Positions 1-64,000 of a stretch of DNA of 64,000 nt are shown here, piece after piece (positions within the stretch are counted from its first letter, which is position 1; the number at the start of each line of letters is the position of its first letter). The stretch comes from Guyparkeria hydrothermalis (GTDB lineage: Bacteria > Pseudomonadota > Gammaproteobacteria > Halothiobacillales > Halothiobacillaceae). The notes under the pieces were generated by a model. The model did not search any database, had not been told where the DNA came from, and saw nothing but the letters and a program-made list of their open reading frames with translations. Location of the stretch: the NCBI RefSeq assembly GCF_023555385.1, contig NZ_JAJSED010000001.1, forward strand, positions 372,001 to 436,000, given 5' to 3'. A program made the translations under genes and the position numbers.

Positions 1-1198
1 TCTCTTTCGGCGCGTACATGTACGAAGCACCAATGTTCCAGTGGTTGTTGATCTCGTAGGTAAAGCCTGCAGTGTAATGCTGCTCAACAACTGCCGGGAA
101 GATCAGGTTGTTTGCTACCTGCTCACTTTGGACAGGAGATTTGCCGTAGTTGAAGCCTGCGCGTACGGCCAACTTCGGAGTGACCTGATAGTCCGCGGCA
201 ATGGCATATACCACCTGGTCATCCCAGTCCGGCCCGAGATCCATCTCGAAACCGTTCGGGCCGGAGACAACAAAGCTGTCCATGGTTCCTGCCCAGTTGA
301 TCCACTTTACGTCACCCGAGATTTCGAGGCCTTCCATCGGGCGGATGGTGCCGCCGACAGAGAACTGCTGCGGGAGATCCATGGATGCTGTGTAGCGGCC
401 TGCGGGCATCTGATTGCCCTGTACTTCAATCTGACCGTGAGACAGATTGTATTCTAGATCTTGGAATTTTTGCTCCGTCCGGTATGACGCACCAACGGTG
501 ACCATGTCATTGACGTCGTAGATCACACCGAGGGTCGCGCCAAGGCCGAAGGCGTTGGCGGACTGTGACATGTCTACGTAAGCCGGAGGAAGCGGTTGTC
601 CCGGGATATCGCCGGCGGTCAGAGCCGATCCATCCGCGTTGGATGTAATGCCCTGCTTGAAACCGAGCTGCATGTAACCGATGTTGAGTGCGCCACCAAT
701 GGTGAGTCGGTTATCAACTTTTACAGCGAGAGCCGGCGACATCTGGAAAACACCCAGCTGCGAGTAACCCTGGAAGGTGGTGTTCCCCGCATCGTCGGCT
801 GGGAACAGGTAGTCCACGCCGAGACCGGAGGTGGCGTACATGCCGCCCCCGAAATAGACGTTAGAGCCTTCGCTCACAGGTGCCGACCAACCGATCGACG
901 GTACGCCATACAGATCAGTTTCACTGTCCTGGGCCGGGGCTCCGCCACCGAGACTTACGGAGCGTTCGGGCATGAACGCTTCCATGGAGAAATCGGCGCC
1001 CGGCTGAACAACGCCGATGCCTGCCGGGTTACTGGTGGCCGTCATAGCGGAACCCGGGTTGGACGTGACCGCACCGGCCATGCCCATTTGGTAGCCGCCC
1101 ACACCGATCAGTTGGTAGCCATTGGTTGCGTAAGCTGCGCTGCTAGCGAAAGTCGCGCCGGCGATCGCGGTTGCCAGAAGTGTCCTTTTGAAGGTCAT
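1..1198 (-). CDS. FadL/OmpP1-family outer-membrane channel, C-terminus off the window
   Basis: About 399 N-terminal residues of a FadL-type outer-membrane channel are present; the rest lies beyond base 1. The start is ATG 1198, behind a purine-rich AGGAGAGG/AAAGAGGA ribosome site. The protein begins with a lysine-arginine n-region and a hydrophobic signal peptide ending near SSAAYA, and the mature part starts TNGYQLIGVGGYQMGMAGA. The NPAG segment soon after, alternating beta-strand pattern and repeated Gly/aromatic residues match FadL/TodX channels, which move fatty acids or other hydrophobic compounds across the outer membrane. It is a paralogue of the gene at 4446-5966 (same MTFKRTLLATA/MSLKRTLLATA-like start and ATNGY mature end). 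The substrate is not readable from sequence. Confidence 0.85.
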   Translation of the reverse strand, partial: MTFKRTLLATAIAGATFASSAAYATNGYQLIGVGGYQMGMAGAVTSNPGSAMTATSNPAGIGVVQPGADFSMEAFMPERSVSLGGGAPAQDSETDLYGVPSIGWSAPVSEGSNVYFGGGMYATSGLGVDYLFPADDAGNTTFQGYSQLGVFQMSPALAVKVDNRLTIGGALNIGYMQLGFKQGITSNADGSALTAGDIPGQPLPPAYVDMSQSANAFGLGATLGVIYDVNDMVTVGASYRTEQKFQDLEYNLSHGQIEVQGNQMPAGRYTASMDLPQQFSVGGTIRPMEGLEISGDVKWINWAGTMDSFVVSGPNGFEMDLGPDWDDQVVYAIAADYQVTPKLAVRAGFNYGKSPVQSEQVANNLIFPAVVEQHYTAGFTYEINNHWNIGASYMYAPKE

Positions 1199-1785
1199 TC
1201 CTCTTTCCTCTCCTGTCGTCAATTCCATTGCCTGAAATTGTTGTTTTTAGTCCATGTCGCCGACAGTCCTGTCGGCTTGCAGAGCACGTTGATCGGGTCT
1301 GGCTATCCCTGCCAAGGAAATCCTTGCGGCCGTCTGCGTCGGCCCGCCCGGATCAGCGACGACAGCCAACCTATCAGAAAGTGGTAATTTTCCTATTCAA
1401 AAACATTAAGTGGTAATCAAAATTTCCTACCGCTATGCGCAGGTATGTTTTCCATATATTAGAGACGACTAATAAGAGTAACGATTTAGTGTTGTAAGTG
1501 TATGTATGCACGTAGAAAACGTGTGTTTGCGTTTGGCGTGAGTGCTCGTCAGCTGGGGTTTTCTGGAAAACCCAATGCGTGCTGCGCCGTTGTTTTTTCG
1601 AAAACGGGTGGCAGTGATCAGGCTGCGGGCCTCGTGAATTGGCGGACAAGAGCGGGGCAAAGGAGGAAGAGAAAACATGGCAGTAGCCCGGTTGACGGCG
1701 TGGCGGCGCCAGCATCGGTCGGATTTGGGCTAGGGTCGTGGTAGGGCGAAACTTACTGCGTAGACAACACGGCGTGGAGGCACGG
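1199..1785. other. divergent intergenic region
   Basis: This 587-bp gap separates two divergent genes. Bases 1375-1510 are A+T-rich compared with the flanks and should hold the promoter of the leftward FadL gene. The heptamer GTGGTAA occurs at 1381 and 1410, 29 bp apart, each followed by a T-rich stretch and TTTCCTA or TTTTCCTA. Reading frames here on either strand show no family resemblance and no convincing ribosome site. No RNA gene was recognised. Confidence 0.5.
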
Positions 1786-2652
1786 ATGAAGCTGATGACA
1801 TGCTCGATCGATGGTCGACAGCGGATCGCCATGCACATGGGCGGCGCGACGGTAGCGGATCTGGGAGCGGTGTCGGATGAGGTTCCCGAGACGATGATCG
1901 CGTTGATCGAGCAGTGGGACGATTGGTCCGGTTCACTGGAGCGTCTTGCCGAACAGGCCCCGCGTCGGTCGCTGTCGGATGTCAGGGTCGAGGCGCCGAT
2001 TCCGTGTCCGGTGCGCGACATCTTCTGCGTCGGCAAGAACTATGCAGATCACGTCAACGAGGTGAAAGCCCTCGGCTACGGTTCGATCCCGAGTCATCCG
2101 ATCGTCTTTTCCAAGGCCACGACGACGGTCAACCGGCCGGATGGGCTGGTCGAGCTGTCGGCGGACCCGACGGAGACCACCGACTACGAAGGCGAGCTGG
2201 CGGTGGTGATTGGCAAGGGCGGGCGCTATATCGACGAGCGCGACGCACGCGACCACGTGTTCGGCTACACACTGATCAACGACGTCTCCGCACGGTATCT
2301 GCAGGGCCGCCACGTGCAGTGGTTCCTTGGCAAGAGCATCGACGGCTACGCCCCCATGGGGCCTGTGATCGTTACGGAAGCGTCGGCCGGAAACATCCGC
2401 GACTGGCGGCTACAGACACGCGTCAACGGCGAACTGCGTCAGGATGCCGTGCTCGACCAGATGATTTTCTCCGTCCCGGAGATCATCGCCACGATTTCCC
2501 GTTACGTGACACTTCAACCGGGCGACATCATCGCCACCGGTACCCCTTCCGGCGTGGGCGCAGGCCATGAGCCACCGATCTACCTAAAGCAAGGTGATGA
2601 GGTGGTGGTGAGCTGTGAGGCGGTTGGGGAGTTGCGGTCCTGCTTTGTTTGA
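1786..2652 (+). CDS. fumarylacetoacetate hydrolase (FAH) family protein
   Basis: The 288-residue product is a soluble enzyme of the FAH superfamily, whose members hydrolyse, hydrate or decarboxylate beta-diketo or acylpyruvate-type substrates with a bound divalent metal. The C-terminal two thirds form the FAH domain: DIFCVGKNYADHVNE at its start, the DYEGELAVVIG segment carrying two metal-binding Glu, NDVSAR with the metal Asp, and GDIIATGTPSGVG near the end. ATG 1786 is chosen because GGAGG lies just upstream; an in-frame GTG at 1738 would add 16 unlikely residues. The arrangement is closest to acylpyruvase/FAHD1-like or 2-hydroxyhepta-2,4-diene-1,7-dioate isomerase-like members. No catabolic cluster surrounds it, so the exact reaction is unknown. 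Confidence 0.85.
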   Translation: MKLMTCSIDGRQRIAMHMGGATVADLGAVSDEVPETMIALIEQWDDWSGSLERLAEQAPRRSLSDVRVEAPIPCPVRDIFCVGKNYADHVNEVKALGYGSIPSHPIVFSKATTTVNRPDGLVELSADPTETTDYEGELAVVIGKGGRYIDERDARDHVFGYTLINDVSARYLQGRHVQWFLGKSIDGYAPMGPVIVTEASAGNIRDWRLQTRVNGELRQDAVLDQMIFSVPEIIATISRYVTLQPGDIIATGTPSGVGAGHEPPIYLKQGDEVVVSCEAVGELRSCFV

Positions 2653-2706
2653 TTTGGGCGCAGGGGCGTCAGCGGCCCGCAGTTGCGGACTTGATGCGTC
2701 GTGTGA

Positions 2707-2817
2707 ATTCCCGCTTCCGGAGGATTGACGAGATGGTCGCCATCCGTCATCCCCGCGGAAGCGGGGATCCACGGGGGGGGATAGACGATGCATCTGGATT
2801 CCCGCCTACGCGGGAAT
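2707..2817. repeat. cluster of three dRS3-like 20-bp inverted repeats
   Basis: Two intact 20-bp units share the plan 6-bp arm, 8-bp spacer, 6-bp arm: ATCCCC..GGGGAT at 2749-2768 and ATTCCC..GGGAAT at 2798-2817. A third, degraded unit is at 2707-2726 (ATTCCC..AGGATT). Start-to-start spacings are 42 and 49 bp. The ATTCCC-N8-GGGAAT plan is that of the neisserial dRS3 element and of the REP-like 'GTCATTCCCGCG' repeats found in many proteobacteria. The cluster fills most of the gap between the FAH gene and the convergent metallo-beta-lactamase gene. Confidence 0.75.
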
Positions 2818-2851
2818 GACGCACTTAACCTCGTCGGGTTTGATCTGCCTA

Positions 2852-4237
2852 TCAAAGATCGACGGACTCTCCCTGTTCCGGCATTAGCACCTGCGTTCCG
2901 TGCAGGGCTTGGCTGAATGTCTCCATCACGTCCTCTTCCCCGTGGACTAAGATGGTTCGATCCGGCCGGGTGGCGGCATGCCAGGCGAGCAGTTCGTCAC
3001 GATCGGCATGCGCTGAAAAGCCGTTGATGGTGTGAAGCTTCGCCTTGACCGGGATGTCCTCGCCGAACAGGCGGATCCGCTCGGCGCCGTCGATCAGGCG
3101 GCGTGCGAAGGTCCCCGGTGCGGCCCAGCCGACGAAGATCACGCTCGCCTCGCGACGCCAGAGGTTGTGCCGCAGGTGATGGCGCACCCGCCCGCCGGTG
3201 CACATGCCCGATCCGGCCATGATCACTGCGCCACCACTTAAGCGGTTGAGCGCCATCGAGTCGGCCGTTTCCCGGGTGAAATGCACGCCGGGCAGCCAGA
3301 ACGGATCGTCGCCGCGCTCGAACAGGGCGCAGGCGTCCTCGTCGTAACACTCGGGGTGGTGGCGGAATATCTCGGTAGCCGAGATGGCCATTGGTGAGTC
3401 GAGAAATACGGGCAATGTGCGAGGGATCACGCCTTGATCCACGCCCTCGCGCAGGTGGTAGAGCAACTCCTGAGCACGTTCGAGAGCGAACGTGGGAATG
3501 ATTACGTTGCCGCCGCGCTCCATGGTCTCGTTGATGATGTCGTACATCTCCTGGATCGAGGGCGCCAGCGGCTTGTGGTCGCGATCGCCATAGGTGGTTT
3601 CCATCACCACGGTCTCGGCTGGCGGTGGCGGCACCGGGTCGCGCAGGATCGGGCGATCGCTGCTACCGATGTCGCCGGAGAAGATGATCGCCTTGTCGAC
3701 CTCGCCATCTCGATAGGTGATGCGGATGCTCGCGGAACCAAGGATATGGCCGGCATCGTAGAACGTGGCGGTCACGCCGGGGGCAAGCTCCAGCTCATTC
3801 TCGTAATGCGCCTTGCGGCCGAACAGGTCCATGGCATTCAGCGCATCGAGCTCGCCATAGAGCGGTTCGAGCGCCTTCTTGCCCCGGCGCTTGGCCTTGC
3901 GTGCATGGCGCTCGGCTTCTTCCTCCTGCAGGTGCGCGGCGTCGAGCAGGACGACCCGAGCGAGCTCGCGCGTGGCCGGGGTGGCAATGATCTCGCCGGT
4001 GAAACCTCGCTTGACCAGCAGCGGGATGCGTCCGCAGTGGTCGAGGTGCGCGTGAGTCAGTAGCAGGATATCGATCTGGCTGGGATCGAAGCCGAACTCC
4101 GCGGCATTCTCCTCGTCGATCTCGCGCCCGCCCTGGAACAGGCCGCAGTCGACGAGCACCTTGAGTCCGTCGAGTTCGAGAAGGTGGCATGAGCCGGTTA
4201 CGCCCCGGTTCGCGCCGTGAAAGGACAATCGCATCAT
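2852..4237 (-). CDS. metallo-beta-lactamase/beta-CASP RNase-like protein (CPSF73/Ysh1 type)
   Basis: The 461-residue cytosolic protein has the MBL plus beta-CASP architecture of the CPSF73/Ysh1-like nucleases. The zinc motif HAHLDH is at residues 62-67 with HCG following. The DAGHILGSAS and SGDIG segments supply further ligands, TTYGDRDH marks the MBL/CASP junction, and AGSGMCTGGR and HTINGFSAHAD give the conserved C-terminal histidines. Length and motif order are complete, so activity is expected. Bacterial members are annotated as RNA-specific exo/endonucleases of uncertain physiological role. ATG 4237 is the first of two adjacent ATGs (MMRLSF). The gene is convergent with the FAH gene and transcribed away from the downstream FadL paralogue. 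Confidence 0.85.
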   Translation of the reverse strand: MMRLSFHGANRGVTGSCHLLELDGLKVLVDCGLFQGGREIDEENAAEFGFDPSQIDILLLTHAHLDHCGRIPLLVKRGFTGEIIATPATRELARVVLLDAAHLQEEEAERHARKAKRRGKKALEPLYGELDALNAMDLFGRKAHYENELELAPGVTATFYDAGHILGSASIRITYRDGEVDKAIIFSGDIGSSDRPILRDPVPPPPAETVVMETTYGDRDHKPLAPSIQEMYDIINETMERGGNVIIPTFALERAQELLYHLREGVDQGVIPRTLPVFLDSPMAISATEIFRHHPECYDEDACALFERGDDPFWLPGVHFTRETADSMALNRLSGGAVIMAGSGMCTGGRVRHHLRHNLWRREASVIFVGWAAPGTFARRLIDGAERIRLFGEDIPVKAKLHTINGFSAHADRDELLAWHAATRPDRTILVHGEEDVMETFSQALHGTQVLMPEQGESVDL

Positions 4238-4388
4238 GGTCGGCCTCCGTCGAAGAATCCCGTCGTCCCTGTCGCAGTATCCATGAGCTTACAACGTAAC
4301 GTTCGTTGGGGAGGCATCGGTTCACAGCGGTGATCCACAGAATGGCTCAACAGCCAGCGGAGATCCCGTGGCGGGGCGACCGGAAGGC

Positions 4389-4418
4389 CAAAAAAAAGGC
4401 CGCCCATCAGGAGCGGCC
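4389..4418 (-). terminator. rho-independent terminator of the FadL gene
   Basis: On the minus strand GGCCGC and GCGGCC pair around a 9-nt loop and are followed directly by a run of U. It lies just past the stop codon of the leftward FadL gene at 4446. Confidence 0.85.
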
Positions 4419-4445
4419 CAAAACCTCGGAGAGGCGGGAAGGGAC

Positions 4446-5966
4446 TCAGAATTTGTAGGTGTAGCCGACCGTGGCTTCGTATTGCTTCATGTAGATGCTC
4501 AGGTCCTGTTCGGCGGCACCCACGGTGAAGTCACTCAGCAACTCGTTCTTGCCGTCGACCCGGACTTCCGGGGCGTACATGACGGCACCGTGCATCTGGT
4601 GGTGCTTGTTGAACGCATAGCTAAAGCCGGCGGTGTAGTGGTTTTCCGTTACGCCCGGCGCGATGGTGTTGAACAGGGCATCCTCGCTGCTGACCGGGTT
4701 GTCGCCCCGGTTCCAGCCTGCACGGAGCTGCAGTTTCGGCGTGGCTTGCCACTGCATGCCGAGCTTGTAGACGTTGATGTCATCCCAGCCGAAACCGATG
4801 CCGTCCTCGCCGCCAAGGCACTTTGAGGAATCGCCGTCGGTGCACTGAAACAGGTAGTCCATCGAGGGGTTGGAGATGGACTTCACGTCCTCGTACTTGA
4901 TGCGTTGATAGTCGAACGTCAGCGTGAGGGTGTCGGTCACGTCAGCCGCCATGCCAACGGTCCACGTGGGCGGGATGTCGAAGCTGCCGCCTTCGGCAAA
5001 CAGGCCGGAGTACTCCTCAAACTCATCCATGTGGATGCGCGACTGATAGCTCGCACCCAGGGTGAAGTTGTCGGTCGGCGAGAACGTCAGGCCGATCTTG
5101 CCGCCATAGCCCCAGACTTTGTCGTGGCCGTTGCCGTTCATGTTGTCGCTATCGGTCGAGAACGAGCCGGGACGGTCCCCGCCGGCATTGGGGTACCGCG
5201 CGGCCAGCAGCGGGCCGAATTCGCCGGAGCCGTTGAAATTGTCGAGGCCGTAGGCCCTGAATTTCTGACGCGCGATGACTGGACTGATGCCGATCGAGAG
5301 CGTGTCGTCGAAGAGCTTTCGTGCATAGGTCGGGGTGATGAACAACTGTTCCAGGTTTACCCCGGTACGGCCGGAGCCGAATGTGCCCTGAGGGTTGTCG
5401 CCGCCGAAGCCGAGGTAGTTGCCTGATTCGGCCGGATAGTCGGTGTTCATCCCACCATTGCCGTACATGGCAATGCCGAACGAATCGTTTTCCGTCAACG
5501 CATAGCTGGCAGCAAGACTGGGGATATAAAAGGCCTCGCGGTCACTACGGCCGGTCCCTTCCACCGAGAAGGCTTCGGTGGGGAGCGCATTGAGCGCGAT
5601 CGAGAGAGCGTTGTCGAGAAAGCCAGCCAGTTGCGGGTCAACGACGCCCAGGATGCCGGACAGCTGCTGCGCATCCGGATCAACGACATTGTCGATTGGC
5701 AGGAAACGGGTTTCGTAGTCGTATCCCCGAATCGGCCGGAAGTACGAGACGTCAAACGTGACCTGGTCGTCAACGTCGGTGAGGGTGGCTGGGTTGTTGG
5801 CGATGGTCATGGCGCTATTGGCGGAAAAGGCGACACCGCCACCACCCATGCTTTTGCTCTTTACCCCGTAGCCGTGCGCGAAGTAACCGTTTGTCGCGTG
5901 AGCAGATCCCATGGCCATGATCCCGCCGGCCACGGCCGTCGCTAGCAATGTTCGTTTCAAACTCAT
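4446..5966 (-). CDS. FadL/OmpP1-family outer-membrane channel
   Basis: This complete 506-residue FadL-family protein has a signal peptide (MSLKRTLLATAVAGGIMAMG, cleavage after SAHA), the mature start TNGYFAHGYGVKSKSMGGGG and the NNPATLTDV segment that corresponds to the FadL N-terminal hatch NPA motif. It ends in aromatic, strand-like sequence (YTYKF) typical of outer-membrane barrels. It should carry hydrophobic compounds across the outer membrane. The start ATG 5966 has AAGGAGATC eight to ten bases upstream. It is longer than the paralogue at the left edge is likely to be, and contains a cysteine pair (FQCTDGDSSKCLGG) in a predicted extracellular loop that may form a disulfide. A strong terminator follows at 4389-4418. 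Confidence 0.88.
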   Translation of the reverse strand: MSLKRTLLATAVAGGIMAMGSAHATNGYFAHGYGVKSKSMGGGGVAFSANSAMTIANNPATLTDVDDQVTFDVSYFRPIRGYDYETRFLPIDNVVDPDAQQLSGILGVVDPQLAGFLDNALSIALNALPTEAFSVEGTGRSDREAFYIPSLAASYALTENDSFGIAMYGNGGMNTDYPAESGNYLGFGGDNPQGTFGSGRTGVNLEQLFITPTYARKLFDDTLSIGISPVIARQKFRAYGLDNFNGSGEFGPLLAARYPNAGGDRPGSFSTDSDNMNGNGHDKVWGYGGKIGLTFSPTDNFTLGASYQSRIHMDEFEEYSGLFAEGGSFDIPPTWTVGMAADVTDTLTLTFDYQRIKYEDVKSISNPSMDYLFQCTDGDSSKCLGGEDGIGFGWDDINVYKLGMQWQATPKLQLRAGWNRGDNPVSSEDALFNTIAPGVTENHYTAGFSYAFNKHHQMHGAVMYAPEVRVDGKNELLSDFTVGAAEQDLSIYMKQYEATVGYTYKF

Positions 5967-6429
5967 GCTCGATGATCTCCTTGCTGTTCAACTTCCGTTA
6001 TGAATCGTGTTTCAGTCCGTGACACCAACGTCCTGGTCGGTCCGCAGAGCCAGCTTGATTCGTGAACTTTGGTCGTACGCGACTGAAGTTCTTTGCCTCG
6101 GAGCAAAAGCCTGCCGAGGGGAGGGCGGGAAGGACATAGTCAAAAAGGCGGGATTTGAGCAGTAAAAAAGTGTGGTTGCCCCGGGGCGCCGTTTGCGGTC
6201 CCTTTGCATTAGTCCGTTGGCAGTAGGCCGGTTGGCACAACGGCATCAGCCCCCTGGAAGGGATCGATGCGCACAGCGGCGGGGTAGAACCGTCGTGAGG
6301 CGAGATGGGTCATAGTGAGTGGTCACGTCGGGGGTTGTCGTATCTCGTGGGTGCCACTCGGGTACGATCGTTCGGCGAGCGACGGCTACTCGGTCGCAAG
6401 CGCTAATTCGCACAGGTAGGTGCACGAAA
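5967..6429. other. divergent intergenic region between fadL-like gene and two-component operon
   Basis: The 463-bp gap must hold the leftward promoter for the FadL gene and the rightward promoter for the regulator operon. A run of A/T (AGTAAAAAAGTG at about 6160-6171) and TTTGAC on the minus strand are the most promoter-like pieces, but no clean -35/-10 pair was found. Short frames here lack family resemblance. An in-frame ATG at 6319 could extend the following regulator by 37 basic residues, which is judged unlikely. Confidence 0.4.
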
Positions 6430-7212
6430 ATGGTCAATGAAACAAAGCACGGTCCCGCTCAGCTCAGGATCCTGATCGTCGATGACGAGCGCGACGAGAT
6501 TGAAGAGTTGGAGGAGCACTTCGGGAATCACGGAATCCCTTCCGTGGGTGTGACGTCGGCAGACGAGGCGCGCACCGAATTTCTGGAGAATGCCGAGATT
6601 GCCGTCCTGCTGGTGGATATCGGCATGCCGGGTGAAGACGGGGTGTCCTTCATCGACTGGGCTACCAGGCATTACGAGGGCGACCGGGTTTTCGAAGCCG
6701 CGATATTTTCCGGTTATCGCTCGCGCGAAAAGGCCTTGGATGCCATGCGGGCAGGGGCGCGTGACTATTTCGAGAAACCGGTGGACCTGGACGAGCTCGT
6801 TATCGCGATGAAGGATGCGCTTGAGCGCGTCGCCCGCCGTCGGGAACGGATGGCGTTCAACCGGCATTCGCTGCCCATGGACGCATTGGACGGCTCCCTC
6901 TCGGAGATTCGAGCGGAATTGTCGGAATTGCGCGAATCGATTGGCTCTCGCCGTGAGTCAGGCGAACCGACCGCTGAGTTGGCGGATGACCTGAAAGATA
7001 TCCAAGCGCGAATGGATCGTCTGACCAAGCGGCAGAAGGAGGTAACCCAACTGGTTGCCGGTGGCCATTCCAACTACCAGATCGCTTGTGAGCTGGGCAT
7101 TTCGGAAAATACCGTCAAGCTGTATGTGTCCCAGATCCTCGACACCCTGGGTGTCTCGAATCGCACGCAGATCGCCCTTCTTGCCCACCGGCTCCAGCAG
7201 GCAGCGTCGTGA
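6430..7212 (+). CDS. response regulator, receiver plus LuxR-type helix-turn-helix
   Basis: The 260-residue DNA-binding response regulator has an N-terminal receiver domain (acidic pair in VDDERDE, phosphoacceptor Asp63 in LLVDIGMPGEDG, conserved Lys in YFEKPVD). A charged linker (about residues 130-190) follows, then a GerE/LuxR-type HTH (LTKRQKEVTQLVAGG, then GISENTVKLYVSQIL). It should bind promoters when phosphorylated by the kinase encoded two genes downstream. The start ATG 6430 gives a normal receiver N-terminus. Its stop codon overlaps the GTG start of the next gene (GTGA), so the two are probably translationally coupled. Position just upstream of the flp-tad locus suggests that pilus genes are among its targets; that is inference. 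Confidence 0.88.
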   Translation: MVNETKHGPAQLRILIVDDERDEIEELEEHFGNHGIPSVGVTSADEARTEFLENAEIAVLLVDIGMPGEDGVSFIDWATRHYEGDRVFEAAIFSGYRSREKALDAMRAGARDYFEKPVDLDELVIAMKDALERVARRRERMAFNRHSLPMDALDGSLSEIRAELSELRESIGSRRESGEPTAELADDLKDIQARMDRLTKRQKEVTQLVAGGHSNYQIACELGISENTVKLYVSQILDTLGVSNRTQIALLAHRLQQAAS

Positions 7213-7760
7213 CGCGTTTTCCATTGGATGAACAACATTCCCCCATGGCCGACGCGTTCATCATGCTGGTGGATGACGAGCGGGCACTCACCGAGGAAAT
7301 CGCCGAGGTGCTGCGGGCCGAGGGGGGTGACGTCGAGCTCGCATCGGATGGGATCGAGGCGTTTTCGCAAGCAGAGCGACGACTGCCGGCAATGGTGCTC
7401 GTGGATCAGAACATGCCCGGCATGTCGGGGCTGGATTTGGTCCGCAACCTGCGCACGCTTCCCGGTGGCGAACGAATCGCCGTGCTGATGATGAGCGCCC
7501 ACTTCACCGAGCAGCAAAGAGAAGAGGGCGCCCGCCTCGCGGTGGATCGTTTCCTGCGAAAGCCTTTCGACCTAGATGAGGTTGTTGATTGGGTGTTGGG
7601 GCGAATGGAATCGCGGGGCGAGTCGGTGCCTGACAGGCCGGATTCGCTTACGCTGGAAGGTCGGGTGGAGTTCTTGGAGGCCCAGGTTGCTCAACTGAAG
7701 GAAGAACTTCGCCGGTGTCGATTGGCAACAGGATCGCAAGCGGATGGCGATAATGGATGA
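7209..7760 (+). CDS. single-domain response regulator with C-terminal coiled coil
   Basis: The 183-residue protein consists of a CheY-like receiver domain (VDDERAL, phosphoacceptor Asp66 in VLVDQNMPGMSG, MSAHFTE, FLRKPFD) and a short C-terminal helix rich in Glu, Leu and Arg (LEGRVEFLEAQVAQLKEELR) that reads as a coiled coil. No DNA-binding or enzyme output domain is present, so it probably works by protein interaction or as a phosphate sink in the same signalling system. GTG 7209 overlaps the upstream stop; ATG 7245 (MADAFIMLVDD) is an alternative start that would keep the full receiver. The 3' end overlaps the kinase gene by 17 bp. Confidence 0.85.
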   Translation: MTRFPLDEQHSPMADAFIMLVDDERALTEEIAEVLRAEGGDVELASDGIEAFSQAERRLPAMVLVDQNMPGMSGLDLVRNLRTLPGGERIAVLMMSAHFTEQQREEGARLAVDRFLRKPFDLDEVVDWVLGRMESRGESVPDRPDSLTLEGRVEFLEAQVAQLKEELRRCRLATGSQADGDNG

Positions 7761-9675
7761 TGGCGTCACGGAGGACGGTCGGGCGGGGCGCCTGGCGGTA
7801 TTGGTACTCGCTCTTGGCAGTTTTGTCGGGTTTTTGGCCTGGCCGCCCCTTGAGTTGAACGGGCACTTCTGGCTCACCACTTTCCTGTTCCCGGCGGCCG
7901 TCTTGTTCCTCGGCCTGGTCGGCTGGGTCTATCTCGGCGTCGCTGCTGCGGCACTGCTCGTCGCACTCGCTGGTGCCTTGTCCTTTTTCTGGTTTGGCCA
8001 CTTGCCCTTGGGATTCGTTCTGGCCGGCCTCGAAATCATGGTGTTGTGGCTGCTGCTTCATGTTGGCAGATCACAGGCCATCCCCCTGCCGTTGGCTTTT
8101 CTGGCATTGAGCTCCCTGTTGGTGGGCGTGGGGCAACTGGCGGCGTGGGCGGGTGCCGGGATGTTCTTGCCCGATGGGGCGTTTTTCAGGCCGGCGATCG
8201 ACACGGTCCTGCTGTGTCTCCTAATGGCGGTCATGCCCCGAGCACGCGATCGCACCTGGTCGCGCTGGCTCGACACGGGGCAACGTCGCTTTGCCCTGCT
8301 GCTCTTGTTGTCTCTCCTGCCGCTGACTGCGCTCGCGATCACGTTTCTTGCCGACGTGTCGCGTCTCGGCATCACCGCTGCGGGTGTCCCGGAGCCGCTC
8401 TGGCCGGTTGCCGCCATGATGCTGCCGCTCTTCTGGGGGCTGGTGGCATGGGGTTCCTGGCGGGCGTTCTGGGTCAACGACGCGTCGATGTCGATAGCGG
8501 GCCTGACGAGCGAAAAGCCCGTTTGGGCCGAGGGAAGCACGGCGGTGCCGACAACGACAGCGCCTTCGTGGCGGGACTTGAGTGGGCGTCTGACCGACCG
8601 TCAATCCACCGCTGCCTTCTTCGCTACCGCAAGACGCCGTGAAGACGGCGATTGGTCCGTGGAATCCGCTTCAAGTGATACAGCCACGCCGGGCAACGCC
8701 GGCGATATGGACGTGCATCCATCCGACGTGGCCGAGCGGAACAGGCTGCTGGAGCGCGCGGCACAGGGCGAGGAGGCGAGCGCACATATCCGGTTGAGTC
8801 TGTCAGACGAAGGCTGGCGGTGGTTTTACGTGCTGGCATTGCCGCTGGACTCCGAATCCGAATCCGAATCCGAAGCCGACGCCGAAGCCAAAGCCGGGGT
8901 GCTTCTGATCCACCTGGACATCACTTCGGTGAAGGAGGCCGAGCGGCAACTTGTTCAGACATCGAAAATGAGCGTGCTGGGCGAAATGGCAGCGGGAGTG
9001 GCTCACGAGATCAACCAGCCGCTGAACGTGATTCGGCTGGCCACCCAGAACCTGCGCCGACGTATCAGTGGCGAGTCGGTGGACCTCGAATATTACGTCG
9101 GCAAGCTGGATCGCATCGCGGCTCAGACGCGACGGGCGGCCGACATCATCGATCACATGCGGATATTCGGGCGTAAGCCGGCCGACGACCCGGAATATTT
9201 CTCTCCGCCTCAGGGTGTGGGCCGGGTGGTCGGGCTTCTGCAGTCACAGCTGGATGCAGACGGTATCCGCGTGCAGCGGGATTGCGAGGCGGAACGGGCG
9301 ATGTGCTGGGGGCACGAATCCCTGTTCGAGCAGGTGATGATGAACCTCCTCGTGAATGCCCGAGATGCAATCAATGCCCACGCCGAGGCCGGCGGCAGCA
9401 AGGAGATCTTCGTCCTGTGCAGCGTTACCGGGAACGTGCTCGAGATCCGAGTGCGCGATACGGGGGGCGGGGTGCCTGATGCGGTACTCGACCGGCTTTT
9501 TCAGCCGTTTTTCACCACCAAGCCGGCCGGCAAGGGCACCGGGCTGGGGCTGTCGTTGAGCTACGGCATTATCCAGGACATGAACGGTGATATTTCCGTT
9601 CGGAATGTTGCCGGTGGCGCGGAATTCACCGTGCGTATGCCCCTTACCGAGGCGACCGTGGAATCGGATGATTGA
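7744..9675 (+). CDS. membrane sensor histidine kinase
   Basis: The 643-residue kinase has an N-terminal membrane domain of roughly eight hydrophobic segments (residues about 15-250), then a cytosolic region with a degenerate PAS-like stretch, a DHp domain with His421 in GVAHEINQPLNVI, and a HATPase domain (N-box NLLVNARDAINA, G1 DTGGGVPD, FQPFFTTKPAGKGTGLGLSL). It resembles the NtrB/DctB-type kinase core that begins QLVQTSKMSVLGEMAAG. It presumably phosphorylates the two receivers encoded upstream, with which it overlaps. A Ser/Glu-Ala/Glu low-complexity linker at residues 369-384 is encoded by a hexanucleotide repeat. The signal sensed is unknown. Confidence 0.88.
   Translation: MAIMDDGVTEDGRAGRLAVLVLALGSFVGFLAWPPLELNGHFWLTTFLFPAAVLFLGLVGWVYLGVAAAALLVALAGALSFFWFGHLPLGFVLAGLEIMVLWLLLHVGRSQAIPLPLAFLALSSLLVGVGQLAAWAGAGMFLPDGAFFRPAIDTVLLCLLMAVMPRARDRTWSRWLDTGQRRFALLLLLSLLPLTALAITFLADVSRLGITAAGVPEPLWPVAAMMLPLFWGLVAWGSWRAFWVNDASMSIAGLTSEKPVWAEGSTAVPTTTAPSWRDLSGRLTDRQSTAAFFATARRREDGDWSVESASSDTATPGNAGDMDVHPSDVAERNRLLERAAQGEEASAHIRLSLSDEGWRWFYVLALPLDSESESESEADAEAKAGVLLIHLDITSVKEAERQLVQTSKMSVLGEMAAGVAHEINQPLNVIRLATQNLRRRISGESVDLEYYVGKLDRIAAQTRRAADIIDHMRIFGRKPADDPEYFSPPQGVGRVVGLLQSQLDADGIRVQRDCEAERAMCWGHESLFEQVMMNLLVNARDAINAHAEAGGSKEIFVLCSVTGNVLEIRVRDTGGGVPDAVLDRLFQPFFTTKPAGKGTGLGLSLSYGIIQDMNGDISVRNVAGGAEFTVRMPLTEATVESDD
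8848..8895 (+). repeat. in-frame hexanucleotide repeat in the kinase gene
   Basis: Eight consecutive hexamers of the form GAATCC/GAAGCC encode alternating acidic and Ser/Ala residues. Three central units are identical (GAATCC). The repeat is in frame with the kinase, so copy-number changes would alter linker length without shifting the frame. Confidence 0.8.
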
Positions 9676-10037
9676 GGGGCGAATTGTCGTCAGGTTTGGG
9701 CGCCGGACAGGGCCTTTCGGTCGCTCCAAGGAACGATAGCCCGCTCGCCGAGTCAAACCCGGAGCCTATTGCAGGGGCCGGGACGGGTGTCGAGAAATCG
9801 CAACGCTAACAATGCGAAGCACTATTTTTCTCACGTAAATTCTGAGCAAAGGTTGAATACTTGACAATATTACTAAAGTATTATTGTCTATTGCCTGAGC
9901 ATGAGACACGGTTCCCCAGCGCCCGACCTATAACGATCGTGTAGCAATAGAGCGTCTGGCGTCTCAGGCGAGTTGTCAGTCCCACATGGTGTGGATGGTT
10001 TTTGGCCCTAAGGCTTGTTACCAGTGCAAAGGAGTGA
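9676..10037. other. intergenic promoter region upstream of flp
   Basis: This 362-bp gap separates the kinase stop from the flp start. Its middle (9820-9900) is clearly A+T-rich against G+C-rich flanks and holds TTGACA at 9861-9866, inside a 26-bp palindrome described separately. AAGGAG at about 10027 is the flp ribosome site. No protein or RNA gene was seen. Confidence 0.6.
9863..9888. promoter_or_regulatory. 26-bp near-perfect palindrome, candidate operator of the flp-tad operon
   Basis: The arms are GACAATATTACT (9863-9874) and AGTATTATTGTC (9877-9888), separated by AA; eleven of twelve positions pair. The left arm overlaps a perfect -35 hexamer TTGACA at 9861-9866, and TATTGT at 9882-9887 could serve as a -10 with a short 15-bp spacer. 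It lies about 150 bp upstream of flp and just downstream of the two-component operon, so a dimeric regulator such as the LuxR-type protein at 6430 is an obvious candidate ligand. That link is inferred. Confidence 0.6.
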
Positions 10038-10241
10038 ATGAGCATGCCCAGTGCGTTCTGCGAGAAGATCCTTGTATCCCTCCTCATGCTTTGGCGCGAT
10101 GAGCGCGGCGCCAGTGCAATTGAGTATGCCGTGATAGCCGCGTTGATCGCAGCGGCGCTGGTTGGTTTCCTCGAGCCGGTTCAGGAGGCATTGAAGGCTG
10201 TGTTTGACGGGCTGGCGACCAGCATGGGTGACGCGGCCTGA
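10038..10241 (+). CDS. flp: Flp-type pilin
   Basis: The 67-residue prepilin of the Tad system is the major subunit of the Flp pilus. It has a 24-residue basic/hydrophobic leader ending in Gly24, followed by ASAIEYAVIAALIAAALVG. The Glu at mature position 5 and adjacent Tyr are the hallmark of Flp pilins. Cleavage after Gly24 by the prepilin peptidase encoded next would give a 43-residue mature pilin. Start ATG 10038 follows AAGGAG; a second ATG at 10044 is possible. It is the first gene of a roughly 10.6-kb tad operon reading rightwards. Confidence 0.92.
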   Translation: MSMPSAFCEKILVSLLMLWRDERGASAIEYAVIAALIAAALVGFLEPVQEALKAVFDGLATSMGDAA

Positions 10242-10292
10242 CGGCCGCGTCGCGCTTGCCGTCCGGCATCCCGTAGGCACGTTCGCACTTCG

Positions 10293-10715
10293 GTGGGGAT
10301 CCCCGAATGGGCACTGATTCTCTCGACGGTCGCATGGGGGGCGGGGGGCGTGTTTTTCGATTACACGCGCCGTCGGCTGCCGAATGCGTGGCTTCTCCTC
10401 GGTTTGATCCTCCTGCCGCTGCAATGGACAGCCGGCATGGGGACCGGAGTCGACGACCGGCTGCTCGGTCTCGCGTTGAGCCTTGTGCTTCTGGGTCCCG
10501 GTTTGTTCCTTGGGGTGCTCGGCGGCGGCGACTTGAAGCTCGGAGCGCTGGCCGGGGCCTTGTGGGGCAGTGCCGCACTGCTGGTCGGTGTGCTGGCCGC
10601 CGGGTTGTGGGCCGGCCTGGTCCTGCTCGTTATCGGCTTTGGATCGGGAAGGCGTTTCCCGTTTGCCGTCGCTTTTCTACCAGGAGCGATCTTGACATGG
10701 ATGTTGGTGGTGTAA
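10293..10715 (+). CDS. tadV: prepilin peptidase of the Tad system (A24 family)
   Basis: The 140-residue polytopic inner-membrane aspartic peptidase processes Flp prepilin and the TadE/TadG pseudopilins. The two catalytic aspartates are visible in DYTRRRLPN (residues about 24-32) and GGGDLKLGA (about 77-85), the classic D and GxGD sites of CpaA/TadV. About five hydrophobic segments follow the family plan, with no N-terminal methylase domain, as is normal for TadV. The start is uncertain: GTG 10293 is the first usable codon and has a poor ribosome site. The 3' end overlaps the next gene by 19 bp. Confidence 0.88.
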   Translation: MGIPEWALILSTVAWGAGGVFFDYTRRRLPNAWLLLGLILLPLQWTAGMGTGVDDRLLGLALSLVLLGPGLFLGVLGGGDLKLGALAGALWGSAALLVGVLAAGLWAGLVLLVIGFGSGRRFPFAVAFLPGAILTWMLVV

Positions 10716-11185
10716 TCCGTTCGCGGAACTCGGCGCCCAGCCCCCTACATGGCCCCGCCCAGCGTGGGGCGGTGGCCATCGAATTCGCGCTAATGCTCCC
10801 GCTGCTTTTCGTCGTGTTCTACGCGTCGGTGTCCTATGGCGCGGTGTTCATGCTCAGCCAGTCCCTCACCCATGCCGCCGAAGAAGGGGCCAGGGCGGGT
10901 TTTCGCGCGGATACGCCGGCTGCACTCGAGCAGGTGATCGAGGAGCGGGTCGGCAAAAGCCTGGCGTGGCTGCCCGCGTCGACCCGTGAGGCAGTCTCCG
11001 TCACCGTGGGAACACCCGACACTCAGGGATGGCTGAACATCGCGGTCGAGCTGCCTTCCTCCGTTCTCCCGTTTGCCCCCCTGAAACTTCCCGGCTACGG
11101 GACCGTACCCCGCCTTCCAGAGAACCTGAGGGCCGAGGCGGACATGGTGCTTCCGCCAAGACTCGGATCGTCAATGTCGCAATGA
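10697..11185 (+). CDS. tadE: TadE-like pseudopilin
   Basis: The 162-residue protein has a TadE-type class III signal: a short basic leader to Gly24 (PAQRG), then AVAIEFALMLPLLFVVFYA, with Glu at mature position 5. A C-terminal periplasmic domain follows. TadE is a minor pseudopilin processed by TadV and needed for Flp pilus assembly. ATG 10697 lies inside the tadV 3' end with AGGAG ten bases upstream; longer frames starting at 10307 are overlap artefacts. The residues after the membrane helix (AEEGARAGFRADTP) are typical of the family. Confidence 0.88.
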   Translation: MDVGGVIRSRNSAPSPLHGPAQRGAVAIEFALMLPLLFVVFYASVSYGAVFMLSQSLTHAAEEGARAGFRADTPAALEQVIEERVGKSLAWLPASTREAVSVTVGTPDTQGWLNIAVELPSSVLPFAPLKLPGYGTVPRLPENLRAEADMVLPPRLGSSMSQ

Positions 11186-11205
11186 AGTGAAGGAACACTC
11201 GGATC

Positions 11206-12174
11206 ATGCCATCGAACACTCTCAGACTCCTTGCCGCGTTGCTGATATTCGCCGGTATTGGCGTCGCCCTGGTCGGTTACCTCAAAGCGACAGCCCCCGA
11301 ACCCGTGAACGTTTCACGGTCGGAATCGGCGGCAACCGAGGCACAGACGCATCGTGTCGTGGTGGCATCACGTGACATCGAAGCGAACGCGGTCATTCGC
11401 GCGGCGGACATTGCCGTGACCGACCGTTTGATTCGTCGGGACGGCGCATCCCCCCAGTATGTTTCCAGCCCCGCGGAGGTGCTGGGCAAGCGTGCGGCAG
11501 CGGGCATCGCGGAGGGTCAGGGCTTCACGCCGGATCTGTTGTCGGCCCCTCCGGCTGTGACGCCGTTGGCCGCCATGGTTTCCCCGGGGCACAAGGCGCT
11601 GGCGGTTGAAGTCAATGAAGTGGAAGCCGCGGGGGGCTACCTCGCGCCGGGCGACAAGGTCGACCTGGTGTGGTTCGTCGACCGGCAAGGGGCGGCCGGA
11701 CCGTCGGCCCGCGTCGTGGCTCGCGGTGTCCGAGTTCTTGCCGTCGGCGAGATCATCGGGCCTGAGGCCGACGGCTCGCCCGCCCCGCCTCGCGAAACGG
11801 CAGTGTTTGCGGAACGAACCGAGTTGGTCGATGGCATCCGCGAAATGCGTTCGGCAGCGAAAAGCGAATCGAAACGCCAACCGCGGGTTCGCTCGGTCGT
11901 TCTCGAGCTGGTCGATAACGATGTTGCCAGGGTGCTGCTCGCCGCGCGGAGCGGGAAGATTCGGCTCGCCGTACATTCCGCGGCATCCGCCCGGGGGGAG
12001 TCGCATGGCGGGCCGGCCTCGGCGGATTCGAAAGCGTCGGTCGAGTCGCTTAACGGTCTTCTGGGTGTGTCGGTAGCGGAGGCGTCACGGGCGGTTGAGC
12101 GCCCTGAGCCGTCACCACCGAAACGCGTCCGCGTTTTCAACGGATCAGAATCGACGACAGTGGAAGTGGACTGA
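11206..12174 (+). CDS. rcpC: Flp pilus assembly protein CpaB/RcpC
   Basis: The 322-residue inner-membrane-anchored periplasmic protein has one N-terminal membrane segment (LRLLAALLIFAGIGVALVGY), then an SAF/beta-clip-type domain (VVVASRDIEANAVIRAADIA at about residues 45-65) and a CpaB C-terminal region (VEVNEVEAAGGYLAPGDKVD). CpaB/RcpC works with the outer-membrane secretin encoded immediately downstream, probably linking it to the periplasm. The last 60 residues are Ser/Pro/charged and poorly conserved. The gene is separated from rcpA by a single base. Confidence 0.9.
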   Translation: MPSNTLRLLAALLIFAGIGVALVGYLKATAPEPVNVSRSESAATEAQTHRVVVASRDIEANAVIRAADIAVTDRLIRRDGASPQYVSSPAEVLGKRAAAGIAEGQGFTPDLLSAPPAVTPLAAMVSPGHKALAVEVNEVEAAGGYLAPGDKVDLVWFVDRQGAAGPSARVVARGVRVLAVGEIIGPEADGSPAPPRETAVFAERTELVDGIREMRSAAKSESKRQPRVRSVVLELVDNDVARVLLAARSGKIRLAVHSAASARGESHGGPASADSKASVESLNGLLGVSVAEASRAVERPEPSPPKRVRVFNGSESTTVEVD

Positions 12175-12175
12175 G

Positions 12176-13474
12176 ATGAGGCAGGGATTTCTCGTTGCGT
12201 TGCCGTCGCCCTCGGGGCGAACCGTAAGCCAGTGGTTTCTTACCGTGTTGCTTGTGCTGGTCAGCCCGTGGGCGGGCGCGGCCGTCGGGGAAAGGATGGA
12301 GCTTTCGGTCGGCCAACAGAAAACATTGTCGGTTGACGAGCCGATCGACTTCTTGGCTGTCGGGGACCCGGATACGGTCGATGCCAAGGTCGTGGGCGAT
12401 ACCTCGGTGCTGTTGACCCCGCTGCGGACCGGAAGCACGAAGATCATCGTTCGCCTGCGTGAGGGCGACGAACAGGTCTACCCGGTTCGGGTGAAGAAGG
12501 CGCAGGTCAGCGGACAGGTCGATTCCCTGGAAGCGCAAAGCATGTTGACCGACGGGGAGGGGAGCGCGGTCGACCGGAGTTCGACGTCGTTCGGCATGCA
12601 GGTGCAGACCGACGTGCGGATCGTCGAGGTCAACAAGACCGAGCTCAAGAGCGTCGGCTCCTTCGTGGCCCGGGCCACGAGCAATACCACGATCGCGTCA
12701 TCCCCGCCGGGTACGGGGGCCGGGCTCGGCGATATCGTCAGCAACACCCTCAATCAGCTCAGCAGCCTGATCCTGCCGGACCGCCAGGGATACAACCTGG
12801 CCCTGGGCAGTGCCGGGCGGGGCTGGCTCGCGGCCATCAATGCGCTGGAAAGCTCGGGGGTCGCCTACACGCTGGCCAATCCCAGCCTGGTGGCCCTGAG
12901 CGGGCAGGAGGCGCAATTCGCGGCCGGCGGCGAGGTGCCGATCCCCGTTCAGCAGGGCGTGGGGGACTCCATTTCGATCGAATACCGCGAATACGGCATA
13001 CGCCTGCGGTTGACGCCGACCGTGCTGGACGACGATCGCATCGTGCTCAAGGTGGCACCCGAGGTAAGCGAGCTCGACTTTTCCATCGGCGTGCGTAGCG
13101 GCGGTGTCGAGGTGCCGGGCCTGCGGGTTCGGCGTACCGACACCACCGTGATACTCGGTGACGGCGAAAGCTTCGTCATCAGCGGTCTGGTGAGCCAGTC
13201 CATGATGGAAAACGCCGACAAGTATCCGGGGCTCGGGGATATTCCGATCCTTGGCGCGTTCTTCGCCGGGGGCCGGTTCAGCCGAGAGGACTCGGAACTG
13301 ATCATGGTCGTCACGCCGCACCTCGTGCGTCCGCTCGCCGCCGGTGCCACGTTGCCCGAGATGCCCGGGGAGTCGCTGCGCGATCGCGATGGCTCGTTCC
13401 TTCGGTTGCTCGGTCAGGATCGCTACTTCGGCTCGGTAGGCGATGACGAAACGAATACCGGTTTCTCGGACTGA
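12176..13474 (+). CDS. rcpA: Tad-system secretin CpaC/RcpA
   Basis: This 432-residue outer-membrane secretin forms the channel through which the Flp pilus exits. A signal peptide (residues about 1-35) is followed by the pilus/secretin N-terminal domain (MELSVGQQKTLSVDEPIDFL; VGDTSVLLTPLRTGSTKIIV). The C-terminal secretin domain is next (LANPSLVALSGQEAQFAAGG, EYGIRLRLTPTVL, ISGLVSQSMMENADKYPGLG, DIPILGAFF). ATG 12176 is preferred over an in-frame ATG at 12095 inside rcpC because it starts a normal signal peptide. No rcpB gene follows, as in many non-Pasteurellaceae tad loci. Confidence 0.9.
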   Translation: MRQGFLVALPSPSGRTVSQWFLTVLLVLVSPWAGAAVGERMELSVGQQKTLSVDEPIDFLAVGDPDTVDAKVVGDTSVLLTPLRTGSTKIIVRLREGDEQVYPVRVKKAQVSGQVDSLEAQSMLTDGEGSAVDRSSTSFGMQVQTDVRIVEVNKTELKSVGSFVARATSNTTIASSPPGTGAGLGDIVSNTLNQLSSLILPDRQGYNLALGSAGRGWLAAINALESSGVAYTLANPSLVALSGQEAQFAAGGEVPIPVQQGVGDSISIEYREYGIRLRLTPTVLDDDRIVLKVAPEVSELDFSIGVRSGGVEVPGLRVRRTDTTVILGDGESFVISGLVSQSMMENADKYPGLGDIPILGAFFAGGRFSREDSELIMVVTPHLVRPLAAGATLPEMPGESLRDRDGSFLRLLGQDRYFGSVGDDETNTGFSD

Positions 13475-13487
13475 GAAGGGACTCTCC

Positions 13488-14693
13488 ATGACTTTTGTTG
13501 CATTCGTGGCAAGCGATTCGACCGGCCACCTGATTCGCGAAGGAGTGGGCCGCCTGGGGGAAGTGGTCGATTCCCGGGAGCTCGACCTGGAGCGAGCCAT
13601 ACGATTCGTCGACGCGACCGCTCCCTCGGTCGTGTTCGTCGAGTTTTCCATGCAATCCCAGTGGCTGCGGTATCAGGAATCCCTGGTGCAAGGGCTGGTG
13701 CGGCACAAGCCGTTTCTGCCCGTCATCGCGGTGGGGGAGAACGACTCCAGGCACCTGCTGCTGTCGGCCTTGCGTTCCGGGGCGACCGATTTCCTTATGC
13801 CGAGCGCGGATCTGGACGAGTTCAACCGGCGTATCGAAGCGGTTACCGAGCGACTTCCACGTCACCCGTTCGGGTCCGAGGCGCGTGGGCATGCACAGAT
13901 GACCGTTGTCGTGGGCGCCCGACCGGACGAGGATGCGGCCCTGTTCACCGAACATCTGGCCATGCAGATTCAGCGTGGACTGGGGGAGGACGAGGACTGT
14001 CTGATCCTGGACGTCGGATTCCCGGCCAATGACGTGCTCACCATCCTCGGTCTGCGAGCCGAATACAGCCTCGTGGACGCCATCCGCAACGTCCATTCGA
14101 TCGACGGCTTGCTGGTCGATACCGCCTTTCCCCGCCACGACAGCGGCGTCCGGGTGCTCGGGGTGGGCGACGATCTTGATGGCCTGGCCGAGCTTCAGCC
14201 CCCCGACGTCATGCTGTTTCTCGACGCGCTTCACTACTACTTCAAGCACGTGGTGATCAATCTGTCGGGCGTCGCCGACATCGATTTCATTCAGACCTTC
14301 TCCAAGCGTGCGGACCGGATCTTCCTGTTGGGTACGCAGACCATCACCAGCTTCCGCGCCAACGAGCAGTTGCTCAAGGAACTCAATCGTGTCGGCGGAA
14401 TGCAGGGCAAGGTCGAACTGGTGCTGGATCGGTACGAAAAACGCTCTCTGCCATCGGCAAAATTGTTGGCCGAGCGCCTCGAACTGCCGCTGGCAGCGAC
14501 GCTACCGGTTGATTGGGCCGCACGGCTCGAGGTGGTCAATTCGGGGGAGACGTTCATGGAGCGCTTCCCGCGCAGCGGTTACACGCAGGCGATCCGGTCC
14601 CTGGCAAAGCGTGTTCGGGGGGAGCCTGCCGCCTCGAAGAGCGGCCTGGGCGGTCTGTTGACCGGGGTGATCGGTTCGAGGAAGGGAAGCTAA
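13488..14693 (+). CDS. tadZ: TadZ/CpaE-like localisation ATPase with degenerate P-loop
   Basis: The 401-residue cytosolic protein has an N-terminal atypical receiver-like domain (residues 1-125, with SGATDFLMPS near its end) and a C-terminal ParA/MinD-like domain, the architecture of CpaE/TadZ. Such proteins place the Tad machine at a cell pole. Where the deviant Walker A should be, the sequence reads VVVGARPDEDAALF: the GGVGKT core is gone, so nucleotide binding is doubtful. The Walker A' equivalent (LILDVGFPANDVL) and VVINLSG are still recognisable. Start ATG 13488 has AGAAGGGA upstream. It sits between rcpA and the secretion ATPase, the usual position. Confidence 0.85.
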   Translation: MTFVAFVASDSTGHLIREGVGRLGEVVDSRELDLERAIRFVDATAPSVVFVEFSMQSQWLRYQESLVQGLVRHKPFLPVIAVGENDSRHLLLSALRSGATDFLMPSADLDEFNRRIEAVTERLPRHPFGSEARGHAQMTVVVGARPDEDAALFTEHLAMQIQRGLGEDEDCLILDVGFPANDVLTILGLRAEYSLVDAIRNVHSIDGLLVDTAFPRHDSGVRVLGVGDDLDGLAELQPPDVMLFLDALHYYFKHVVINLSGVADIDFIQTFSKRADRIFLLGTQTITSFRANEQLLKELNRVGGMQGKVELVLDRYEKRSLPSAKLLAERLELPLAATLPVDWAARLEVVNSGETFMERFPRSGYTQAIRSLAKRVRGEPAASKSGLGGLLTGVIGSRKGS

Positions 14694-14696
14694 GCC

Positions 14697-15956
14697 GTGT
14701 CGTTGAACCCACATCGCGTCCAATTCCGATTGCGTGAAGGCCAGGAGCGAGGGCCGTATCGCGTTCATCTGCACCGTTTTCTAATCGAACAGCTCGAGCA
14801 ACGCGGGATCGACAGTCTGGAGCTGGATCGGGAGGTGCTCACTGCCCACGTGACCGGTCTGATCGACGAATACATCGCTCGGGAGACGGTGGGCGTCAAC
14901 GTCAGTGAGAGGGAATGCCTGATCGAGGACATGATCAACGAGATCCTCGGATATGGGCCATTGGAAGCGTTGTTTCATGATCCGAGCGTGACCGACATCC
15001 TCGTCAACGGTCCCTACCGGGTGGTGGTCGAGCGCCACGGCAAACTGCAGGACACCGATATCCGGTTCGTCGACAGCCAGCACGTCATGCGGGTGTTGCA
15101 GCGCATGCTGGCGCCGACGGGGCGCCGGCTGGATGAATCATCGCCGATGGTCGATGCCCGCTTGTCCGATGGAAGCCGGTTGAACGCAATCATCTCGCCG
15201 CTTGCCCTGGACGGGCCGGATATCTCCATCCGCAAGGCCCGTCGAGAGCAGCTGTCAACCGGCGAGCTGCTGACCAATGGCGCATTCAACCCGGACATGC
15301 TCTCGTTCCTGCGCCGGGCGGTCGAGTGCCGGATGAATATCCTCGTCAGCGGCGGCACCGGGACGGGCAAGACCACGCTGTTGAACGCGCTCGGTCAGTT
15401 CATCGAGGCCGACCAACGGCTGATCACCATAGAGGACACGGCCGAGCTCCAGCTTGATCATCCGCATGTGGTCACCTTGGAGACGCGTCCGCCGAACGCC
15501 GAAGGCCAGGGGGAGGTGTCGGCGCGGGACATTGTTCGCAACGTCCTCAGGATGCGCCCGGATCGTGTCGTGGTCGGCGAGGTCCGTGGCGTGGAAGTGA
15601 TGGATCTGCTTCAGGCGATGAATACCGGCCACGACGGCTCGATGAGCACGCTGCATGCGAACAGCCCGGCGGATGCGTTGTCGCGTCTGGAAATGCTGGT
15701 GGGCTTCACCGGTTACCTGGGCGCCGAATCGACGCTGCGCGAGATGATCGCTTCCGCCCTGGACCTGCTGGTTCACGTCTCACGGACTCGTGACGGAACA
15801 CGTCGGGTGACGTCGATTCAGGAGCTGGTGGAGTGTCGTGACGGCAATTACGTGCTCAATCAGCTGTTCACCTGGGAAGCCTCCAGCCGGGAATATCGCC
15901 GTGCGGCGAACGGGGTGTTCAACCGCAAGATGTCGCAGCGCTGGGAGCACCGGTAG
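14697..15956 (+). CDS. tadA: Tad secretion ATPase TadA/CpaF
   Basis: This 419-residue hexameric secretion ATPase of the GspE/VirB11 superfamily powers Flp pilus assembly at the inner membrane. Visible motifs are Walker A GGTGTGKT (residues 219-226, Lys225), the Asp box ([11 protein letters not shown]), Walker B/His box ([26 protein letters not shown]) and the N-terminal [20 protein letters not shown] segment of CpaF proteins. GTG 14697 is the start, with AAGGGA upstream, four bases after the tadZ stop. The name tadA here is distinct from the tRNA deaminase at 55669. Confidence 0.93.
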
Positions 15957-15958
15957 CC

Positions 15959-16876
15959 GTGATGAGCGAGTGGATCATCTGGGTGATGGCTGCAGGCTGC
16001 TTGCTTGCGGGTGGGGGGCTGCTGGCCTTTGGCAAGCGGCGATCGGACACGGAGGAGTTCTTCCGGCGCGCGGGGTTTGAAGCCGTCGGTGACCCGCGTG
16101 GCGAGGGGGCACTTACAGGCCGAGCGGGTCTGCGAACGTTCGACCCCCTGCGATGGCTCGAACGGGCCGGCTGGCTATCGTCAGAGCGCGATGGCATGCG
16201 GCGTGGTTTGGCTTATGCGCCTTTCGTGTTCGTGATCGCAGCGGCCGCTCTCGGGATGTGGACGTTGTCGCTGCTGGCGGCGGCCGCGATCGTAATGGTG
16301 TTCGCGCTGGCATGGAAAAAGGCGCGGGCGCGACGCGAGAGCCTGAAGGATGAGATCCCCGGCGTGCTCGATTCCCTGATTCGGGGGTTGGAGGTCGGCC
16401 TGACGCTCGACACGGCATTTCGCATGACGGTCGACTCCAGCAGCGGTCTGATCAAGACGGTGCTCCAGCGTGTTCGGACGAGAGTGGAGCTTGGCGAAAG
16501 CCTGGGAGAAGCGTTTCGTCATGCCGCCCGCGTGCAGGGTTGCCGCGAACTGCACTTGCTGGGGTTCATCCTCGACATGCATCAGCAACACGGTGGCAAG
16601 GCCAGCGAAATGCTGGGAGGGCTGGCACAGATGATCACGGTCGATCAGCAGATCCGTCGCGATGTCCGGGCACTGACCGCCGAAACCCGCTTCACGGCAC
16701 TGGTCTTGATCATGCTGCCGCTCGGCATGGCCGTGTATCTCCTCGCCACGAATCCGGACTATCTGATGCGCATGTGGGAACACGAGTCAGGTGCCTGGGT
16801 TCTGGTGCTGGCGGCGGCGATGCAGGTCGTCGGCAGTGCCCTGATCTGGCGACTTAGCAACCCGCGTATCGCCTAG
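15959..16876 (+). CDS. tadB: Tad inner-membrane platform protein TadB
   Basis: The 305-residue GspF-family membrane protein has an N-terminal hydrophobic segment (IIWVMAAGCLLAGGGLLAFG), a second pair near residues 80-120, and the type II secretion F domain (IPGVLDSLIRGLEVGLTLDT; LGESLGEAFRHAARVQGCRE). Two C-terminal membrane helices follow. TadB and TadC form the inner-membrane platform on which the TadA ATPase acts. The start is GTG 15959 or the adjacent ATG 15962; both fall right after the tadA stop. Confidence 0.9.
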   Translation: MMSEWIIWVMAAGCLLAGGGLLAFGKRRSDTEEFFRRAGFEAVGDPRGEGALTGRAGLRTFDPLRWLERAGWLSSERDGMRRGLAYAPFVFVIAAAALGMWTLSLLAAAAIVMVFALAWKKARARRESLKDEIPGVLDSLIRGLEVGLTLDTAFRMTVDSSSGLIKTVLQRVRTRVELGESLGEAFRHAARVQGCRELHLLGFILDMHQQHGGKASEMLGGLAQMITVDQQIRRDVRALTAETRFTALVLIMLPLGMAVYLLATNPDYLMRMWEHESGAWVLVLAAAMQVVGSALIWRLSNPRIA

Positions 16877-16893
16877 GTCGGGAGGAGAGGGTC

Positions 16894-17775
16894 ATGTTCT
16901 GGTTGGGGTTTGGGTTGTTGGTCACGGGGATCGGGATGGCCCTGCTGTTTGCCGGTCCGCGACAGCGGGACGAGCGCGAGATCCGACAGCGATTCGGTAT
17001 CGGCAAGGAGGATGCCAAGGCGCCTACGGAAAAGGTGGCTCCTGTCGCTCGACAGGGTCGGCTCCCGCTGAGGGACCCGGAATTCATCAGAGCGGTGGTC
17101 CGGTTGGGTTGGGCCCGATCGGGGGGCATCTTGTTTCCACAAGTCGCGTGGGCAGCTGCGATCGCGGCCGGGGTATTCGTTGGTCTGGTGTGGGCGCTGT
17201 CGCAAGGGGCGTCGGCGTACCAGATGGCAGTCGCGTGCCTAGCCGGGGGAGCCGTCGGTCTGATTGGATTCAAGCGGCTGGTTATGAGGCGTGCAGAGCG
17301 GCGCATGGCGCGGATCAAGGCGGAGCTTCCTCTGACGATCCGGCTTGTCAGGTTGCTGCTCAACAGCGGTTTAGCATACGAGATGGCCTTCCGGCGAGTA
17401 GCGGAAGAAGGCACGCATGTGGTGCCGGAACTTTCCCGCGAGCTGGACGCGGTACTTCGCCGGACAGGGACGGGTATGCCGCTTTCCCAGTCACTCAGCT
17501 TGATGCAGCAACGGCTTGATGACGTGGACGTGAGCCGTCTGGTGGGGGTTCTCGTCCAGTTGATATCGATGGGCGGCAGCATCGACCGATCACTCATCAA
17601 CCTTGCTGAGGATCTTGAAAAACGACGGGAAAGCACGCTGAGAGAACGGGTCAACAAATCCTCGGGAAAGATGAGCCTGATCATGATGCTGTTCCTGTTC
17701 CCGGCGCTTCTGATACTGCTCGGCGGGCCGGCAATCATCAGCCTGACGGAGGGTCTCCTTGACGTTGCATCGTAA
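16894..17775 (+). CDS. tadC: Tad inner-membrane platform protein TadC
   Basis: The 293-residue partner of TadB is also GspF-like. An N-terminal membrane segment, a middle pair of helices (WAAAIAAGVFVGLVWALSQG region) and the F domain (ELPLTIRLVRLLLNSGLAYE; GMPLSQSLSLMQQRLDDVDV) are followed by C-terminal helices ending in FPALLILLGGPAIISLTEG. Start ATG 16894 has a strong GGAGGAGAGG site. The 3' end overlaps the next start by 17 bp. Confidence 0.9.
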   Translation: MFWLGFGLLVTGIGMALLFAGPRQRDEREIRQRFGIGKEDAKAPTEKVAPVARQGRLPLRDPEFIRAVVRLGWARSGGILFPQVAWAAAIAAGVFVGLVWALSQGASAYQMAVACLAGGAVGLIGFKRLVMRRAERRMARIKAELPLTIRLVRLLLNSGLAYEMAFRRVAEEGTHVVPELSRELDAVLRRTGTGMPLSQSLSLMQQRLDDVDVSRLVGVLVQLISMGGSIDRSLINLAEDLEKRRESTLRERVNKSSGKMSLIMMLFLFPALLILLGGPAIISLTEGLLDVAS

Positions 17776-18457
17776 AACCAGCGTGTTCTTACTCGCGCTA
17801 TCTCTGGGGACGGTCGCGGGCTGTTCCGGCGTTCCCGGCAAGCCCATGGACTTGTCGGCCTGGGTTCAGCCGGACTGCAAGGGCGAGGATCCGGACGGCG
17901 AACTCGGCATCCGCTATGACTCCATCGAGGGGTTGATGGATAGCGGCCGGCACCGTGCCGCGCTCACCCATATCCAACTGCTGGAGAACGACCACGGCAC
18001 CACCCAACGTTCGCAGCTGTGGAAGGCAAAGGCGCTTCGGCAGATCGGACGGCTTGACGAGGCGCAACGAGCCTACGGCGAGTTGACCAACGGGTGTTTT
18101 GCCTCGGTGGCCTATCACGGTCTGGGCCGGACGCTTGGCAAGAAGGGTGACTGGACGGCGGCCCGTCAGGCACTGGACCAGGCCCGGCAGCTCAACCCCA
18201 TCTCGCCCGCCATACACAACGATCTTGGCTATGCCCGGTTGAAGACAGGGGCATACGAGCCGGCTGTTGAAAGCTTCCGGACGGCGCTCGAGCTTGACGC
18301 GGGACGGACGCGCGCGGCGAACAACCTGGTACTGGCGCTGCTGTTGATGGGCGAAAAGCAACAAGCCGAAAAACTTCTGGAACCCTTCGATATCCCGGCG
18401 GACCGCTGGGTGAAGCTCCAGTCCCAGGCCGACAGCTGGGTCGTTGACGAGACATAA
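17759..18457 (+). CDS. tadD: TadD-like TPR lipoprotein
   Basis: The 232-residue predicted lipoprotein starts at TTG 17759 behind GGAGGG, inside the tadC 3' end. The signal peptide ends in the lipobox LGTVAGC (Cys22), and the mature part is made of tetratricopeptide repeats (AYHGLGRTLGKKGDWTAARQ; AIHNDLGYARLKTGAYEPAV; AANNLVLALLLMGEKQQAEK). TadD is thought to help the secretin reach or assemble in the outer membrane, as pilotins do. Length and position within the locus agree with this assignment. Confidence 0.85.
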   Translation: MTLHRKTSVFLLALSLGTVAGCSGVPGKPMDLSAWVQPDCKGEDPDGELGIRYDSIEGLMDSGRHRAALTHIQLLENDHGTTQRSQLWKAKALRQIGRLDEAQRAYGELTNGCFASVAYHGLGRTLGKKGDWTAARQALDQARQLNPISPAIHNDLGYARLKTGAYEPAVESFRTALELDAGRTRAANNLVLALLLMGEKQQAEKLLEPFDIPADRWVKLQSQADSWVVDET

Positions 18458-18545
18458 CTCGTTGTCATGCGGCGGCCCTGCCGGGGCTCGGGTCTTGATA
18501 GGGGTCGTGCCTGGAATCAAACGCAAGTGAGGGAGTGACTTGGCA

Positions 18546-18815
18546 ATGAAAGGATCTGTTATCCCGGCGGTCGCCATGGTCTTGATGATCGCGGTAGGCG
18601 GTAATCCGGCCATGTCGGCCGAGCAGCCGAAGTCGACCGCAACGGAAACATGGCTCGATCTGCAGCGGGGAGGAACGGCGTCGACGCCCGTGCACAAGCG
18701 CGTTGAAGGCGAAATCAGCCAGCGTTCCTATCGCCGACTGCTCAAGAGCTTCGAGCGCGAGATTCCCACCCGTTTCTTCCCCTCCGAGGGCCCGAACCGT
18801 GGTTCGCGGAACTGA
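18546..18815 (+). CDS. small exported DUF3613-like protein of the tad locus
   Basis: The 89-residue protein has a cleavable signal peptide (MKGSVIPAVAMVLMIAVGGN, cleavage near AMSA) and a short mature part containing ATETWLDLQRGG and a basic/aromatic end (SQRSYRRLLKSFEREIP). This pattern matches from memory the small DUF3613 proteins often found in tad loci; their role is unknown. ATG 18546 is chosen with GGGAG ten bases upstream; TTG 18540 is an alternative. The 3' end overlaps the GTG of the next gene. Confidence 0.65.
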   Translation: MKGSVIPAVAMVLMIAVGGNPAMSAEQPKSTATETWLDLQRGGTASTPVHKRVEGEISQRSYRRLLKSFEREIPTRFFPSEGPNRGSRN

Positions 18816-20622
18816 CATAGCCGCCGGTTGGCTCGATAACGATGCCGGAGCGATACGTAACGCTCGGTTGGCGAGACGCGCGTTTGCCGGCCCCGTGGCC
18901 GAGCGCGGGTCGGCCATGTTTTCGGTGCTGGTGATCGTGCTGATGCTCGTCGCCAGTGCACTGGCCGTGGATATCGGGCGCCTGGTATTCGAAAAGCGCA
19001 ATCTGCAGAAGGCAGCCGACATCGCGGCACTTTCCGCGGTTAATGCGAGCGGATTCTGCGGGCCATCCGGGTCAGCAGTGGATGACCGACTGCGGCAGGT
19101 TGCCCGGGATGCCCTGGTGGAGAACGGTTTCGATCCGGACAAAGAGGGAAACCGCTGGGACTTGCTCGTGGGCGAATCCACCGTTGCCGGTGGCCGGCGG
19201 GAATTCCTGACTACCGGCGGGATCGCGGATCCCCGCACGGATTCGGTTCTGGTCTCGGCCGAAAAAACGGTGTCGCGCAGCCTTTTTCTCGGCGGCTGGC
19301 TCGGGGAAAATCGCCAGAAGATCGAGGCACTTGGCGCGGCTCGGAATCAGACCGCGGCCTCGTATGCCGTGGGCAGCCGGCTGTTGGCGCTGGACAGCTC
19401 GAATAGTGCCTTGCTCGACTCCCTGTTGAGCGGTCTGGTGGGCAGTGATGTGAGCCTCGGTGTCGTCGGCTTCGATGGACTCCTTAACGCGGAAGTGACG
19501 CTGCTCGATTTATGGGATGCAGCGCCACTAGCGGGGATCGATCTTGCGTCCGGGTCACCGACGGCATTGCTCGCGGCTGACATGAGCGTCGGTCAATTCC
19601 TGGGATTGCTCGCACACGCTCTCAAGAGCGGCGGGCAGCTGGATGCCCGTCTTGCCATCGAGACACTCGAAACGCAGATGGTCGCCACGAACCGGACGAT
19701 TCGCTTGGCCGAGGTGCTGGGCATGCCGAAGGACGAGCAGCCTCTCGATACCGAGGTTGGCGTCGCCGACCTGCTCATGGCCGGCTTGCTGGCCGGTGTT
19801 CGCGACAATACCGTCCAGATTCCCTTGGAACTGACACTAGCGCAACGGGACGACTCCGCCGTCGAGGGTGTTTCGATCGATACGGGTCGTGGGGGAGCGA
19901 GCGTTGAGCTCGAGCTGATAGAACCCCCTCAGGTGGCGGTTGGTCCGCCAGGCAAGCGGGCTGACGGTAGCTGGCGGACGATTGCTCGTACGGCTCAGGC
20001 GGATCTGACCTTTTCCCTCCCGCTTCATGTTGACGTGCCCGGCGTGCCCCAGCCGCTGAGCGTGGTGCTGACGCTCGACATGCAACTGGCTCGAGGGCAG
20101 GGGGCGCTCGCATCGCTGACATGCCCGACCTGGGTGGATCCGGTGGCCTACGCGAACATCGCCGTGAAACCCGGTCTTGCGCTGGTTGATATCGCGCTCG
20201 ATTTGGATCTCGCCGGGAGTCGCATCATGGCGGTCGATATCCCTATGGATTTGCAGGACTCGGCGACCATGCAGGAGTTTGGCGTTCCCCCGGAGGGAGA
20301 GGCCTGGATGGTCAGCCCCGGACCGGCTGGAGGGGGTACCCGCATCGGAAATGCGGTAGCCAACGAGTTGCGGGTGTTATCTGACGAGCAGTTCGTGAGC
20401 AGCAGTCTGGACCTGGCCGGGGTCTCCCTGGTGACGCCGCTCGACAGTCTCTCGACATCGGTCAGCGGCGCTGTGGTCAACGAGCTGGCACCGGTGTTAA
20501 TTGGGTTGGGCAACACCGTGATCGATCCCACTCTGAGGGCGCTGGGGTTGCAGGTGGCTGGCGCCACGATTCCCCTCGATTCGCTAACCCTGGGAGCCGG
20601 TCAGGCCGCACTGGTCTACTGA
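18799..20622 (+). CDS. tadG: TadG-like pilus assembly protein
   Basis: The 607-residue protein is anchored by a TadE/G-like N-terminal helix (AERGSAMFSVLVIVLMLVAS), followed by the conserved DIGRLVFEKRNLQKAADIAA segment. A long periplasmic region has several repeated hydrophobic-glycine blocks (DSLLSGLVGSDVSLGVVGFD and similar). TadG-type proteins are minor Tad components needed for a functional pilus. No von Willebrand A domain is visible, unlike some TadG proteins. GTG 18799 (with GAGGG upstream) is chosen; ATG 18919 would leave only the helix onward. It is the last recognised tad gene. Confidence 0.8.
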   Translation: MVRGTDIAAGWLDNDAGAIRNARLARRAFAGPVAERGSAMFSVLVIVLMLVASALAVDIGRLVFEKRNLQKAADIAALSAVNASGFCGPSGSAVDDRLRQVARDALVENGFDPDKEGNRWDLLVGESTVAGGRREFLTTGGIADPRTDSVLVSAEKTVSRSLFLGGWLGENRQKIEALGAARNQTAASYAVGSRLLALDSSNSALLDSLLSGLVGSDVSLGVVGFDGLLNAEVTLLDLWDAAPLAGIDLASGSPTALLAADMSVGQFLGLLAHALKSGGQLDARLAIETLETQMVATNRTIRLAEVLGMPKDEQPLDTEVGVADLLMAGLLAGVRDNTVQIPLELTLAQRDDSAVEGVSIDTGRGGASVELELIEPPQVAVGPPGKRADGSWRTIARTAQADLTFSLPLHVDVPGVPQPLSVVLTLDMQLARGQGALASLTCPTWVDPVAYANIAVKPGLALVDIALDLDLAGSRIMAVDIPMDLQDSATMQEFGVPPEGEAWMVSPGPAGGGTRIGNAVANELRVLSDEQFVSSSLDLAGVSLVTPLDSLSTSVSGAVVNELAPVLIGLGNTVIDPTLRALGLQVAGATIPLDSLTLGAGQAALVY

Positions 20623-20948
20623 GGGCCCTTTCTGGCTCTGTGCCAACCAGTCCCGGATCCGCATGGCCATGGATAAAACACCAGGTTCTGACAGTGGCCT
20701 TCGGACCCTGTTCGCCCGTCGAGTGACCGCCTGAAACCGGTGAAGTACTACTCCTTTTTGACTAAAGGATGGGGTGCCCGACGTTGGTACGATGCATTTG
20801 CCTTAGGCCATTCGCTTGGCCGTAGGGAAATCAGTCCCTGGTGGCGGGGTTGCCCCATCATCACGCTTCTGCTCGCTGATTTCCTCGATCCAGGGCTTAT
20901 GGGAAGTGCCCACATACCCTCTGACAGGGCGTCAAAACAGGGATCTCG
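20623..20948. other. intergenic region after tadG
   Basis: The 326-bp stretch contains no convincing gene. TTGACT on the plus strand at about 20758 is a -35-like hexamer without a matching -10 at normal spacing. Neither a clear terminator for the tad operon nor an RNA gene was recognised. Confidence 0.4.
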
Positions 20949-21641
20949 GTGATGGAGAGAAAGGAGCTCGGCTCCCGGCTTGCCGGATACGTTCACGGAA
21001 TGGAAGTATTGGGCGGCGTGTTTGGTCGGATTGTCCGTTCCGAGGCGCATGACGTTCGGGGGGTCCTCAATGGCATCTCCATGGCCGCCTATAACTCGCG
21101 AGTCAGGGTAACGGCCGACGTGTCCCCGGATGTGCCGATCAATTCACCGGACGGCGAATCGATTCGCGCAATCGAAAACAAGTTGCAGCGAATTATCGAT
21201 TCGACACGGGCTCTCGACCAACGATTGCAGATTCTTCTCGATCTCGTCAGTGCCAAGCCCGCGGATATTTTTTCGGCATTGAAAGTGTACGAGTCCCTTG
21301 TCCCTGACCTGATGGACGCCGGTTTCATCGAGATACGCCTGCCCGAGAAGGTCTCGCCGGGGCTGTCGCGCCTGTCTGGCATCCATGCACTCGCTTTGCT
21401 CACGACGTGGACCCACCGGCTTGAAACCCTGCATGCCGATCAGGACGACTTTCATGGTGGAGTCGTGGGCGGGGTGATCGAACTGTGCGACGGAGGCGAT
21501 CGCCAATGCCGGACGCTGAAGCTCGTGCCGGCGCTTGCCGGCGGTTGTAACGAGCCTGTCTTCGTCTCCAGCGCAGTGGACGCCTTCGCCGCGCTTTCCG
21601 AGACGCGTCTGCCGGAAGTGCATATCCCGTTGGAGCCGTGA
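20949..21641 (+). CDS. hypothetical protein with a histidine-kinase-like H-box
   Basis: This 230-residue cytosolic protein belongs to no family I can name with confidence. Residues about 34-52 (AHDVRGVLNGISMAAYNSR) match the H-box pattern H-[DE]-x-R-x-x-L-x-x-I of histidine-kinase dimerisation domains. A second long helix follows (SIRAIENKLQRIIDSTRALD). The C-terminal part is the size of a kinase ATPase domain, but the N-box Asn and glycine boxes are missing. That is the organisation of ChpT-like phosphotransferases. It lies directly after tadG and before the mobile element, so it may relay phosphate within the upstream signalling system. Function is inferred. Start is GTG 20949 or ATG 20952. 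Confidence 0.45.
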   Translation: MMERKELGSRLAGYVHGMEVLGGVFGRIVRSEAHDVRGVLNGISMAAYNSRVRVTADVSPDVPINSPDGESIRAIENKLQRIIDSTRALDQRLQILLDLVSAKPADIFSALKVYESLVPDLMDAGFIEIRLPEKVSPGLSRLSGIHALALLTTWTHRLETLHADQDDFHGGVVGGVIELCDGGDRQCRTLKLVPALAGGCNEPVFVSSAVDAFAALSETRLPEVHIPLEP

Positions 21642-21752
21642 ATTCCTTGGGCCTCGGGCAAAGCGCCGAGAAGGTCAGGGCAGGGATGAGCGAGCAATTC
21701 CAGGAAGGTGGGATAAGCGGCCGGTGAGGCCGCAACGTCCGCTCGAGATGTC

Positions 21753-21808
21753 TGGTGCCGAGGGTCGGACTCGAACCGACACGGTATCTCTACCGGCGGA
21801 TTTTGAAT
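21753..21808 (-). repeat. 3' fragment of tRNA-Leu marking the left attachment end
   Basis: The minus strand reads from the anticodon loop through variable arm, T-arm and acceptor to the encoded CCA, but no D-arm or 5' acceptor strand precedes it. The T-arm and acceptor (33 bp) are identical to the intact gene at 36597-36683. The variable arm differs: CGGTA-GAGA-TACCG here, against GGGT-AAA-ACCC in the intact gene. Both can form a stem of the same total length, so this fragment probably comes from a once-functional gene. Confidence 0.8.
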
Positions 21809-22038
21809 TATGCCGAACCGCGTTTCCGGTGTTTTCCTAAGTCAACGGAAGGCCCGTCGTGGTGCGGTTCTGTTGAAACCGGAAGTCTTCAGAAGAATTG
21901 GGTTTTTTTCAAACCGTTGGTACCTCGACTGGTACCCCGCTGCTTGCCGTAAGTGCGAGAATCGGCGGCCCTTCCTGCGTTGATGGGGCAGAGGGATATC
22001 GCGAGGTTGCCTGTGCTACTAGCCCACTCTCGTTCGGT
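21785..22038. promoter_or_regulatory. left end of the element with paired GGTACC sites
   Basis: TTGGTACC at 21917-21924 and GGTACC at 21931-21936 are 12 bp apart. The right end has TTGGTACC at 36518-36525 and GGTACC at 36532-36537 with the same period. Such matched short repeats flanking an integrase gene and its target are typical of arm-type integrase or excisionase binding sites. No gene was recognised in the 254 bp. Confidence 0.5.
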
Positions 22039-22857
22039 TCACCCGGAGAATCGGTATAGGAGTAGGCCGTAGGGGTCTCTTCTCACCTTTTTCGCTTGCT
22101 CAATGTGGTACTCCGCGTCCTTCACACCGCTGTCGGCATAAGAGGTAGAGACCTTCTGAGGGAATAGAACTTCGGCGATCTCGCGTGATGTTGCACCTTG
22201 CAAGTGTCCGTCGAGTGCGCGGAGCATCACGGGGAGGCTTGTCTCCCTCGGGCCTTTGGCGCGACGTCTACCTCTCTCGCTTTTGATGATTTTTTTGATT
22301 TCTTCGGTTTGGCGATCAAGTGGCAGGGAAGGGTCCACTGAAATCAAGAGTCTTCCGGGAGGGATTGGCACAGCGTGCTCGTGATTTGCCAGGACCAAGT
22401 TGCCGTGCACATGCCGAGTCAGGTCGAGAGCTCCCTCATCGGCTCGATATGGCATGCGTGAATCTAGCAAGGGCGTAGGGCAATTGTCGGACCGGGGGTG
22501 AGGGACCCCACGTACCTTCCACTTATGCTCTAAGTGGTGGAGTAACGAAGGGCCGATAGCATCACCCGTTCTTCTTTCCCATTCCTCAATTGTCTCTTCA
22601 GGCTCGCATGGCGGGTCGCAGAAGCGCAGGCACGCTCGTTCGTCCAGAGACACGGGATTGAGAGAGAGCTTTGAGTTGGGTTTGCCATCGCTGTTGTGAC
22701 TCGGCAGGGAGTCGAAGTGCTCAACATCCCTCAAGTAATCAGGGTTGCGTCTGAGAAATGCCCACGCCCAACAGGAAACATCACAATCTTCAAAGCGTCC
22801 TGGGTAGCGACGCTCATCAATCCAGTCGGGAGTCCATGTGCAATGCGAGGTATGCAT
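22039..22857 (-). CDS. DUF6499-DUF2285-type regulator
   Basis: The 272-residue cytosolic protein has an N-terminal part with SCWAWAFLRRNPDYLRDV, the signature of the DUF6499 'transcriptional regulator-like' domain. Its C-terminal part (LPVMLRALDGHLQGATSREI and later RRDPYGLLLYRF) matches DUF2285, a compact helix-turn-helix-like domain. DUF2285 proteins include FseA, which activates excision of symbiosis integrative elements in Mesorhizobium. Here both parts lie in one reading frame. A role in controlling excision or element gene expression is therefore plausible, but inferred. The ribosome site before ATG 22857 is weak. It is transcribed in the same direction as the restriction cluster, 225 bp downstream of it. 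Confidence 0.6.
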   Translation of the reverse strand: MHTSHCTWTPDWIDERRYPGRFEDCDVSCWAWAFLRRNPDYLRDVEHFDSLPSHNSDGKPNSKLSLNPVSLDERACLRFCDPPCEPEETIEEWERRTGDAIGPSLLHHLEHKWKVRGVPHPRSDNCPTPLLDSRMPYRADEGALDLTRHVHGNLVLANHEHAVPIPPGRLLISVDPSLPLDRQTEEIKKIIKSERGRRRAKGPRETSLPVMLRALDGHLQGATSREIAEVLFPQKVSTSYADSGVKDAEYHIEQAKKVRRDPYGLLLYRFSG

Positions 22858-22961
22858 AGTGTCCTGGTTCGGGTGAACGTGTCTGAAACGGGTTGAGATC
22901 GCACGTTGTGCCTATTCTCGGGGCCTTGTCTGGGTATTCAGTCAGTGTGGGCTCGTTTCGC

Positions 22962-23020
22962 GCCTGGCTCCTCAAGCGGGATCCTTGCGTGGAACTTGCT
23001 TCTTTTTTAGGGAGCCAGGC
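22962..23020. repeat. 10-bp inverted repeat with a 39-bp spacer
   Basis: GCCTGGCTCC at 22962-22971 is the exact reverse complement of GGAGCCAGGC at 23011-23020. The spacer holds TCTTTTTTA on the plus strand. It lies between the DUF2285-type gene and the nuclease gene; no function is evident. Confidence 0.5.
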
Positions 23021-23081
23021 TTAGGGCCGTTGGTACTTGGCCAAATGATTCGGCAAGCCGACGTGCCACGAATTCGAGGAG

Positions 23082-24806
23082 CTATAGGAAGCATTCGGAG
23101 GCGAGGAGTTGGTTGACTTTTGCTTCGAACAGTTTGGTCGAATTAGGCAAAAACGGGATTCCGCCGATCTCGACTTGATCAATGCTCTGATGAAAACGAT
23201 GTCCTGAGTAGTCGATTTCGTTCGGATGAGGAAATAACACCGCAGCGCCAATAACGACGCCCCGTTGGTATTCCTGTGTAATCGGGTGGGGGATGGCGAT
23301 AGCATCACGATAGCGATGCATCGTGTTGATGTCCTCTTCCATGGGGCCAGCCCCCCCATGTTTCCGCATGTAATCCTTGTCAAATTGAATTCGATACTTC
23401 GCGTCGAAAATGTAGAAGCGGTCGTTGCTGGCGAACTGGATGACGTTGTCCGGCTTTTGGGAAGTCGTCGGTAACTTGTTGAACATGCGGTTGTAAACCA
23501 CGTGCAGCTCTTTGCCGGTGGGCCTGTGTATAAACCTCATCGCCGAGGGTTTGCCCTTCTTCAAAGTTACCGTCAGCTTCATCCGCTTGAACTGGACCAC
23601 CGTTTGCTCTGCAAGCTCGAAATGCTCTTTGAGCAGGCTGATAGTCTTTAAGAAACACCAGTACTCGTAGAGAAGTGCTGTGTCCTTAACCCCGATTGGC
23701 ACAACTTCCCCGGAGAACGACAAGCCCCCGTTCACAAGCCGGGAAAGCTTGTCAAACCGTGCGTATAGGGGGTGTTTGTGGAATACCAGTGAATCGGGCT
23801 TTTGAAGCGTGTTTTTGGACACTTGAGCGAGAAAGGGCAATCGAAGTACTGCCTCGACTTGACGTTGCATTTCTTTCAGCTCGTCCCGGATAGAATCAAG
23901 AAACCGGCTTTCGGAGTCTTGGTCGGCGTCTTCGTCTTCTGAACGTTGTGTTCGTGCAAGTACCCTAATCTTTCGGTGTGTCTCTACCAGTATCCCCTTG
24001 AAATAGCGGTTTTCTGGGGTGTTGAATGTCGTCCATGAAATCGTCTCTTGGATGCGGCGGGGGAGCGGTCTTTTCAACCTTGGGTGCAGTGGCCCATTGT
24101 TCGCACGACGCATCGCTCGATTGATCGTATGGCGGGATACCCGGCGAGCACGCTCGGTCTCGGTCGTTGCGGTCTTTTTTACCAGTGTTGAATGCGGGTT
24201 CTTGGCTATGCCTCGGGCGAGCTTCATGGACTCATCGAAGTACTGCTGCACTAGCGCGAACCATTCGATCAGGGTAGGGCTGCGGCTTCGAGAGGGGGCG
24301 GCCATGCTATAGGTCTTGGCGTTTGCGGTCATGGCCAAGTTGCGCAGCATTCCGCTAACTTCTGTGCGCATTGCCAAGTAGTCGGTCTTGTAGTCGGCTT
24401 TTCGCGAGAACACCTCGAGGGAGATTCGTGCGTGGCTGGCTGGTCCGTCTATTGAGATGTCGGCGAAACCCACGTTGTTCCCGAAGTTGAGGAAGTGATG
24501 TTCGGCTCTGTCTCTGACGCGCCGAGGATCAGACCCAGGCGGCAATGAGACGCTCACAGCTTCATCATCTTTCTCAATGTATATGTCGTATCCGACCGCT
24601 TCGTAGAAAAGGGGCTCCATCGCCTCACCTGGGGCGATAGGCTGCAGACGTCCGCTCTCAGCGTTTATTCGCGTCATCTGTTTAACGCCTGTCGCTCCTA
24701 TCGATGAGTTCGGAGTCGTCGATAGAAAGGGAGCAAGCTCGGGAAGCTTTCCAACTATTTCCAGTTTCCAGCCGGTTCCCTCAGCTTGAAAAAGCGTTGG
24801 CATCAC
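23082..24806 (-). CDS. DUF2357 restriction-like nuclease (McrC/LlaJI-like partner)
   Basis: The 574-residue protein has the DUF2357 organisation: an N-terminal beta-rich domain, a central helical region (LLYEYWCFLKTISLLKEHFE) and a C-terminal PD-(D/E)xK-type nuclease with IFDAKYRIQFD (Asp468 and Lys470). DUF2357 proteins pair with McrB-like AAA+ proteins in type IV-like or LlaJI-like restriction systems, where they supply the cleavage subunit. Its start ATG 24806 overlaps the stop of the AAA+ gene by 4 bp (ATGA), showing tight coupling. The region is visibly richer in A+T than the chromosome outside the element. Cleavage specificity cannot be read from sequence. Confidence 0.75.
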   Translation of the reverse strand: MMPTLFQAEGTGWKLEIVGKLPELAPFLSTTPNSSIGATGVKQMTRINAESGRLQPIAPGEAMEPLFYEAVGYDIYIEKDDEAVSVSLPPGSDPRRVRDRAEHHFLNFGNNVGFADISIDGPASHARISLEVFSRKADYKTDYLAMRTEVSGMLRNLAMTANAKTYSMAAPSRSRSPTLIEWFALVQQYFDESMKLARGIAKNPHSTLVKKTATTETERARRVSRHTINRAMRRANNGPLHPRLKRPLPRRIQETISWTTFNTPENRYFKGILVETHRKIRVLARTQRSEDEDADQDSESRFLDSIRDELKEMQRQVEAVLRLPFLAQVSKNTLQKPDSLVFHKHPLYARFDKLSRLVNGGLSFSGEVVPIGVKDTALLYEYWCFLKTISLLKEHFELAEQTVVQFKRMKLTVTLKKGKPSAMRFIHRPTGKELHVVYNRMFNKLPTTSQKPDNVIQFASNDRFYIFDAKYRIQFDKDYMRKHGGAGPMEEDINTMHRYRDAIAIPHPITQEYQRGVVIGAAVLFPHPNEIDYSGHRFHQSIDQVEIGGIPFLPNSTKLFEAKVNQLLASECFL

Positions 24807-26287
24807 ACACCCCAGAAACGAGTTACACCGTCTAAGTCCAGCAGCGAGCTCATGCGGGAGACCTTTTCTCGGCTCCTTTCGAGTGCCCCCGCAAATTCCG
24901 CGTCAATGCCGTCGACTCCTAGACTCGGCTCCGATCGGGCGTCGAGCCAGTCGGAGAGTTGGTTCAAGGCGAACTCTAGGGCATCGCTATTACCGGATAC
25001 TTTTGGCAGGACCTTCTGCAGAAGGCAGAAGTCGAGCGCCGCGCTGCCAGAGAGCACGTCCGAGAGGCCGAATTCCCGCCAGAAGTGAAGGTAGAGGAGA
25101 ATAGAGTCGCGCGTTCGGTAGCCAAACTTGATGCCTGTCGGAGCGAGAATGTCCTGTATTTCGCTCAGCCATGCGGCGACATGCTCGAACAAGTCTTGGT
25201 TCTTGGATTGGGCTTCCATCACACTGATCGCATTGTCGGGATCAATTACCGCTTGAGCTAAGCCCTCAAAGTTGGCGTTAGTGTCACTTTCGCCGATGGC
25301 AAATGCCGTTAGATCAGGGTCGTCGAACTCGATAGTGAAAGCTCGATCGAGCACTTTTGGGCTGAACGAATGAGTGGTCTCGTCCATGTTGGCTGTGCCG
25401 ACAACTCGCAAATTGTGCGGAAGCTCAACGCCGCGAAGTTCCTCGCATAGGGAAGAGTGTGCCTCGCTGGGCTCAGATGGCAGGTCTATCGGTAAAGGAT
25501 CTGAGCCGATTTGGCCGCTTTTACGTTCACGAGATTCGGCCACGGAGAGGAAGTCGCTGAAGTAGTACTCGACTGGCGCTAGGTTCATTTCGTCGAGCAG
25601 TGCGATCGAGAGTGAGTCCGGGTGACGTTTGGCGTCAAGTATCGAATCGACAATCTTGCCTTTGATAAAGGTATCGTTCGCCAATGCGGGGACGTAACCG
25701 AACAGATCGCTGTTATCGGCCCACTGTGGCTGAACGGGGATTGACTGGAAGTTGGAGCTTGTGAATTTTGCAAATTTGCGAGGGAGGAGGCTTTTGCCGG
25801 TTCCGGAGATGCCGGAAAGAATTACAAGTGGGCTCACCGTCATCGCGAGGAAGAAGTTGGCCAGCTCGGCTGGAGAAATCAGGTAGCCTTCCGCCTCCAT
25901 CGATTTCTGAATGCTGAAAATTGCTTCGCTAAGGTTTGCAGTAGGTGCTCCCGCTTGTGAGGCGGAGGGCGATTCGGAGAAAGGGGCAGAGGTCTTGTTC
26001 TCCGGGACTAGTTGCTCGCCAAAACGGTATTCCGTCGTGGTGCTTCCAGCACGGGGGCCGGATTGAGCTCGAGTCTTGGCGCCGGTCTCTTGCAGGTACC
26101 CACGCTTAACTAGACGTCGCGGTACCGGGGGCTTCCTCGTCGAGGGAATTTCGAAGTCGCCAGGGATGAATTGCCATATAGCGTCAGTGGGGAAGCGGTG
26201 ATCTGGGCCATGCATTTCTAGCATCGCTTCAAGAGCTTGGATGGCTAGGTCGTCTATTTGCTCTTTATCTGTAATCGAGGCCGCCAT
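24803..26287 (-). CDS. McrB-like AAA+ NTPase
   Basis: The 494-residue protein has an N-terminal winged-helix-like region (residues about 1-95, PRRLVKRGYLQETG) possibly involved in DNA reading, then an AAA+ domain. Walker A is GISGTGKS (159-166), followed by the McrB-type QPQWADNSDLFGYVP stretch. Walker B is LLDEMNLAPVEYYFSDFL and the sensor region is GTANMDETTHSFSPKVLDRAF. McrB-family motors use GTP or ATP to translocate DNA and activate a partner nuclease, here the DUF2357 protein encoded in overlap downstream. ATG 26287 has an excellent GGAGGAG site and starts 20 bp after the methyltransferase stop, so all three genes form one operon. Confidence 0.8.
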   Translation of the reverse strand: MAASITDKEQIDDLAIQALEAMLEMHGPDHRFPTDAIWQFIPGDFEIPSTRKPPVPRRLVKRGYLQETGAKTRAQSGPRAGSTTTEYRFGEQLVPENKTSAPFSESPSASQAGAPTANLSEAIFSIQKSMEAEGYLISPAELANFFLAMTVSPLVILSGISGTGKSLLPRKFAKFTSSNFQSIPVQPQWADNSDLFGYVPALANDTFIKGKIVDSILDAKRHPDSLSIALLDEMNLAPVEYYFSDFLSVAESRERKSGQIGSDPLPIDLPSEPSEAHSSLCEELRGVELPHNLRVVGTANMDETTHSFSPKVLDRAFTIEFDDPDLTAFAIGESDTNANFEGLAQAVIDPDNAISVMEAQSKNQDLFEHVAAWLSEIQDILAPTGIKFGYRTRDSILLYLHFWREFGLSDVLSGSAALDFCLLQKVLPKVSGNSDALEFALNQLSDWLDARSEPSLGVDGIDAEFAGALERSREKVSRMSSLLDLDGVTRFWGV

Positions 26288-26307
26288 GGCTCCTCCAGGT
26301 CTTACGG

Positions 26308-27675
26308 TTACGCGGTAGTTTTCGTGCTTGAGTAGTGCGCGTCGAGCTGTGATGCGAGATGCTTAGCGATGGCTTCAGATAGGGTGGGGGGGACCGCCTC
26401 CCCAATCATATCCATGCCAACGCCGATGCGGGTCGTGTTGTTGCTGTCAGTCATTGAAGTGACGAATCGGAAATCGTCATCGAATGATTGCAAACGAGCG
26501 GCTTCGCGCATGGTGATGCCCCGCATTTCTTCGGGATGCGAAAAGCGTCCGGAGCCGAGAAAGTTGGCGTTGGCCGTGATTGTCAGTGCCGGAGCGTCCC
26601 ATGCCAACCGTGAATAGGCGCTCCAGTAATAGTCACGATAGAAAGCGGGATTGATTAAGCCCTCGGCTTCCAGTCGGGTGCGGGCTTTCTCGTGCGACAT
26701 CGCCTCGGCGCGAGCCTTTTTCGAGATGGCCCGTTCATACTTGGCTCGCATACGCTTGCTCTCGGTATCCCAAGTTTGCCCTGGGCGCATTTCCTTGATG
26801 ATGTTGAGCACCTGCTGTTTGTAACTTCTCGTGAGATGGTTGTGCGGGAATCTCGCGGAGGTGCGCATAGATCGTGCAAAATCGCTCGGCACCTCCCCGT
26901 ACAAGTCCTTTGGTCCGCCGCCAAGACTATCTTTGCCCAATGGGGGCGGAGGTAAGTCGCTAATGGCGTCTTTAACGGTAACCCATGGTTTTAAACCCGA
27001 ACTCATGAGTCTCTGATCTGTTGGGTTGCCATGGGTTTTCGGTGGCATCGAGACGGCGCCGACGGAGCTTGCGATAAAGATTGCACGTTCACGAAGCTGA
27101 GGTACGCCGTAGTCGGCGCAGTTCACAACCGCGACCTCTACTGTGTAGCCAAGATCCTTCTCAAGCATTTGAATCACGAGTTCCGAGAGCTTGCCAAGGC
27201 GACCTTGGAAGCCGTGATTGAGCATCTGTGGGACGTTCTCAATTACCAGAAACTTGGGCCGCAAGGCTTCCGCGACCTCAAGAAAACGTAGCACCAAGTC
27301 ATTGCGAGGATCGTCTGCGAGTTTGCTGTAGCCGGAAAATTTGACGATCTTTCCTTGTTTTCGGTGCTCATTCCGCCTCAGTTGCGAGAACCCTTGACAG
27401 GGTGGGCCACCAATCATCACGTCGAGATCGCCTTTCCTTACACCTCGGTCGGCCAACACAGAGTGGATGGTATCCACGTCGAGCAAACGAATGTCTTCGC
27501 GAATAGTTGATGGGGGGACATCGTCATTCGCGTGATTGAACTCGAACGTGCGCAACGCCTCGCTTTTCACGTCGTTGCCCAGTGCCACGTTAAAACGACC
27601 GGAACGGGTGAATCCTCGGGAGGTGCCGCCACAGCCGCAGAAAAATTCGGCCAAAGAATATTTTTTAGATGTCAT
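26308..27675 (-). CDS. dcm: DNA cytosine-5 methyltransferase
   Basis: The 455-residue C5-cytosine methyltransferase has motif I FFCGCGGTSRGF, motif IV GGPPCQGFS with catalytic Cys93, motif VI IENVP, motif VIII QLRERAIFIA, and motifs IX-X near the C-terminus (RLQSFDDDFRF; IGVGMDMIGEAVPP). The long segment between motifs VIII and IX contains the target recognition region. It heads an operon with the McrB-like and DUF2357 genes and is divergent from vsr, so it most likely protects host DNA from that nuclease pair. ATG 27675 gives a standard N-terminus (MTSKKYSLAEFFCGCGG) but lacks a clear ribosome site. TTG 27747 would add 24 residues. Confidence 0.88.
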   Translation of the reverse strand: MTSKKYSLAEFFCGCGGTSRGFTRSGRFNVALGNDVKSEALRTFEFNHANDDVPPSTIREDIRLLDVDTIHSVLADRGVRKGDLDVMIGGPPCQGFSQLRRNEHRKQGKIVKFSGYSKLADDPRNDLVLRFLEVAEALRPKFLVIENVPQMLNHGFQGRLGKLSELVIQMLEKDLGYTVEVAVVNCADYGVPQLRERAIFIASSVGAVSMPPKTHGNPTDQRLMSSGLKPWVTVKDAISDLPPPPLGKDSLGGGPKDLYGEVPSDFARSMRTSARFPHNHLTRSYKQQVLNIIKEMRPGQTWDTESKRMRAKYERAISKKARAEAMSHEKARTRLEAEGLINPAFYRDYYWSAYSRLAWDAPALTITANANFLGSGRFSHPEEMRGITMREAARLQSFDDDFRFVTSMTDSNNTTRIGVGMDMIGEAVPPTLSEAIAKHLASQLDAHYSSTKTTA

Positions 27676-28042
27676 TAGAGTGATGAATTGGTGTATTAGT
27701 TTTTGTGCGTGTGTTCTCGACGCAGGTCGGGCTTCGGGGCTCGGCAACCTGCCTGCAAGTTGGACGGGCTACGCGGCCTTGGTGTGTGATCCGTTAAATT
27801 CCCGAGAGCGAGAGGCGAATGTGTAGAACGCTAAATTGCGAGATCGAATAAAGCTTTCGACTCGCACGGCTGGCTTTCCGAAGCCTGCCTAGTCTGAGAG
27901 CCCTTCCCCAGACCCCACGACCGGATGGGTCGGAGAAGTGATCGTGGCGAAGGCAGAAATGACTTGCTCCCTGCGCATGTAAGCTGCCATTGTCGGATGA
28001 AATCGATTCCGATCCAAACGCGAACTGAGCGGGGTTGGCGCC
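27676..28042. other. divergent intergenic region between methyltransferase and vsr genes
   Basis: The 367-bp gap separates the leftward methyltransferase operon from the rightward vsr gene and must contain both promoters. The part nearest the methyltransferase is A+T-rich (ATTTTTTAGATGTCATTAGA region). No protein or RNA gene was recognised. Confidence 0.4.
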
Positions 28043-28501
28043 GTGGCAGATATTGTCGACGCACGCACTCGGTCGAGGATGATGTCCTGTGTGAAGAGCA
28101 GGAACACTAAGCCGGAGATGATATTACGGCGTTGGCTTCATGCGCGTGGCTTTCGGTACCGACTGCATGTAAGGAAACTTCCTGGGTGCCCAGATCTCGT
28201 GCTGCCTAGGTACCGTGCCGTCATACTGATTCATGGATGCTTCTGGCATCGTCATGAGGGGTGCCGGTTCGCCACTACACCCCAGACACGCTCGGAGTAC
28301 TGGGCCAACAAGTTTCAAAGAAACGTCAACCGGGATAGAGACAATCATCGAGCTCTGTTAGAGGCTGGCTGGAGAGTGGCAACAGTTTGGGAGTGCGCTT
28401 TGCGGCATGGCAGCAGGGAGGAGCTCTTGGCGGCGCTTGCTGGTTGGCTGAAGGGTGAGCAGCGAGAGTTCAGTTCTGATGTTGTAGTTGCGCCGATGTG
28501 A
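28043..28501 (+). CDS. vsr: very short patch repair endonuclease Vsr
   Basis: The 152-residue Vsr-family endonuclease nicks next to T:G mismatches that arise when 5-methylcytosine deaminates, which keeps C5 methylation from being mutagenic. Residues corresponding to the E. coli active site are present: Glu25 (NTKPE), Asp51 (CPDLVLPRYRAV), His64 and His69 (IHGCFWHRHEGC); the WECAL segment lies near the C-terminus. The start is GTG 28043 (MADIVDARTRSRMMSCV). It is divergent from the cytosine methyltransferase, the partner expected from its function. Confidence 0.9.
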   Translation: MADIVDARTRSRMMSCVKSRNTKPEMILRRWLHARGFRYRLHVRKLPGCPDLVLPRYRAVILIHGCFWHRHEGCRFATTPQTRSEYWANKFQRNVNRDRDNHRALLEAGWRVATVWECALRHGSREELLAALAGWLKGEQREFSSDVVVAPM

Positions 28502-28628
28502 ATTGTCTCGATTGTCCCAAAGTGCCTGGGAGGCTCTTGTTGATCAATTTCACTAGTATCCCAAGGTACAGTTTCCGCGCCACTGCTTGTGGCGAGTAGT
28601 GTCCAAACAAATTAAGCGAGAGAACATC

Positions 28629-28841
28629 ATGTCGACCTCAGGCACCCCAAGCATTACGACGGAGCAGTTCTGGCAGATGCTGGAGCTGGTGGCCAGCCCT
28701 GACTGTGATGCCGATACGGACGAGCTTGCGGAGGCTCTTGGCATGATCGCAAATGGCTCCGAGGAAGTAAGGGAAGAGGGAACCAGGAAGTTGCTCGACG
28801 AAGTGGGCAGGTACCTCCCGAACTTCTCGGGCACCGAGTGA
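28629..28841 (+). CDS. small acidic hypothetical protein
   Basis: The 70-residue protein starts at ATG 28629 (GAGAGAAC upstream) and is rich in Glu and Asp (DCDADTDELAEALG; EEVREEGTRKLLDEVG). It is predicted helical and soluble. I recognise no family. It follows vsr by 127 bp in the same direction. An acidic protein of this size on a mobile element could be a regulator or DNA mimic, but nothing here shows that. Confidence 0.45.
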   Translation: MSTSGTPSITTEQFWQMLELVASPDCDADTDELAEALGMIANGSEEVREEGTRKLLDEVGRYLPNFSGTE

Positions 28842-28880
28842 TTGAACCCCGTGTCGGTTGATGCGGGCTAAAGATGAATA

Positions 28881-28915
28881 GAAAAAACCCGCTAAGCCAA
28901 AGGCCTAACGGGTTT
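28881..28915 (-). terminator. terminator of the 28942-29553 gene
   Basis: On the minus strand AAACCCGTTAGGCC pairs with GGCTTAGCGGGTTT around a short loop (two weak positions), followed by a run of six U. It lies 27 bp past the stop of the leftward gene. Confidence 0.75.
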
Positions 28916-28941
28916 GCGTGGTCACACAGGGTGACGGTCGA

Positions 28942-29553
28942 TCACACAACATTGGCGGGTTTCATGTTCGCCTGGTTGTGTTCTTTGTGGCGATCAAACA
29001 TCGCCTTCTCCGCTTTCAGCAGCCTGGCTTGGAAGCCGATGTCGGGTTTGACCCGGATGAGAGCCTCCGGCTGTCGATGCGCTGCCCTCCATGACCAGTA
29101 GTGATACTCCTCGGCATCAGGCACAAGCAACATGCAGTGCTGCATGCGAACCCAGTCCTCGGTAGGAACTATGTTGCCCAAGGCTTTCCGATGGTCTGCC
29201 TCTTGTCCTGAGCCGAATATCGCCACGGTCTCGCCGGTTATGTCGAGAGCGTCGATTCCCGCACCAAGCCATTGCATGCCATTCCGGTTTGCCTGAATGG
29301 TCTTCGGTGCAACGACCGATGACACGTGCTCCCGGTAGGAATCGAGCGCGTCGCCTCTGGGCACGATGTAGCGAGTGTTGTCACTATCACCGGTTTTGCC
29401 CTCCGGCGGGACGAAAGGCTCCAGTCTCAATGAAGCGCGGAACTCCGCCTTCCGAAGGGTGTTCAGGAGGTCCCAGTCGGAAAAGACCGATTGCTGCCAG
29501 GCCATCCACTGAGCGGGGTTGCTTCGAACATTCACGATGTCATACGTCATCAT
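28942..29553 (-). CDS. possible YqaJ/lambda-exonuclease-like protein, degenerate
   Basis: The 203-residue protein resembles YqaJ-type viral recombinase nucleases in the order of its blocks. GDALDSYREHV corresponds to the conserved Glu/size segment, GMQWLGAGIDALDITGE to the 'aSxDG' segment with its Asp, and TEDWVRMQHCMLLVPDAEEY to the 'QxQxQL' segment before the C-terminus. The Glu-x-Lys that should follow the Asp reads AIFGSG, so two catalytic residues seem lost. The assignment is by motif order only and is tentative. If right, it may be an inactive or single-strand-annealing accessory factor of the element. Start ATG 29553 or 29550, with AGGAAAG upstream. Confidence 0.35.
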   Translation of the reverse strand: MMTYDIVNVRSNPAQWMAWQQSVFSDWDLLNTLRKAEFRASLRLEPFVPPEGKTGDSDNTRYIVPRGDALDSYREHVSSVVAPKTIQANRNGMQWLGAGIDALDITGETVAIFGSGQEADHRKALGNIVPTEDWVRMQHCMLLVPDAEEYHYWSWRAAHRQPEALIRVKPDIGFQARLLKAEKAMFDRHKEHNQANMKPANVV

Positions 29554-29929
29554 TCTTTCCTCATTTCGGGGTCAACACGCATCTCGTCTGGCGAGATGAT
29601 CCTTCCCACACCGTTGGTGTGTTCAGGAGGGGATTGCGTGCATAAAAAAACCCACCACCTGAGGACTTGAGTTGAGAGTCAGATGACGCGCGGCAGCTGT
29701 TTGGTCAGCTTCCGCTTGCGAATGGAATCCGGGATGCAAAAAGCCCCCGGGGCTTGTGGCCTGGCTTGGATGGGATGAAGCCAGACGGAGGCCCGGGGGC
29801 GTATGATTGAACTAGGCTACGTTGTGCCGGATGGCCATTCAAGCGGCCGTTTCACGGAGCCCATGAATGGTGATGCGGGAGTCTGGCTGGGTAGTTCGAG
29901 AAAGTAGATTGATGATCTGGGAGGCAGGA
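29554..29929. other. hairpin-rich intergenic stretch in the element
   Basis: This 376-bp stretch has no convincing gene. Near the left end are two tight hairpins, ATCTCG-TCTGG-CGAGAT at 29581-29597 and CACACC-GTT-GGTGTG soon after; both lie just upstream of the leftward gene starting at 29553 and may be operators or leader structures. A long G+C-rich hairpin occupies 29743-29800 and is listed separately. Confidence 0.45.
29743..29800 (-). terminator. long G+C-rich hairpin, probable leftward terminator
   Basis: GCCCCCGGG (29743-29751) pairs with CCCGGGGGC (29792-29800), and inside it CTGGCTT (29761-29767) pairs with AAGCCAG (29778-29784). Read leftwards the structure is followed by five U. 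No leftward gene ends just upstream of it, so its transcript is unclear. Confidence 0.5.
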
Positions 29930-30079
29930 ATGAGCGATCTTTCATTGGCAATCATCGTGACGGGATGTGTGGTCCTTCTCATTGGCTTCGCCTTGAAGCG
30001 TCTTGGCTCCTGGATGGACAAGAACCGGGCTCGGTTCGAGCGAGAGTTTCAAAAGCTCGAGCGCGGGAGCGGGAAGTAG
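29930..30079 (+). CDS. small single-pass membrane protein
   Basis: The 49-residue protein has a hydrophobic N-terminal segment (LSLAIIVTGCVVLLIGFAL) followed by a basic, amphipathic tail (RFEREFQKLERG). ATG 29930 has a good GGGAGGC ribosome site. I recognise no family; small membrane proteins of this build occur on many mobile elements, some as toxins or superinfection-exclusion factors. No partner gene is apparent. Confidence 0.5.
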   Translation: MSDLSLAIIVTGCVVLLIGFALKRLGSWMDKNRARFEREFQKLERGSGK

Positions 30080-30147
30080 CGGTGCATTGCCAATGCGCCC
30101 TGTTGTAACAGCTGAGTTGCAACATCCTATGTGAGAGTCACAGGTAA

Positions 30148-30180
30148 CTGTCACAGTCACAGTGAGTGTGACAGTGACAG
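30148..30180. repeat. origin-like inverted repeat made of TGTCAC units
   Basis: CTGTCACAGTCACA (30148-30161) and TGTGACAGTGACAG (30167-30180) pair at 13 of 14 positions around GTGAG. A further AGTCACAG lies just to the left (30137-30144), so the region is an array of TGTCAC/GTGACA units in both orientations. It sits 17 bp beyond the 3' end of the unrecognised 238-residue gene. The layout recalls iteron or single-strand origin structures; function is inferred. Confidence 0.55.
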
Positions 30181-30197
30181 GTTTGGCTACTAAGGCG

Positions 30198-30914
30198 TCA
30201 GGGCTGGTCTGTCTGGGCCTTGAAGGTCCCCAGCCACGGCAGGTTGTCTGGAGAAGAGGCCGGCCAGGGTTGGCCATTGCTGTGTTTCAGCCACACGCGC
30301 TTGGCTCGGCGGAGCATCTTGGCGACTTGTGTTCGCACGCCGGAGTGCATCGGTCGGCGCAACAGCGACCCCTTAAGGTAGGACCTCATGCGGGAGGGGT
30401 CGCCGCTTCTCCCGGCCGCCTGAGCGAGCGCAGTCACGTAGTTCGCTTCCAGCTTCTCGACCTGAGGCGCCAGACACCAGGTCCACCGGCTGCCCCCTCC
30501 ATGCTTGCGAGGGCGGGTCAGATGCATCAGCACGTAGTCTCCCCACGTGATCCGATCCTTGTGAGCATCTTGGAGTGCCTCCTGCTCCTTGACCGCGCCC
30601 TTGCCGGATCTCGTCACCAGCAGCACCCATCGAATTTTCTCCCGCCCGCTGGCATCTGGTGGCAGTCGTGCGCCGATGAGGCGTGACGAGCACCGCCCCT
30701 TACGCTTTCGGTGTTGCCGAGCCGCAGGAGAAATATCGACTTCGTAACGGACAACGAATTTCTCCACCAGACGCTCCCACTTCTCGATAGGCACGTCGCC
30801 CATTACGTAAAGCGGGTTGGTGTGAACGGCTTTCGAGATGGCGCGCTGCGCCTCGACTTGCGACGGATACAGGACTTTCATGCTCATGGGCAAAGTGTAG
30901 CGCATCAATCGCAT
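30198..30914 (-). CDS. hypothetical basic protein of the element
   Basis: The 238-residue protein is strongly basic in the second half (MLRRAKRVWLKHSNGQPWP) and has aromatic-rich stretches (RITWGDYVLMHLTRPRKHG; SRWTWCLAPQVEKLEANYV). No family could be named. Basic character and position between two palindromes at its 5' end and an origin-like hairpin past its 3' end suggest a DNA- or RNA-binding role, perhaps in replication or in handling the neighbouring structured RNA. Both suggestions are inference. Start choices are ATG 30914, 30905, 30887 or 30881; none has a strong ribosome site. Confidence 0.45.
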   Translation of the reverse strand: MRLMRYTLPMSMKVLYPSQVEAQRAISKAVHTNPLYVMGDVPIEKWERLVEKFVVRYEVDISPAARQHRKRKGRCSSRLIGARLPPDASGREKIRWVLLVTRSGKGAVKEQEALQDAHKDRITWGDYVLMHLTRPRKHGGGSRWTWCLAPQVEKLEANYVTALAQAAGRSGDPSRMRSYLKGSLLRRPMHSGVRTQVAKMLRRAKRVWLKHSNGQPWPASSPDNLPWLGTFKAQTDQP

Positions 30915-30952
30915 AAGTGATTGATGTAAAAACGCGATGATCTTCGATCATC
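30903..30952. promoter_or_regulatory. two tandem palindromes, candidate operators
   Basis: CATCAATC (30903-30910) and GATTGATG (30919-30926) form a perfect 8-bp inverted repeat. GATGATC (30936-30942) and GATCATC (30946-30952) form a perfect 7-bp inverted repeat with a TTC loop. They cover the start of the leftward gene at 30914 and precede the rightward structured-RNA region, so they could control both. Confidence 0.5.
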
Positions 30953-31020
30953 ATCCTGTAAATAATGTTCCTAGCAGCGGTTCGCTGTGGGTTTTTTCTT
31001 GCCGACAATCCCTCGCGAAG
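30953..31020 (+). promoter_or_regulatory. leader with terminator-like hairpin ahead of the structured RNA
   Basis: CAGCG-GTT-CGCTG (30975-30987) is followed by TGGG and six T (30992-30997) on the plus strand, which looks like an early terminator or attenuator. No rightward gene ends here, so it may gate transcription into the region beginning near 31021. No confident promoter hexamers were found. Confidence 0.35.
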
Positions 31021-32140
31021 GGCCAACCTGAGGCCCGGTGGGGTCACCGCCAACTTTCGGTGGCTGCCACGCGACGATTTGGTGGGCACGGCCGCGTGAC
31101 TGGCGGTCTCCCGATGTCGTTCAACGGGACGCCATCGGGGAGGCCGCCAACCTCACGCCATGCCAAACAACACACCACGGGCTGTACAGCCCCAGGGGAC
31201 TGCCAATCCCCAGGCCGAGGACTGCCAACCTCGGCCAGCGTCACTTCGCGCCCGTTACGGGTAATTCCGTTCGGCGGGTGCAAGGGAGGCTCCGGCGAGT
31301 AATCCCGCTCCCACGTGGAGCGGAGTAATCCGCCGGTTCTATCCCATCCCGCGATCCGGCATGGATCGACCTGGGATGTTGGGTGACTCGGAAACGGACA
31401 CGGGGAGGAAATGCCCCGTGATCCTGTCCCGGCAAGATCAGGTAGCCAGTCCTGACCTGGGGGTGCGGGAAACCGCGCAACCAGTGCCACACACGTGGGC
31501 CGTCCACGCTGTCCGTGAGGGCAGCGCCGGGTTCACGCAGCGAGTGCTGCGGGGAGTCCGGTGTACCTGTCGGTGAGCCATGAGGGCAAAGCCGATGGGG
31601 CAGGCGGGAGCGTAAGCGTGTAACGGCACCGTTCGGGTGCTGTGTGGAGCTGTCAGAGCCGACTAGGGTAGCGACCTGCGATGTTTGCAAAGTCACACGG
31701 GCGTAAGCGAGCCGTTGTGGAGCATTGGGCCGCCGAAAACCGCAAGGATGAGCGGTGATGGTATCCGTGTGATGACGAGCAACTAGGCGCTGACAGAGTG
31801 ATGCCGACGACTAACGAGGGAAAGGGCCGAGAGGGTCGGGCGGTTGGCACCGTTCGGCACGGGAGTAACGATCCCGAGAAGACCTCGACGCCTGGAGAGC
31901 GATCCGCGAGTAGGCGAAACCTCGATCTCGAAAGGATCGAGGGAGCCGGGCAGTCCGCGACGGATTGGCCCGGCACTGTCAGGTGGCACTGGCAGGCCGA
32001 AAGCGGGCGGTGACGTGAAGGTGTGTCTCCGGGATTGGCGTCCCGTTGGCATGTTGGCGTGCGCAGGCAGGTGGAACTGTCTGTGCATACAGTGCATCCG
32101 GCTTGGCCGCCGGATTAACCAATCAATTTAGGAGGTTGAG

Positions 32141-32212
32141 ATGACCAGAAGTAGGGCTGTCTTCGCGCCACGCAGTGGCTCGGCGGCATGTTTCTTGAGA
32201 CCGGCTCGATGA
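32141..32212 (+). CDS. 23-residue leader-like peptide frame with a perfect Shine-Dalgarno
   Basis: ATG 32141 follows TAGGAGGTTGAG, an almost ideal ribosome site in an otherwise weakly translated region. The peptide (MTRSRAVFAPRSGSAACFLR plus three residues) is basic and unlike known families. It lies between the structured RNA and its terminator. It could be a real small protein, a leader peptide, or chance. Confidence 0.35.
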   Translation: MTRSRAVFAPRSGSAACFLRPAR

Positions 32213-32254
32213 GCCGAGTGACGATCCATGACGATGACGTACCGTCATGAACCA

Positions 32255-32289
32255 AACCCACCTTGCCTTTGGCTTGGTGGGTTTTTTTG
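32255..32289 (+). terminator. strong rho-independent terminator after the structured RNA
   Basis: AACCCACC (32255-32262) and GGTGGGTT (32276-32283) pair, with an inner GCC/GGC pair around TTT. The stem is followed by a run of T on the plus strand. No conventional rightward gene ends here, which argues that the RNA region itself is the transcript. Confidence 0.88.
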
Positions 32290-32472
32290 CTTGAGCCGGG
32301 AAGGCGAAGAGATGTTGGAAGATTTAGAAGGGCGTCTGCCCTAACCCCGTACCCCCTCCCTCAGCGAGCCCTGGCAATAACAGCACAGCTACGCATGACT
32401 GCCGAACCTCATCGGTTTTGAGGCCGACATGTGTGTGACTGGCCGGCCAGCATGGTGATAATTCCGCACTTC
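32290..32472. other. intergenic, short palindromes
   Basis: The 183-bp gap lies between the RNA terminator and the leftward helicase gene. AGGGC-GTCT-GCCCT (near 32330) and the 12-bp palindrome CTGGCCGGCCAG (near 32440) are visible. The gap also holds the end of an alternative frame that overlaps the helicase 3' end (see findings). Confidence 0.4.
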
Positions 32473-34083
32473 TCATGCGAGCATCTCGCCATCCTTTCCA
32501 CGCATCTCTTGTGCAACTCGCGCAACTCGCGCAACGCCATGTCCGGGTGCGGTTCCTGGGCGCGCTTTCCCTTGCGAAACACGCGCAGGTCGTGGAGGTA
32601 GATTCGTGCGCGCATCCTCCTCCTGCTCGCTGTGCGCGCTGTTGCGCATCGGCGTGACGCCCCTTGAGGTGTCGTCTTGCGCGTTATGCGCGTCTTGCGC
32701 GGGACGAGAATACTCTTTGGTTGTGCCGAAACTTTCTTTTTGGCGCTCCCGTTGCTCGAGCAGACCGTCGGCGAGCAGCTCCTCGAGGACCGCGGTCAGG
32801 TCCTTCGCCTTGATCCGTTTTGCGAATATCTCGCGCTGAATCATGGTTCGCGTGACCCATCTCCCAGCTGCGATACCGTTGAGTATCTTTTGTTTCTGTT
32901 CTCGACGCTTCTCCGATTCGATCCGCTGGTTCATGTCTTGCCCGAATATGAAGCCAACGGACTCTCGGTGAAACCGCGACCAAGCTAGAGCGGCCCGCAT
33001 GTGCGCTGCCGAGATTACGTCGGTCTGGTCGGTCATGGCGAGCAGGCCGGCTTGCCGTAGGGTGATTGGTGCGCGACGTTCGAGCAGTGCAGTAACAATT
33101 GCCGTTGAACCATCACGCCGTCGCAGATCAGGGTATGCCTCGCGGTACATTTCCCGCGCCTCTTTGGAGAGCTTGATTGCGGTGGCGCACTTGGTGCGCG
33201 GGTAGTCACCAAGGGCGAACTTGATCACGTCCCTGGTTTGAACTGCTAGCCGGTGTACTGCTTCGTCTGGCGTCGGCTCAGGGAAGGGGACTAGGCAAGT
33301 GCGCTCGGCGAAGATCATCAGGAAACGATTCATCAGGCCGTTGAATGCTGCGGTGGCATCCATTCGAGCCCGCAATTCGTGAGGAGTGATCGCCCCATGG
33401 ATGGCCACATGAGGTTCGGTAGCCCAGATGCTGGCTGACTTGGTGGCCGGTTGGATTGATCCCCCGTCGAACAAGTCCCGGATGGTCGGGCTAAGGGTGT
33501 TGCCGTCACGCTTGCCTTGCTCAAGCAATTTGGCGAACTCTGCTTCGATGATCAGAAGGCGCTTGTCATTAATCGGCGCATGCTCTGTTTTCCCGAGAGT
33601 GAAGCCGTCATGAACCTGTGCCGCGAGGCCCTCGCCAGTCGACAGCCCGCCGGAGTGAATCCGGCCGGCGAACAGCGTAGGCGTGACGACGGCGCCCTCT
33701 TCATCGGTGCGCTGCGTCGGGTTGCCGTCCATCATTTCTCCGACGGCGTAACGAATGCGCTTGACCAGCGCCCAGCTCTCGCCCTTGGCCGCAACCATGG
33801 AACGGCCGACGTGCAGGCCGTTGATGAGCAAAGGGTGGGTCTGGTCGCCCACGGAAATAAAGTGGTGGCGGCCCACAGCAGCGGAAAGCCACGTTAGAAA
33901 GGCCAACGCCACGCTTGCCCGGTTTGGTTCCCGCCCCATTGTTGCCGCCCTTGCTACGTCGCCCACGAGGCCGTGGAACATGGCGGGGTCTGGCTTTGGA
34001 GGTGCGACGGTGTAGTCGCGTTCGTCTAGCTCTGACTCGAGCGGATTGGAGGTCAGGGCTTCGGCTTGCTCTGCGATGCTCAT
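32473..34083 (-). CDS. DUF3987-like primase-helicase of the element
   Basis: The 536-residue protein resembles the DUF3987/YfjI helicase-like family used by satellites and integrative elements. It has an N-terminal LTSNPLESELDERD region, then LAFLTWLSAAVGRHHFISVG, a LLIIEAEFAKLLEQGKRDGN segment in the Walker B position, HVAIHGAITPHELRARM, and GLMNRFLMIFAERT with an arginine-finger-like pattern. The expected P-loop is replaced by NGLHVGRSMVAAKGESWALV, which is not a standard GxxxxGK[ST]. The last 60 residues are low-complexity (Ala, Arg, Pro). ATG 34083 overlaps the upstream stop by 4 bp (ATGA). It is the last gene of a four-gene leftward replication block. Confidence 0.65.
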   Translation of the reverse strand: MSIAEQAEALTSNPLESELDERDYTVAPPKPDPAMFHGLVGDVARAATMGREPNRASVALAFLTWLSAAVGRHHFISVGDQTHPLLINGLHVGRSMVAAKGESWALVKRIRYAVGEMMDGNPTQRTDEEGAVVTPTLFAGRIHSGGLSTGEGLAAQVHDGFTLGKTEHAPINDKRLLIIEAEFAKLLEQGKRDGNTLSPTIRDLFDGGSIQPATKSASIWATEPHVAIHGAITPHELRARMDATAAFNGLMNRFLMIFAERTCLVPFPEPTPDEAVHRLAVQTRDVIKFALGDYPRTKCATAIKLSKEAREMYREAYPDLRRRDGSTAIVTALLERRAPITLRQAGLLAMTDQTDVISAAHMRAALAWSRFHRESVGFIFGQDMNQRIESEKRREQKQKILNGIAAGRWVTRTMIQREIFAKRIKAKDLTAVLEELLADGLLEQRERQKESFGTTKEYSRPAQDAHNAQDDTSRGVTPMRNSAHSEQEEDARTNLPPRPARVSQGKARPGTAPGHGVARVARVAQEMRGKDGEMLA

Positions 34084-34595
34084 GCGAGAAAGCCTCCCGC
34101 TTGGATCATGTTCCGGATTCGTTTTTCCGCATCGATAAGCGCTTCCAGGTCTGCGTCGTCGAGCCATCCGTCGCGTCGGATCTGGGCTGCGGCTAGAGAG
34201 ACGATGATCACGTCCATGGCCAGAGATTGGAGTGCCTGCGTCGCAGAGAATCTCGGTCCCTTGTGTGGCGACCGATTACCGTCGGTGCGAGAGTGTCGCA
34301 GGTGCTCGGGAATCAGTTCGATTGGCTCGAGCCCGAGTCCTCGAAGGACCTCGCTGTTACTGCAGCCGGCTCTGCAGTGCATCAGTACGATGCCTTCTTG
34401 CGTTTCGGAGACAAGCAGGCTGGGGTGCTTATCCTCGTGTTGTGGGTTGGCGCAACGGCAGACCATCGCCCGGGCTAGGCCCGGCGCCGGCTTAGTCTCT
34501 CGAGATGCGTCAACGCGGACGAGGATTTCGTCGAAAGGTGAGCTATGATGACCATGTGTGTGGCGGCCCTGCTCTTCGGAGTGGGGTTTTGTCAT
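34080..34595 (-). CDS. CHC2-type zinc-finger (primase-like) protein
   Basis: The 171-residue protein carries a CHC2-like zinc finger at residues 46-78. Ligand candidates are Cys46/Cys48 and His53 in CRCANPQHEDKHPSL, and Cys74 and Cys78 in LMHCRAGCSNSEVL. This is the DNA-reading finger of DnaG-type primases. The TOPRIM catalytic part is absent, so it probably acts with the DUF3987 protein encoded in ATGA overlap downstream, which splits primase-helicase functions between two proteins. The C-terminal half is helical. A His-rich N-terminus (GRHTHGHH) is notable. Confidence 0.7.
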   Translation of the reverse strand: MTKPHSEEQGRHTHGHHSSPFDEILVRVDASRETKPAPGLARAMVCRCANPQHEDKHPSLLVSETQEGIVLMHCRAGCSNSEVLRGLGLEPIELIPEHLRHSRTDGNRSPHKGPRFSATQALQSLAMDVIIVSLAAAQIRRDGWLDDADLEALIDAEKRIRNMIQAGGFLA

Positions 34596-34834
34596 TTCTT
34601 GACCTCCCTTTTCTGCTCCTTCTGCTCCAGTTGCCCCGTCTCAGAAGGGCGGTGGGGTAGTGCGTTTGCCTGGTAGATGACGAGGCGACGGGGCGCTCTA
34701 TTGCCGGGCAGGCGGGTTCTAAGAGGGGGCATAGCCTCTGGTCTTTCTTCGCTGTGGATCGCGATCCGCAGAGATCGCCACGCTTCACAGCGGCAGATCT
34801 CGGCTGTGAATGGATGACTAGTGGCATTGCTCAT
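34592..34834 (-). CDS. small basic hypothetical protein in the replication block
   Basis: The 80-residue protein has no recognised domain. It is rich in Arg, Pro and charged residues (RTRLPGNRAPRRLVIYQANA; LEQKEQKREVKK). It overlaps both neighbours by 4 bp, so its translation is coupled to the genes for the AlpA-like protein and the zinc-finger protein. A role in replication control or excision is possible but unsupported. Confidence 0.5.
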   Translation of the reverse strand: MSNATSHPFTAEICRCEAWRSLRIAIHSEERPEAMPPLRTRLPGNRAPRRLVIYQANALPHRPSETGQLEQKEQKREVKK

Positions 34835-35058
34835 GCGTCACCTCCATCCATCCATGTGAAATAACCGTTAACGTCGATCAGGACTCGGCGGCCTATTCGG
34901 CGGATGTGCGGGGCGAGGCCGTTCTTCTCAGCGCGTGCGATCTGCATGCGGATCGCTCCGGTGGAGAAGGGAACAGACTGCATGGTAGCCAGCTGCCTGA
35001 CGGTGGCAAATGCCTTTGCCGGCGCGGTTTCGGGGTGGGGAATGTCTGTTGTTTGCAT
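34831..35058 (-). CDS. AlpA/excisionase-like helix-turn-helix protein
   Basis: The 75-residue protein contains a winged helix-turn-helix of the MerR/AlpA/excisionase type: TVRQLATMQSVPFSTGAIRM as the HTH and HIRRIGRRVLIDVNGYFTWM as the wing. Such proteins act as recombination directionality factors or as activators of satellite and prophage operons. It is the first gene of the four-gene leftward replication block and lies 353 bp from the integrase gene. It is the best candidate for the element's excisionase or master switch. Start ATG 35058. Confidence 0.7.
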   Translation of the reverse strand: MQTTDIPHPETAPAKAFATVRQLATMQSVPFSTGAIRMQIARAEKNGLAPHIRRIGRRVLIDVNGYFTWMDGGDA

Positions 35059-35411
35059 TGGATGACTCCTGGTTTCTGATGTGTGCAGGAGCCATCTTGG
35101 TGTTTCGGTTTTAATGAGTCGTCCTAAAAATAAAGGGCGACTCTATTCCTAGGAGCGCTTGGCTGACGGGTAAGTCAGCGTGCTCGTCACAAGGGATTTT
35201 TCTGCTTTAGACGGCCTGCGCTTAGCCTCGGGGTCATGCCATGCTTGGCTTTGTGCGGAAGCCGGAGGCGGGCGGTTCGAAATGCTCGAAGGGGAGATGG
35301 CTGGACGGTGGCAGAGTCAGTCCCCGCGCCTGTTTACTTGCGTGTGGAGCAGGTTGTCAGAGGCGGCAGGCGCCCCTCACGCATTATCACGCCTGAAAAA
35401 GGCGAACGCGA
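35059..35411. other. intergenic region between integrase and replication block
   Basis: The 353-bp gap holds the likely promoter of the leftward replication block. A hairpin at 35116-35143 pairs GAGTCGTCC with GGGCGACTC (8 of 9) around the A+T-rich loop TAAAAATAAA, which looks like an operator over a promoter core. Nothing else was recognised. Confidence 0.45.
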
Positions 35412-36470
35412 TCAGGTTTTGCGTTCGTCACCGAAGACACTCGCGTTCATGCGCTCGAGCACACCTACCGTGTGCTGTTCGCTCAGGTGGCTGTATCGGG
35501 CGACCATGGCGAGGGTCTTGTGCCCGAGCACGGCGGCGATCTCCGATGTGGTCGCGCCGTGCATTGCCAAGTAACTCGCGGCGGTGTGCCGCAGATCGTG
35601 GAACACGAAGTCTTCGATCCCGGCATCTTCCAGAGCCTTCCCCCAGGCGCCTCGAATGTCCATCGGTTTGCGCGAATCCTTGTAGCTCGGGAACAGCAGA
35701 TCGGTGTCGATCCGAGGCGCTTGGCGTAGGTCCTTGAGTCGGTCGAGCGCCTCACCGATCAGCGGGACGGCCCGGCGCTCGCCGTTCTTGGTGTCGCCCA
35801 AAACGATCACGCGGCGGGATAGGTCTACGTTGTGCCAGGTCAGGTTCATAACCTCTCCATGCCGCATGCCAGTCGAGAGAGCCAGCGTGACGATGGTGTG
35901 AAGGTAGGGGTTGGGGCTCGCGGCGGTCTGCTCGAGTAGGGCGGTACGCTCCCGGTCGTCAAGGAACCGGACACGACCACGCGGCTCGGGGCGCTTGCGG
36001 ACCTTGCGGACGGGGTTGTCCTCAAGAAGGTGCCACTCGCTCGAGGCGACGGTGCAGACGTGAGAGAGGGCGGCGAGGTAACGGTTGACGGTGCTACCGC
36101 TCCGATCCTTGGCCAGCTCGTCGCGCTTCTCGGCGATCAGGGCAGGGCGTAGACGGTCGAGGGTGGTCTTGCCGATCTCCCGCTTCCACCAGGCGAGCTG
36201 GCGAACCTGGTCGCGCTGGGTGCTTGGCTTCTTGTCCGGCAGGACCGTCCCGAGGTAACGGTCGATCAGGGCGTCGACGGTATTGCGTCGGCGTTCCTGG
36301 TGCTCGAAGTAGGTTCCGTCAAGAATCTGCTTTTCGACCTTGGCCGCCCAGGCATGGGCGTCGGTCTTGCGCGGGAAGGTCTTGTTGACGACGGGGTAGC
36401 CGGTGATCCGCACGCGGGCCTTGTAGCGAACCTGCCCGGCCTTCGTCTTGAGCTTGGTCACGGTAGCCAT
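35412..36470 (-). CDS. int: tyrosine recombinase, integrase of the element
   Basis: The 352-residue phage-type integrase has an N-terminal arm-binding-like segment (KAGQVRYKARVRITGYPVVN), a core-binding SAM-like domain (TVDALIDRYLGTVLPDKKPS) and a full catalytic set: Arg203 (STGMRHGE), Lys228 (DTKNGERR), His291 and Arg294 (HDLRHT), His317 (LGHKT) and the nucleophile Tyr326 (ARYSHLS). Its start is 127 bp from the 3' end of tRNA-Leu, the usual place for an integrase whose target is that tRNA. All catalytic residues are present, so excision may still be possible. Confidence 0.93.
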   Translation of the reverse strand: MATVTKLKTKAGQVRYKARVRITGYPVVNKTFPRKTDAHAWAAKVEKQILDGTYFEHQERRRNTVDALIDRYLGTVLPDKKPSTQRDQVRQLAWWKREIGKTTLDRLRPALIAEKRDELAKDRSGSTVNRYLAALSHVCTVASSEWHLLEDNPVRKVRKRPEPRGRVRFLDDRERTALLEQTAASPNPYLHTIVTLALSTGMRHGEVMNLTWHNVDLSRRVIVLGDTKNGERRAVPLIGEALDRLKDLRQAPRIDTDLLFPSYKDSRKPMDIRGAWGKALEDAGIEDFVFHDLRHTAASYLAMHGATTSEIAAVLGHKTLAMVARYSHLSEQHTVGVLERMNASVFGDERKT

Positions 36471-36519
36471 CTGATACCCCCTGAAACGGCCAGTTACAGG
36501 GGGAGGATATCAGCAAATT

Positions 36520-36555
36520 GGTACCTGCTTTGGTACCTTCAGGGGGTGTGGTACC
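36520..36555. promoter_or_regulatory. right-end GGTACC sites, candidate integrase arm sites
   Basis: GGTACC occurs at 36520-36525, 36532-36537 and 36550-36555. The first two are 12 bp apart and the first is preceded by TT, exactly as at the left end (21917-21936). They lie between the integrase start and the tRNA. Confidence 0.5.
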
Positions 36556-36596
36556 TAGGTTGCATCAGGCGGCATCGCCTAACTGCTTGTTTTTAC

Positions 36597-36683
36597 TGGT
36601 GCCGAGGGTCGGACTCGAACCGACACGGGTTTTACCCCGGCGGATTTTGAATCCGCTGCGTCTACCAATTCCGCCACCCCGGC
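36597..36683 (-). tRNA. tRNA-Leu(CAA)
   Basis: The 87-nt gene includes an encoded CCA. Acceptor strands are GCCGGGG and CCTCGGC (one G-U pair), the D-arm is GCG..CGC, the anticodon stem GCGGA/TCCGC encloses TTCAAAA with anticodon CAA, the long variable arm is GGGT-AAA-ACCC, and the T-arm GTCGG-TTCGAGT-CCGAC is intact. It reads UUG codons. Its 3' half is shared with the fragment at 21753-21808, so the present gene is probably a host 5' half joined to an element-borne 3' half. Confidence 0.95.
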
Positions 36684-36694
36684 AGGGGAGGCGA

Positions 36695-36723
36695 AAGTTA
36701 GCGTAACTGTGGTACAAAGGCAA
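36695..36723 (-). promoter_or_regulatory. promoter of tRNA-Leu
   Basis: Read leftwards, TTGCCT (36723-36718) and TAACTT (36700-36695) are separated by 17 bp, and the -10 ends 11 bp before the tRNA 5' end. The promoter lies outside the element, so tRNA expression does not depend on it. Confidence 0.7.
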
Positions 36724-36780
36724 GCTGTCGGAGCGCCACGAGCGTTGTCGGCATGTCGAATAACACGCTCGTCCGAATGA

Positions 36781-36801
36781 CCCCGCCTTGTCGGGGTTTT
36801 C
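36781..36801 (+). terminator. short hairpin with T-run, possible attenuator
   Basis: CCCCG-CCTTGT-CGGGG followed by TTTTC on the plus strand has terminator form. No rightward gene ends upstream of it; it stands 22 bp before the DUF3301 gene, so it may be an attenuator or the end of an unseen small transcript. Confidence 0.45.
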
Positions 36802-36822
36802 TCGTCAAGGAAACGCCAATCG

Positions 36823-37158
36823 ATGTGGACCCTCGGGGACCTTTTCATCCTGATCCTGGTAATTGCCGCTGTGGGCATCTGGGTGCGTCACGACCAATTC
36901 CGGCGACGTGCTTTGGGGTTGGCCCGTCGGGCGACCGAGAAGGCTGACGTTCAATTGCTGGATCAGAGCGTCAGTCTGCGGCGGGTCGGTCTGGCCCGTG
37001 ACGACCGTGGCTGGCCGCAGTTGACCCGTCGCTTCGGGTTCGAGTTCTCGCGCCGTGGCTATGACCGCTTTCGCGGCCACGTCGATTTTGCCGGCGATCA
37101 CGTCGCCGAGGTCGAGCTCGATCTGGGCGATCCGCACTGGCGCCACGAACGCGACTGA
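36823..37158 (+). CDS. DUF3301 membrane-anchored protein
   Basis: The 111-residue protein has one N-terminal membrane helix (LFILILVIAAVGIWV) and a small cytosolic or periplasmic domain with the DUF3301 pattern: ALGLARRATEKADVQLLDQS, then VSLRRVGLARDDRG and FGFEFSRRGYDRFRG. The family is widespread in gammaproteobacteria and uncharacterised. It starts at ATG 36823 and is followed after 11 bp by a DUF3024 gene in the same direction. Confidence 0.75.
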   Translation: MWTLGDLFILILVIAAVGIWVRHDQFRRRALGLARRATEKADVQLLDQSVSLRRVGLARDDRGWPQLTRRFGFEFSRRGYDRFRGHVDFAGDHVAEVELDLGDPHWRHERD

Positions 37159-37169
37159 TCGGGTGCCGC

Positions 37170-37511
37170 ATGACCTGGAATGAACTGGACCGCCGCCGGG
37201 CGGAAAGGCAGGTGGAAGACTTCGTCGAGTCGCGACGTCCGCCGATCGCGATGCGCGAGCAGCTGGATATCGGGTACCGACTGGACGGCCGCGAGATCGA
37301 GCTGTTCGAGTTCCGTCGTTCGATGCGCGGCCACCGGATCGAGGAGGACTTCGCTCGTCTGGTCTACGTGATGTCGCGCTCGGTGTGGAAGCTCTACTGG
37401 AAGCCATCAGGTGCACGCTGGCGGCGCTATTCGCCGTTGCCTGAAGCGACACGGCTCGACGAGTTGCTGCAGGAAATCGACGAGGATCCCAACGCCTGCT
37501 TCTTCGGCTGA
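37170..37511 (+). CDS. DUF3024 protein
   Basis: The 113-residue soluble protein matches DUF3024 from end to end: VEDFVESRRPPIAMREQLDI, IELFEFRRSM, VYVMSRSVWKLYWKPSGARW and the terminal DEDPNACFFG. The family is of unknown function, and its C-terminal CFFG is characteristic. It follows the DUF3301 gene closely, so the two likely share a transcript that ends at the terminator at 37536-37561. Confidence 0.8.
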   Translation: MTWNELDRRRAERQVEDFVESRRPPIAMREQLDIGYRLDGREIELFEFRRSMRGHRIEEDFARLVYVMSRSVWKLYWKPSGARWRRYSPLPEATRLDELLQEIDEDPNACFFG

Positions 37512-37535
37512 GAGGGGCCGGGAATGCCGCAATCA

Positions 37536-37561
37536 AAAAGGCCGCCCTCGGGCGGCCTTTG
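37536..37561. terminator. bidirectional terminator between DUF3024 and deaD
   Basis: AAAAAGGCCGCC-CTCG-GGCGGCCTTT is a perfect stem flanked by A and T runs. It serves the rightward DUF3301-DUF3024 pair and the leftward helicase gene. Confidence 0.88.
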
Positions 37562-37566
37562 CTGTA

Positions 37567-39297
37567 TCAGCGGCGGTCGAACTTGCGCTTGGGCGGGCGC
37601 CCCTTGCCAGGGTGGCCACCCGGACGCGGCCGGCGGCGCGGCCGTCCTGCCGGTGCCGGGCCCATGCCCTGCAGGGCGAGCTTGATGCCGAACAGATGAA
37701 TGTTCGACAGCTGCTGGATCAGGCGATCCGGCATGCCGGCCGGCAGGTCGACGAAGCTGTGATCGGACTCGATCTCGATCGCGCCGATCTGCTTGCCGTG
37801 GATGCCACCCTCGTTGGTCAGCGCACCGACGATGTTGCCCGGCGTGACACCGTGCTCGCGGCCTACGCTGATGCGATAGCGGATCTTGTCGGAATCGTCG
37901 CGCGGGCCACGATCGTCTCGGTCGCGCTCGCGCATTGCCGGCGGCGGGGTCATTTCCTTGATCTGTTCGGCGATCACCGGGCGGTCCTTCTGCAGCAGGA
38001 AGGCAAGTGCGCCGGCCACCTCGGCCATCTCGATGTCGTGCTCGTTCTGGTATTCGTTCAACAGCTCGACGAACGGCGTCAGGTCCTCGGCCTCGCGTAC
38101 GGCCGTGATCTGGTCCTTGAGCTGCGCACTGCGACGACTGGCAATGTCGGTGGCGCTCGGCAGACGCATCTGCTCGATCGGCTGGCGCGTGGCGCGCTCG
38201 ATGGCCTTGAGCATGCGTTTCTCGCGCGGGGTAACGAACAGGATCGCCTCGCCCGAGCGACCGGCACGACCGGTCCGACCGATACGGTGCACGTAGGCCT
38301 CGGTGTCGTAGGGGATGTCGTAGTTGATCACGTGACTGATGCGCGGCACGTCGAGGCCACGGGCAGCGACGTCGGTGGCCACGACCAGGTCGAGCTGCCC
38401 GTTCTTGAGCTTGTCGACGGTCTTCTCACGCTCGGCCTGACCCATCTCGCCCGAGAGGGCTGCGGCAGAGTAGCCACGCGCAGCCAGCCGCTCGGCCAGT
38501 TCGTTGGTGGCCTGACGGGTGCGGACGAAGATGATGCCGGCATCGAAGTCCTCGACCTCGAGGATGCGGGTCAGTGCATCGGGCTTGTGCATGCCCGAGA
38601 CCGGCCAGAAGCGCTGACGGATCGACGAGACGGTGCTGGTGGTCGCCTTGATCTTGATTTCCTGCGGGTCACGCAGGTGACGCTGGGCGATGCGACGGAT
38701 CGGCTCGGGCATGGTGGCCGAGAACAGGGCGACCTGCCGTTCGGCCGGCACTTCCGCGAGGATCGCATCGACATCGTCGATGAAGCCCATGCGCAGCATT
38801 TCGTCGGCCTCGTCGAGGACGACCATGCGGATCTGGTCGAACTGCAGCGTGCCGCGGCGCAGGTGATCCTGGATGCGGCCCGGCGTGCCGACCACGACGT
38901 GCACGCCACGATCGAGCAGCTTGCGCTGCTGGAACATGGCCTGGCCGCCGTAGATCGGCGCGATGTGGAAGTCGGGCAGGTGGCGCGCGTAATTGGCCAT
39001 CGCCTCGGCGACCTGGATCGCCAGCTCGCGGGTCGGGGCCAGGACCAGCATCTGCGGCGCGCGGATCGAGGTGTCGATGCGGCTCAGCAGCGGCAGCGAG
39101 AACGCGGCCGTCTTGCCGGTGCCGGTCTGGGCCATGCCGATCAGGTCACGGCCTTCGAGCAGCGGCGGAATGCTCTGTGCCTGGATCGGCGAGGGGGTTT
39201 CGTAGCCGACGTCCTGGATGGCCTGCTGGATGGCAGGGTTCAGACCAAGATCGGCAAAGCGTACCGAGGGTTGCTCGGTGGCGGGAGAATCGGACAT
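37567..39297 (-). CDS. deaD: DEAD-box RNA helicase (DeaD/CsdA type)
   Basis: The 576-residue ATP-dependent RNA helicase has Q motif (SPIQAQSIPPLL), motif I AQTGTGKT, Ia APTRELAIQ, Ib GTPGR, II VLDEADEM, III SAT, IV-V (IIFVRTRQATNELAE; VVATDVAARGLDVP) and VI YVHRIGRTGRAGRSG. A C-terminal DbpA-like RNA-binding domain (RYRISVGREHGVTPGNIVGA) and a basic Gly/Pro/Arg tail follow. DeaD remodels rRNA and mRNA, notably in the cold and in ribosome assembly. ATG 39297 gives the usual short N-terminus; an in-frame codon at 39336 adds 13 residues. Confidence 0.9.
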   Translation of the reverse strand: MSDSPATEQPSVRFADLGLNPAIQQAIQDVGYETPSPIQAQSIPPLLEGRDLIGMAQTGTGKTAAFSLPLLSRIDTSIRAPQMLVLAPTRELAIQVAEAMANYARHLPDFHIAPIYGGQAMFQQRKLLDRGVHVVVGTPGRIQDHLRRGTLQFDQIRMVVLDEADEMLRMGFIDDVDAILAEVPAERQVALFSATMPEPIRRIAQRHLRDPQEIKIKATTSTVSSIRQRFWPVSGMHKPDALTRILEVEDFDAGIIFVRTRQATNELAERLAARGYSAAALSGEMGQAEREKTVDKLKNGQLDLVVATDVAARGLDVPRISHVINYDIPYDTEAYVHRIGRTGRAGRSGEAILFVTPREKRMLKAIERATRQPIEQMRLPSATDIASRRSAQLKDQITAVREAEDLTPFVELLNEYQNEHDIEMAEVAGALAFLLQKDRPVIAEQIKEMTPPPAMRERDRDDRGPRDDSDKIRYRISVGREHGVTPGNIVGALTNEGGIHGKQIGAIEIESDHSFVDLPAGMPDRLIQQLSNIHLFGIKLALQGMGPAPAGRPRRRPRPGGHPGKGRPPKRKFDRR

Positions 39298-39524
39298 GGG
39301 ATGCTCACAATGGGCGGCGAATGCCGCAAGAAACACGGGCGCTTGGCCCTCACATCAGAGCGTGTCCCGGGGTGTGCGGGGGCTCTCTGGCGGGCTCGTG
39401 GCTCGGCGGAATCCGGGAAGCGGAGCCGATCCATCGGCGCAGTAGATCCCGGGAAGCCGAGCAGTATAACTAGCTATGCGACGTTTGTCTCCAACTTTCG
39501 CGCCGAGCGCTCGACAAGCCGACG

Positions 39525-41519
39525 ATGGAGCCCTTGCGCTGCTATGTTGACGTCATGTACGCCGTTCGTATGAGTCGTAAATCGTATCGGAGCTGGCCTG
39601 CCGTGGTTCGGGGGCTTGAGCGGTTTTCCATGACCCGCGGCCATTCGCGGCAGCGAACCTCTGCCCATTTGTCGCTCTTCGCGACGTTGCGGCGTTTAGC
39701 TCGCGTGTTGGGGATTGCCGGGGTGCTGTTGCTGGCTACGCCATTGGCAGCAACGCCAACCGGGGCGTTGAACACGTCCGGTGCCACGGAAGAGTCGGGC
39801 AAGAGCGGCAAGGAAAGCGATGAGCCGCCGAAGGTGGATCTCGACTCACGTCTATATGGTGATAACGGCGAATTGCGGGACCCGGCGATCGGGGATCTCG
39901 ACAATCCGCGCGGCACGTTGATGAATCTTCTCATGGCTGCCGGAGGCGGGGATTACAAACAGGCAGCAAAGTCCCTGCAATTGCCCGGGGACACCACGCA
40001 TCAAGAGGCCGCGGACCTTGCTGGCAAGCTCACCTACGTGCTGCGTCAACGGCTCAAGCTCGAGGAAGACGTGTTGCCGAATAAGGCCGACGGCTTGCGT
40101 AACGCCGAGCGTGAGGAGGGACAGGAGCCACGAGAGTCGATCCTGTTGAGCACCTTTAAGGTCGCCGGCGAGCAGGTCCCGGTTCGGCTCGTGCGAACGA
40201 GCGCTGACGATGAGGTCCGCTGGTTGTTCGATTCGGAGACCGTTAAAGGCACGCCGGTGCTTTACGACAATACGGGCATGGGGAGACTCATTTCGGTGTT
40301 CCCCTTCTATCGGGTCAAGTACGAGTTGCTCGGGACCGGTTCGTTCCGGTTGGCGTTGGCGGTAGCGACGATCATAGCCAGCATGCTCCTGGCGTGGGCC
40401 ATTCGAAGCGTGGGGCTGCGACTGACAGGGCGGCTGTTGCCCAAGCGTGTCGTCAAAGACTGGTTGCCGTTTCTGCAGCGCTACATGGGCCCGGGGTTTC
40501 TCTCCCTCGTCTTTTTCTTCCTGCTCAGTACCGTGTTCCGACCCTTGGTTCTGTTGCCGCCTCAATGGAACGATCTGTACGACTCGCTGGTATATGTCGG
40601 CGTGGTCGGCTCGATCACCTGGCTGTTGATCAATATGGTGCGCATGTATCTGTCTGCCTACGGCGCGCGCAAACTGCGGCGCCTAAAGGACAAGAGTGTG
40701 TTCCTCGCCCGGACCTATGACACCAAGATGACGGTGCTCAGCCGGTCGATGATCGGGGTGATTTTCTTCATCGGTATGGTCGTGGCCCTCTCGACTTTCG
40801 ACTGGTTCGCCTCGCTGGGACTTTCGCTGCTCGCCTCGGCCGGCCTGATCAGTGTCGTGATCGGGATCGGTGCGCAGCGAACGATCGCCAACCTGTTTGC
40901 CGGGCTTCAGATTGCCCTTACCCAGCCGATGCGCATCGGCGACATGGTGATCTTCAAGGGCGAGTGGGGCTATATCGAGAACATCACCTACACCTACGTG
41001 GTGATTCGCATCTGGGATCTTCGTCGGCTCACCGTGCCGAGCACCATGCTGATCGACGAACCGGTTTATAACTATTCGTATGCCGACGAGGAGGGTGACC
41101 TCAACATCTACGGAGAGGTTTATCTCTATCTCGATTACACCGTGCCGATCGACCCGATCCGCGAGAAGCTGGCCGAGTTGGTCAAGGGTGACGACAACCA
41201 CGACGGCGAGGTCGCCAGTGTGCTGGTTACTGATTGTCGCGATTGGAACATCGAGGTGCGAGTGTTGGTGAGTGCGACGGATGGGCTGGCAGCCTGGTAC
41301 TTGCGCTGCAAGGTGCGCGAAGGGCTGATTCGCTTCCTGCAGGAATACGACGAGGGGCGTTACTTGCCACGCTCCAGGGTCGTGCTCGAGCGGCAGTCTG
41401 CGGAAGATCAGCCTGACCGGGACAAGTCGGAGGCGGCAAAGGAAGAGACGCCACGGCAATCCCAGGAAGAGCGCCGCGGGGTAGGGGAGCGCCCCGACGA
41501 TCTGGGTGAGGAGTCGTGA
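39525..41519 (+). CDS. MscS-family mechanosensitive channel
   Basis: The protein has up to 664 residues. A signal-like hydrophobic segment (LGIAGVLLLATPLAA) is followed by a periplasmic domain (about residues 85-260) and then four or five membrane helices ending in the MscS pore helix and beta domain (GLISVVIGIGAQRTIANLFA; GLQIALTQPMRIGDMVIFKG; VVIRIWDLRRLTVPSTM). A cytosolic C-terminal domain and an acidic tail complete it. Such channels release solutes on hypo-osmotic shock. The start is uncertain: ATG 39525 is the longest, with 39555, 39570 and 39630 also in frame; the last would place the signal segment nearer the N-terminus. Confidence 0.85.
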   Translation: MEPLRCYVDVMYAVRMSRKSYRSWPAVVRGLERFSMTRGHSRQRTSAHLSLFATLRRLARVLGIAGVLLLATPLAATPTGALNTSGATEESGKSGKESDEPPKVDLDSRLYGDNGELRDPAIGDLDNPRGTLMNLLMAAGGGDYKQAAKSLQLPGDTTHQEAADLAGKLTYVLRQRLKLEEDVLPNKADGLRNAEREEGQEPRESILLSTFKVAGEQVPVRLVRTSADDEVRWLFDSETVKGTPVLYDNTGMGRLISVFPFYRVKYELLGTGSFRLALAVATIIASMLLAWAIRSVGLRLTGRLLPKRVVKDWLPFLQRYMGPGFLSLVFFFLLSTVFRPLVLLPPQWNDLYDSLVYVGVVGSITWLLINMVRMYLSAYGARKLRRLKDKSVFLARTYDTKMTVLSRSMIGVIFFIGMVVALSTFDWFASLGLSLLASAGLISVVIGIGAQRTIANLFAGLQIALTQPMRIGDMVIFKGEWGYIENITYTYVVIRIWDLRRLTVPSTMLIDEPVYNYSYADEEGDLNIYGEVYLYLDYTVPIDPIREKLAELVKGDDNHDGEVASVLVTDCRDWNIEVRVLVSATDGLAAWYLRCKVREGLIRFLQEYDEGRYLPRSRVVLERQSAEDQPDRDKSEAAKEETPRQSQEERRGVGERPDDLGEES

Positions 41520-41547
41520 GCCGTTGAATGCCCCCGGCTATCGGGAC

Positions 41548-41575
41548 AAAAAAAACCCGGCCGAATGGCCGGGTT
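41548..41575. terminator. terminator between MscS-like gene and grxD
   Basis: CCCGGCC-GAAT-GGCCGGG lies between a run of A on the left and T-rich sequence on the right, so it can stop transcripts from both convergent genes. The U-run is strongest in the leftward direction. Confidence 0.85.
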
Positions 41576-41602
41576 CTCGTTTTCGAGGGGACGGGCTCGC
41601 CG

Positions 41603-41941
41603 TTACTCGCCCTTGTCCTGCTCCGCCTTCGCGGCCGCTTCCTCGAACAGCGGCTTGAGCTCACCGCGCTCGTACATCTCGATGGTGATGTCGGCGCCGC
41701 CGATCAGTTCGCCGTTGACGTAGACCTGCGGAAAGGTCGGCCAGTCCTGGTAGCTCGGCAGGGCCTGCATGATCTCCGGGTCGGCCATGACGTTGACGTA
41801 ACCGAACGGAACGCCACAGGCCTTCATCGCTTCCGCGGTGCGGCTGGAAAAGCCGCAGGTCGGGAACTGCGGGGTGCCCTTCATGAAGATCAGGATCGGG
41901 TTTTCCTTGACGAACTGGTCAATGCGCTCGAGAGCATCCAT
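41603..41941 (-). CDS. grxD: monothiol glutaredoxin Grx4/GrxD
   Basis: This 112-residue CGFS-type monothiol glutaredoxin binds and transfers [2Fe-2S] clusters with glutathione. FMKGTPQFPTCGFSSRTAEA carries the CGFS active site, and WPTFPQVYVNGELIGGADI holds the glutathione-binding WPT[FI]P and GG-[AC]D motifs. ATG 41941 follows GGAGG and gives the typical MDALERIDQ start; longer frames upstream are not supported. The leftward stop lies close to a strong terminator. Confidence 0.93.
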   Translation of the reverse strand: MDALERIDQFVKENPILIFMKGTPQFPTCGFSSRTAEAMKACGVPFGYVNVMADPEIMQALPSYQDWPTFPQVYVNGELIGGADITIEMYERGELKPLFEEAAAKAEQDKGE

Positions 41942-42035
41942 GGTGATGGCCTCCAAATCGGTGTCGCTGGGAACGAAGGTGTTCGTTGCCCATATAGGAC
42001 CATATTGGTACCGATTTGGCAAGATCGCGGCCGGG

Positions 42036-43640
42036 TCAGTGCTCGTCGACGTGCCCGATCTGGACCTGGTTCCGGCCCGCCTGCTTGGCGCGGTACAGGG
42101 CGGCGTCCGCCGCATTGATGATTTCCTGCGGGGTGACGTGATCGGGATAGCAGGCCACCCCGGCACTGAAGTGGCAGTGCAGGGTCTCGCCCGATTCGGT
42201 AGTGATCTCCAGTTCAGCGAACTGCTCCCGCAGGCGGTCGATCAGCGTGGCAGCGGCGTCCACCGGCGTGGCGGGTAGGACCACCATGAATTCCTCGCCG
42301 CCGTATCGACCCACGCCGTCGTACTTGCGCAGACGGGTGTTGAGCAGGGTGGATAGCCGGCGGATGACGCGGTCGCCGCTCGGGTGGCCGTAGGTGTCGT
42401 TGATGGTCTTGAACTTGTCGATGTCGATCATGACGACCGACAGAGGCTGTTCCTGTCGGATGGCCCTATCGAGTTCGCTGTCGACCATCTCGGTAATTGC
42501 GCGGTGGTTCAGCAGCCCGGTGAGCGAATCGGTGCGTCGCTCGGCCCGGGCCTGGCGATAGCGCTGCGCACGGTAGCGGACCATGCGGATCAGGTCGTCG
42601 CCTGCGATCGACTTGTTGAGAAAGTCGTCGCCACCCTTGAGCTTGGCTTCCAGCCGGTGCTGGTCGCGCTCCTCGGTCGACATGAACAGGATCGGCACGT
42701 CCGACAGGCGGGGGTGTTCGCGAAATATCCGTGCCAGATCCACGCCGTCCATTTCCGGCATGTACAGATCAAGCAGGATCACGTCCGGCTCCTTGCCCAG
42801 TGCGGTTTCAAAGGCGGCCTCGGGGCGGGTTTCGAACAACAGCTCCACATTGGCATGGGCAAACTGCTTGCGCCAGTAGACCCCGGCCGTGGCCATGTCG
42901 TCGACCAGCAGCACGGTGATCTGCTCGTCGTCGCATTCGTAAGCGCGTGCGCCGGTCAGCAGGCTGTTGAGCCGTGCCGAGTCGATCGGGTGGGTGATGA
43001 CGTGATCGATCCCGGCCCGGACTGCGGCGGCACGGATGCCGAAGTCGTCCCGCTGGCTGATCATCAGTGACTGGGCGCACGACGTCATGCGCTTTCTTAG
43101 CTCCTGAAGCCGTTCGAGCTCACGTTCGTGGTCGGCACCGCTGGTCGCGAGGTAGATCAGCAGGCCCGTGTGTTCCAGCAGGGCCGGGTCGGGGTTCTCG
43201 AGATTGATCGGGTGGGCGCCGAAGCCGCTGCGTCGCAGCGAATCGTCGAGCACTTCCGGGATTTCCCGGCTGCCCGTGTACAGCGCGATGGCCTCGGGGG
43301 TTTCTTCCCGGGTGCGCTCGATGTGCTGGGCTAGACGGTCGAAATAGCGGATCAGGCGATTGAGGCGCGACAGGTCGGCCGAACCCTGGGCGTGTTCGCG
43401 GGCGATTTCCTGATCGATCCGGTTTAGCACCCCCAACAGTACGCGCAGTTTCTGCTTGCGGGCACGCTGGATCAGCTCCTGGACCTGGTTCTGCAGATCG
43501 GCCAGCCGGGTGGGGCGTCGCGCGGTGGGATCGTCGACCGTCGAACGGAGGGAGGCGGCCGCCATCGGCCAGTCCGCCGCGTTGCCCTTCCACTGCGGCA
43601 GGTCCATCGAATCGGACTCGATCAAGGCATCATCGGGCAT
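42036..43640 (-). CDS. diguanylate cyclase with two receiver-like domains
   Basis: The 534-residue protein begins with a helical region (LQNQVQELIQRARKQKLRVL and following, possibly Hpt-like). A receiver-like fold without a clear phosphoacceptor (LLIYLATSGAD; ITHPIDSARLN) comes next, then a true receiver domain (LLVDDMATAG; phosphoacceptor in ILLDLYMPEMDG; NKSIAG) and a GGDEF domain with an intact GGEEF signature and an RKYD inhibitory I-site five residues before it. It should make cyclic di-GMP in response to phosphorylation, with product inhibition. The multi-domain plan resembles WspR/PleD-like regulators. It is upstream-flanked by a perfect 17-bp inverted repeat at 43703-43746. Confidence 0.88.
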   Translation of the reverse strand: MPDDALIESDSMDLPQWKGNAADWPMAAASLRSTVDDPTARRPTRLADLQNQVQELIQRARKQKLRVLLGVLNRIDQEIAREHAQGSADLSRLNRLIRYFDRLAQHIERTREETPEAIALYTGSREIPEVLDDSLRRSGFGAHPINLENPDPALLEHTGLLIYLATSGADHERELERLQELRKRMTSCAQSLMISQRDDFGIRAAAVRAGIDHVITHPIDSARLNSLLTGARAYECDDEQITVLLVDDMATAGVYWRKQFAHANVELLFETRPEAAFETALGKEPDVILLDLYMPEMDGVDLARIFREHPRLSDVPILFMSTEERDQHRLEAKLKGGDDFLNKSIAGDDLIRMVRYRAQRYRQARAERRTDSLTGLLNHRAITEMVDSELDRAIRQEQPLSVVMIDIDKFKTINDTYGHPSGDRVIRRLSTLLNTRLRKYDGVGRYGGEEFMVVLPATPVDAAATLIDRLREQFAELEITTESGETLHCHFSAGVACYPDHVTPQEIINAADAALYRAKQAGRNQVQIGHVDEH

Positions 43641-43702
43641 GGCGAACTCGTTCCGTTGAGTTGGGTAGTTGGTCCCATTCAGGACTCTAACGCAATCGGT
43701 GA

Positions 43703-43746
43703 CCGACCTGTACTACATCGTTCCGACTGGATGTAGTACAGGTCGG
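43703..43746. repeat. perfect 17-bp inverted repeat
   Basis: CCGACCTGTACTACATC (43703-43719) and GATGTAGTACAGGTCGG (43730-43746) are exact reverse complements with a 10-nt loop. No U-run follows on either strand. It lies between two leftward genes, 57 bp past the amidotransferase stop and 63 bp before the cyclase start. Confidence 0.8.
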
Positions 43747-43803
43747 CCGCGTAAAGCCACCCTTGCCACGGTGGCCGGCATGCGGGTTGTTCCGAGGGGC
43801 GCG

Positions 43804-45573
43804 TCAGGACACCCCTTGCTCCTGAAGCCAGAGCTCGAAAACGGCCAGGTGCCAGATCTTCGCCCCCTGCAGGCGCGTGAAATGTCGATCGGGCTCGGCG
43901 AGCAGCTTGTCCACATAGGCCGGCTCAAAAAGCCCGCGTGACCGTGCGGTGTCCGAGGACAGGATCTCGCGCATGAACTCCAGGAACGGACCGCGCACGA
44001 ACTTCAGCGCCGGTACCGGGAAGTAACCCTTGGGGCGATCGATCACCGAGTCGGGAATCCGGCCGCGGGCGACGGACTTGAGGATGCCCTTGCCGCCCTG
44101 TGAGAGTTTCTGTTCCGCCGGGATGCGCATGGCCGTCTCGATCAGGGTCGTGTCGAGAAATGGCACGCGCGCCTCGAGTCCCCAGGCCATGGTCATGTTG
44201 TCGACCCGCTTGACCGGGTCGTCGACGATCAGCGTGCTGGCATCGAAACCCAACACCCGGTTGGCGAACGAGCCCTCGCCGTTGCCGGCCAGGCCCTGTC
44301 GGACCAGTTCGCTGGTCGCATCCGGGCCGCGGAACCGTTCGGTGACCATCGCCATCAGTTCCTTGTGGCTGCGGTCGAAGTAGTAGGGCGCGAACCGCTC
44401 TAGGTCGGAGCCCTCCGCTTCCGCCATCTTCGGGTACCAGAAGTAGCCACCGAAGACCTCGTCGGCGCCCTGGCCGGACAGCACGACCTTGACCTCGCGG
44501 GCCACTTTCTCTGAAAGCAGGTAAAACGCTACCGCGTCCTGGCCGAACATCGGCTCGTTCATTTCGCGTACCGCCTCGGGCAGGCGGGTGAGCACCTGCT
44601 CGTTGGGCACGTGGAAGCGGAAATGTTCGGTCTGATAGCGCTCGGCGACCGGATCGGCGTACTCGAACTCGCTGCCTTTCTCTTCCGGCTGGTCCTCGAA
44701 GCCGATGGTGAAGGTCTTGGGCGTCACACCGGCCTCGTGGGCGAGCGCGACGATCAGCGAGGAGTCGAGCCCACCGGAGAGCAGCACGCCCACCGGCACA
44801 TCACTGATCGAGAGACGCTTTTTCACCGCATCGAGCAGCCGCTGGTGGATGATATCCGGCCATTCCTCGGCCGGAACGTCGTGATCCTCGGCGGTATCGA
44901 TGGACCAGTAGCGCCGCAGTTGGCGATTCCCGTTGCGATCCACGCGCATCCAGTGTCCCGGCGGCAGCTTGTTCACGCCGCGGAAGATGGTCCGCGGCGC
45001 GGGCACGACCGCATGCAGGGTGAACTGGTGGTGCAGGGCGGCCGGATCGAAGGCGGTATCGACGTTTCCCGCGGCCAGCAGGGCGGGGATGCTGGAGGCG
45101 AATCGCAACGGTCCGTCGCCGACGGTGTGATACAGCGGCTTGATGCCCTGGCGGTCGCGGGCGAGGAAGAGGGACTCGTCGCGCATGTCCCAGATGGCGA
45201 AGGCGAACATGCCCTCGAGCCGTTCGACGGCCGCCGGCCCCCACTCGCGGAAGGCGGTGAGGATCACCTCGGTATCGCCGGAGGAGGCGAAACGATGGCC
45301 AAGGCTCTGCAATTCCGCGCGCAGGGCCGGGTGGTTGTAGATGGTGCCATTGAAGACGATCGCCAGGCCCCGCTCACGGTCGACCATTGGCTGGTGGCCG
45401 TGGAAAGAGAGGTCCAGGATCGACAGGCGTCGATGGCCGAAGGCGAGCGGACCATCCGAGAAGCTGCCCTCGTGATCCGGCCCCCGGCGTTCCAGCCGGC
45501 TCATCATTCGCCGTACTGCCGTCAGGTTGCCGTCACGCGCGCCGGTTTCCAGCCATCCGCAAATGCCACACAT
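43804..45573 (-). CDS. asnO: asparagine-synthase-like amidotransferase, NAGGN type
   Basis: The 589-residue class II glutamine amidotransferase has Cys2 as nucleophile (MCGICGWL) and a glutaminase domain with RRGPDHEG and GHRRLSILDLS. A synthetase domain follows, with the PP-loop VLLSGGLDSSLIVAL and SGQGADEVFGGYFWYPKM. Length and the FTLHAVVPAPRTIFRGVNKL segment fit the 'trio' amidotransferase that makes N-acetylglutaminylglutamine amide, an osmoprotectant, rather than ordinary AsnB. The acetyltransferase (ngg) and peptidase that usually accompany it are not in this window, so an alternative asparagine-synthase role cannot be excluded. Confidence 0.75.
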   Translation of the reverse strand: MCGICGWLETGARDGNLTAVRRMMSRLERRGPDHEGSFSDGPLAFGHRRLSILDLSFHGHQPMVDRERGLAIVFNGTIYNHPALRAELQSLGHRFASSGDTEVILTAFREWGPAAVERLEGMFAFAIWDMRDESLFLARDRQGIKPLYHTVGDGPLRFASSIPALLAAGNVDTAFDPAALHHQFTLHAVVPAPRTIFRGVNKLPPGHWMRVDRNGNRQLRRYWSIDTAEDHDVPAEEWPDIIHQRLLDAVKKRLSISDVPVGVLLSGGLDSSLIVALAHEAGVTPKTFTIGFEDQPEEKGSEFEYADPVAERYQTEHFRFHVPNEQVLTRLPEAVREMNEPMFGQDAVAFYLLSEKVAREVKVVLSGQGADEVFGGYFWYPKMAEAEGSDLERFAPYYFDRSHKELMAMVTERFRGPDATSELVRQGLAGNGEGSFANRVLGFDASTLIVDDPVKRVDNMTMAWGLEARVPFLDTTLIETAMRIPAEQKLSQGGKGILKSVARGRIPDSVIDRPKGYFPVPALKFVRGPFLEFMREILSSDTARSRGLFEPAYVDKLLAEPDRHFTRLQGAKIWHLAVFELWLQEQGVS

Positions 45574-45628
45574 CGATTCGCTCGCCTGTCGTTTGGTTGG
45601 GGGAGGGAGTCTAGCGCAAGGGAACGGC

Positions 45629-46366
45629 TTACAGGCCGATCATGCCGTACCGGCTCAAGGTGGCTTCCCACTGGCGCCACGCCGGGTAGGCCCGGTCCAT
45701 CACCCCGTAGAAACGCCGGTTGTGACCCCGTTCGATCAGGTGAGCGAGTTCATGAACGACGACCAGATCGATGGCCTCGACCGGCAAGCGCACGAGTTCG
45801 AGTGCCAGCCAGATGCGTTGCGCACCGATGTTGCAGGTACCCCAGCGCGTGCGCATGCGTCGCACCCGAATCTCAGGGCACGGCAGCGACATGCGTCCGC
45901 CCCACAGGGGCACGCGCTCGGCGAGAAGCGCCTTGAGCTGCTGGCGACAGTGATCGCGGAGCAGGACCCTCGCCCGGTCCAGGTCGGGGCTCTCGATCCT
46001 GACCGCGAAGTCGTCGCAAGTCAGTCGCCCTGGCGACGAGCCGGCGGTTTGCCGCCACTCGAGATCATGTTCCTCGCCCAGTAGATGAAGGCGTTCCGGA
46101 AGCCGGTTCTCGGTGATGGGCGCCGGGCGGCGGGCAAGCTTCTGTCGCTGCCTGTCGATCCAGTCACCACGCGAGGTGACGAAGGCATGGATGGCCCGAT
46201 CGGGCGTTCGTCGCGGCGCACTGACGCGCAAGGATCCATCGTCCGGGTCCAGACGCAGGTAGAGGTGGCGGATCGCCTTGCGCTGGACGTGGATCTCGCC
46301 CAGGTCATGGGCCAGGCGACTGCTGTCGGGAATGGATCGCGTGATTCGTTTGGAAAATGGATTCAT
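45629..46366 (-). CDS. YgjP/SprT-like M48 zinc metallopeptidase
   Basis: The 245-residue soluble protein of the DUF45/M48 metallopeptidase family has the zinc motif HELAHLIERGHNRRFY (HExxH plus a downstream His), preceded by TRWGTCNIGAQRIWLALELV, the conserved RWG-S/T-C segment. Members include E. coli YgjP; targets are poorly known. ATG 46366 (MNPFSKRITRSI) is chosen over an upstream frame start at 46468. It is transcribed leftward into the amidotransferase gene, 55 bp away, and may share its transcript. Confidence 0.8.
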   Translation of the reverse strand: MNPFSKRITRSIPDSSRLAHDLGEIHVQRKAIRHLYLRLDPDDGSLRVSAPRRTPDRAIHAFVTSRGDWIDRQRQKLARRPAPITENRLPERLHLLGEEHDLEWRQTAGSSPGRLTCDDFAVRIESPDLDRARVLLRDHCRQQLKALLAERVPLWGGRMSLPCPEIRVRRMRTRWGTCNIGAQRIWLALELVRLPVEAIDLVVVHELAHLIERGHNRRFYGVMDRAYPAWRQWEATLSRYGMIGL

Positions 46367-46504
46367 TGAGGCCTGCAGGAGCGTTGGTGGGCCGATGTGT
46401 AAGACCTTGGATGTAGTTACTTTCGACAAGTCGTCTACCGCCCGATGATCAGCCAATCCGCGCGCCATCGTGGCGTTGTTGCCGCCAATCGGCCCCGTGG
46501 TAAC

Positions 46505-46524
46505 CGCACTAATGGACTAGTGCG
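46505..46524. promoter_or_regulatory. 7-bp palindrome upstream of the lipoprotein gene
   Basis: CGCACTA-ATGGAC-TAGTGCG is a perfect inverted repeat in the 287-bp divergent gap between the metallopeptidase and the lipoprotein gene. It is a possible operator; nothing else in the gap was recognised. Confidence 0.35.
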
Positions 46525-46653
46525 CATGGCGACGATTGCCATTTACGATCCGTGCCCGATGGCTTCCAGAACGACGTGCCATCACCCGGAGATTCTGGAG
46601 CAGCCTGGCTGCGAGCTTCTCTGCCTTGTTGAGCTGACGAAGGAGCAACTGAA

Positions 46654-48141
46654 ATGTCTCAGCGAACACGATTTCTGTTCCCCCTGACTGCTACCGCGTT
46701 GATTCTCGCAGGTTGCGCCGGTTCCGGGGGCACTTCACTGAACGATGGTGGTTCGAGCGGTACCGGTGGTAGCGAGTCGAGCGACAGCGGAACCGAGCAG
46801 ACAGCGGGAGGAATGGCCACGTCCGGGGACGGTATGGCCAAGATGGTGTCCACCGCGGGTTCCGAGATCAAGGCGATGGATATGCCGGTCGGTGGTGAAA
46901 TCACCTCCGGCACCGGAGAGCTCCTGATCGCATCGAGTGACAGCATTTCTGCCTTCTCTACCGGCTTGGAGGAGGGAGTCGGCAATTACCGCGACAACCA
47001 CAACTTCCTAGGGACCACCTTCGCGGGCGGGGGCACATCGCTTTCCGAAGGAGGCGAGGCCATCGCGATGTCCGGGGAAATGATCGAGTCGATGCAGGGC
47101 CTGCCGGTATTCATGCAAATCGACGAATCATCGGGGTTCGTCACCGCGATGGGCGGCACGGTTTCCGACCTGGGCGTGACACTGAGCATTGTCGGCGATG
47201 AGATCGCCGCCGAGATGTCTGACGAGAACTCGACATTCGGTGGTGGCACGGCGTTCTTGAGCGCTGTCCTCCAGCCAGTACTGATCATGACGGAAGACGG
47301 TGTCGGCCGGATCGGTGATGCATTGCTCATCGGCCCGGTGGGCAGCGAGATGCTGGACAAGTCGGCCGGCCTGATGATCCAGGGAGCCGAAACGTTCGGT
47401 TCGTTTGACCCCCGCTTTGCTGGCCCCGAACAGATGATGGTCGGCGGGGCCCAAATGGTCTCGGGTGCCGGCAGCCTGCTCACCAACGGCGGTGACAACC
47501 AATTTTCATTTGGCCTACCGGAGCCGGGAGCCCCTGAGGGCGAAATGGCCGCAGTCAAGGAAAAAGCTGAAAGCGCGGGCGAGACACTCACGATGATGGG
47601 CGGGAAGATCACCCAGATTGATGGCCCTGTGGGCGAGGGGATCACGTCAGGAACGGGCGAAGTGCTCAGCGGTAATGTATCCGTCGGCTTGTCCGCCTTC
47701 GTCAGCGCATTCGCGTCGGTGGCTGTGCCGCTTGCCAGCGATCTGGCCGCACCTTTTGATCAGCAAATGATGACGGGCTCGTTGCCGGGTGCCGGGAAAT
47801 TCTCGGAATTCGAAGAGCTCGCTATGAGTGATCCATCGTTCTCCAGTGTCACCGCGCCAATGGACGAGCTGACGGGGTCGTTCCGGGAAGCAGGCATTGA
47901 TCAGCTGCAAGGTATGGACGGAGGCCAGCTCGACGTGCTCGACGGCAGTGCGTTGCCCATCGGGGACCTGTCGGCACTCGACGGAGGACAGCTTGAGGCA
48001 GCGGGTCTGAGTGACCTTGGTGGTGCGCTTGACGAGTCAAGCGCGACACTGACGGATGCCGGAGGCGAGCTCGATGGGACGGATTCCATGGAGGGTGCGC
48101 CTTCCGGCCTCGTCGGCAGCCTCTCCGGCGGGGCCATCTGA
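46654..48141 (+). CDS. glycine-rich repeat lipoprotein beside a TpsB transporter
   Basis: The 495-residue predicted lipoprotein has lipobox LILAGC (Cys21), followed by a Gly/Ser-rich linker. The mature part is Gly, Ser, Met and acidic, almost free of Lys/Arg, and built of two related blocks. SGTGELL in PVGGEITSGTGELL near residue 80 and the near-copy PVGEGITSGTGEVL near residue 325 are each followed by a Ser-Ala-Phe segment. A third region repeats GGQLDVLDG/GGQLEAAG. Similar proteins are annotated as collagen-like repeat lipoproteins. The next gene encodes a TpsB transporter, so this may be its cargo, although no TPS (haemagglutination-activity) domain is present. Function is unknown. Confidence 0.7.
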   Translation: MSQRTRFLFPLTATALILAGCAGSGGTSLNDGGSSGTGGSESSDSGTEQTAGGMATSGDGMAKMVSTAGSEIKAMDMPVGGEITSGTGELLIASSDSISAFSTGLEEGVGNYRDNHNFLGTTFAGGGTSLSEGGEAIAMSGEMIESMQGLPVFMQIDESSGFVTAMGGTVSDLGVTLSIVGDEIAAEMSDENSTFGGGTAFLSAVLQPVLIMTEDGVGRIGDALLIGPVGSEMLDKSAGLMIQGAETFGSFDPRFAGPEQMMVGGAQMVSGAGSLLTNGGDNQFSFGLPEPGAPEGEMAAVKEKAESAGETLTMMGGKITQIDGPVGEGITSGTGEVLSGNVSVGLSAFVSAFASVAVPLASDLAAPFDQQMMTGSLPGAGKFSEFEELAMSDPSFSSVTAPMDELTGSFREAGIDQLQGMDGGQLDVLDGSALPIGDLSALDGGQLEAAGLSDLGGALDESSATLTDAGGELDGTDSMEGAPSGLVGSLSGGAI

Positions 48142-48163
48142 GCCCACGTCCGGGTATCAAAAG

Positions 48164-48237
48164 CGCCAACGCGTGCGTTGGCGGGGGTGAGTCCGAAAGG
48201 CCTGGTTGCGCAGTCGATGCGAGCCGGGCCTTTTTTT
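48164..48237 (+). terminator. two hairpins ending in a strong terminator
   Basis: CGCCAACGC-GT-GCGTTGGCG (48164-48183) is a perfect hairpin. It is followed by AAAGGCC..GGGCCTTT (48196-48237) with seven T. Together they end the lipoprotein transcript, which makes independent transcription of the downstream TpsB gene likely. Confidence 0.8.
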
Positions 48238-48328
48238 GGGATCACCCCTGCCCTAATCGTCGGCCGGTAGCCGAATCCGAGCTCGGTCGTCCTCGATTAC
48301 GAATCAGAAACCACAGCGATTTTCAGTT

Positions 48329-50086
48329 ATGGACAACGTTTTTCAGCCCTCGGCGCAAGGAATCACGCATCACCGCCAGGCTTGCGGGCTCGTGCGCTCA
48401 GGCTTTCGGTCACTATGTCTCGCAATATTGGCAACGCTAGCTCCCGCGGCCTACGGTCAGAGCGCTCCGGATCTGATCGACGAGCAACATCCGACCCAGG
48501 AGATGGGCGCAGATAACGCGCCATCGGCCACTGCCGAATCGACGGTCAGCCTGCCCGGGGCCACCGAAGGCGTCGATCCAGCGACGGTCGTCAAGGTGAC
48601 GAGCGTCCGCTTTATGGGTGGCAACGTGTTTCCGCTCGAGGCGCTCGCACGGGATTTCCAGGGCATGATCGGGAAGACCGTTACCGTGGAGCGGATCTCG
48701 GCGGCAGTCGAGGACATCACGCATCGGTATCACGACGCGGGCTATCCGTTGTCCTATGCCTATCTTCGGAACCGGAAGCTGGACGCGGGCATTCTCGAGG
48801 TAGTTCTGGTCGAGGGCTACGTTGCGCGCACCGAGCTCGAAATAGAGGATCCGGCCGTCCGCAATCGCGTGGAGGCCCTGGCCGAGCGGGTCGTGGGTGA
48901 ACGCCCACTGACACGGGAGACGTTCGAACGCTACACCGCACTGATGAATCGAATGCCGGGGGTAAACCTGAAGGTAAACGCACCGGTGCCTCGCACGCCA
49001 AATGGCGCGACGACCTTGCGCGTGGTTCAGAGCAAGGTCGACCATGTGCAGCCGCGCGTTTCGGTCTCCGGCGATAACGTGGATGAGTATCGCGTGTTGG
49101 GCGGGCTCGCGTTGCAGTCCAACACCCGTTATGCGGAAAAGCTGTCTGTGGCGGCCCTCGTCCCGACCGGGGACGATCGCTATTACGCGGCTGAATACCA
49201 GCAGGATATCGGCAGCGATGGCTGGCGTGCGTCCGCCAGCGCGAGCCGCTACGAGGCCGAGGAGGTCGGTGTCGCCCCCTGGGATGCCGACATTCGTCTG
49301 GCTCAGGAAAAGCGGGTGGATCGCTATCGCGTCGGCGCGGAGTACCCGATCAAGCTCGGCCATCGGCACGAATGGTCGCTGTCCGGTTATTTCGGCCACA
49401 TCCGTGACTCTTCCCGATATGGCATTGGCGATCGGCTGACGGTAAGAAACGACATCGATTATTCGGTCGTCGAGCTGGGTACGGTAACCCGTCGATTGAG
49501 TGATTCCACACTGCTTGAGTTAAAGGCGGATATTCGTCAGGGCGTCGATGTGGGTCACCGAACCGACGATTTTTACCTTCAGAATGGAGGCTCAAGGGAA
49601 TCGCTGGATTCGGGACATGACCTCGATTTCACTCGGTTGGGAATCGAGTCCCGTTGGAAAAAAGCGATTACGACCGCCTATCTGCTTGATGCACGCTGGG
49701 CAATGTTCTGGTCAGACGATTCGCTGCCGCCAACCGAACGTGGCAATTACGGAGGTAGACGATTCGGTAGGGGGTACAGCAGTGGCCAGGCCGAGGGTGA
49801 CTACGGTGCCGGGGTCATGCTTGAGGCACGGCGGCGATTCGCGGTCGACATGGGATGGGTGAGTCGTGTCGAGCCCTACGTCGTGGCAGATGCCGCGCAT
49901 ACCCGATTTCATGAGAGTGACGTCGACAACAACCTCGCGTCGGTCGGTGTGGGCGTGGAGCTCGTTGGCGGCGACTCGTATCGGCTGGGGATCGAGTATG
50001 CCAAGCCGGTGGGTGACCGGGATGTAGAGACTGGCAACCGGGATGGGCGCATAAACGCCAGGTTCAGCTGGTCCATCGGTCAGTGA
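48329..50086 (+). CDS. ShlB/FhaC/HecB-family two-partner secretion transporter (TpsB)
   Basis: The 585-residue outer-membrane transporter has a signal peptide ending near AAYGQ, an acidic linker, and a POTRA_2 domain (VTSVRFMGGNVFPLEALARD; ITHRYHDAGYPLSYAYLRNR). A second POTRA-like domain (LAERVVGERPLTRETFERY; GVNLKVNAPVPRTPNGATTL) is followed by a 16-strand barrel with RRFGRGYSSGQAEGDYG, the position of the conserved [VF]RGY motif of loop L6. The C-terminus ends in aromatic strand sequence (INARFSWSIGQ). TpsB proteins export a partner across the outer membrane. No TpsA with a TPS domain is adjacent; the glycine-rich lipoprotein upstream is the only candidate. Confidence 0.85.
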   Translation: MDNVFQPSAQGITHHRQACGLVRSGFRSLCLAILATLAPAAYGQSAPDLIDEQHPTQEMGADNAPSATAESTVSLPGATEGVDPATVVKVTSVRFMGGNVFPLEALARDFQGMIGKTVTVERISAAVEDITHRYHDAGYPLSYAYLRNRKLDAGILEVVLVEGYVARTELEIEDPAVRNRVEALAERVVGERPLTRETFERYTALMNRMPGVNLKVNAPVPRTPNGATTLRVVQSKVDHVQPRVSVSGDNVDEYRVLGGLALQSNTRYAEKLSVAALVPTGDDRYYAAEYQQDIGSDGWRASASASRYEAEEVGVAPWDADIRLAQEKRVDRYRVGAEYPIKLGHRHEWSLSGYFGHIRDSSRYGIGDRLTVRNDIDYSVVELGTVTRRLSDSTLLELKADIRQGVDVGHRTDDFYLQNGGSRESLDSGHDLDFTRLGIESRWKKAITTAYLLDARWAMFWSDDSLPPTERGNYGGRRFGRGYSSGQAEGDYGAGVMLEARRRFAVDMGWVSRVEPYVVADAAHTRFHESDVDNNLASVGVGVELVGGDSYRLGIEYAKPVGDRDVETGNRDGRINARFSWSIGQ

Positions 50087-50202
50087 TTGTCCGGTGGCTG
50101 GCCGATTTCATCAGAGTGGTTTTTAACTGTGTTTTTAAAATTGCCAGTATCCTTAATCGTGATTTTGCTTATCGTTATGTATTAGTTGGTACGTATTAGT
50201 GA

Positions 50203-50231
50203 TTTACTCATATATTTGCAATTTGTATAAA
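50203..50231 (+). promoter_or_regulatory. promoter of the SCP2-like gene
   Basis: TTTACT (50203-50208) and TATAAA (50226-50231) are separated by exactly 17 bp in a markedly A+T-rich stretch (50110-50245). The start codon is 114 bp downstream, leaving a long leader. Confidence 0.65.
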
Positions 50232-50344
50232 AAATAGGAACGTTTTGTTTGTTCGCCGGTGCTTGCCTCCTTATTGTTTCCACTGCCGGTTAACGTTCGG
50301 CCGGAAGGAATCCCAATATTCATGAACAAGGGAGGTAGTTTGTT

Positions 50345-50896
50345 ATGTCGGTTTTCAAAGGGATGTTTTGTCAGGGCGCTGCGGTCGCTTCACTCGTGAT
50401 GGTATCGGCTGCGGTCAACGCCGACACGTTCATGGGCGAGAAGTGGGCCGAGGCAATGTGTGAGGAGTGGAACCAGACCGAAACGCTGGTTTCGGACCTC
50501 AGCGGTGACACCTGGGCTGCCAACACGTCCGACAAGGGGTACAAGGTCATCCAGATGTACCGTGACGAGTGCGGCGCGGAGACCCGCGTGGAGTTGCGCA
50601 TCGAGGACCAGGAAGGCAAGGCGATGTGCACCTATGGTGGTGCGGCCAAAACGGCGTCGCTCAACGAGGATTCCGACTACCTGATGCACGCGACCGACGA
50701 GGACTGGCGGTGCATGGGTGAGGGTAGCTTCGGTTGCGGTGCCATGGGATCGATGATGTCGGGCAAGCTCAAGTTCGATGGCCCCAAGATGGAGGCGGCA
50801 AGCGTGGTCGAACCGTTCAACGCGTTCCTGAAGATGACCGGCGAGGTCGAGGGAAGCGAACAGTGCCCCTCCCGGACGTTGGCTTCCGGGACCTAG
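50345..50896 (+). CDS. exported SCP2-like (sterol-carrier fold) protein
   Basis: The 183-residue protein has a signal peptide (cleavage near AAVNA) and a mature domain with paired cysteines (AMCEEWN; DECGAE; AMCTYGG; WRCMG; FGCGAM; EQCPS). The C-terminal MSGKLKFDGPKMEAASVVEP and FNAFLKMTGEV resemble the hydrophobic-tunnel part of SCP2 domains, so it may bind a lipid in the periplasm. The assignment rests on this segment. Ribosome site GGGAGG precedes ATG 50345, and a good promoter and terminator frame it as a single-gene unit. Confidence 0.6.
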   Translation: MSVFKGMFCQGAAVASLVMVSAAVNADTFMGEKWAEAMCEEWNQTETLVSDLSGDTWAANTSDKGYKVIQMYRDECGAETRVELRIEDQEGKAMCTYGGAAKTASLNEDSDYLMHATDEDWRCMGEGSFGCGAMGSMMSGKLKFDGPKMEAASVVEPFNAFLKMTGEVEGSEQCPSRTLASGT

Positions 50897-50920
50897 GTCG
50901 TACCATCCTGATTCTCCTGG

Positions 50921-50954
50921 AAGGCCCGGCCCTCGATGAGGTCGGGCTTTTTTG
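50921..50954 (+). terminator. terminator of the SCP2-like gene
   Basis: GGCCCGGCC pairs with GGTCGGGCT around CTCGATGA and is followed by six T, 25 bp past the stop codon. Confidence 0.85.
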
Positions 50955-51110
50955 CTGCCACATCGGGGTCTTGGTGATCACCGGAACGCCGGCTTGCTCC
51001 CGGGCGCGGCAGCTTCGGGGCTATGGTGGCATGTCGGGCGGAGATACGGGCCTGTGGAGGTCCCGTCACGGGTCTATGGTTGTCCCACGTATACCGGCAA
51101 GCGATTCGAG

Positions 51111-51581
51111 ATGCTCAAGACCCTTCAATCCCTGTTTTTCCCGGACGAGCCGGCCAGCGAGGCGCGCCGCGAGATGCGTGTCGATGCCGCGGTGGCCATC
51201 CTGCTCATGGAGGTCGCCCGTGCCGACTTCGATATTGCGGACGAGGAGCTGGCGGTCATCCGCCGCACTCTGGTCGAGGATTTCGACATGTCCGAGACAG
51301 ACGCGGACGACCTCGTCCAACACGCGGCCGCCGAGGTCGACGATTCCACCGGCTTTTTTTTTCCCTTTGTCCGACTGCTGAACGAACGGCTTGACCCGGC
51401 CGCGAAGTGCCGCGTCGTCGAGACGCTATGGCGCGTGGCATATGCCGATGCCGGCAAGCATCACCTGGAAGAGTCGACCATCCGGCAGATTTCCGATCTT
51501 CTCTACGTCTCGCACAGCGATTTCATCCGGGCTCGGGTGCGAGCGGAGGAAGCAGCGGGGAGTCGCGGCGGGCCGCAATAA
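51111..51581 (+). CDS. TerB-like protein
   Basis: The 156-residue soluble helical protein matches the TerB/DUF533-like fold: EARREMRVDAAVAILLMEVA, RADFDIADEELAVIRRTLVE and LDPAAKCRVVETLWRVAYAD, with paired acidic residues (DFDIADEE; DAGKHHLEES) at the usual metal-binding positions. TerB-like proteins are linked to tellurite resistance or membrane stress, but stand-alone copies are uncharacterised. ATG 51111 begins the conserved part; frames from 50952 add an unlikely N-terminus. It is convergent with the chemoreceptor gene. Confidence 0.7.
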   Translation: MLKTLQSLFFPDEPASEARREMRVDAAVAILLMEVARADFDIADEELAVIRRTLVEDFDMSETDADDLVQHAAAEVDDSTGFFFPFVRLLNERLDPAAKCRVVETLWRVAYADAGKHHLEESTIRQISDLLYVSHSDFIRARVRAEEAAGSRGGPQ

Positions 51582-51608
51582 AAAAAGCCCCGCGGAATGC
51601 GGGGCTTC
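51580..51608. terminator. bidirectional terminator between TerB-like and chemoreceptor genes
   Basis: AAGCCCCGC-GGAAT-GCGGGGCTT has a run of A on its left, giving a U-run for the leftward chemoreceptor transcript. It begins at the stop codon of the TerB-like gene. Confidence 0.85.
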
Positions 51609-51628
51609 GTCTCGTCGGTCGCACTGAC

Positions 51629-53545
51629 TCAGGTGCGGAACTGATTGACCAGTGCCTGCAGCTGCGAGGCCAGATGAGCCAGTTCGTGGCTGGCGGTCGA
51701 TGTCTGAGCGCCGCCCTCGGCGGTCTGTGCCGCGGCCTCGTTGATGTTCGAGACGTTGCGGTTGATCTCCTCGGCGACCTGACCCTGTTCCTCGGCGGCC
51801 GAGGCGATCTGGTGGTTCATGTCGGTGATCGTCTCGATGGCGCGGGTGATGGTCACCAGTGACTGGCCGGCCTCGCGTGCCTGATCGGCGGTCTGACGGG
51901 CATGGTCCTGGCTGCTCTGCATGGCGCTGACCGCCTGCTTGGAGCCGCCCTGGATGCTCTCGACCATCTCGCGGATCTCCTGAGTGGAGGCCTGCGTCTT
52001 GCTCGCCAGAGAGCGCACTTCCTCGGCGACCACCGCAAAGCCACGGCCGTGCTCGCCGGCCCGGGCGGCCTCGATGGCGGCGTTGAGTGCCAGCAGGTTG
52101 GTCTGCTCGGCGATCTCGCGGATCACGTCGACTACCGTGCTGATCTTCTCGCTCGCGGTCTCGAGGTTGCCGATGATGGTACCGGCGGCCTCGATCTCGT
52201 CGGCCAGAGCGGCCACATGCGCGATGGTCTCGTCGACGACGCGCTGGCCGTCTTTGGCCTCTTCGTCCGCGTTGTGGGCGGCATCGGCCGCGCCGGAGGC
52301 GTTCTGGGCGATGTCCTGGACCGTGGTGGTCATCTCGTTCATCGCGGTCGCGACCATCTCGGTTTCCTGCCGTTGCCGCTGGACGCCCTCGTTGGTATCG
52401 GCGGTGATCTGCGACAGCTCCTCGGCAGAGGCCGACAGCTGACCGGTCGAGTTGGCCACCTCGTGGATGGAGTCGCGCATCTTGCCGGCGAAGCGGTTGA
52501 ATGCGGCGGCCAGATCGGCGATCTCGTCGCGGCCGCTTTCATCGAGTCGCTGGGTGAGATCGCCGTCACCAGCGGCGATGTCGTCCATGGCACGAACGGT
52601 GCGCTGAAGCGGCTGCGTGATGCTTCGGGTGATGAAAAAGCCGATGAAGGCGGCGATCGCGATGGCCACGGCCATGACCGTGATCACCTGGTTGCGTGCG
52701 GCGGCAAGCCGGTCGACGTAATCGCTGCGGTCCATGGTGACGGCCAAAACGCCGACCGGATTGCCGGAAAAGTCCGCCACGGTGTGGGCGTAGGTCACCG
52801 ACGGCGTCTCGCCGATCTCGTGCTCCCAGATGGTGGTTTCGGCTTTCGCGGCGGCCAGCTTGTCTGCGGTCAGGGTGTCGGGATTCGCCAGGGTCGAGCC
52901 GAAGGTCTCGAAACCGTTGTCGGCGACCAGGTAGAGGCCGATGTCGACGCCATAGTCGCTCTTGTACTTGTCGAAGAACGGCTGGCCGAAGCTCATCCCG
53001 AATTCGACGCTGCCCTGGTGCTGGCCCTGATGGCTGATCGAGGAGATGCCGCGCATCCCCAGCCCGGCCACGCCGCGCTCGAGTCCACGAATCCGCTCCT
53101 GGCGGTTGTTGGTCGCCAGCACCGTCTTGCGGAAGCCGGACAGGTCGTCACCGAATTTTTCCGGCTTGTGAACGCGGAAGAACGAAATCGCCGGCGGCAG
53201 ATGGAAGTGGAACTGGCGTGCGCCGAAATCCTCCTTCAGCGGCGGGAAGATCGGCAGCATCATGTCGGCCAGGCGCTCGCGATCACGCTCGGCCATTGCC
53301 TGGCCGACATCCGGGATGCTCGAGACCACCACGCTCATCGCCTCGGCAAGGCGGCCCTCGGCGCGGATCTGGGCCTGCGCCGTTTCGAACAGACCCTTGA
53401 GTTCGCGTTGCTGCGCTTGTTTTATCGTGGAGGAAAACTCCGTCATCACCAATGGGATCACCAGGGCGGCGATGAAGACGATGACGAGGGCAAACCCGAG
53501 GGCAAGTCGGGCACCGATCGACAGATTCTTGAACAGGGCAGGCAT
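51629..53545 (-). CDS. methyl-accepting chemotaxis protein with dCache-type sensor
   Basis: The 638-residue chemoreceptor has a first membrane helix ([20 protein letters not shown]) and a periplasmic sensor of about 260 residues with [20 protein letters not shown] and [20 protein letters not shown], which fits the dCache_3 family. A second helix ([20 protein letters not shown]), a HAMP domain ([20 protein letters not shown]) and the signalling hairpin [20 protein letters not shown] follow. No C-terminal CheR-binding pentapeptide is present. The ligand is unknown; no other chemotaxis genes are in the window. Confidence 0.92.
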
Positions 53546-53759
53546 GCTTTGTTGACTCCGCTTTAACTGGGTCGGAACGACACGACAATGCGCGATCCGC
53601 CTCAGGGAATCGGCCGATATGGCAAAAGCTTTAACCCGAGTCGATTACTGGGGGAATAGTTCACACCGCTACGGATCGCCGTTCGCTATCGGATGGCGCA
53701 ACGGGGCGGTGAGCCTGACCGAAGATGGCTAAGCGAAAGGGGGGGCGAAGGCTGTCGGG
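53546..53759. other. intergenic region between uup and the chemoreceptor gene
   Basis: The 214-bp gap contains the upstream region of the leftward chemoreceptor gene. No gene, terminator or strong repeat was recognised. Confidence 0.4.
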
Positions 53760-55643
<1,884 letters not shown>

Positions 55644-55668
55644 GGGGGATCCGTTGGGTGGCGGACGT

Positions 55669-56130
55669 TCAACGCCGCGCCTGAAAGAATTGGGTCAGCA
55701 GATCGGCCGCCTCGGCCTCGCAGGGGCCGGTGTCGATCACCGGTCGGAAGTGGTGCCAGTCCGACCGGTTGAGGTCGATCGCGCTGCCGCAGGCACCGGC
55801 GCGCGGGTCCGGGGCGGCATACACGATCCGCGCAATCCGGGCGTGAGAGGCGGCGGCTAGGCACATCGGACAGGGCTCGAGTGTGACGTAGAGTGTGCAG
55901 CCGTCGAGTCGGTAGTTGCCCAGGGCCTGGCCGGCCTCGCGCATGGCGAGGATCTCGGCATGTGCACTTGGGTCGTGGAAGCCGACGGGGCGGTTGTGGC
56001 CGCGGCCGATGGTCTTGCCGTCCGCGTCGATCACCACCGCGCCCACCGGTACCTCGCCCAGCATGATCGAGCGCCGGGCAAGCGCCAGGCACTCCCGCAT
56101 GTGCTGTCGGTCGCGACCGCTCATGTGCAC
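55669..56130 (-). CDS. tadA: tRNA-specific adenosine deaminase
   Basis: This 153-residue enzyme converts wobble adenosine to inosine in tRNA-Arg. The zinc site is clear: HAEILAM with His and catalytic Glu, and LEPCPMCLAA with two Cys. The SHARIARIVYAAPDPRAGAC segment and Phe-rich C-terminus are typical. The start is ATG 56130 or 56124. It forms a leftward pair with uup, 25 bp apart. It shares only the name with the pilus ATPase at 14697. Confidence 0.93.
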   Translation of the reverse strand: MHMSGRDRQHMRECLALARRSIMLGEVPVGAVVIDADGKTIGRGHNRPVGFHDPSAHAEILAMREAGQALGNYRLDGCTLYVTLEPCPMCLAAASHARIARIVYAAPDPRAGACGSAIDLNRSDWHHFRPVIDTGPCEAEAADLLTQFFQARR

Positions 56131-56282
56131 CCCGAAAAACCTACTGCGCCACCCGATTGCTGCCTCACGTGCTCGCTCGCTCCTCGCCTATCCTCTTGAT
56201 ATGTCTCGTCGCGCGCTCCGCGGCTCCTTGCACTCGGGCGGCTCGCCACGGTTTTTCAAGGTGCACTGGTGCTGGCAGGAGA

Positions 56283-57884
56283 TCATTCCCACTCGATCGT
56301 GCCGGGCGGTTTGCCGGTGACGTCGTAGACGACCCGCGAGATGCCGCGGACCTCGTTGACGATGCGCAGCGAGACCTTTTCCAGGAACTCGTACGGCAGG
56401 CGGGCCCAGCGGGCGGTCATGAAGTCGATGGTTTCCACGGCGCGCAGGGCGACCACGTAGTCGTAGCGGCGGCCGTCGCCCATCACGCCTACCGAGCGAA
56501 CAGGCAGGAACACGGCGAAGGCCTGGGAGACTTTGTCGTACAAGCCCGCTTCGCGCAGTTCGTGGATGAAGATCGCATCGGCACGGCGCAGCAGGTCGGC
56601 ATACTCGCCCTTCACTTCACCGAGGATGCGCACGCCCAGGCCCGGCCCGGGGAAGGGGTGGCGCATGATCATCTCGCTGGGCAGACCCAGCTCGAGGCCG
56701 ATCTCGCGTACCTCGTCCTTGAACAGTTCGCGCAGCGGCTCCACCAGGCCGAGCTTCATGTGCTCGGGCAGGCCGCCGACGTTGTGGTGCGACTTGATCA
56801 CGTGCGCCTTGCCGGTCTTGGAGCCGGCAGACTCGATCACGTCGGGGTAGATGGTGCCCTGGGCCAGCCACTGGGCGTTCTCGCGCTTGCCGGCCTCCTC
56901 GTCGAAGATGTCGATGAAGGTGTTGCCGATGATCTTGCGCTTGGCCTCCGGGTCTGCCTCACCGGCCAGCCGCGAGAGGAACTGCTCCTCGGCGTCGACC
57001 CGGATCACGCGCACGCCCAGGTGTTCGGCGAAGGTGCGCATCACCTGGTCGCCTTCACCCTCACGCAGCAGGCCGTTGTCGACGAAGATGCAGGTCAGCT
57101 GGTCGCCGATGGCGCGGTGGAGCAGGGCGGCGACCACCGAGGAGTCGACCCCGCCGGACAGGCCGAGGATGACTTCCTCGTCACCGACCTTCTCGCGCAC
57201 TTGCTCGATCATGGTGTCGATGATGGCATCCGAGCGCCACAAGCCCTGCGTGCCGCAGATCTCGCGTACGAAGCGCTCGATAATGCGCGCGCCCTGACGG
57301 GTGTGGGTGACCTCGGGGTGGAACTGCACGCCGTAGAAGTGGCGAGACTCGTCGGCCATGCCGGCGATCGGCGCATTGTCCGAGGAGGCCATCAGCTTGA
57401 AACCCTCGGGAATCTCGACGACATGATCGCCGTGGCTCATCCAGACGTCGAGCATGCCGAAGCCTTCCTCGGTGACCTCGTCCTCGATGTCCTTCAACAG
57501 CGCGGTGTGGCCGCGGGCGCGCACCTTGGCGAAGCCGAATTCCTGGTGGCTGGCATTCTCCACCGTGCCGCCGAGCTGGGCGGCCATGGTCTGCATGCCG
57601 TAGCAGATGCCGAGCACCGGCACGTCGAGGGTGAATACCATCTCGGGTGCCGACGGGGCGTTCTGCGGATCGATGACCGATTCGGGGCCACCGGACAGGA
57701 TAATCCCGGTGGGTGCGAATTCACGCACGAAGGCATTGTCGACATCCCAGGAGTGGATTTCGCAGTAGACGCGCGATTCGCGTACCCGGCGGGCGATCAG
57801 CTGGGTGTACTGCGAGCCGAAGTCGAGTATCAGGATGCGCTCGGCGTGAATGTCCTGGTGCGGGATGGTCGAGGAATCGGTCAT
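56283..57884 (-). CDS. guaA: GMP synthase (glutamine-hydrolysing)
   Basis: The 533-residue enzyme makes GMP from XMP, ATP and glutamine. An N-terminal class I glutaminase carries [20 protein letters not shown], the nucleophile Cys in [12 protein letters not shown] and the HPEV dyad. The central ATP-pyrophosphatase has [20 protein letters not shown], and the C-terminal dimerisation domain ends [14 protein letters not shown] 57884 gives a normal N-terminus; ATG 57908 is eight codons upstream. It follows guaB by 124 bp in the guaBA order. Confidence 0.95.
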
Positions 57885-58008
57885 CGTCTTGTCCGTGGTT
57901 TTCAGCATGGGGCCCGGTCGTGAGTCGCGTGGGCCCTGTAACGACTCGACCCGGCGAACGGTGCCGGGTCGATCAGGTAGTCGGCCCCTCTCGGGGCGCC
58001 GGGTCGGA

Positions 58009-59533
<1,525 letters not shown>

Positions 59534-59603
59534 TGTCCGCATGGGGGTGCCGCCCCGTATGCCGGGTCCGCGAAGTACAATCGGGATGCGGGCCGGAGGG
59601 GTG

Positions 59604-59633
59604 TTGGCATCCCGACTTTGATTGCGCTAAAGT
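59604..59633 (+). promoter_or_regulatory. possible promoter of the small periplasmic protein gene
   Basis: TTGGCA (59604-59609) and TAAAGT (59628-59633) are 18 bp apart, about 43 bp before the start codon at 59677. The match to consensus is moderate. Confidence 0.4.
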
Positions 59634-59676
59634 CGAACCCGCTACCAGAGCAAACCACCTAGGAGGCAGATAAACA

Positions 59677-60015
59677 ATGATTAAAGCCAAGCACCTGATC
59701 GCTATGGGCGCCGGCGCGGCACTGTTCGCGACCTCCGGCATCGCAAGCGCTGCCGGCATGGAAGACTACAAAGAAGCTCGTTCCGCGGCGATCGAGGCGG
59801 CCGAGTCGGTCGAGAGCATGGGCGCTGGCGCGTTCGCCATGAGCCCGACCGGTTCCAAGTGGAAGAAGTCGCTGATGCACGGCGCGGACAAGATGGCCGA
59901 GAAAGGCAACTACGAAGAGGCCATCGCCGAAGCCGAGCGCATCGAAATGCTGCAAGGCCTGGCCAAGAAGCAGTACGAGAGCCAGCCGAACCCGGGCCCG
60001 TACAAGGCTTGGTAA
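59677..60015 (+). CDS. small periplasmic helical protein, faintly SoxK-like
   Basis: The 112-residue exported protein has a signal peptide (MIKAKHLIAMGAGAALFATS, cleavage near ASA) and a helical mature part rich in Ala and Glu. It contains TGSKWKKSLMHGADKMAEKG, then YEEAIAEAERIEMLQGLAKK. The order (Ala-rich helix, Trp, Lys-rich turn, EAI..A..A....G....Q) recalls small SoxXA-binding proteins (SoxK) of sulfur oxidisers. No sox gene is in the window, so this is a weak suggestion. AGGAGG precedes ATG 59677, and a strong terminator follows, so it is a well-expressed monocistronic unit. Confidence 0.45.
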   Translation: MIKAKHLIAMGAGAALFATSGIASAAGMEDYKEARSAAIEAAESVESMGAGAFAMSPTGSKWKKSLMHGADKMAEKGNYEEAIAEAERIEMLQGLAKKQYESQPNPGPYKAW

Positions 60016-60094
60016 GCCTTTGATTGGCTAGGGCTTCTTGCCGGCGCCTGCCTGAGGGCGTCGGTTTGCCGTCCGGAAACAGCAAGAATGACGC

Positions 60095-60123
60095 GGCCGC
60101 GGACCTAGGTTCGCGGCCTTTTT
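60095..60123 (+). terminator. terminator after the small periplasmic protein gene
   Basis: GGCCGCG (60095-60101) pairs with CGCGGCC (60112-60118) and is followed by five T. Confidence 0.88.
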
Positions 60124-60170
60124 CGTTTCGCTCCCAGATCGAACGGGCCGACAAACATCGCAGGTAACCG

Positions 60171-61730
60171 ATGTCGTCATCGAGTGGACAGACCGCGCTG
60201 TCGGTCACACAGATCAACAAGCAAGCCGGCGATCTCCTGAGCCAGGTCTTCGGCACGGTCGAAGTGATCGGTGAGGTCAGCGAGCACAAGCGTGCCGCCT
60301 CGGGCCATCACTATTTCGCCCTGAAAGACGATCAGTCGCAGTTGCGTTGCGCCTTCTTCCGCGGCAATGCGATGCGCTGTCGTTACCCTCTGCGCGAAGG
60401 CGAGGAGGTCGTGGTCACCGGGCGCCTCGGCATCTATGCCGCTCGCGGGGCATATCAGCTGATCGTTCAGTCAGTTGCCCCCGCCGGCGAGGGGCGGCTT
60501 GCTGCGGAATTCGAGCGACTCAAGCAGCGCCTGCTCGCCGAGGGGCTGTTCGACGCCGAGAAAAAGCGTGCCACACCGATGCTGCCGCGCCACATCGCGG
60601 TGATTTCCTCGGATACTGGCGCGGCCATTCACGACGTGAGGGTGACGCTGGCGAGGCGTTTTCCCCTCGCTCGGGTGAGCCTGTTTCCCGTTCGGGTGCA
60701 GGGGGCGGAATCGGCGGCAGAGCTTCGCCAGGCAGTCTCCCAGTTAGGTGATGGCGACTTCGATGTCGCGTTGGTCGTGCGCGGGGGCGGGTCCTTGTCC
60801 GACCTGTGGTCGTTCAACGACGAGGGTCTGGTGCGGGCTGTTCGTGATAGTCCGGTGCCGGTGATCAGCGGGGTAGGGCACGAGACGGATACCACGCTCT
60901 GCGATCTGGTGGCCGACCGGCGCGCGGCGACTCCTACCGGGGCGGCCGAACTGGCCACGCCGGTGACCGTTGCCGATTTGCGGCGTCAGGTGGTCGAGCG
61001 GGCCGGACGTATTGCTTCGTCCTGGTTGGGGCGTCTGCAGAACGAGGCCCAACGTGGCGACTGGCTGGCACGTCGTCTGGAGCGTGCTGGGCCGACCGAG
61101 CGGTTGCGACTGGCCCACCTGCAACTGGCCGGGCTGGACGCGCCGTTGCGTCGTTCCCTGGAGCGTCGGATCGGTACCGGCCGCCAACGGCTGCAGGCCA
61201 TCCGGGGCGAGCTTGAAAGGCACCACCCACGGCGCCGCCTGCAAATCCTGCGGGCGCAACTCGACGAGCCGAGACGGATGCTTTGGCAGCTGCTGCGCCG
61301 CACCCTGGACGCGGAGGACGAACGGCACACACGGATTTCCCGGCGAATGCTGGTGGTGCGCGAGCGCCTGTTGCCCCGGTGGTCGGGTCTTCTCGAGCCG
61401 GTGCGCGTGGATCGCGAGATCATGTCGCGTCGTCTGGAGAACGAACGGATCCGGCTGGCCGGTCTGTCACGGCAACTGGAGGCTCTCGGCCCGGCCCAGG
61501 TGCAACGACGCGGATATGCCCTGGTACAGACACGGGACGAGCCGGCCGCGTTGATCAAGCGTGCAGGTGACGTCGAGGCGCGCGGACGGGCAGCAGGCCG
61601 CCTGCCGCTGACATTGCGCTTCATCGATGGCGAGGTGCCGGTCGTATGGCATGCCGAGGAAGCCCGTGAGCCGAAACACGGCCAACCGGAGGACGGTGGG
61701 GATCAGGAGGGCGCCAGGCCCTCCAGGTGA
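60171..61730 (+). CDS. xseA: exodeoxyribonuclease VII large subunit
   Basis: The 519-residue subunit degrades single-stranded DNA together with XseB. An OB-fold domain (GTVEVIGEVSEHKRAASGHH; LRCAFFRGNAMRCRY) precedes the catalytic domain (PRHIAVISSDTGAAIHDVRV; VVRGGGSLSDLWSFNDEGLV; VPVISGVGHETDTTLCDLVA, then DRRAATPTGAAEL). A long coiled-coil C-terminus ends with the family's RGYALVQ motif. XseB is not encoded here. Its last 28 bp overlap the 3' end of the convergent GGDEF-EAL gene. Confidence 0.93.
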   Translation: MSSSSGQTALSVTQINKQAGDLLSQVFGTVEVIGEVSEHKRAASGHHYFALKDDQSQLRCAFFRGNAMRCRYPLREGEEVVVTGRLGIYAARGAYQLIVQSVAPAGEGRLAAEFERLKQRLLAEGLFDAEKKRATPMLPRHIAVISSDTGAAIHDVRVTLARRFPLARVSLFPVRVQGAESAAELRQAVSQLGDGDFDVALVVRGGGSLSDLWSFNDEGLVRAVRDSPVPVISGVGHETDTTLCDLVADRRAATPTGAAELATPVTVADLRRQVVERAGRIASSWLGRLQNEAQRGDWLARRLERAGPTERLRLAHLQLAGLDAPLRRSLERRIGTGRQRLQAIRGELERHHPRRRLQILRAQLDEPRRMLWQLLRRTLDAEDERHTRISRRMLVVRERLLPRWSGLLEPVRVDREIMSRRLENERIRLAGLSRQLEALGPAQVQRRGYALVQTRDEPAALIKRAGDVEARGRAAGRLPLTLRFIDGEVPVVWHAEEAREPKHGQPEDGGDQEGARPSR

Positions 61731-64000
61731 CGCGTGACCCACTCGCGAGCGGGGACCGGGTGGGTGAAGTAGAACCCCTGGAATCGGTCGCAATGATGGG
61801 CTTTGAGGTAGTCGACCTGCTCGCGGGTTTCCACGCCCTCGGCGACGACCTGGATGCCGAGGCGGTTGGACATGGCCAGAATCGCCTCGACCATGGCGGC
61901 ATCCCCCGGCGCGTTCGGCACGTCGTCGATGAAGCTCTTGTCGAGTTTGATCTCGGTCAGAGGCAGGCGCTTGAGATAGGCAAACGACGAATAGCCTGTA
62001 CCAAAGTCGTCGATCGAGAACCGCACACCGATCGCGGCGAGTGAACGCATCCGGTCGATGGCGTCCGATGCGTGGCTGACGAGCACGTTCTCGGTGATCT
62101 CGATCATCAGGCGCGCGGGGTCGATGCCCGACTCCTGGATGATCTCACGCGCGCGGTCCGCGAACCCCGGGTCGCGGAACTGGCGTGGGCTCACGTTCAC
62201 CGAAAGGGTCGGGGGCGGTACGTCAGAGCCCTCGGTTTCCTGAAGTCCATGGAGCAGGTGGCAGGCCTCGCGCAGCACCCATTCACCGATGTGAACGATC
62301 TGGCCGGTTTCCTCGGCCACCGGCACGAATTCGGCCGGCGAGACGAGCCCGCGGACCGGATGTCGCCAGCGCACCAGGACCTCCGCCCCGACGATGCGTT
62401 CGTTGCGGTCGAACTGGGTCTGCAGGTGAAGCTCGAACTCGCCATTGCTCAGGGCCTGATTGAGTTCCTGTTCGAGCCGGTAGCGTCGGGTCACCTTCTC
62501 CACCATGCCGGATTCGAAATTGACCTGGTTGTTTCTCCCCGCGCGCTTGGCCTGATACATCGCGATGTCCGCTTCGCGCAACAGGTCCTCGGCAAGATCC
62601 ACCTTGCCGGAGAAGAGCGTCAGGCCGATGCTCGCCGAGGCCACATGCTGGAACTCGTGAAACTTGAAGGGCTGTTCCATTGCGTGACGCAGCTTGTCGG
62701 CGAGCGCAACCGCAGCCTGACGGGCAACGTCGACCTCATCCGCCACTTCCGGCACCAGTACCAGGAACTCGTCGCCGCCCAGCCGGGCAACGGTGTCGGT
62801 GTCCCGCACCAGACCGGTCAGTCGGCGGGCCACCTCGATCAGCACCTGATCGCCACGTTTATGACCATAGAGGTCGTTGATCTGCTTGAACTCGTCGAGA
62901 TCGACGAAGAACAGTGCGCCAACCCCACCATTGCGCTGGCGCCGCCGGATTGCCTGATCCACCCGGTCGAGGAGCAACGCCCGGTTGGGCAGATTGGTGA
63001 GGCCGTCATGGTAGGCCAGTCGTTCGAGTTCGGCGGCTGTCTCCTTGTCGCTCGTGATATCCAGACATTGGCCGATGAAACCCACGAACTGGCCGTGGCT
63101 GTTGAACCTCGGCGTTCCCTTGATCAGAAGCCAGCGGTACTCGCCGCTGTGATGACGCAGCCGGTATTCGCGCGTGAAGTTCGCACGTTCGTGATAGGCG
63201 TGATCGACAGCCTTCAGGAGAAGATCGAGATCTTCCGGGTGGATGGCCTCTTGCCAGCCGCCGTTGAGTGCCTGCTCTAGCGTCATGCCGGTAAAGGAAA
63301 GCCACGGCTGGTTGACGTAGTCGCGGTTGCCGTCAATGTCGGCGGTCCAGATCAGCGCCTGACCACTGTTGGCCAGGGTGCGGAAGTGTTGCTCGCTCTC
63401 TGCCAGAGCCTCTCGAAGTTCGTATTCCCGGCTGACGTCGTGGAACGCCAGCACCACCCCCATGAGCGTGCCGTCCTCGCGCTTGAGCGGGGCGGCGCTG
63501 TCGGCGATGTGGTAACGCGTGCCGTGGCGGTCCGTCAGCACGGTGTGGTTGGCCAGTCCAACGAGGGTGCCATTTTCCAGCACCTGCCGGATCGGGACGG
63601 GAACCGGTTGTTCGTCGCCGGCATGGCAGATCACGAAGATCTTTTCGATCGGCTGTCCCGCCGCCTGCTCACGTGACCAGCCGGTGAGTCGCTCGGCAAC
63701 CGGGTTCATCAAGGTGACGCGTCCGTCGAGGTCGGTTGCGATCAGGCCATCGCCGATGGACTCGAGGGCGACGCTCAGCTGCTCCTCGCTTGCCAGCAGT
63801 TTCTTACGTGCTTTGGCAACGGCGCGTGCCATGGCGTTGAAGCCTTCCGAGACCTCGGTGATCTCGCTGCTGCCCTGTTCTGGTAGACGGACGTCGTAGT
63901 TGCCCTGGCGCATGCGCTGTGCGGCCCGTCGCAGCCGGACGAGCGGGCGCGTTACCTGTGCGTTGAGCAGCCAGGCGGTGAGCAGAAGGATCAGGAGCAT
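61703..64000 (-). CDS. PAS-GGDEF-EAL cyclic di-GMP enzyme, N-terminus off the window
   Basis: At least 765 residues are present; the reading frame continues past base 64000, so the true start is not visible. In order: a membrane helix (LLILLLTAWLLNAQV), HAMP (VTRPLVRLRRAAQRMRQGNY), PAS 1 (GLIATDLDGRVTLMNPVAER), PAS 2 with PAC (ANSGQALIWTADIDGNRDYV; YRWLLIKGTPRFN), GGDEF with intact RLGGDEF, and EAL. The EAL signature reads EVLVRW, which keeps the catalytic Glu, and NVSPRQFRD, EITENVLV, DDFGTGYSS and KLDKSFI are intact, so phosphodiesterase activity is expected. Both synthesis and breakdown of cyclic di-GMP are possible. It converges on xseA with a 28-bp overlap. Confidence 0.92.
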   Translation of the reverse strand: MLLILLLTAWLLNAQVTRPLVRLRRAAQRMRQGNYDVRLPEQGSSEITEVSEGFNAMARAVAKARKKLLASEEQLSVALESIGDGLIATDLDGRVTLMNPVAERLTGWSREQAAGQPIEKIFVICHAGDEQPVPVPIRQVLENGTLVGLANHTVLTDRHGTRYHIADSAAPLKREDGTLMGVVLAFHDVSREYELREALAESEQHFRTLANSGQALIWTADIDGNRDYVNQPWLSFTGMTLEQALNGGWQEAIHPEDLDLLLKAVDHAYHERANFTREYRLRHHSGEYRWLLIKGTPRFNSHGQFVGFIGQCLDITSDKETAAELERLAYHDGLTNLPNRALLLDRVDQAIRRRQRNGGVGALFFVDLDEFKQINDLYGHKRGDQVLIEVARRLTGLVRDTDTVARLGGDEFLVLVPEVADEVDVARQAAVALADKLRHAMEQPFKFHEFQHVASASIGLTLFSGKVDLAEDLLREADIAMYQAKRAGRNNQVNFESGMVEKVTRRYRLEQELNQALSNGEFELHLQTQFDRNERIVGAEVLVRWRHPVRGLVSPAEFVPVAEETGQIVHIGEWVLREACHLLHGLQETEGSDVPPPTLSVNVSPRQFRDPGFADRAREIIQESGIDPARLMIEITENVLVSHASDAIDRMRSLAAIGVRFSIDDFGTGYSSFAYLKRLPLTEIKLDKSFIDDVPNAPGDAAMVEAILAMSNRLGIQVVAEGVETREQVDYLKAHHCDRFQGFYFTHPVPAREWVTRHLEGLAPS

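Follow-up and report, generated by a model that had tools for sequence, protein, structure and literature searches.

A well-preserved methylase, McrB-like motor, DUF2357 nuclease and Vsr cassette in Guyparkeria hydrothermalis: a probable rare form of a known anti-phage system type

Background

Two described systems are close to the locus considered here. PcaI (PcaRCI) of Pectobacterium carotovorum is described as restricting unmethylated plasmids and phage, with relief by its own methylase in vivo; its polarity was tested by transformation, conjugation and phage plating, and its site is CCNGG (PMC8989522). According to the same description, it consists of one Dcm-like C5 methylase, an AAA+ McrB-like protein and a DUF2357/PD-(D/E)xK protein, and lies on a possibly mobile region. 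LlaJI of Lactococcus also restricts unmethylated DNA and needs both of its subunits, an McrB-like specificity subunit and a PD-(D/E)xK subunit, which are combined with cognate C5 methylation (PMC1459862). Its site is asymmetric and is served by two methylases, and its reader is a B3 domain according to a review (PMC12707154). In contrast, McrBC, a Type IV system, has no cognate methylase. The McrB-like GTPases also include a branch that PMC11090510 defines by an NxD motif, after which E or D usually stands; many of its members are associated with methylases, and none was characterised as of 2024.

In this work, we describe a cassette of four genes in a 64-kb stretch of the G. hydrothermalis genome (hereafter, the window), and compare it with these systems and with its relatives in other genomes. 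Its layout is a rare one within a type of anti-phage system that is already known, and the example here is well preserved. Among the titles and abstracts searched, no set consisting of a methylase, an McrB-like motor, a DUF2357 nuclease and Vsr is described.

Layout of the cassette

Table 1. Features of the cassette and of the island that carries it (window coordinates unless residues are given)
Feature	Position	Strand	Remarks
Nuclease gene	23082..24806	-	DUF2357 / PD-(D/E)xK, McrC-like
Catalytic residues PD...DAK	nuclease P452-D453 ... D468-A469-K470		invariant in 8 aligned sequences
Motor gene	24803..26287	-	McrB-like AAA+
Putative DNA-reading domain	25961..26287 (motor residues 1-109)	-	seen only in the motor's own family
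Walker A, GISGTGKS	motor residues 159-166		invariant in 8 aligned sequences
Walker B, LLDEMN	motor residues 230-235		invariant in 8 aligned sequences
NxD motif, NMDE	motor N300-M-D302-E		invariant in 8 aligned sequences
C5-cytosine methylase gene (Dcm type)	listed ORF 26308..27747, likely 26308..27675	-	PF00145
vsr	28043..28501	+	divergent from operon; PF03852, TIGR00632
att-like repeat, island left end (partial tRNA-Leu end)	21752..21808	.	57-nt direct repeat, 89%
att-like repeat, island right end, within tRNA-Leu gene	36596..36652	.	57-nt direct repeat, 89%
tRNA-Leu gene	36597-36683		its end copied by the 57-nt repeat
Island tyrosine integrase	35412..36470	-	PF00589 E 5e-31; PHROG 1 integrase 1e-69

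The open reading frames give a leftward operon in the order methylase, motor, nuclease, with a spacing of 20 bp between the first two and an overlap of 4 bp between the last two; the three-gene operon with a divergent Vsr that an earlier note had read from the sequence agrees with these coordinates. The gene identities it had proposed also hold: the methylase matches PF00145 (E 4.5e-49), the nuclease PF09823 DUF2357 (E 9e-44) and PF04411 PDDEXK_7 (E 2e-38), and Vsr matches PF03852 (E 4e-28) in addition to TIGR00632. The motor is identified through a profile of its family, with which a PDB search brings up E. coli McrB at E 8e-6; its one Pfam match, AAA_5, scores 20.8 bits against a cut-off of 22. 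None of the four frames is interrupted, and the alignments show the active-site motifs intact. The methylase probably begins at the ATG at 27675 (455 aa) rather than at the TTG at 27747, because the methylases of the relatives begin there. A tRNA-Pro call by ARAGORN (23423-23510, + strand, antisense within the nuclease gene) is probably a false positive, since the nuclease reading frame is conserved there.

The cassette sits on a mobile island of about 14.9 kb, as judged from the 57-nt repeat of the tRNA-Leu end and the adjacent integrase. The G+C content is 57.4% in the island and 54.3% in the cassette, against 62.9% in the remaining window. In a genome of the same genus (G005), the homologue of window 2868-4248 adjoins the 3' side of tRNA-Leu, and no island copy separates the two. 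Beside tRNA-Leu, this genome also lacks the sequence that runs from about 4249 up to the left end of the island (window 4249-21751), so a second variable block, which carries a TadE/G-like pilus protein (18703-20622), adjoins the island. Two island proteins (32473-34595, - strand) match phage primase/helicase families, which suggests a satellite-like replication module. Directly after the operon (22039-22857, - strand) lies a protein with RovC_DNA-bd and Trans_reg_dom domains, a possible regulator of the island.

Motor, nuclease and methylase

By its motifs, the motor is an McrB-like AAA+ protein with a shortened NxD motif. Its NMDE has NxD in place of NxxD and fits the published description of NxD followed by E or D, and NxDE is also present in those distant relatives where a pattern search located the motif. 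On present evidence, the cassette is not a CoCoNuT. No coiled-coil fusion is recognised in the motor by inspection, its family has only about 110-135 residues ahead of the AAA core, and no two-component genes are recognised beside the cassette.

The N-terminal domain of the motor is seen in its own family only, matching one of 72,556 plasmids and, among 398 genomes, none except its own. Its profile finds nothing convincing in the PDB. At the sequence level, the putative reader of the cassette matches no known domain: there is no sequence match to B3, the reader domain of LlaJI, and the N-terminal part has no Pfam match to the modified-cytosine readers ADAM/DUF3578, SRA, EVE or YTH. An AF2 model of residues 1-109 built from 7 rows is poor for fold searching (pLDDT 60.5); the best Foldseek match has E 5.4, and a second structure search gives Z <=4.0. 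The weak impression of a winged-helix-like fold in this model comes with no meaningful fold match, and we do not count it as evidence.

The nuclease consists of an N-terminal beta-rich region, DUF2357 and a PD-(D/E)xK domain. With its low-confidence model (pLDDT 61.9), the top Foldseek match is E. coli McrC, at a non-significant E of 0.063; in the second structure search, McrC chains of McrBC take ranks 1-4 with Z 7.7-8.8, against <=5.8 for unrelated rows. These matches support, but do not prove, an McrC-like fold.

The PPCQ and ENV motifs of the methylase are kept in all 7 aligned rows long enough to include them; the row of the relative L010 ends before. It is the only PF00145 match in its genome. 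With a single methylase, the site may well be palindromic or nearly so, like PcaI's CCNGG. Counts of palindromes of 4-6 bases in the window give nothing decisive for the target; the lowest is TGCA, with 180 seen and 237 expected (z -3.7, among many tests).

Relatives and their co-divergence

A scan of genome contigs gives 7 loci, and a plasmid search gives one full-length relative, from Caballeronia, with 70% motor identity. The order methylase-motor-nuclease is found in all seven loci that reach the methylase (L008-L014, of which L010 is partial); L015 is outside this count, as its contig starts inside the motor. Since it recurs in 7/7 testable relatives, the three-gene order is not due to chance, and the methylase is built into the operon, as the earlier note had held. 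An adjacent Vsr is absent in L009, L011 and L014.

Identity to the window is 56-78% for the methylase, 47-69% for the motor and 41-63% for the nuclease. Over 7 taxa, methylase and motor protein distances correlate with r 0.90, a value reached in 2 of 5040 permutations; without the outgroup L014, r is 0.89, and only the identity among the 720 permutations is as high. Methylase and nuclease distances correlate with r 0.97 (7 taxa; 1 of 5040 permutations as high). The correlated protein distances therefore indicate that the three operon genes diverged together.

Close relatives are scarce. Among 399 genomes of one family, there are none past the two already known; in the class of the window, 6 of 369 genomes match at E 1e-20 and, in a relatives search of 57 genomes, 5 match the motor at E 0.001, the window's own genome included in both counts. 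The motor is absent at the latter threshold from all ten other genomes of the genus that were searched.

In a wider survey that takes in distant motor-nuclease relatives, 23 loci gave no match within the set to either of two methylase models, an absence by two models that is not proof. For one of them, L066, a Vsr gene and a C5 methylase gene are found next to an MvaI/BcnI-type endonuclease gene at a distance of a few kb. In four related motor-nuclease pairs (L026, L059, L062 and L023), an N6/N4 amino methylase replaces the C5 methylase; the engine has thus swapped methylase chemistry. L050, another relative that contains the motor, bears the annotation of an EVE-domain protein and is encoded downstream of an N-6 methylase; it may be a modified-base reader with a methylase. 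Of the candidate pair PDC-M26 in PADLOC, the motor matches PDC-M26A (E 2e-49) and the nuclease PDC-M26B (9e-10); both matches are partial, the models being longer, and the longer Klebsiella-type pairs show no methylase by the models used. The name PDC-M26 was not found in the literature searched.

Comparison with known systems

The cassette carries the gene content of the PcaI/LlaJI kind: a co-encoded methylase, a motor with Walker A, Walker B and Nx(x)D motifs, and a protein with DUF2357 and PD-(D/E)xK domains. PcaI is the closest tested system, followed by LlaJI, a likeness that rests on the descriptions in the papers and on a Pfam RE_LlaJI match just below the cut-off (23.0 of 23.6 bits). 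The gene kinds are the same as in PcaI, and the possibly mobile location is shared; however, the available text of the PcaI paper mentions Vsr 0 times. The LlaJI type to which the earlier note had likened the locus is right as to the McrBC-derived restriction-modification kind, but PcaI is the nearer example. Because it has one methylase only, the cassette is by its genes not LlaJI proper, from whose description it also differs in carrying Vsr. Nor is it Type IV by gene content, since its operon includes a methylase.

Association of Vsr with C5 methylases

The alignment of Vsr with E. coli Vsr (1cw0; E 8e-33) covers almost the full protein and shows that the PD and HGCFWH motifs are retained; it is the only Vsr match in its genome. 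Among testable sets, Vsr is adjacent in 7 of 10 that have a C5 methylase (window included) and in none of the 6 amino-methylase sets (Fisher p 0.011; 0.07 with 0/4); L026, L059 and L062 on the amino side are closely related. In this count, L028-L030 are dropped as repeats, being at the same places as L010, L011 and the window, and L010 and L015 are outside because of contig ends. L061 was fetched via the Vsr search and is also in the motor list; without it, the C5 figure is 6/9. The six amino-methylase sets were assigned by model (four), by Pfam PF01555 (one) and by annotation (one). With some sets being close relatives, the pattern, in which Vsr joins C5 but not amino-methylase sets, is suggestive; it fits repair of deaminated 5-methylcytosine.

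Proposed mechanism and alternative readings

Very probably, the cassette is a restriction-modification system in which an McrBC-derived engine cuts unmethylated sites. The polarity would follow that of PcaI and LlaJI, which restrict unmethylated DNA. We infer the site, its protection, translocation, cleavage and repair in the cassette as follows. The C5-methylase would mark and protect a site in the host genome. Where this site lacks the mark, the N-terminal domain of the motor would recognise it; the NTPase ring would then hydrolyse NTP and translocate DNA to the McrC-like PD-DxK nuclease, so that phage or plasmid DNA entering the cell unmethylated would be cut. At the marked sites, Vsr would repair T:G mismatches that arise from 5-methylcytosine deamination.

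Several lines favour the restriction of unmethylated DNA put forward in the earlier note: the gene content and its conserved order, the intact active sites, the joint divergence of the methylase with the motor, and the experimentally tested parallels, PcaI and LlaJI. If, instead, motor and nuclease acted as a Type IV system on modified DNA, the adjacent methylase would be an orphan marker with another use. Motor and nuclease are indeed homologues of McrB and McrC, distant relatives such as the Klebsiella-type pairs L027 and L058 have no methylase found adjacent (L024 begins at the first base of its record, with its upstream side outside view), and L050 carries its EVE annotation. We nevertheless regard this reading as improbable: the operon starts with the methylase in 7/7 loci of the close family, methylase and motor co-diverge, the polarity of PcaI and LlaJI is the opposite one, and a cutter of 5-methylcytosine beside a strong 5-methylcytosine methylase would turn on its own host if the marked site were not exempt. 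Still less probable is that the cassette belongs to an island remnant which has been silenced or has decayed and no longer restricts. The number of promoter-like matches does not exceed chance (1 against an expected 2.4), but the four frames are open and the catalytic residues are invariant at 41-78% identity to the relatives.

As to Vsr, it is unlikely that the gene is an unrelated island passenger outside the system. Its placement varies: it is divergent in the window, yet upstream of the methylase and codirectional in L008, L012 and L013, whose Vsr proteins are 37% (L008) and 50-53% (L012 and L013) identical to the window's. Three complete C5 sets have no adjacent Vsr; for L009, Vsr is on a different contig of the genome (G392), and the genomes of L011 and L014 (G394 and G397), as well as that of L015 (G398), have none found, while that of L010 (G393) has two Vsr genes, neither placeable beside the cassette. 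Against the passenger reading, vsr follows the nuclease gene in three more distant sets, those of Rhizobium rhizogenes (L057), Azospirillum (L060) and Deinococcus (L061). It has thus been added in different arrangements, and the survey shows it only with C5 methylases. The pairing of the only Vsr with the only PF00145 methylase of the genome, and the adjacency to C5 but not amino methylases among relatives, strengthen the earlier suggestion that Vsr would limit C-to-T mutation at the methylated sites; it probably repairs mutations arising from the methylation mark. More speculatively, and with little expectation that it is correct, Vsr may serve as a second addiction arm that helps to break the chromosome if the methylase is lost or diluted, in a system with a reader of new fold and an NxD motor. 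Vsr-aided chromosome breakage on methylase loss has been proposed for VsrA and ScmA of Caulobacter, as described in PMC12907096. If this were true, an NxD-motor restriction system would hold its host via two nucleases.

Conclusion

The cassette is a compact and intact McrBC-type restriction-modification set with the NxD motif, and it has homologues in named bacteria, some of them plasmid-borne. It would allow a test of whether NxD motors drive DNA restriction, and the sets with C5 and with amino methylases offer a natural comparison for why Vsr joins restriction systems.

Follow-up and report, generated by a model that had tools for sequence, protein, structure and literature searches.

The question raised by this locus is what a stretch of more than 1.1 kb without a credible protein gene represents within a mobile element of Guyparkeria hydrothermalis, and why it should be kept there. 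From the many strong helices of the plus strand, the original prediction proposed a giant structured noncoding RNA, unmatched to any known class and carried by a tRNA-integrated element. The window, i.e., the whole stretch of 64,000 nucleotides that was analyzed, does hold such an element, with an integrase gene beside a tRNA-Leu and an exact 33-bp direct repeat (21752-21784 and 36596-36628) at its ends; its main features are collected in Table 1. The element also carries restriction-type genes, namely those for a C5 methylase, a Vsr protein, an AAA ATPase, and a DUF2357/PDDEXK nuclease.

Table 1. Features of the RNA locus and of its host element, in window positions
Feature	Positions	Strand	Basis or remark
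Host integrative element, 14.9 kb	21752-36628		33-bp direct repeat of the tRNA-Leu end
orf203, unclassified protein	28942-29553	minus	common to the G003 cassette, 56% amino acid identity
orf238, linked protein of about 235 aa	30,198-30,914	minus	no match to any Pfam, NCBIfam, PHROGs, or PADLOC family model
Giant structured RNA gene	30,975-32,288	plus	fold z-score, homologues, covariation; ends approximate, 3' end set by the terminator
Conserved RNA core	about 31186-32010	plus	aligned in 23 homologues
5' hairpins with CUGCCAA-type loops	31186-31250	plus	sequence, alignments; number differs among homologues
Multibranch domain, source of covariance model R1	31484-31649	plus	
AGGAGG and 23-codon frame	32130-32212	plus	sequence
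Intrinsic terminator	32262-32288	plus	sequence
Helicase/primase-type genes	32473-34595	minus	PHROGs
Tyrosine integrase	35412-36470	minus	PF00589; adjoins tRNA-Leu

The plus strand of the RNA region, about 1.2 kb in length, proved to have no credible protein gene, and its folding departs clearly from chance: positions 31380-32110 fold at -357 kcal/mol vs -315 ± 6.5 kcal/mol for 20 dinucleotide shuffles (z -6.4), none of which matched the native strand, whereas the minus strand reaches a z of only -1.8 in the same test. Many of the helices are backed by covariation in 23 homologues, aligned by sequence with MAFFT. The RNAalifold consensus of these RNAs comprises 94 pairs, 72 of which show one or more two-sided compensated changes, and nine column pairs are significant at E < 0.05 in a tree-aware test (our own R-scape-like procedure, with tree-aware nulls, run on every pair among 798 columns); all nine are standard pairs inside predicted helices. 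Standard pairs fill 94% of the consensus-pair cells, and G-U combinations number 322 vs 34 for A-C, which points to an RNA of plus sense rather than to DNA hairpins. The giant RNA is thus under strong base-pair selection in the sense of the plus strand, and with more than 500 nt and an elaborate covarying structure it has what defines a giant ornate noncoding RNA. Long open stretches do occur on the minus strand of G+C-rich members; a protein-coding reading of the region was set aside as the less likely one, since both the covarying pairs and the surplus of G-U cells are what an RNA would show.

The 5' part of about 190 nt is variable, and the core starts at about 31186. At the 3' side, the predicted same-sense terminator was recovered, and so were the ribosome site (AGGAGG at 32130-32135) and the tiny frame, whose ATG is at 32141. 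The frame itself fared less well, as it reads ATGCGTTGA in the homologue from G358 and ATGCTGTAG in that from G310; to judge by these sequences, it is not conserved in distant homologues. The word GTGGGTTT (30993-31000), near the 5' end, is complementary to AAACCCAC (32253-32261) at the 3' terminator, so that the two RNA ends could pair with each other; both words are also present in the same-genus genome G003.

G003 also carries a copy of the locus. Its core (31186-32139, 954 nt) contains no indel and has 95.8% identity, while identity is 72% for the 5' RNA part (31000-31185), 82.1% for the orf238 gene, and 68.5% for orf203; the RNA core is, therefore, more conserved than the neighboring protein genes. 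The cassette formed by orf203, orf238, and the RNA occurs in two elements with different integrases, near a tRNA-Phe in G003 (L004, 17690-19832) and at the tRNA-Leu in the window (28942-30914 plus the RNA). Beside distant RNA copies orf203 was not seen.

Searches with the divergent neighbor orf238 turned up related genes both in genomes of gammaproteobacteria and on 27-28 PLSDB plasmids, and at nearly every such locus an unannotated gap of at least 1.2 kb adjoins the orf238 gene. With a profile made from 18 RNAs, the core was recovered at nearly all of these loci; it is missing from two Acetobacteraceae plasmids, from a truncated locus, and from copies that are decayed or cut. The nhmmer match in the window, whose copy was included in the seed alignment, spans 31236-31865. 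The Acetobacteraceae relatives of orf238 (L032, L040) are longer proteins, of 388 aa and extended at the C terminus, and no RNA is detectable near them. In all, RNA homologues were identified in at least 27 loci from gamma-, beta-, and alphaproteobacteria, on small plasmids as well as conjugative ones and on tRNA-integrated elements or islands; on the Pseudoalteromonas plasmid pMtBL the RNA and orf238 share a strand. One match to the RNA search, in G041, is a coding gene and was discarded as a homologue. Among other elements adjoining or accompanying the RNA are CRISPR-DR16 repeats on a chromosomal contig of G182 (L020, 45-1991) and a PrrB/RsmZ-family sRNA on an 8-kb Azotobacter plasmid (L030, 3668-3811).

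The coupling between RNA and protein was quantified in 369 gammaproteobacterial genomes, with the RNA counted by covariance model R1, which represents one domain of 151 positions. All seven RNA-positive genomes fall among the eight that are orf238-positive (Fisher 4.6e-14), the eighth having a short orf238 match on a 5-kb contig, and in one further R1 match (G686) orf238 is placed about 250 bp from the RNA. The genetic linkage of the RNA with orf238 relatives extends over alpha-, beta-, and gammaproteobacteria. This linked protein, like the plasmid and conjugation context described below, was absent from the original prediction.

As for the identity of the RNA, the covariance models of Rfam 15 gave no relevant match at gathering threshold, neither in the window nor at 19 loci of homologues; GOLLD, ROOL, HEARO, and OLE did not reach their gathering scores in the window, and the group II intron models had no match there or in the homologues. 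No description of the RNA was found in the literature, in a search covering few subscription journals. Sequence comparison thus upholds the predicted lack of a known relative, in that the RNA is a giant class matching no catalogued family. The one weak match in the window, to the folP motif, scored 24.1 bits against a gathering threshold of 99, with nothing consistent in the homologues; this identity was rejected, since the score is far below threshold and most homologues have a loop other than the shared AGGAAAUG at that place. The AGGAAAUG hairpin loop, at 31406-31413 in the window and resembling the loop of the Rfam motif, is also present in Burkholderiales members and in G288.

The protein orf238 is basic, and profile searches of solved structures gave no match for it. 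No relaxase domain was recognizable with Pfam and NCBIfam, no nuclease signature was recognized, no reverse transcriptase (RT) or maturase was matched in Pfam, and the YxDD motif is not conserved. A first structure model of the window protein was poor (pLDDT 67) and had a structure match to the thumb region only, while the AlphaFold2 model of a relative (L048), obtained with an alignment of six sequences, reached a pLDDT of 83.6 and a pTM of 0.79. With VIA-align, the latter model matches group II intron RTs best (8h2h_D, Z 8.8, rmsd 4.2 Å over 196 residues; 6me0_C, Z 8.6; 6ar1_D, Z 8.3), then Prp8, with retron RTs lower; the top 20 matches are all RT or Prp8, and neither an HUH nor a tyrosine-recombinase fold is among the structure matches listed. 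On its own, Foldseek yielded nothing significant (best E 0.22), and for this reason the assignment is considered likely rather than proven: orf238 likely adopts a palm-plus-thumb fold like that of group II intron maturases and Prp8, devoid of the conserved RT catalytic residues. Given this predicted fold, orf238 probably binds the giant RNA.

The same resemblance brings in the reading that the pair is a degenerate group II intron, its maturase stripped of the RT part, that does nothing but persist. A domain V hairpin was found by motif scan in none of 27 RNAs and no intron boundaries were seen, nor, as said, was there any Rfam intron match; because this hairpin is missing and YxDD is not conserved, the RNA is not a group II intron. 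Moreover, decay is hard to square with covariation and linkage that have lasted over large distances. We regard this reading as very improbable, even though a derived relationship of the RNA and orf238 to group II introns is possible.

The plasmids that carry the pair offer the main hint of a function. With MOB-suite, which can miss divergent relaxases, 27 of 28 orf238 plasmids were typed as non-mobilizable (27 of 27 in another count), a result that is unremarkable for small plasmids; several of those so typed, however, bear large sets of type IV secretion genes. Of 1297 plasmids with a related coupling protein, only 132 were typed non-mobilizable; this coupling-protein set includes at least 14 of the plasmids with orf238. 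BLASTP comparison of four divergent conjugative plasmids, i.e., E. coli pLAU-OXA4, Paraburkholderia pBN5 (which carries the entry-exclusion gene eexN), Gluconacetobacter pGDIPal5I, and Pandoraea pPO70-4, left only orf238, the coupling protein, VirB11, and TrbM common to all, and the unassigned proteins of three of the four contained no relaxase domain. In the E. coli, Paraburkholderia, and Gluconacetobacter plasmids, the coupling-protein gene adjoins the RNA or orf238.

Because the RNA-protein pair occurs where the known transfer-initiating enzymes are missing, it may mark an unrecognized route of DNA transfer. Our tentative reading, which we place just short of an even chance, is an RNA-protein module for the conjugative mobilization of elements that have no recognized relaxase; we infer this role, for which SGI1 offers a partial precedent. 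The orf238 protein would bind the giant RNA, and the resulting ribonucleoprotein (RNP) would act in mobilization together with a particular coupling protein and the type IV secretion channel. Since the RNA is found without orf238 on 3-kb plasmids, its locus may have a cis-acting part comparable to that of an origin of transfer; in the window, this locus would allow mobilization of the excised element. Co-residence of one RNA-only plasmid with a large carrier counts in favor of the mobilization reading, whereas the large plasmid's absence from the other six such strains, the Acetobacteraceae orf238 loci without RNA, the Foldseek result, and the want of a recognized nuclease signature in orf238 count against it. 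In a stronger form, which we deem decidedly improbable, the RNP would itself be the transfer initiator for an entire class of plasmids and integrated elements, recognizing oriT in place of a protein relaxase and, by conjecture, perhaps cleaving it by RNA chemistry or RNA guidance.

That the RNA adjoins transfer genes on several plasmids, and that orf238 is basic and likely RNA-binding, would suit a regulator of conjugation or plasmid biology, in which the RNA and orf238 as its chaperone control transfer-gene expression, fertility, or copy number in a FinP/FinO-like manner. Yet the RNA is also found on 4-kb plasmids and integrated elements that lack transfer genes, and its size and depth of structure are far above those of antisense regulators. 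On pMtBL it lies at 3117-3721, outside the minimal OriR (1918-2759), which replicates without it (PMC10033558); the RNA is therefore not needed for replication, and a replication role was set aside as unlikely. Regulation in general we also consider unlikely.

The E. coli records bear on a different alternative. Among 5426 RefSeq E. coli genomes, 21 carry the RNA, on 22 plasmid records and on no chromosome, and it is annotated in none of them. Seven of the 22 are 3-kb plasmids with the RNA core and no orf238; one shares its strain with a 34-kb carrier (p 0.019), and six of the seven strains lack the large plasmid. Two of the 3-kb plasmids, both of the RepL type (NZ_CP045717 and NZ_CP195810), of whose length the RNA core takes up about a quarter, also encode a hypothetical protein of 150 aa. 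Persistence of RNA-only plasmids in strains without orf238 fits a self-serving or defensive RNP cargo unrelated to transfer (addiction, anti-restriction, superinfection control, or a cage like those formed by the giant RNAs GOLLD and ROOL (PMC12286853)), as does the restriction-modification nature of the window element. However, orf238 and orf203 have no PADLOC match, and neither the RNA nor orf238 was found in 50,697 phage records; RNA-motif scans of viral contigs yielded nothing or coding coincidences, and scanning the proteins of viral contigs and phage records produced no match. Cargo would also leave unexplained the enrichment on plasmids without a known relaxase, beside a coupling protein, and we take it to be rather unlikely.

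Whichever the function, these data add to the giant RNAs a class whose protein partner is defined and which, being found on short plasmids and in E. coli, lends itself to direct tests. A large RNA joined to a maturase/Prp8-like protein in a setting other than introns or the spliceosome would also inform on the repurposing of maturases. If the mobilization reading is true, plasmids scored as non-mobilizable move by an unrecognized route, and the long-standing gap of a secretion apparatus without a relaxase becomes testable.

Among known systems, GOLLD and ROOL are large ornate noncoding RNAs of mobile elements whose function is unknown (PMC12286853). The window RNA resembles them in all these respects of size, structure, and setting, but it has no Rfam match, resides on plasmids and islands, and is absent from the phage records searched; in addition, no protein partner has been identified for ROOL, whereas the window RNA has a constant linked protein. 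OLE RNA and its Oap proteins likewise combine a large RNA with dedicated proteins, although in other hosts, with no covariance-model match and with an unrelated protein. Group II intron RNPs and Prp8 share the pairing of a large structured RNA with a partner, to which the predicted fold aligns over residues 1-216; unlike in introns, domain V, intron boundaries, and a conserved YxDD are lacking, and orf238 is roughly half as large, with its gene lying outside the RNA. Related to the proposed role is SGI1, an integrated element whose relaxase is atypical and whose mobilization requires an RNA, sgm-sRNA; derivatives of this RNA have about 330-450 bases, and MpsA and MpsB are relatives of tyrosine recombinases (PMC9299015). 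The window RNA is larger by comparison, and its predicted partner is maturase-like.
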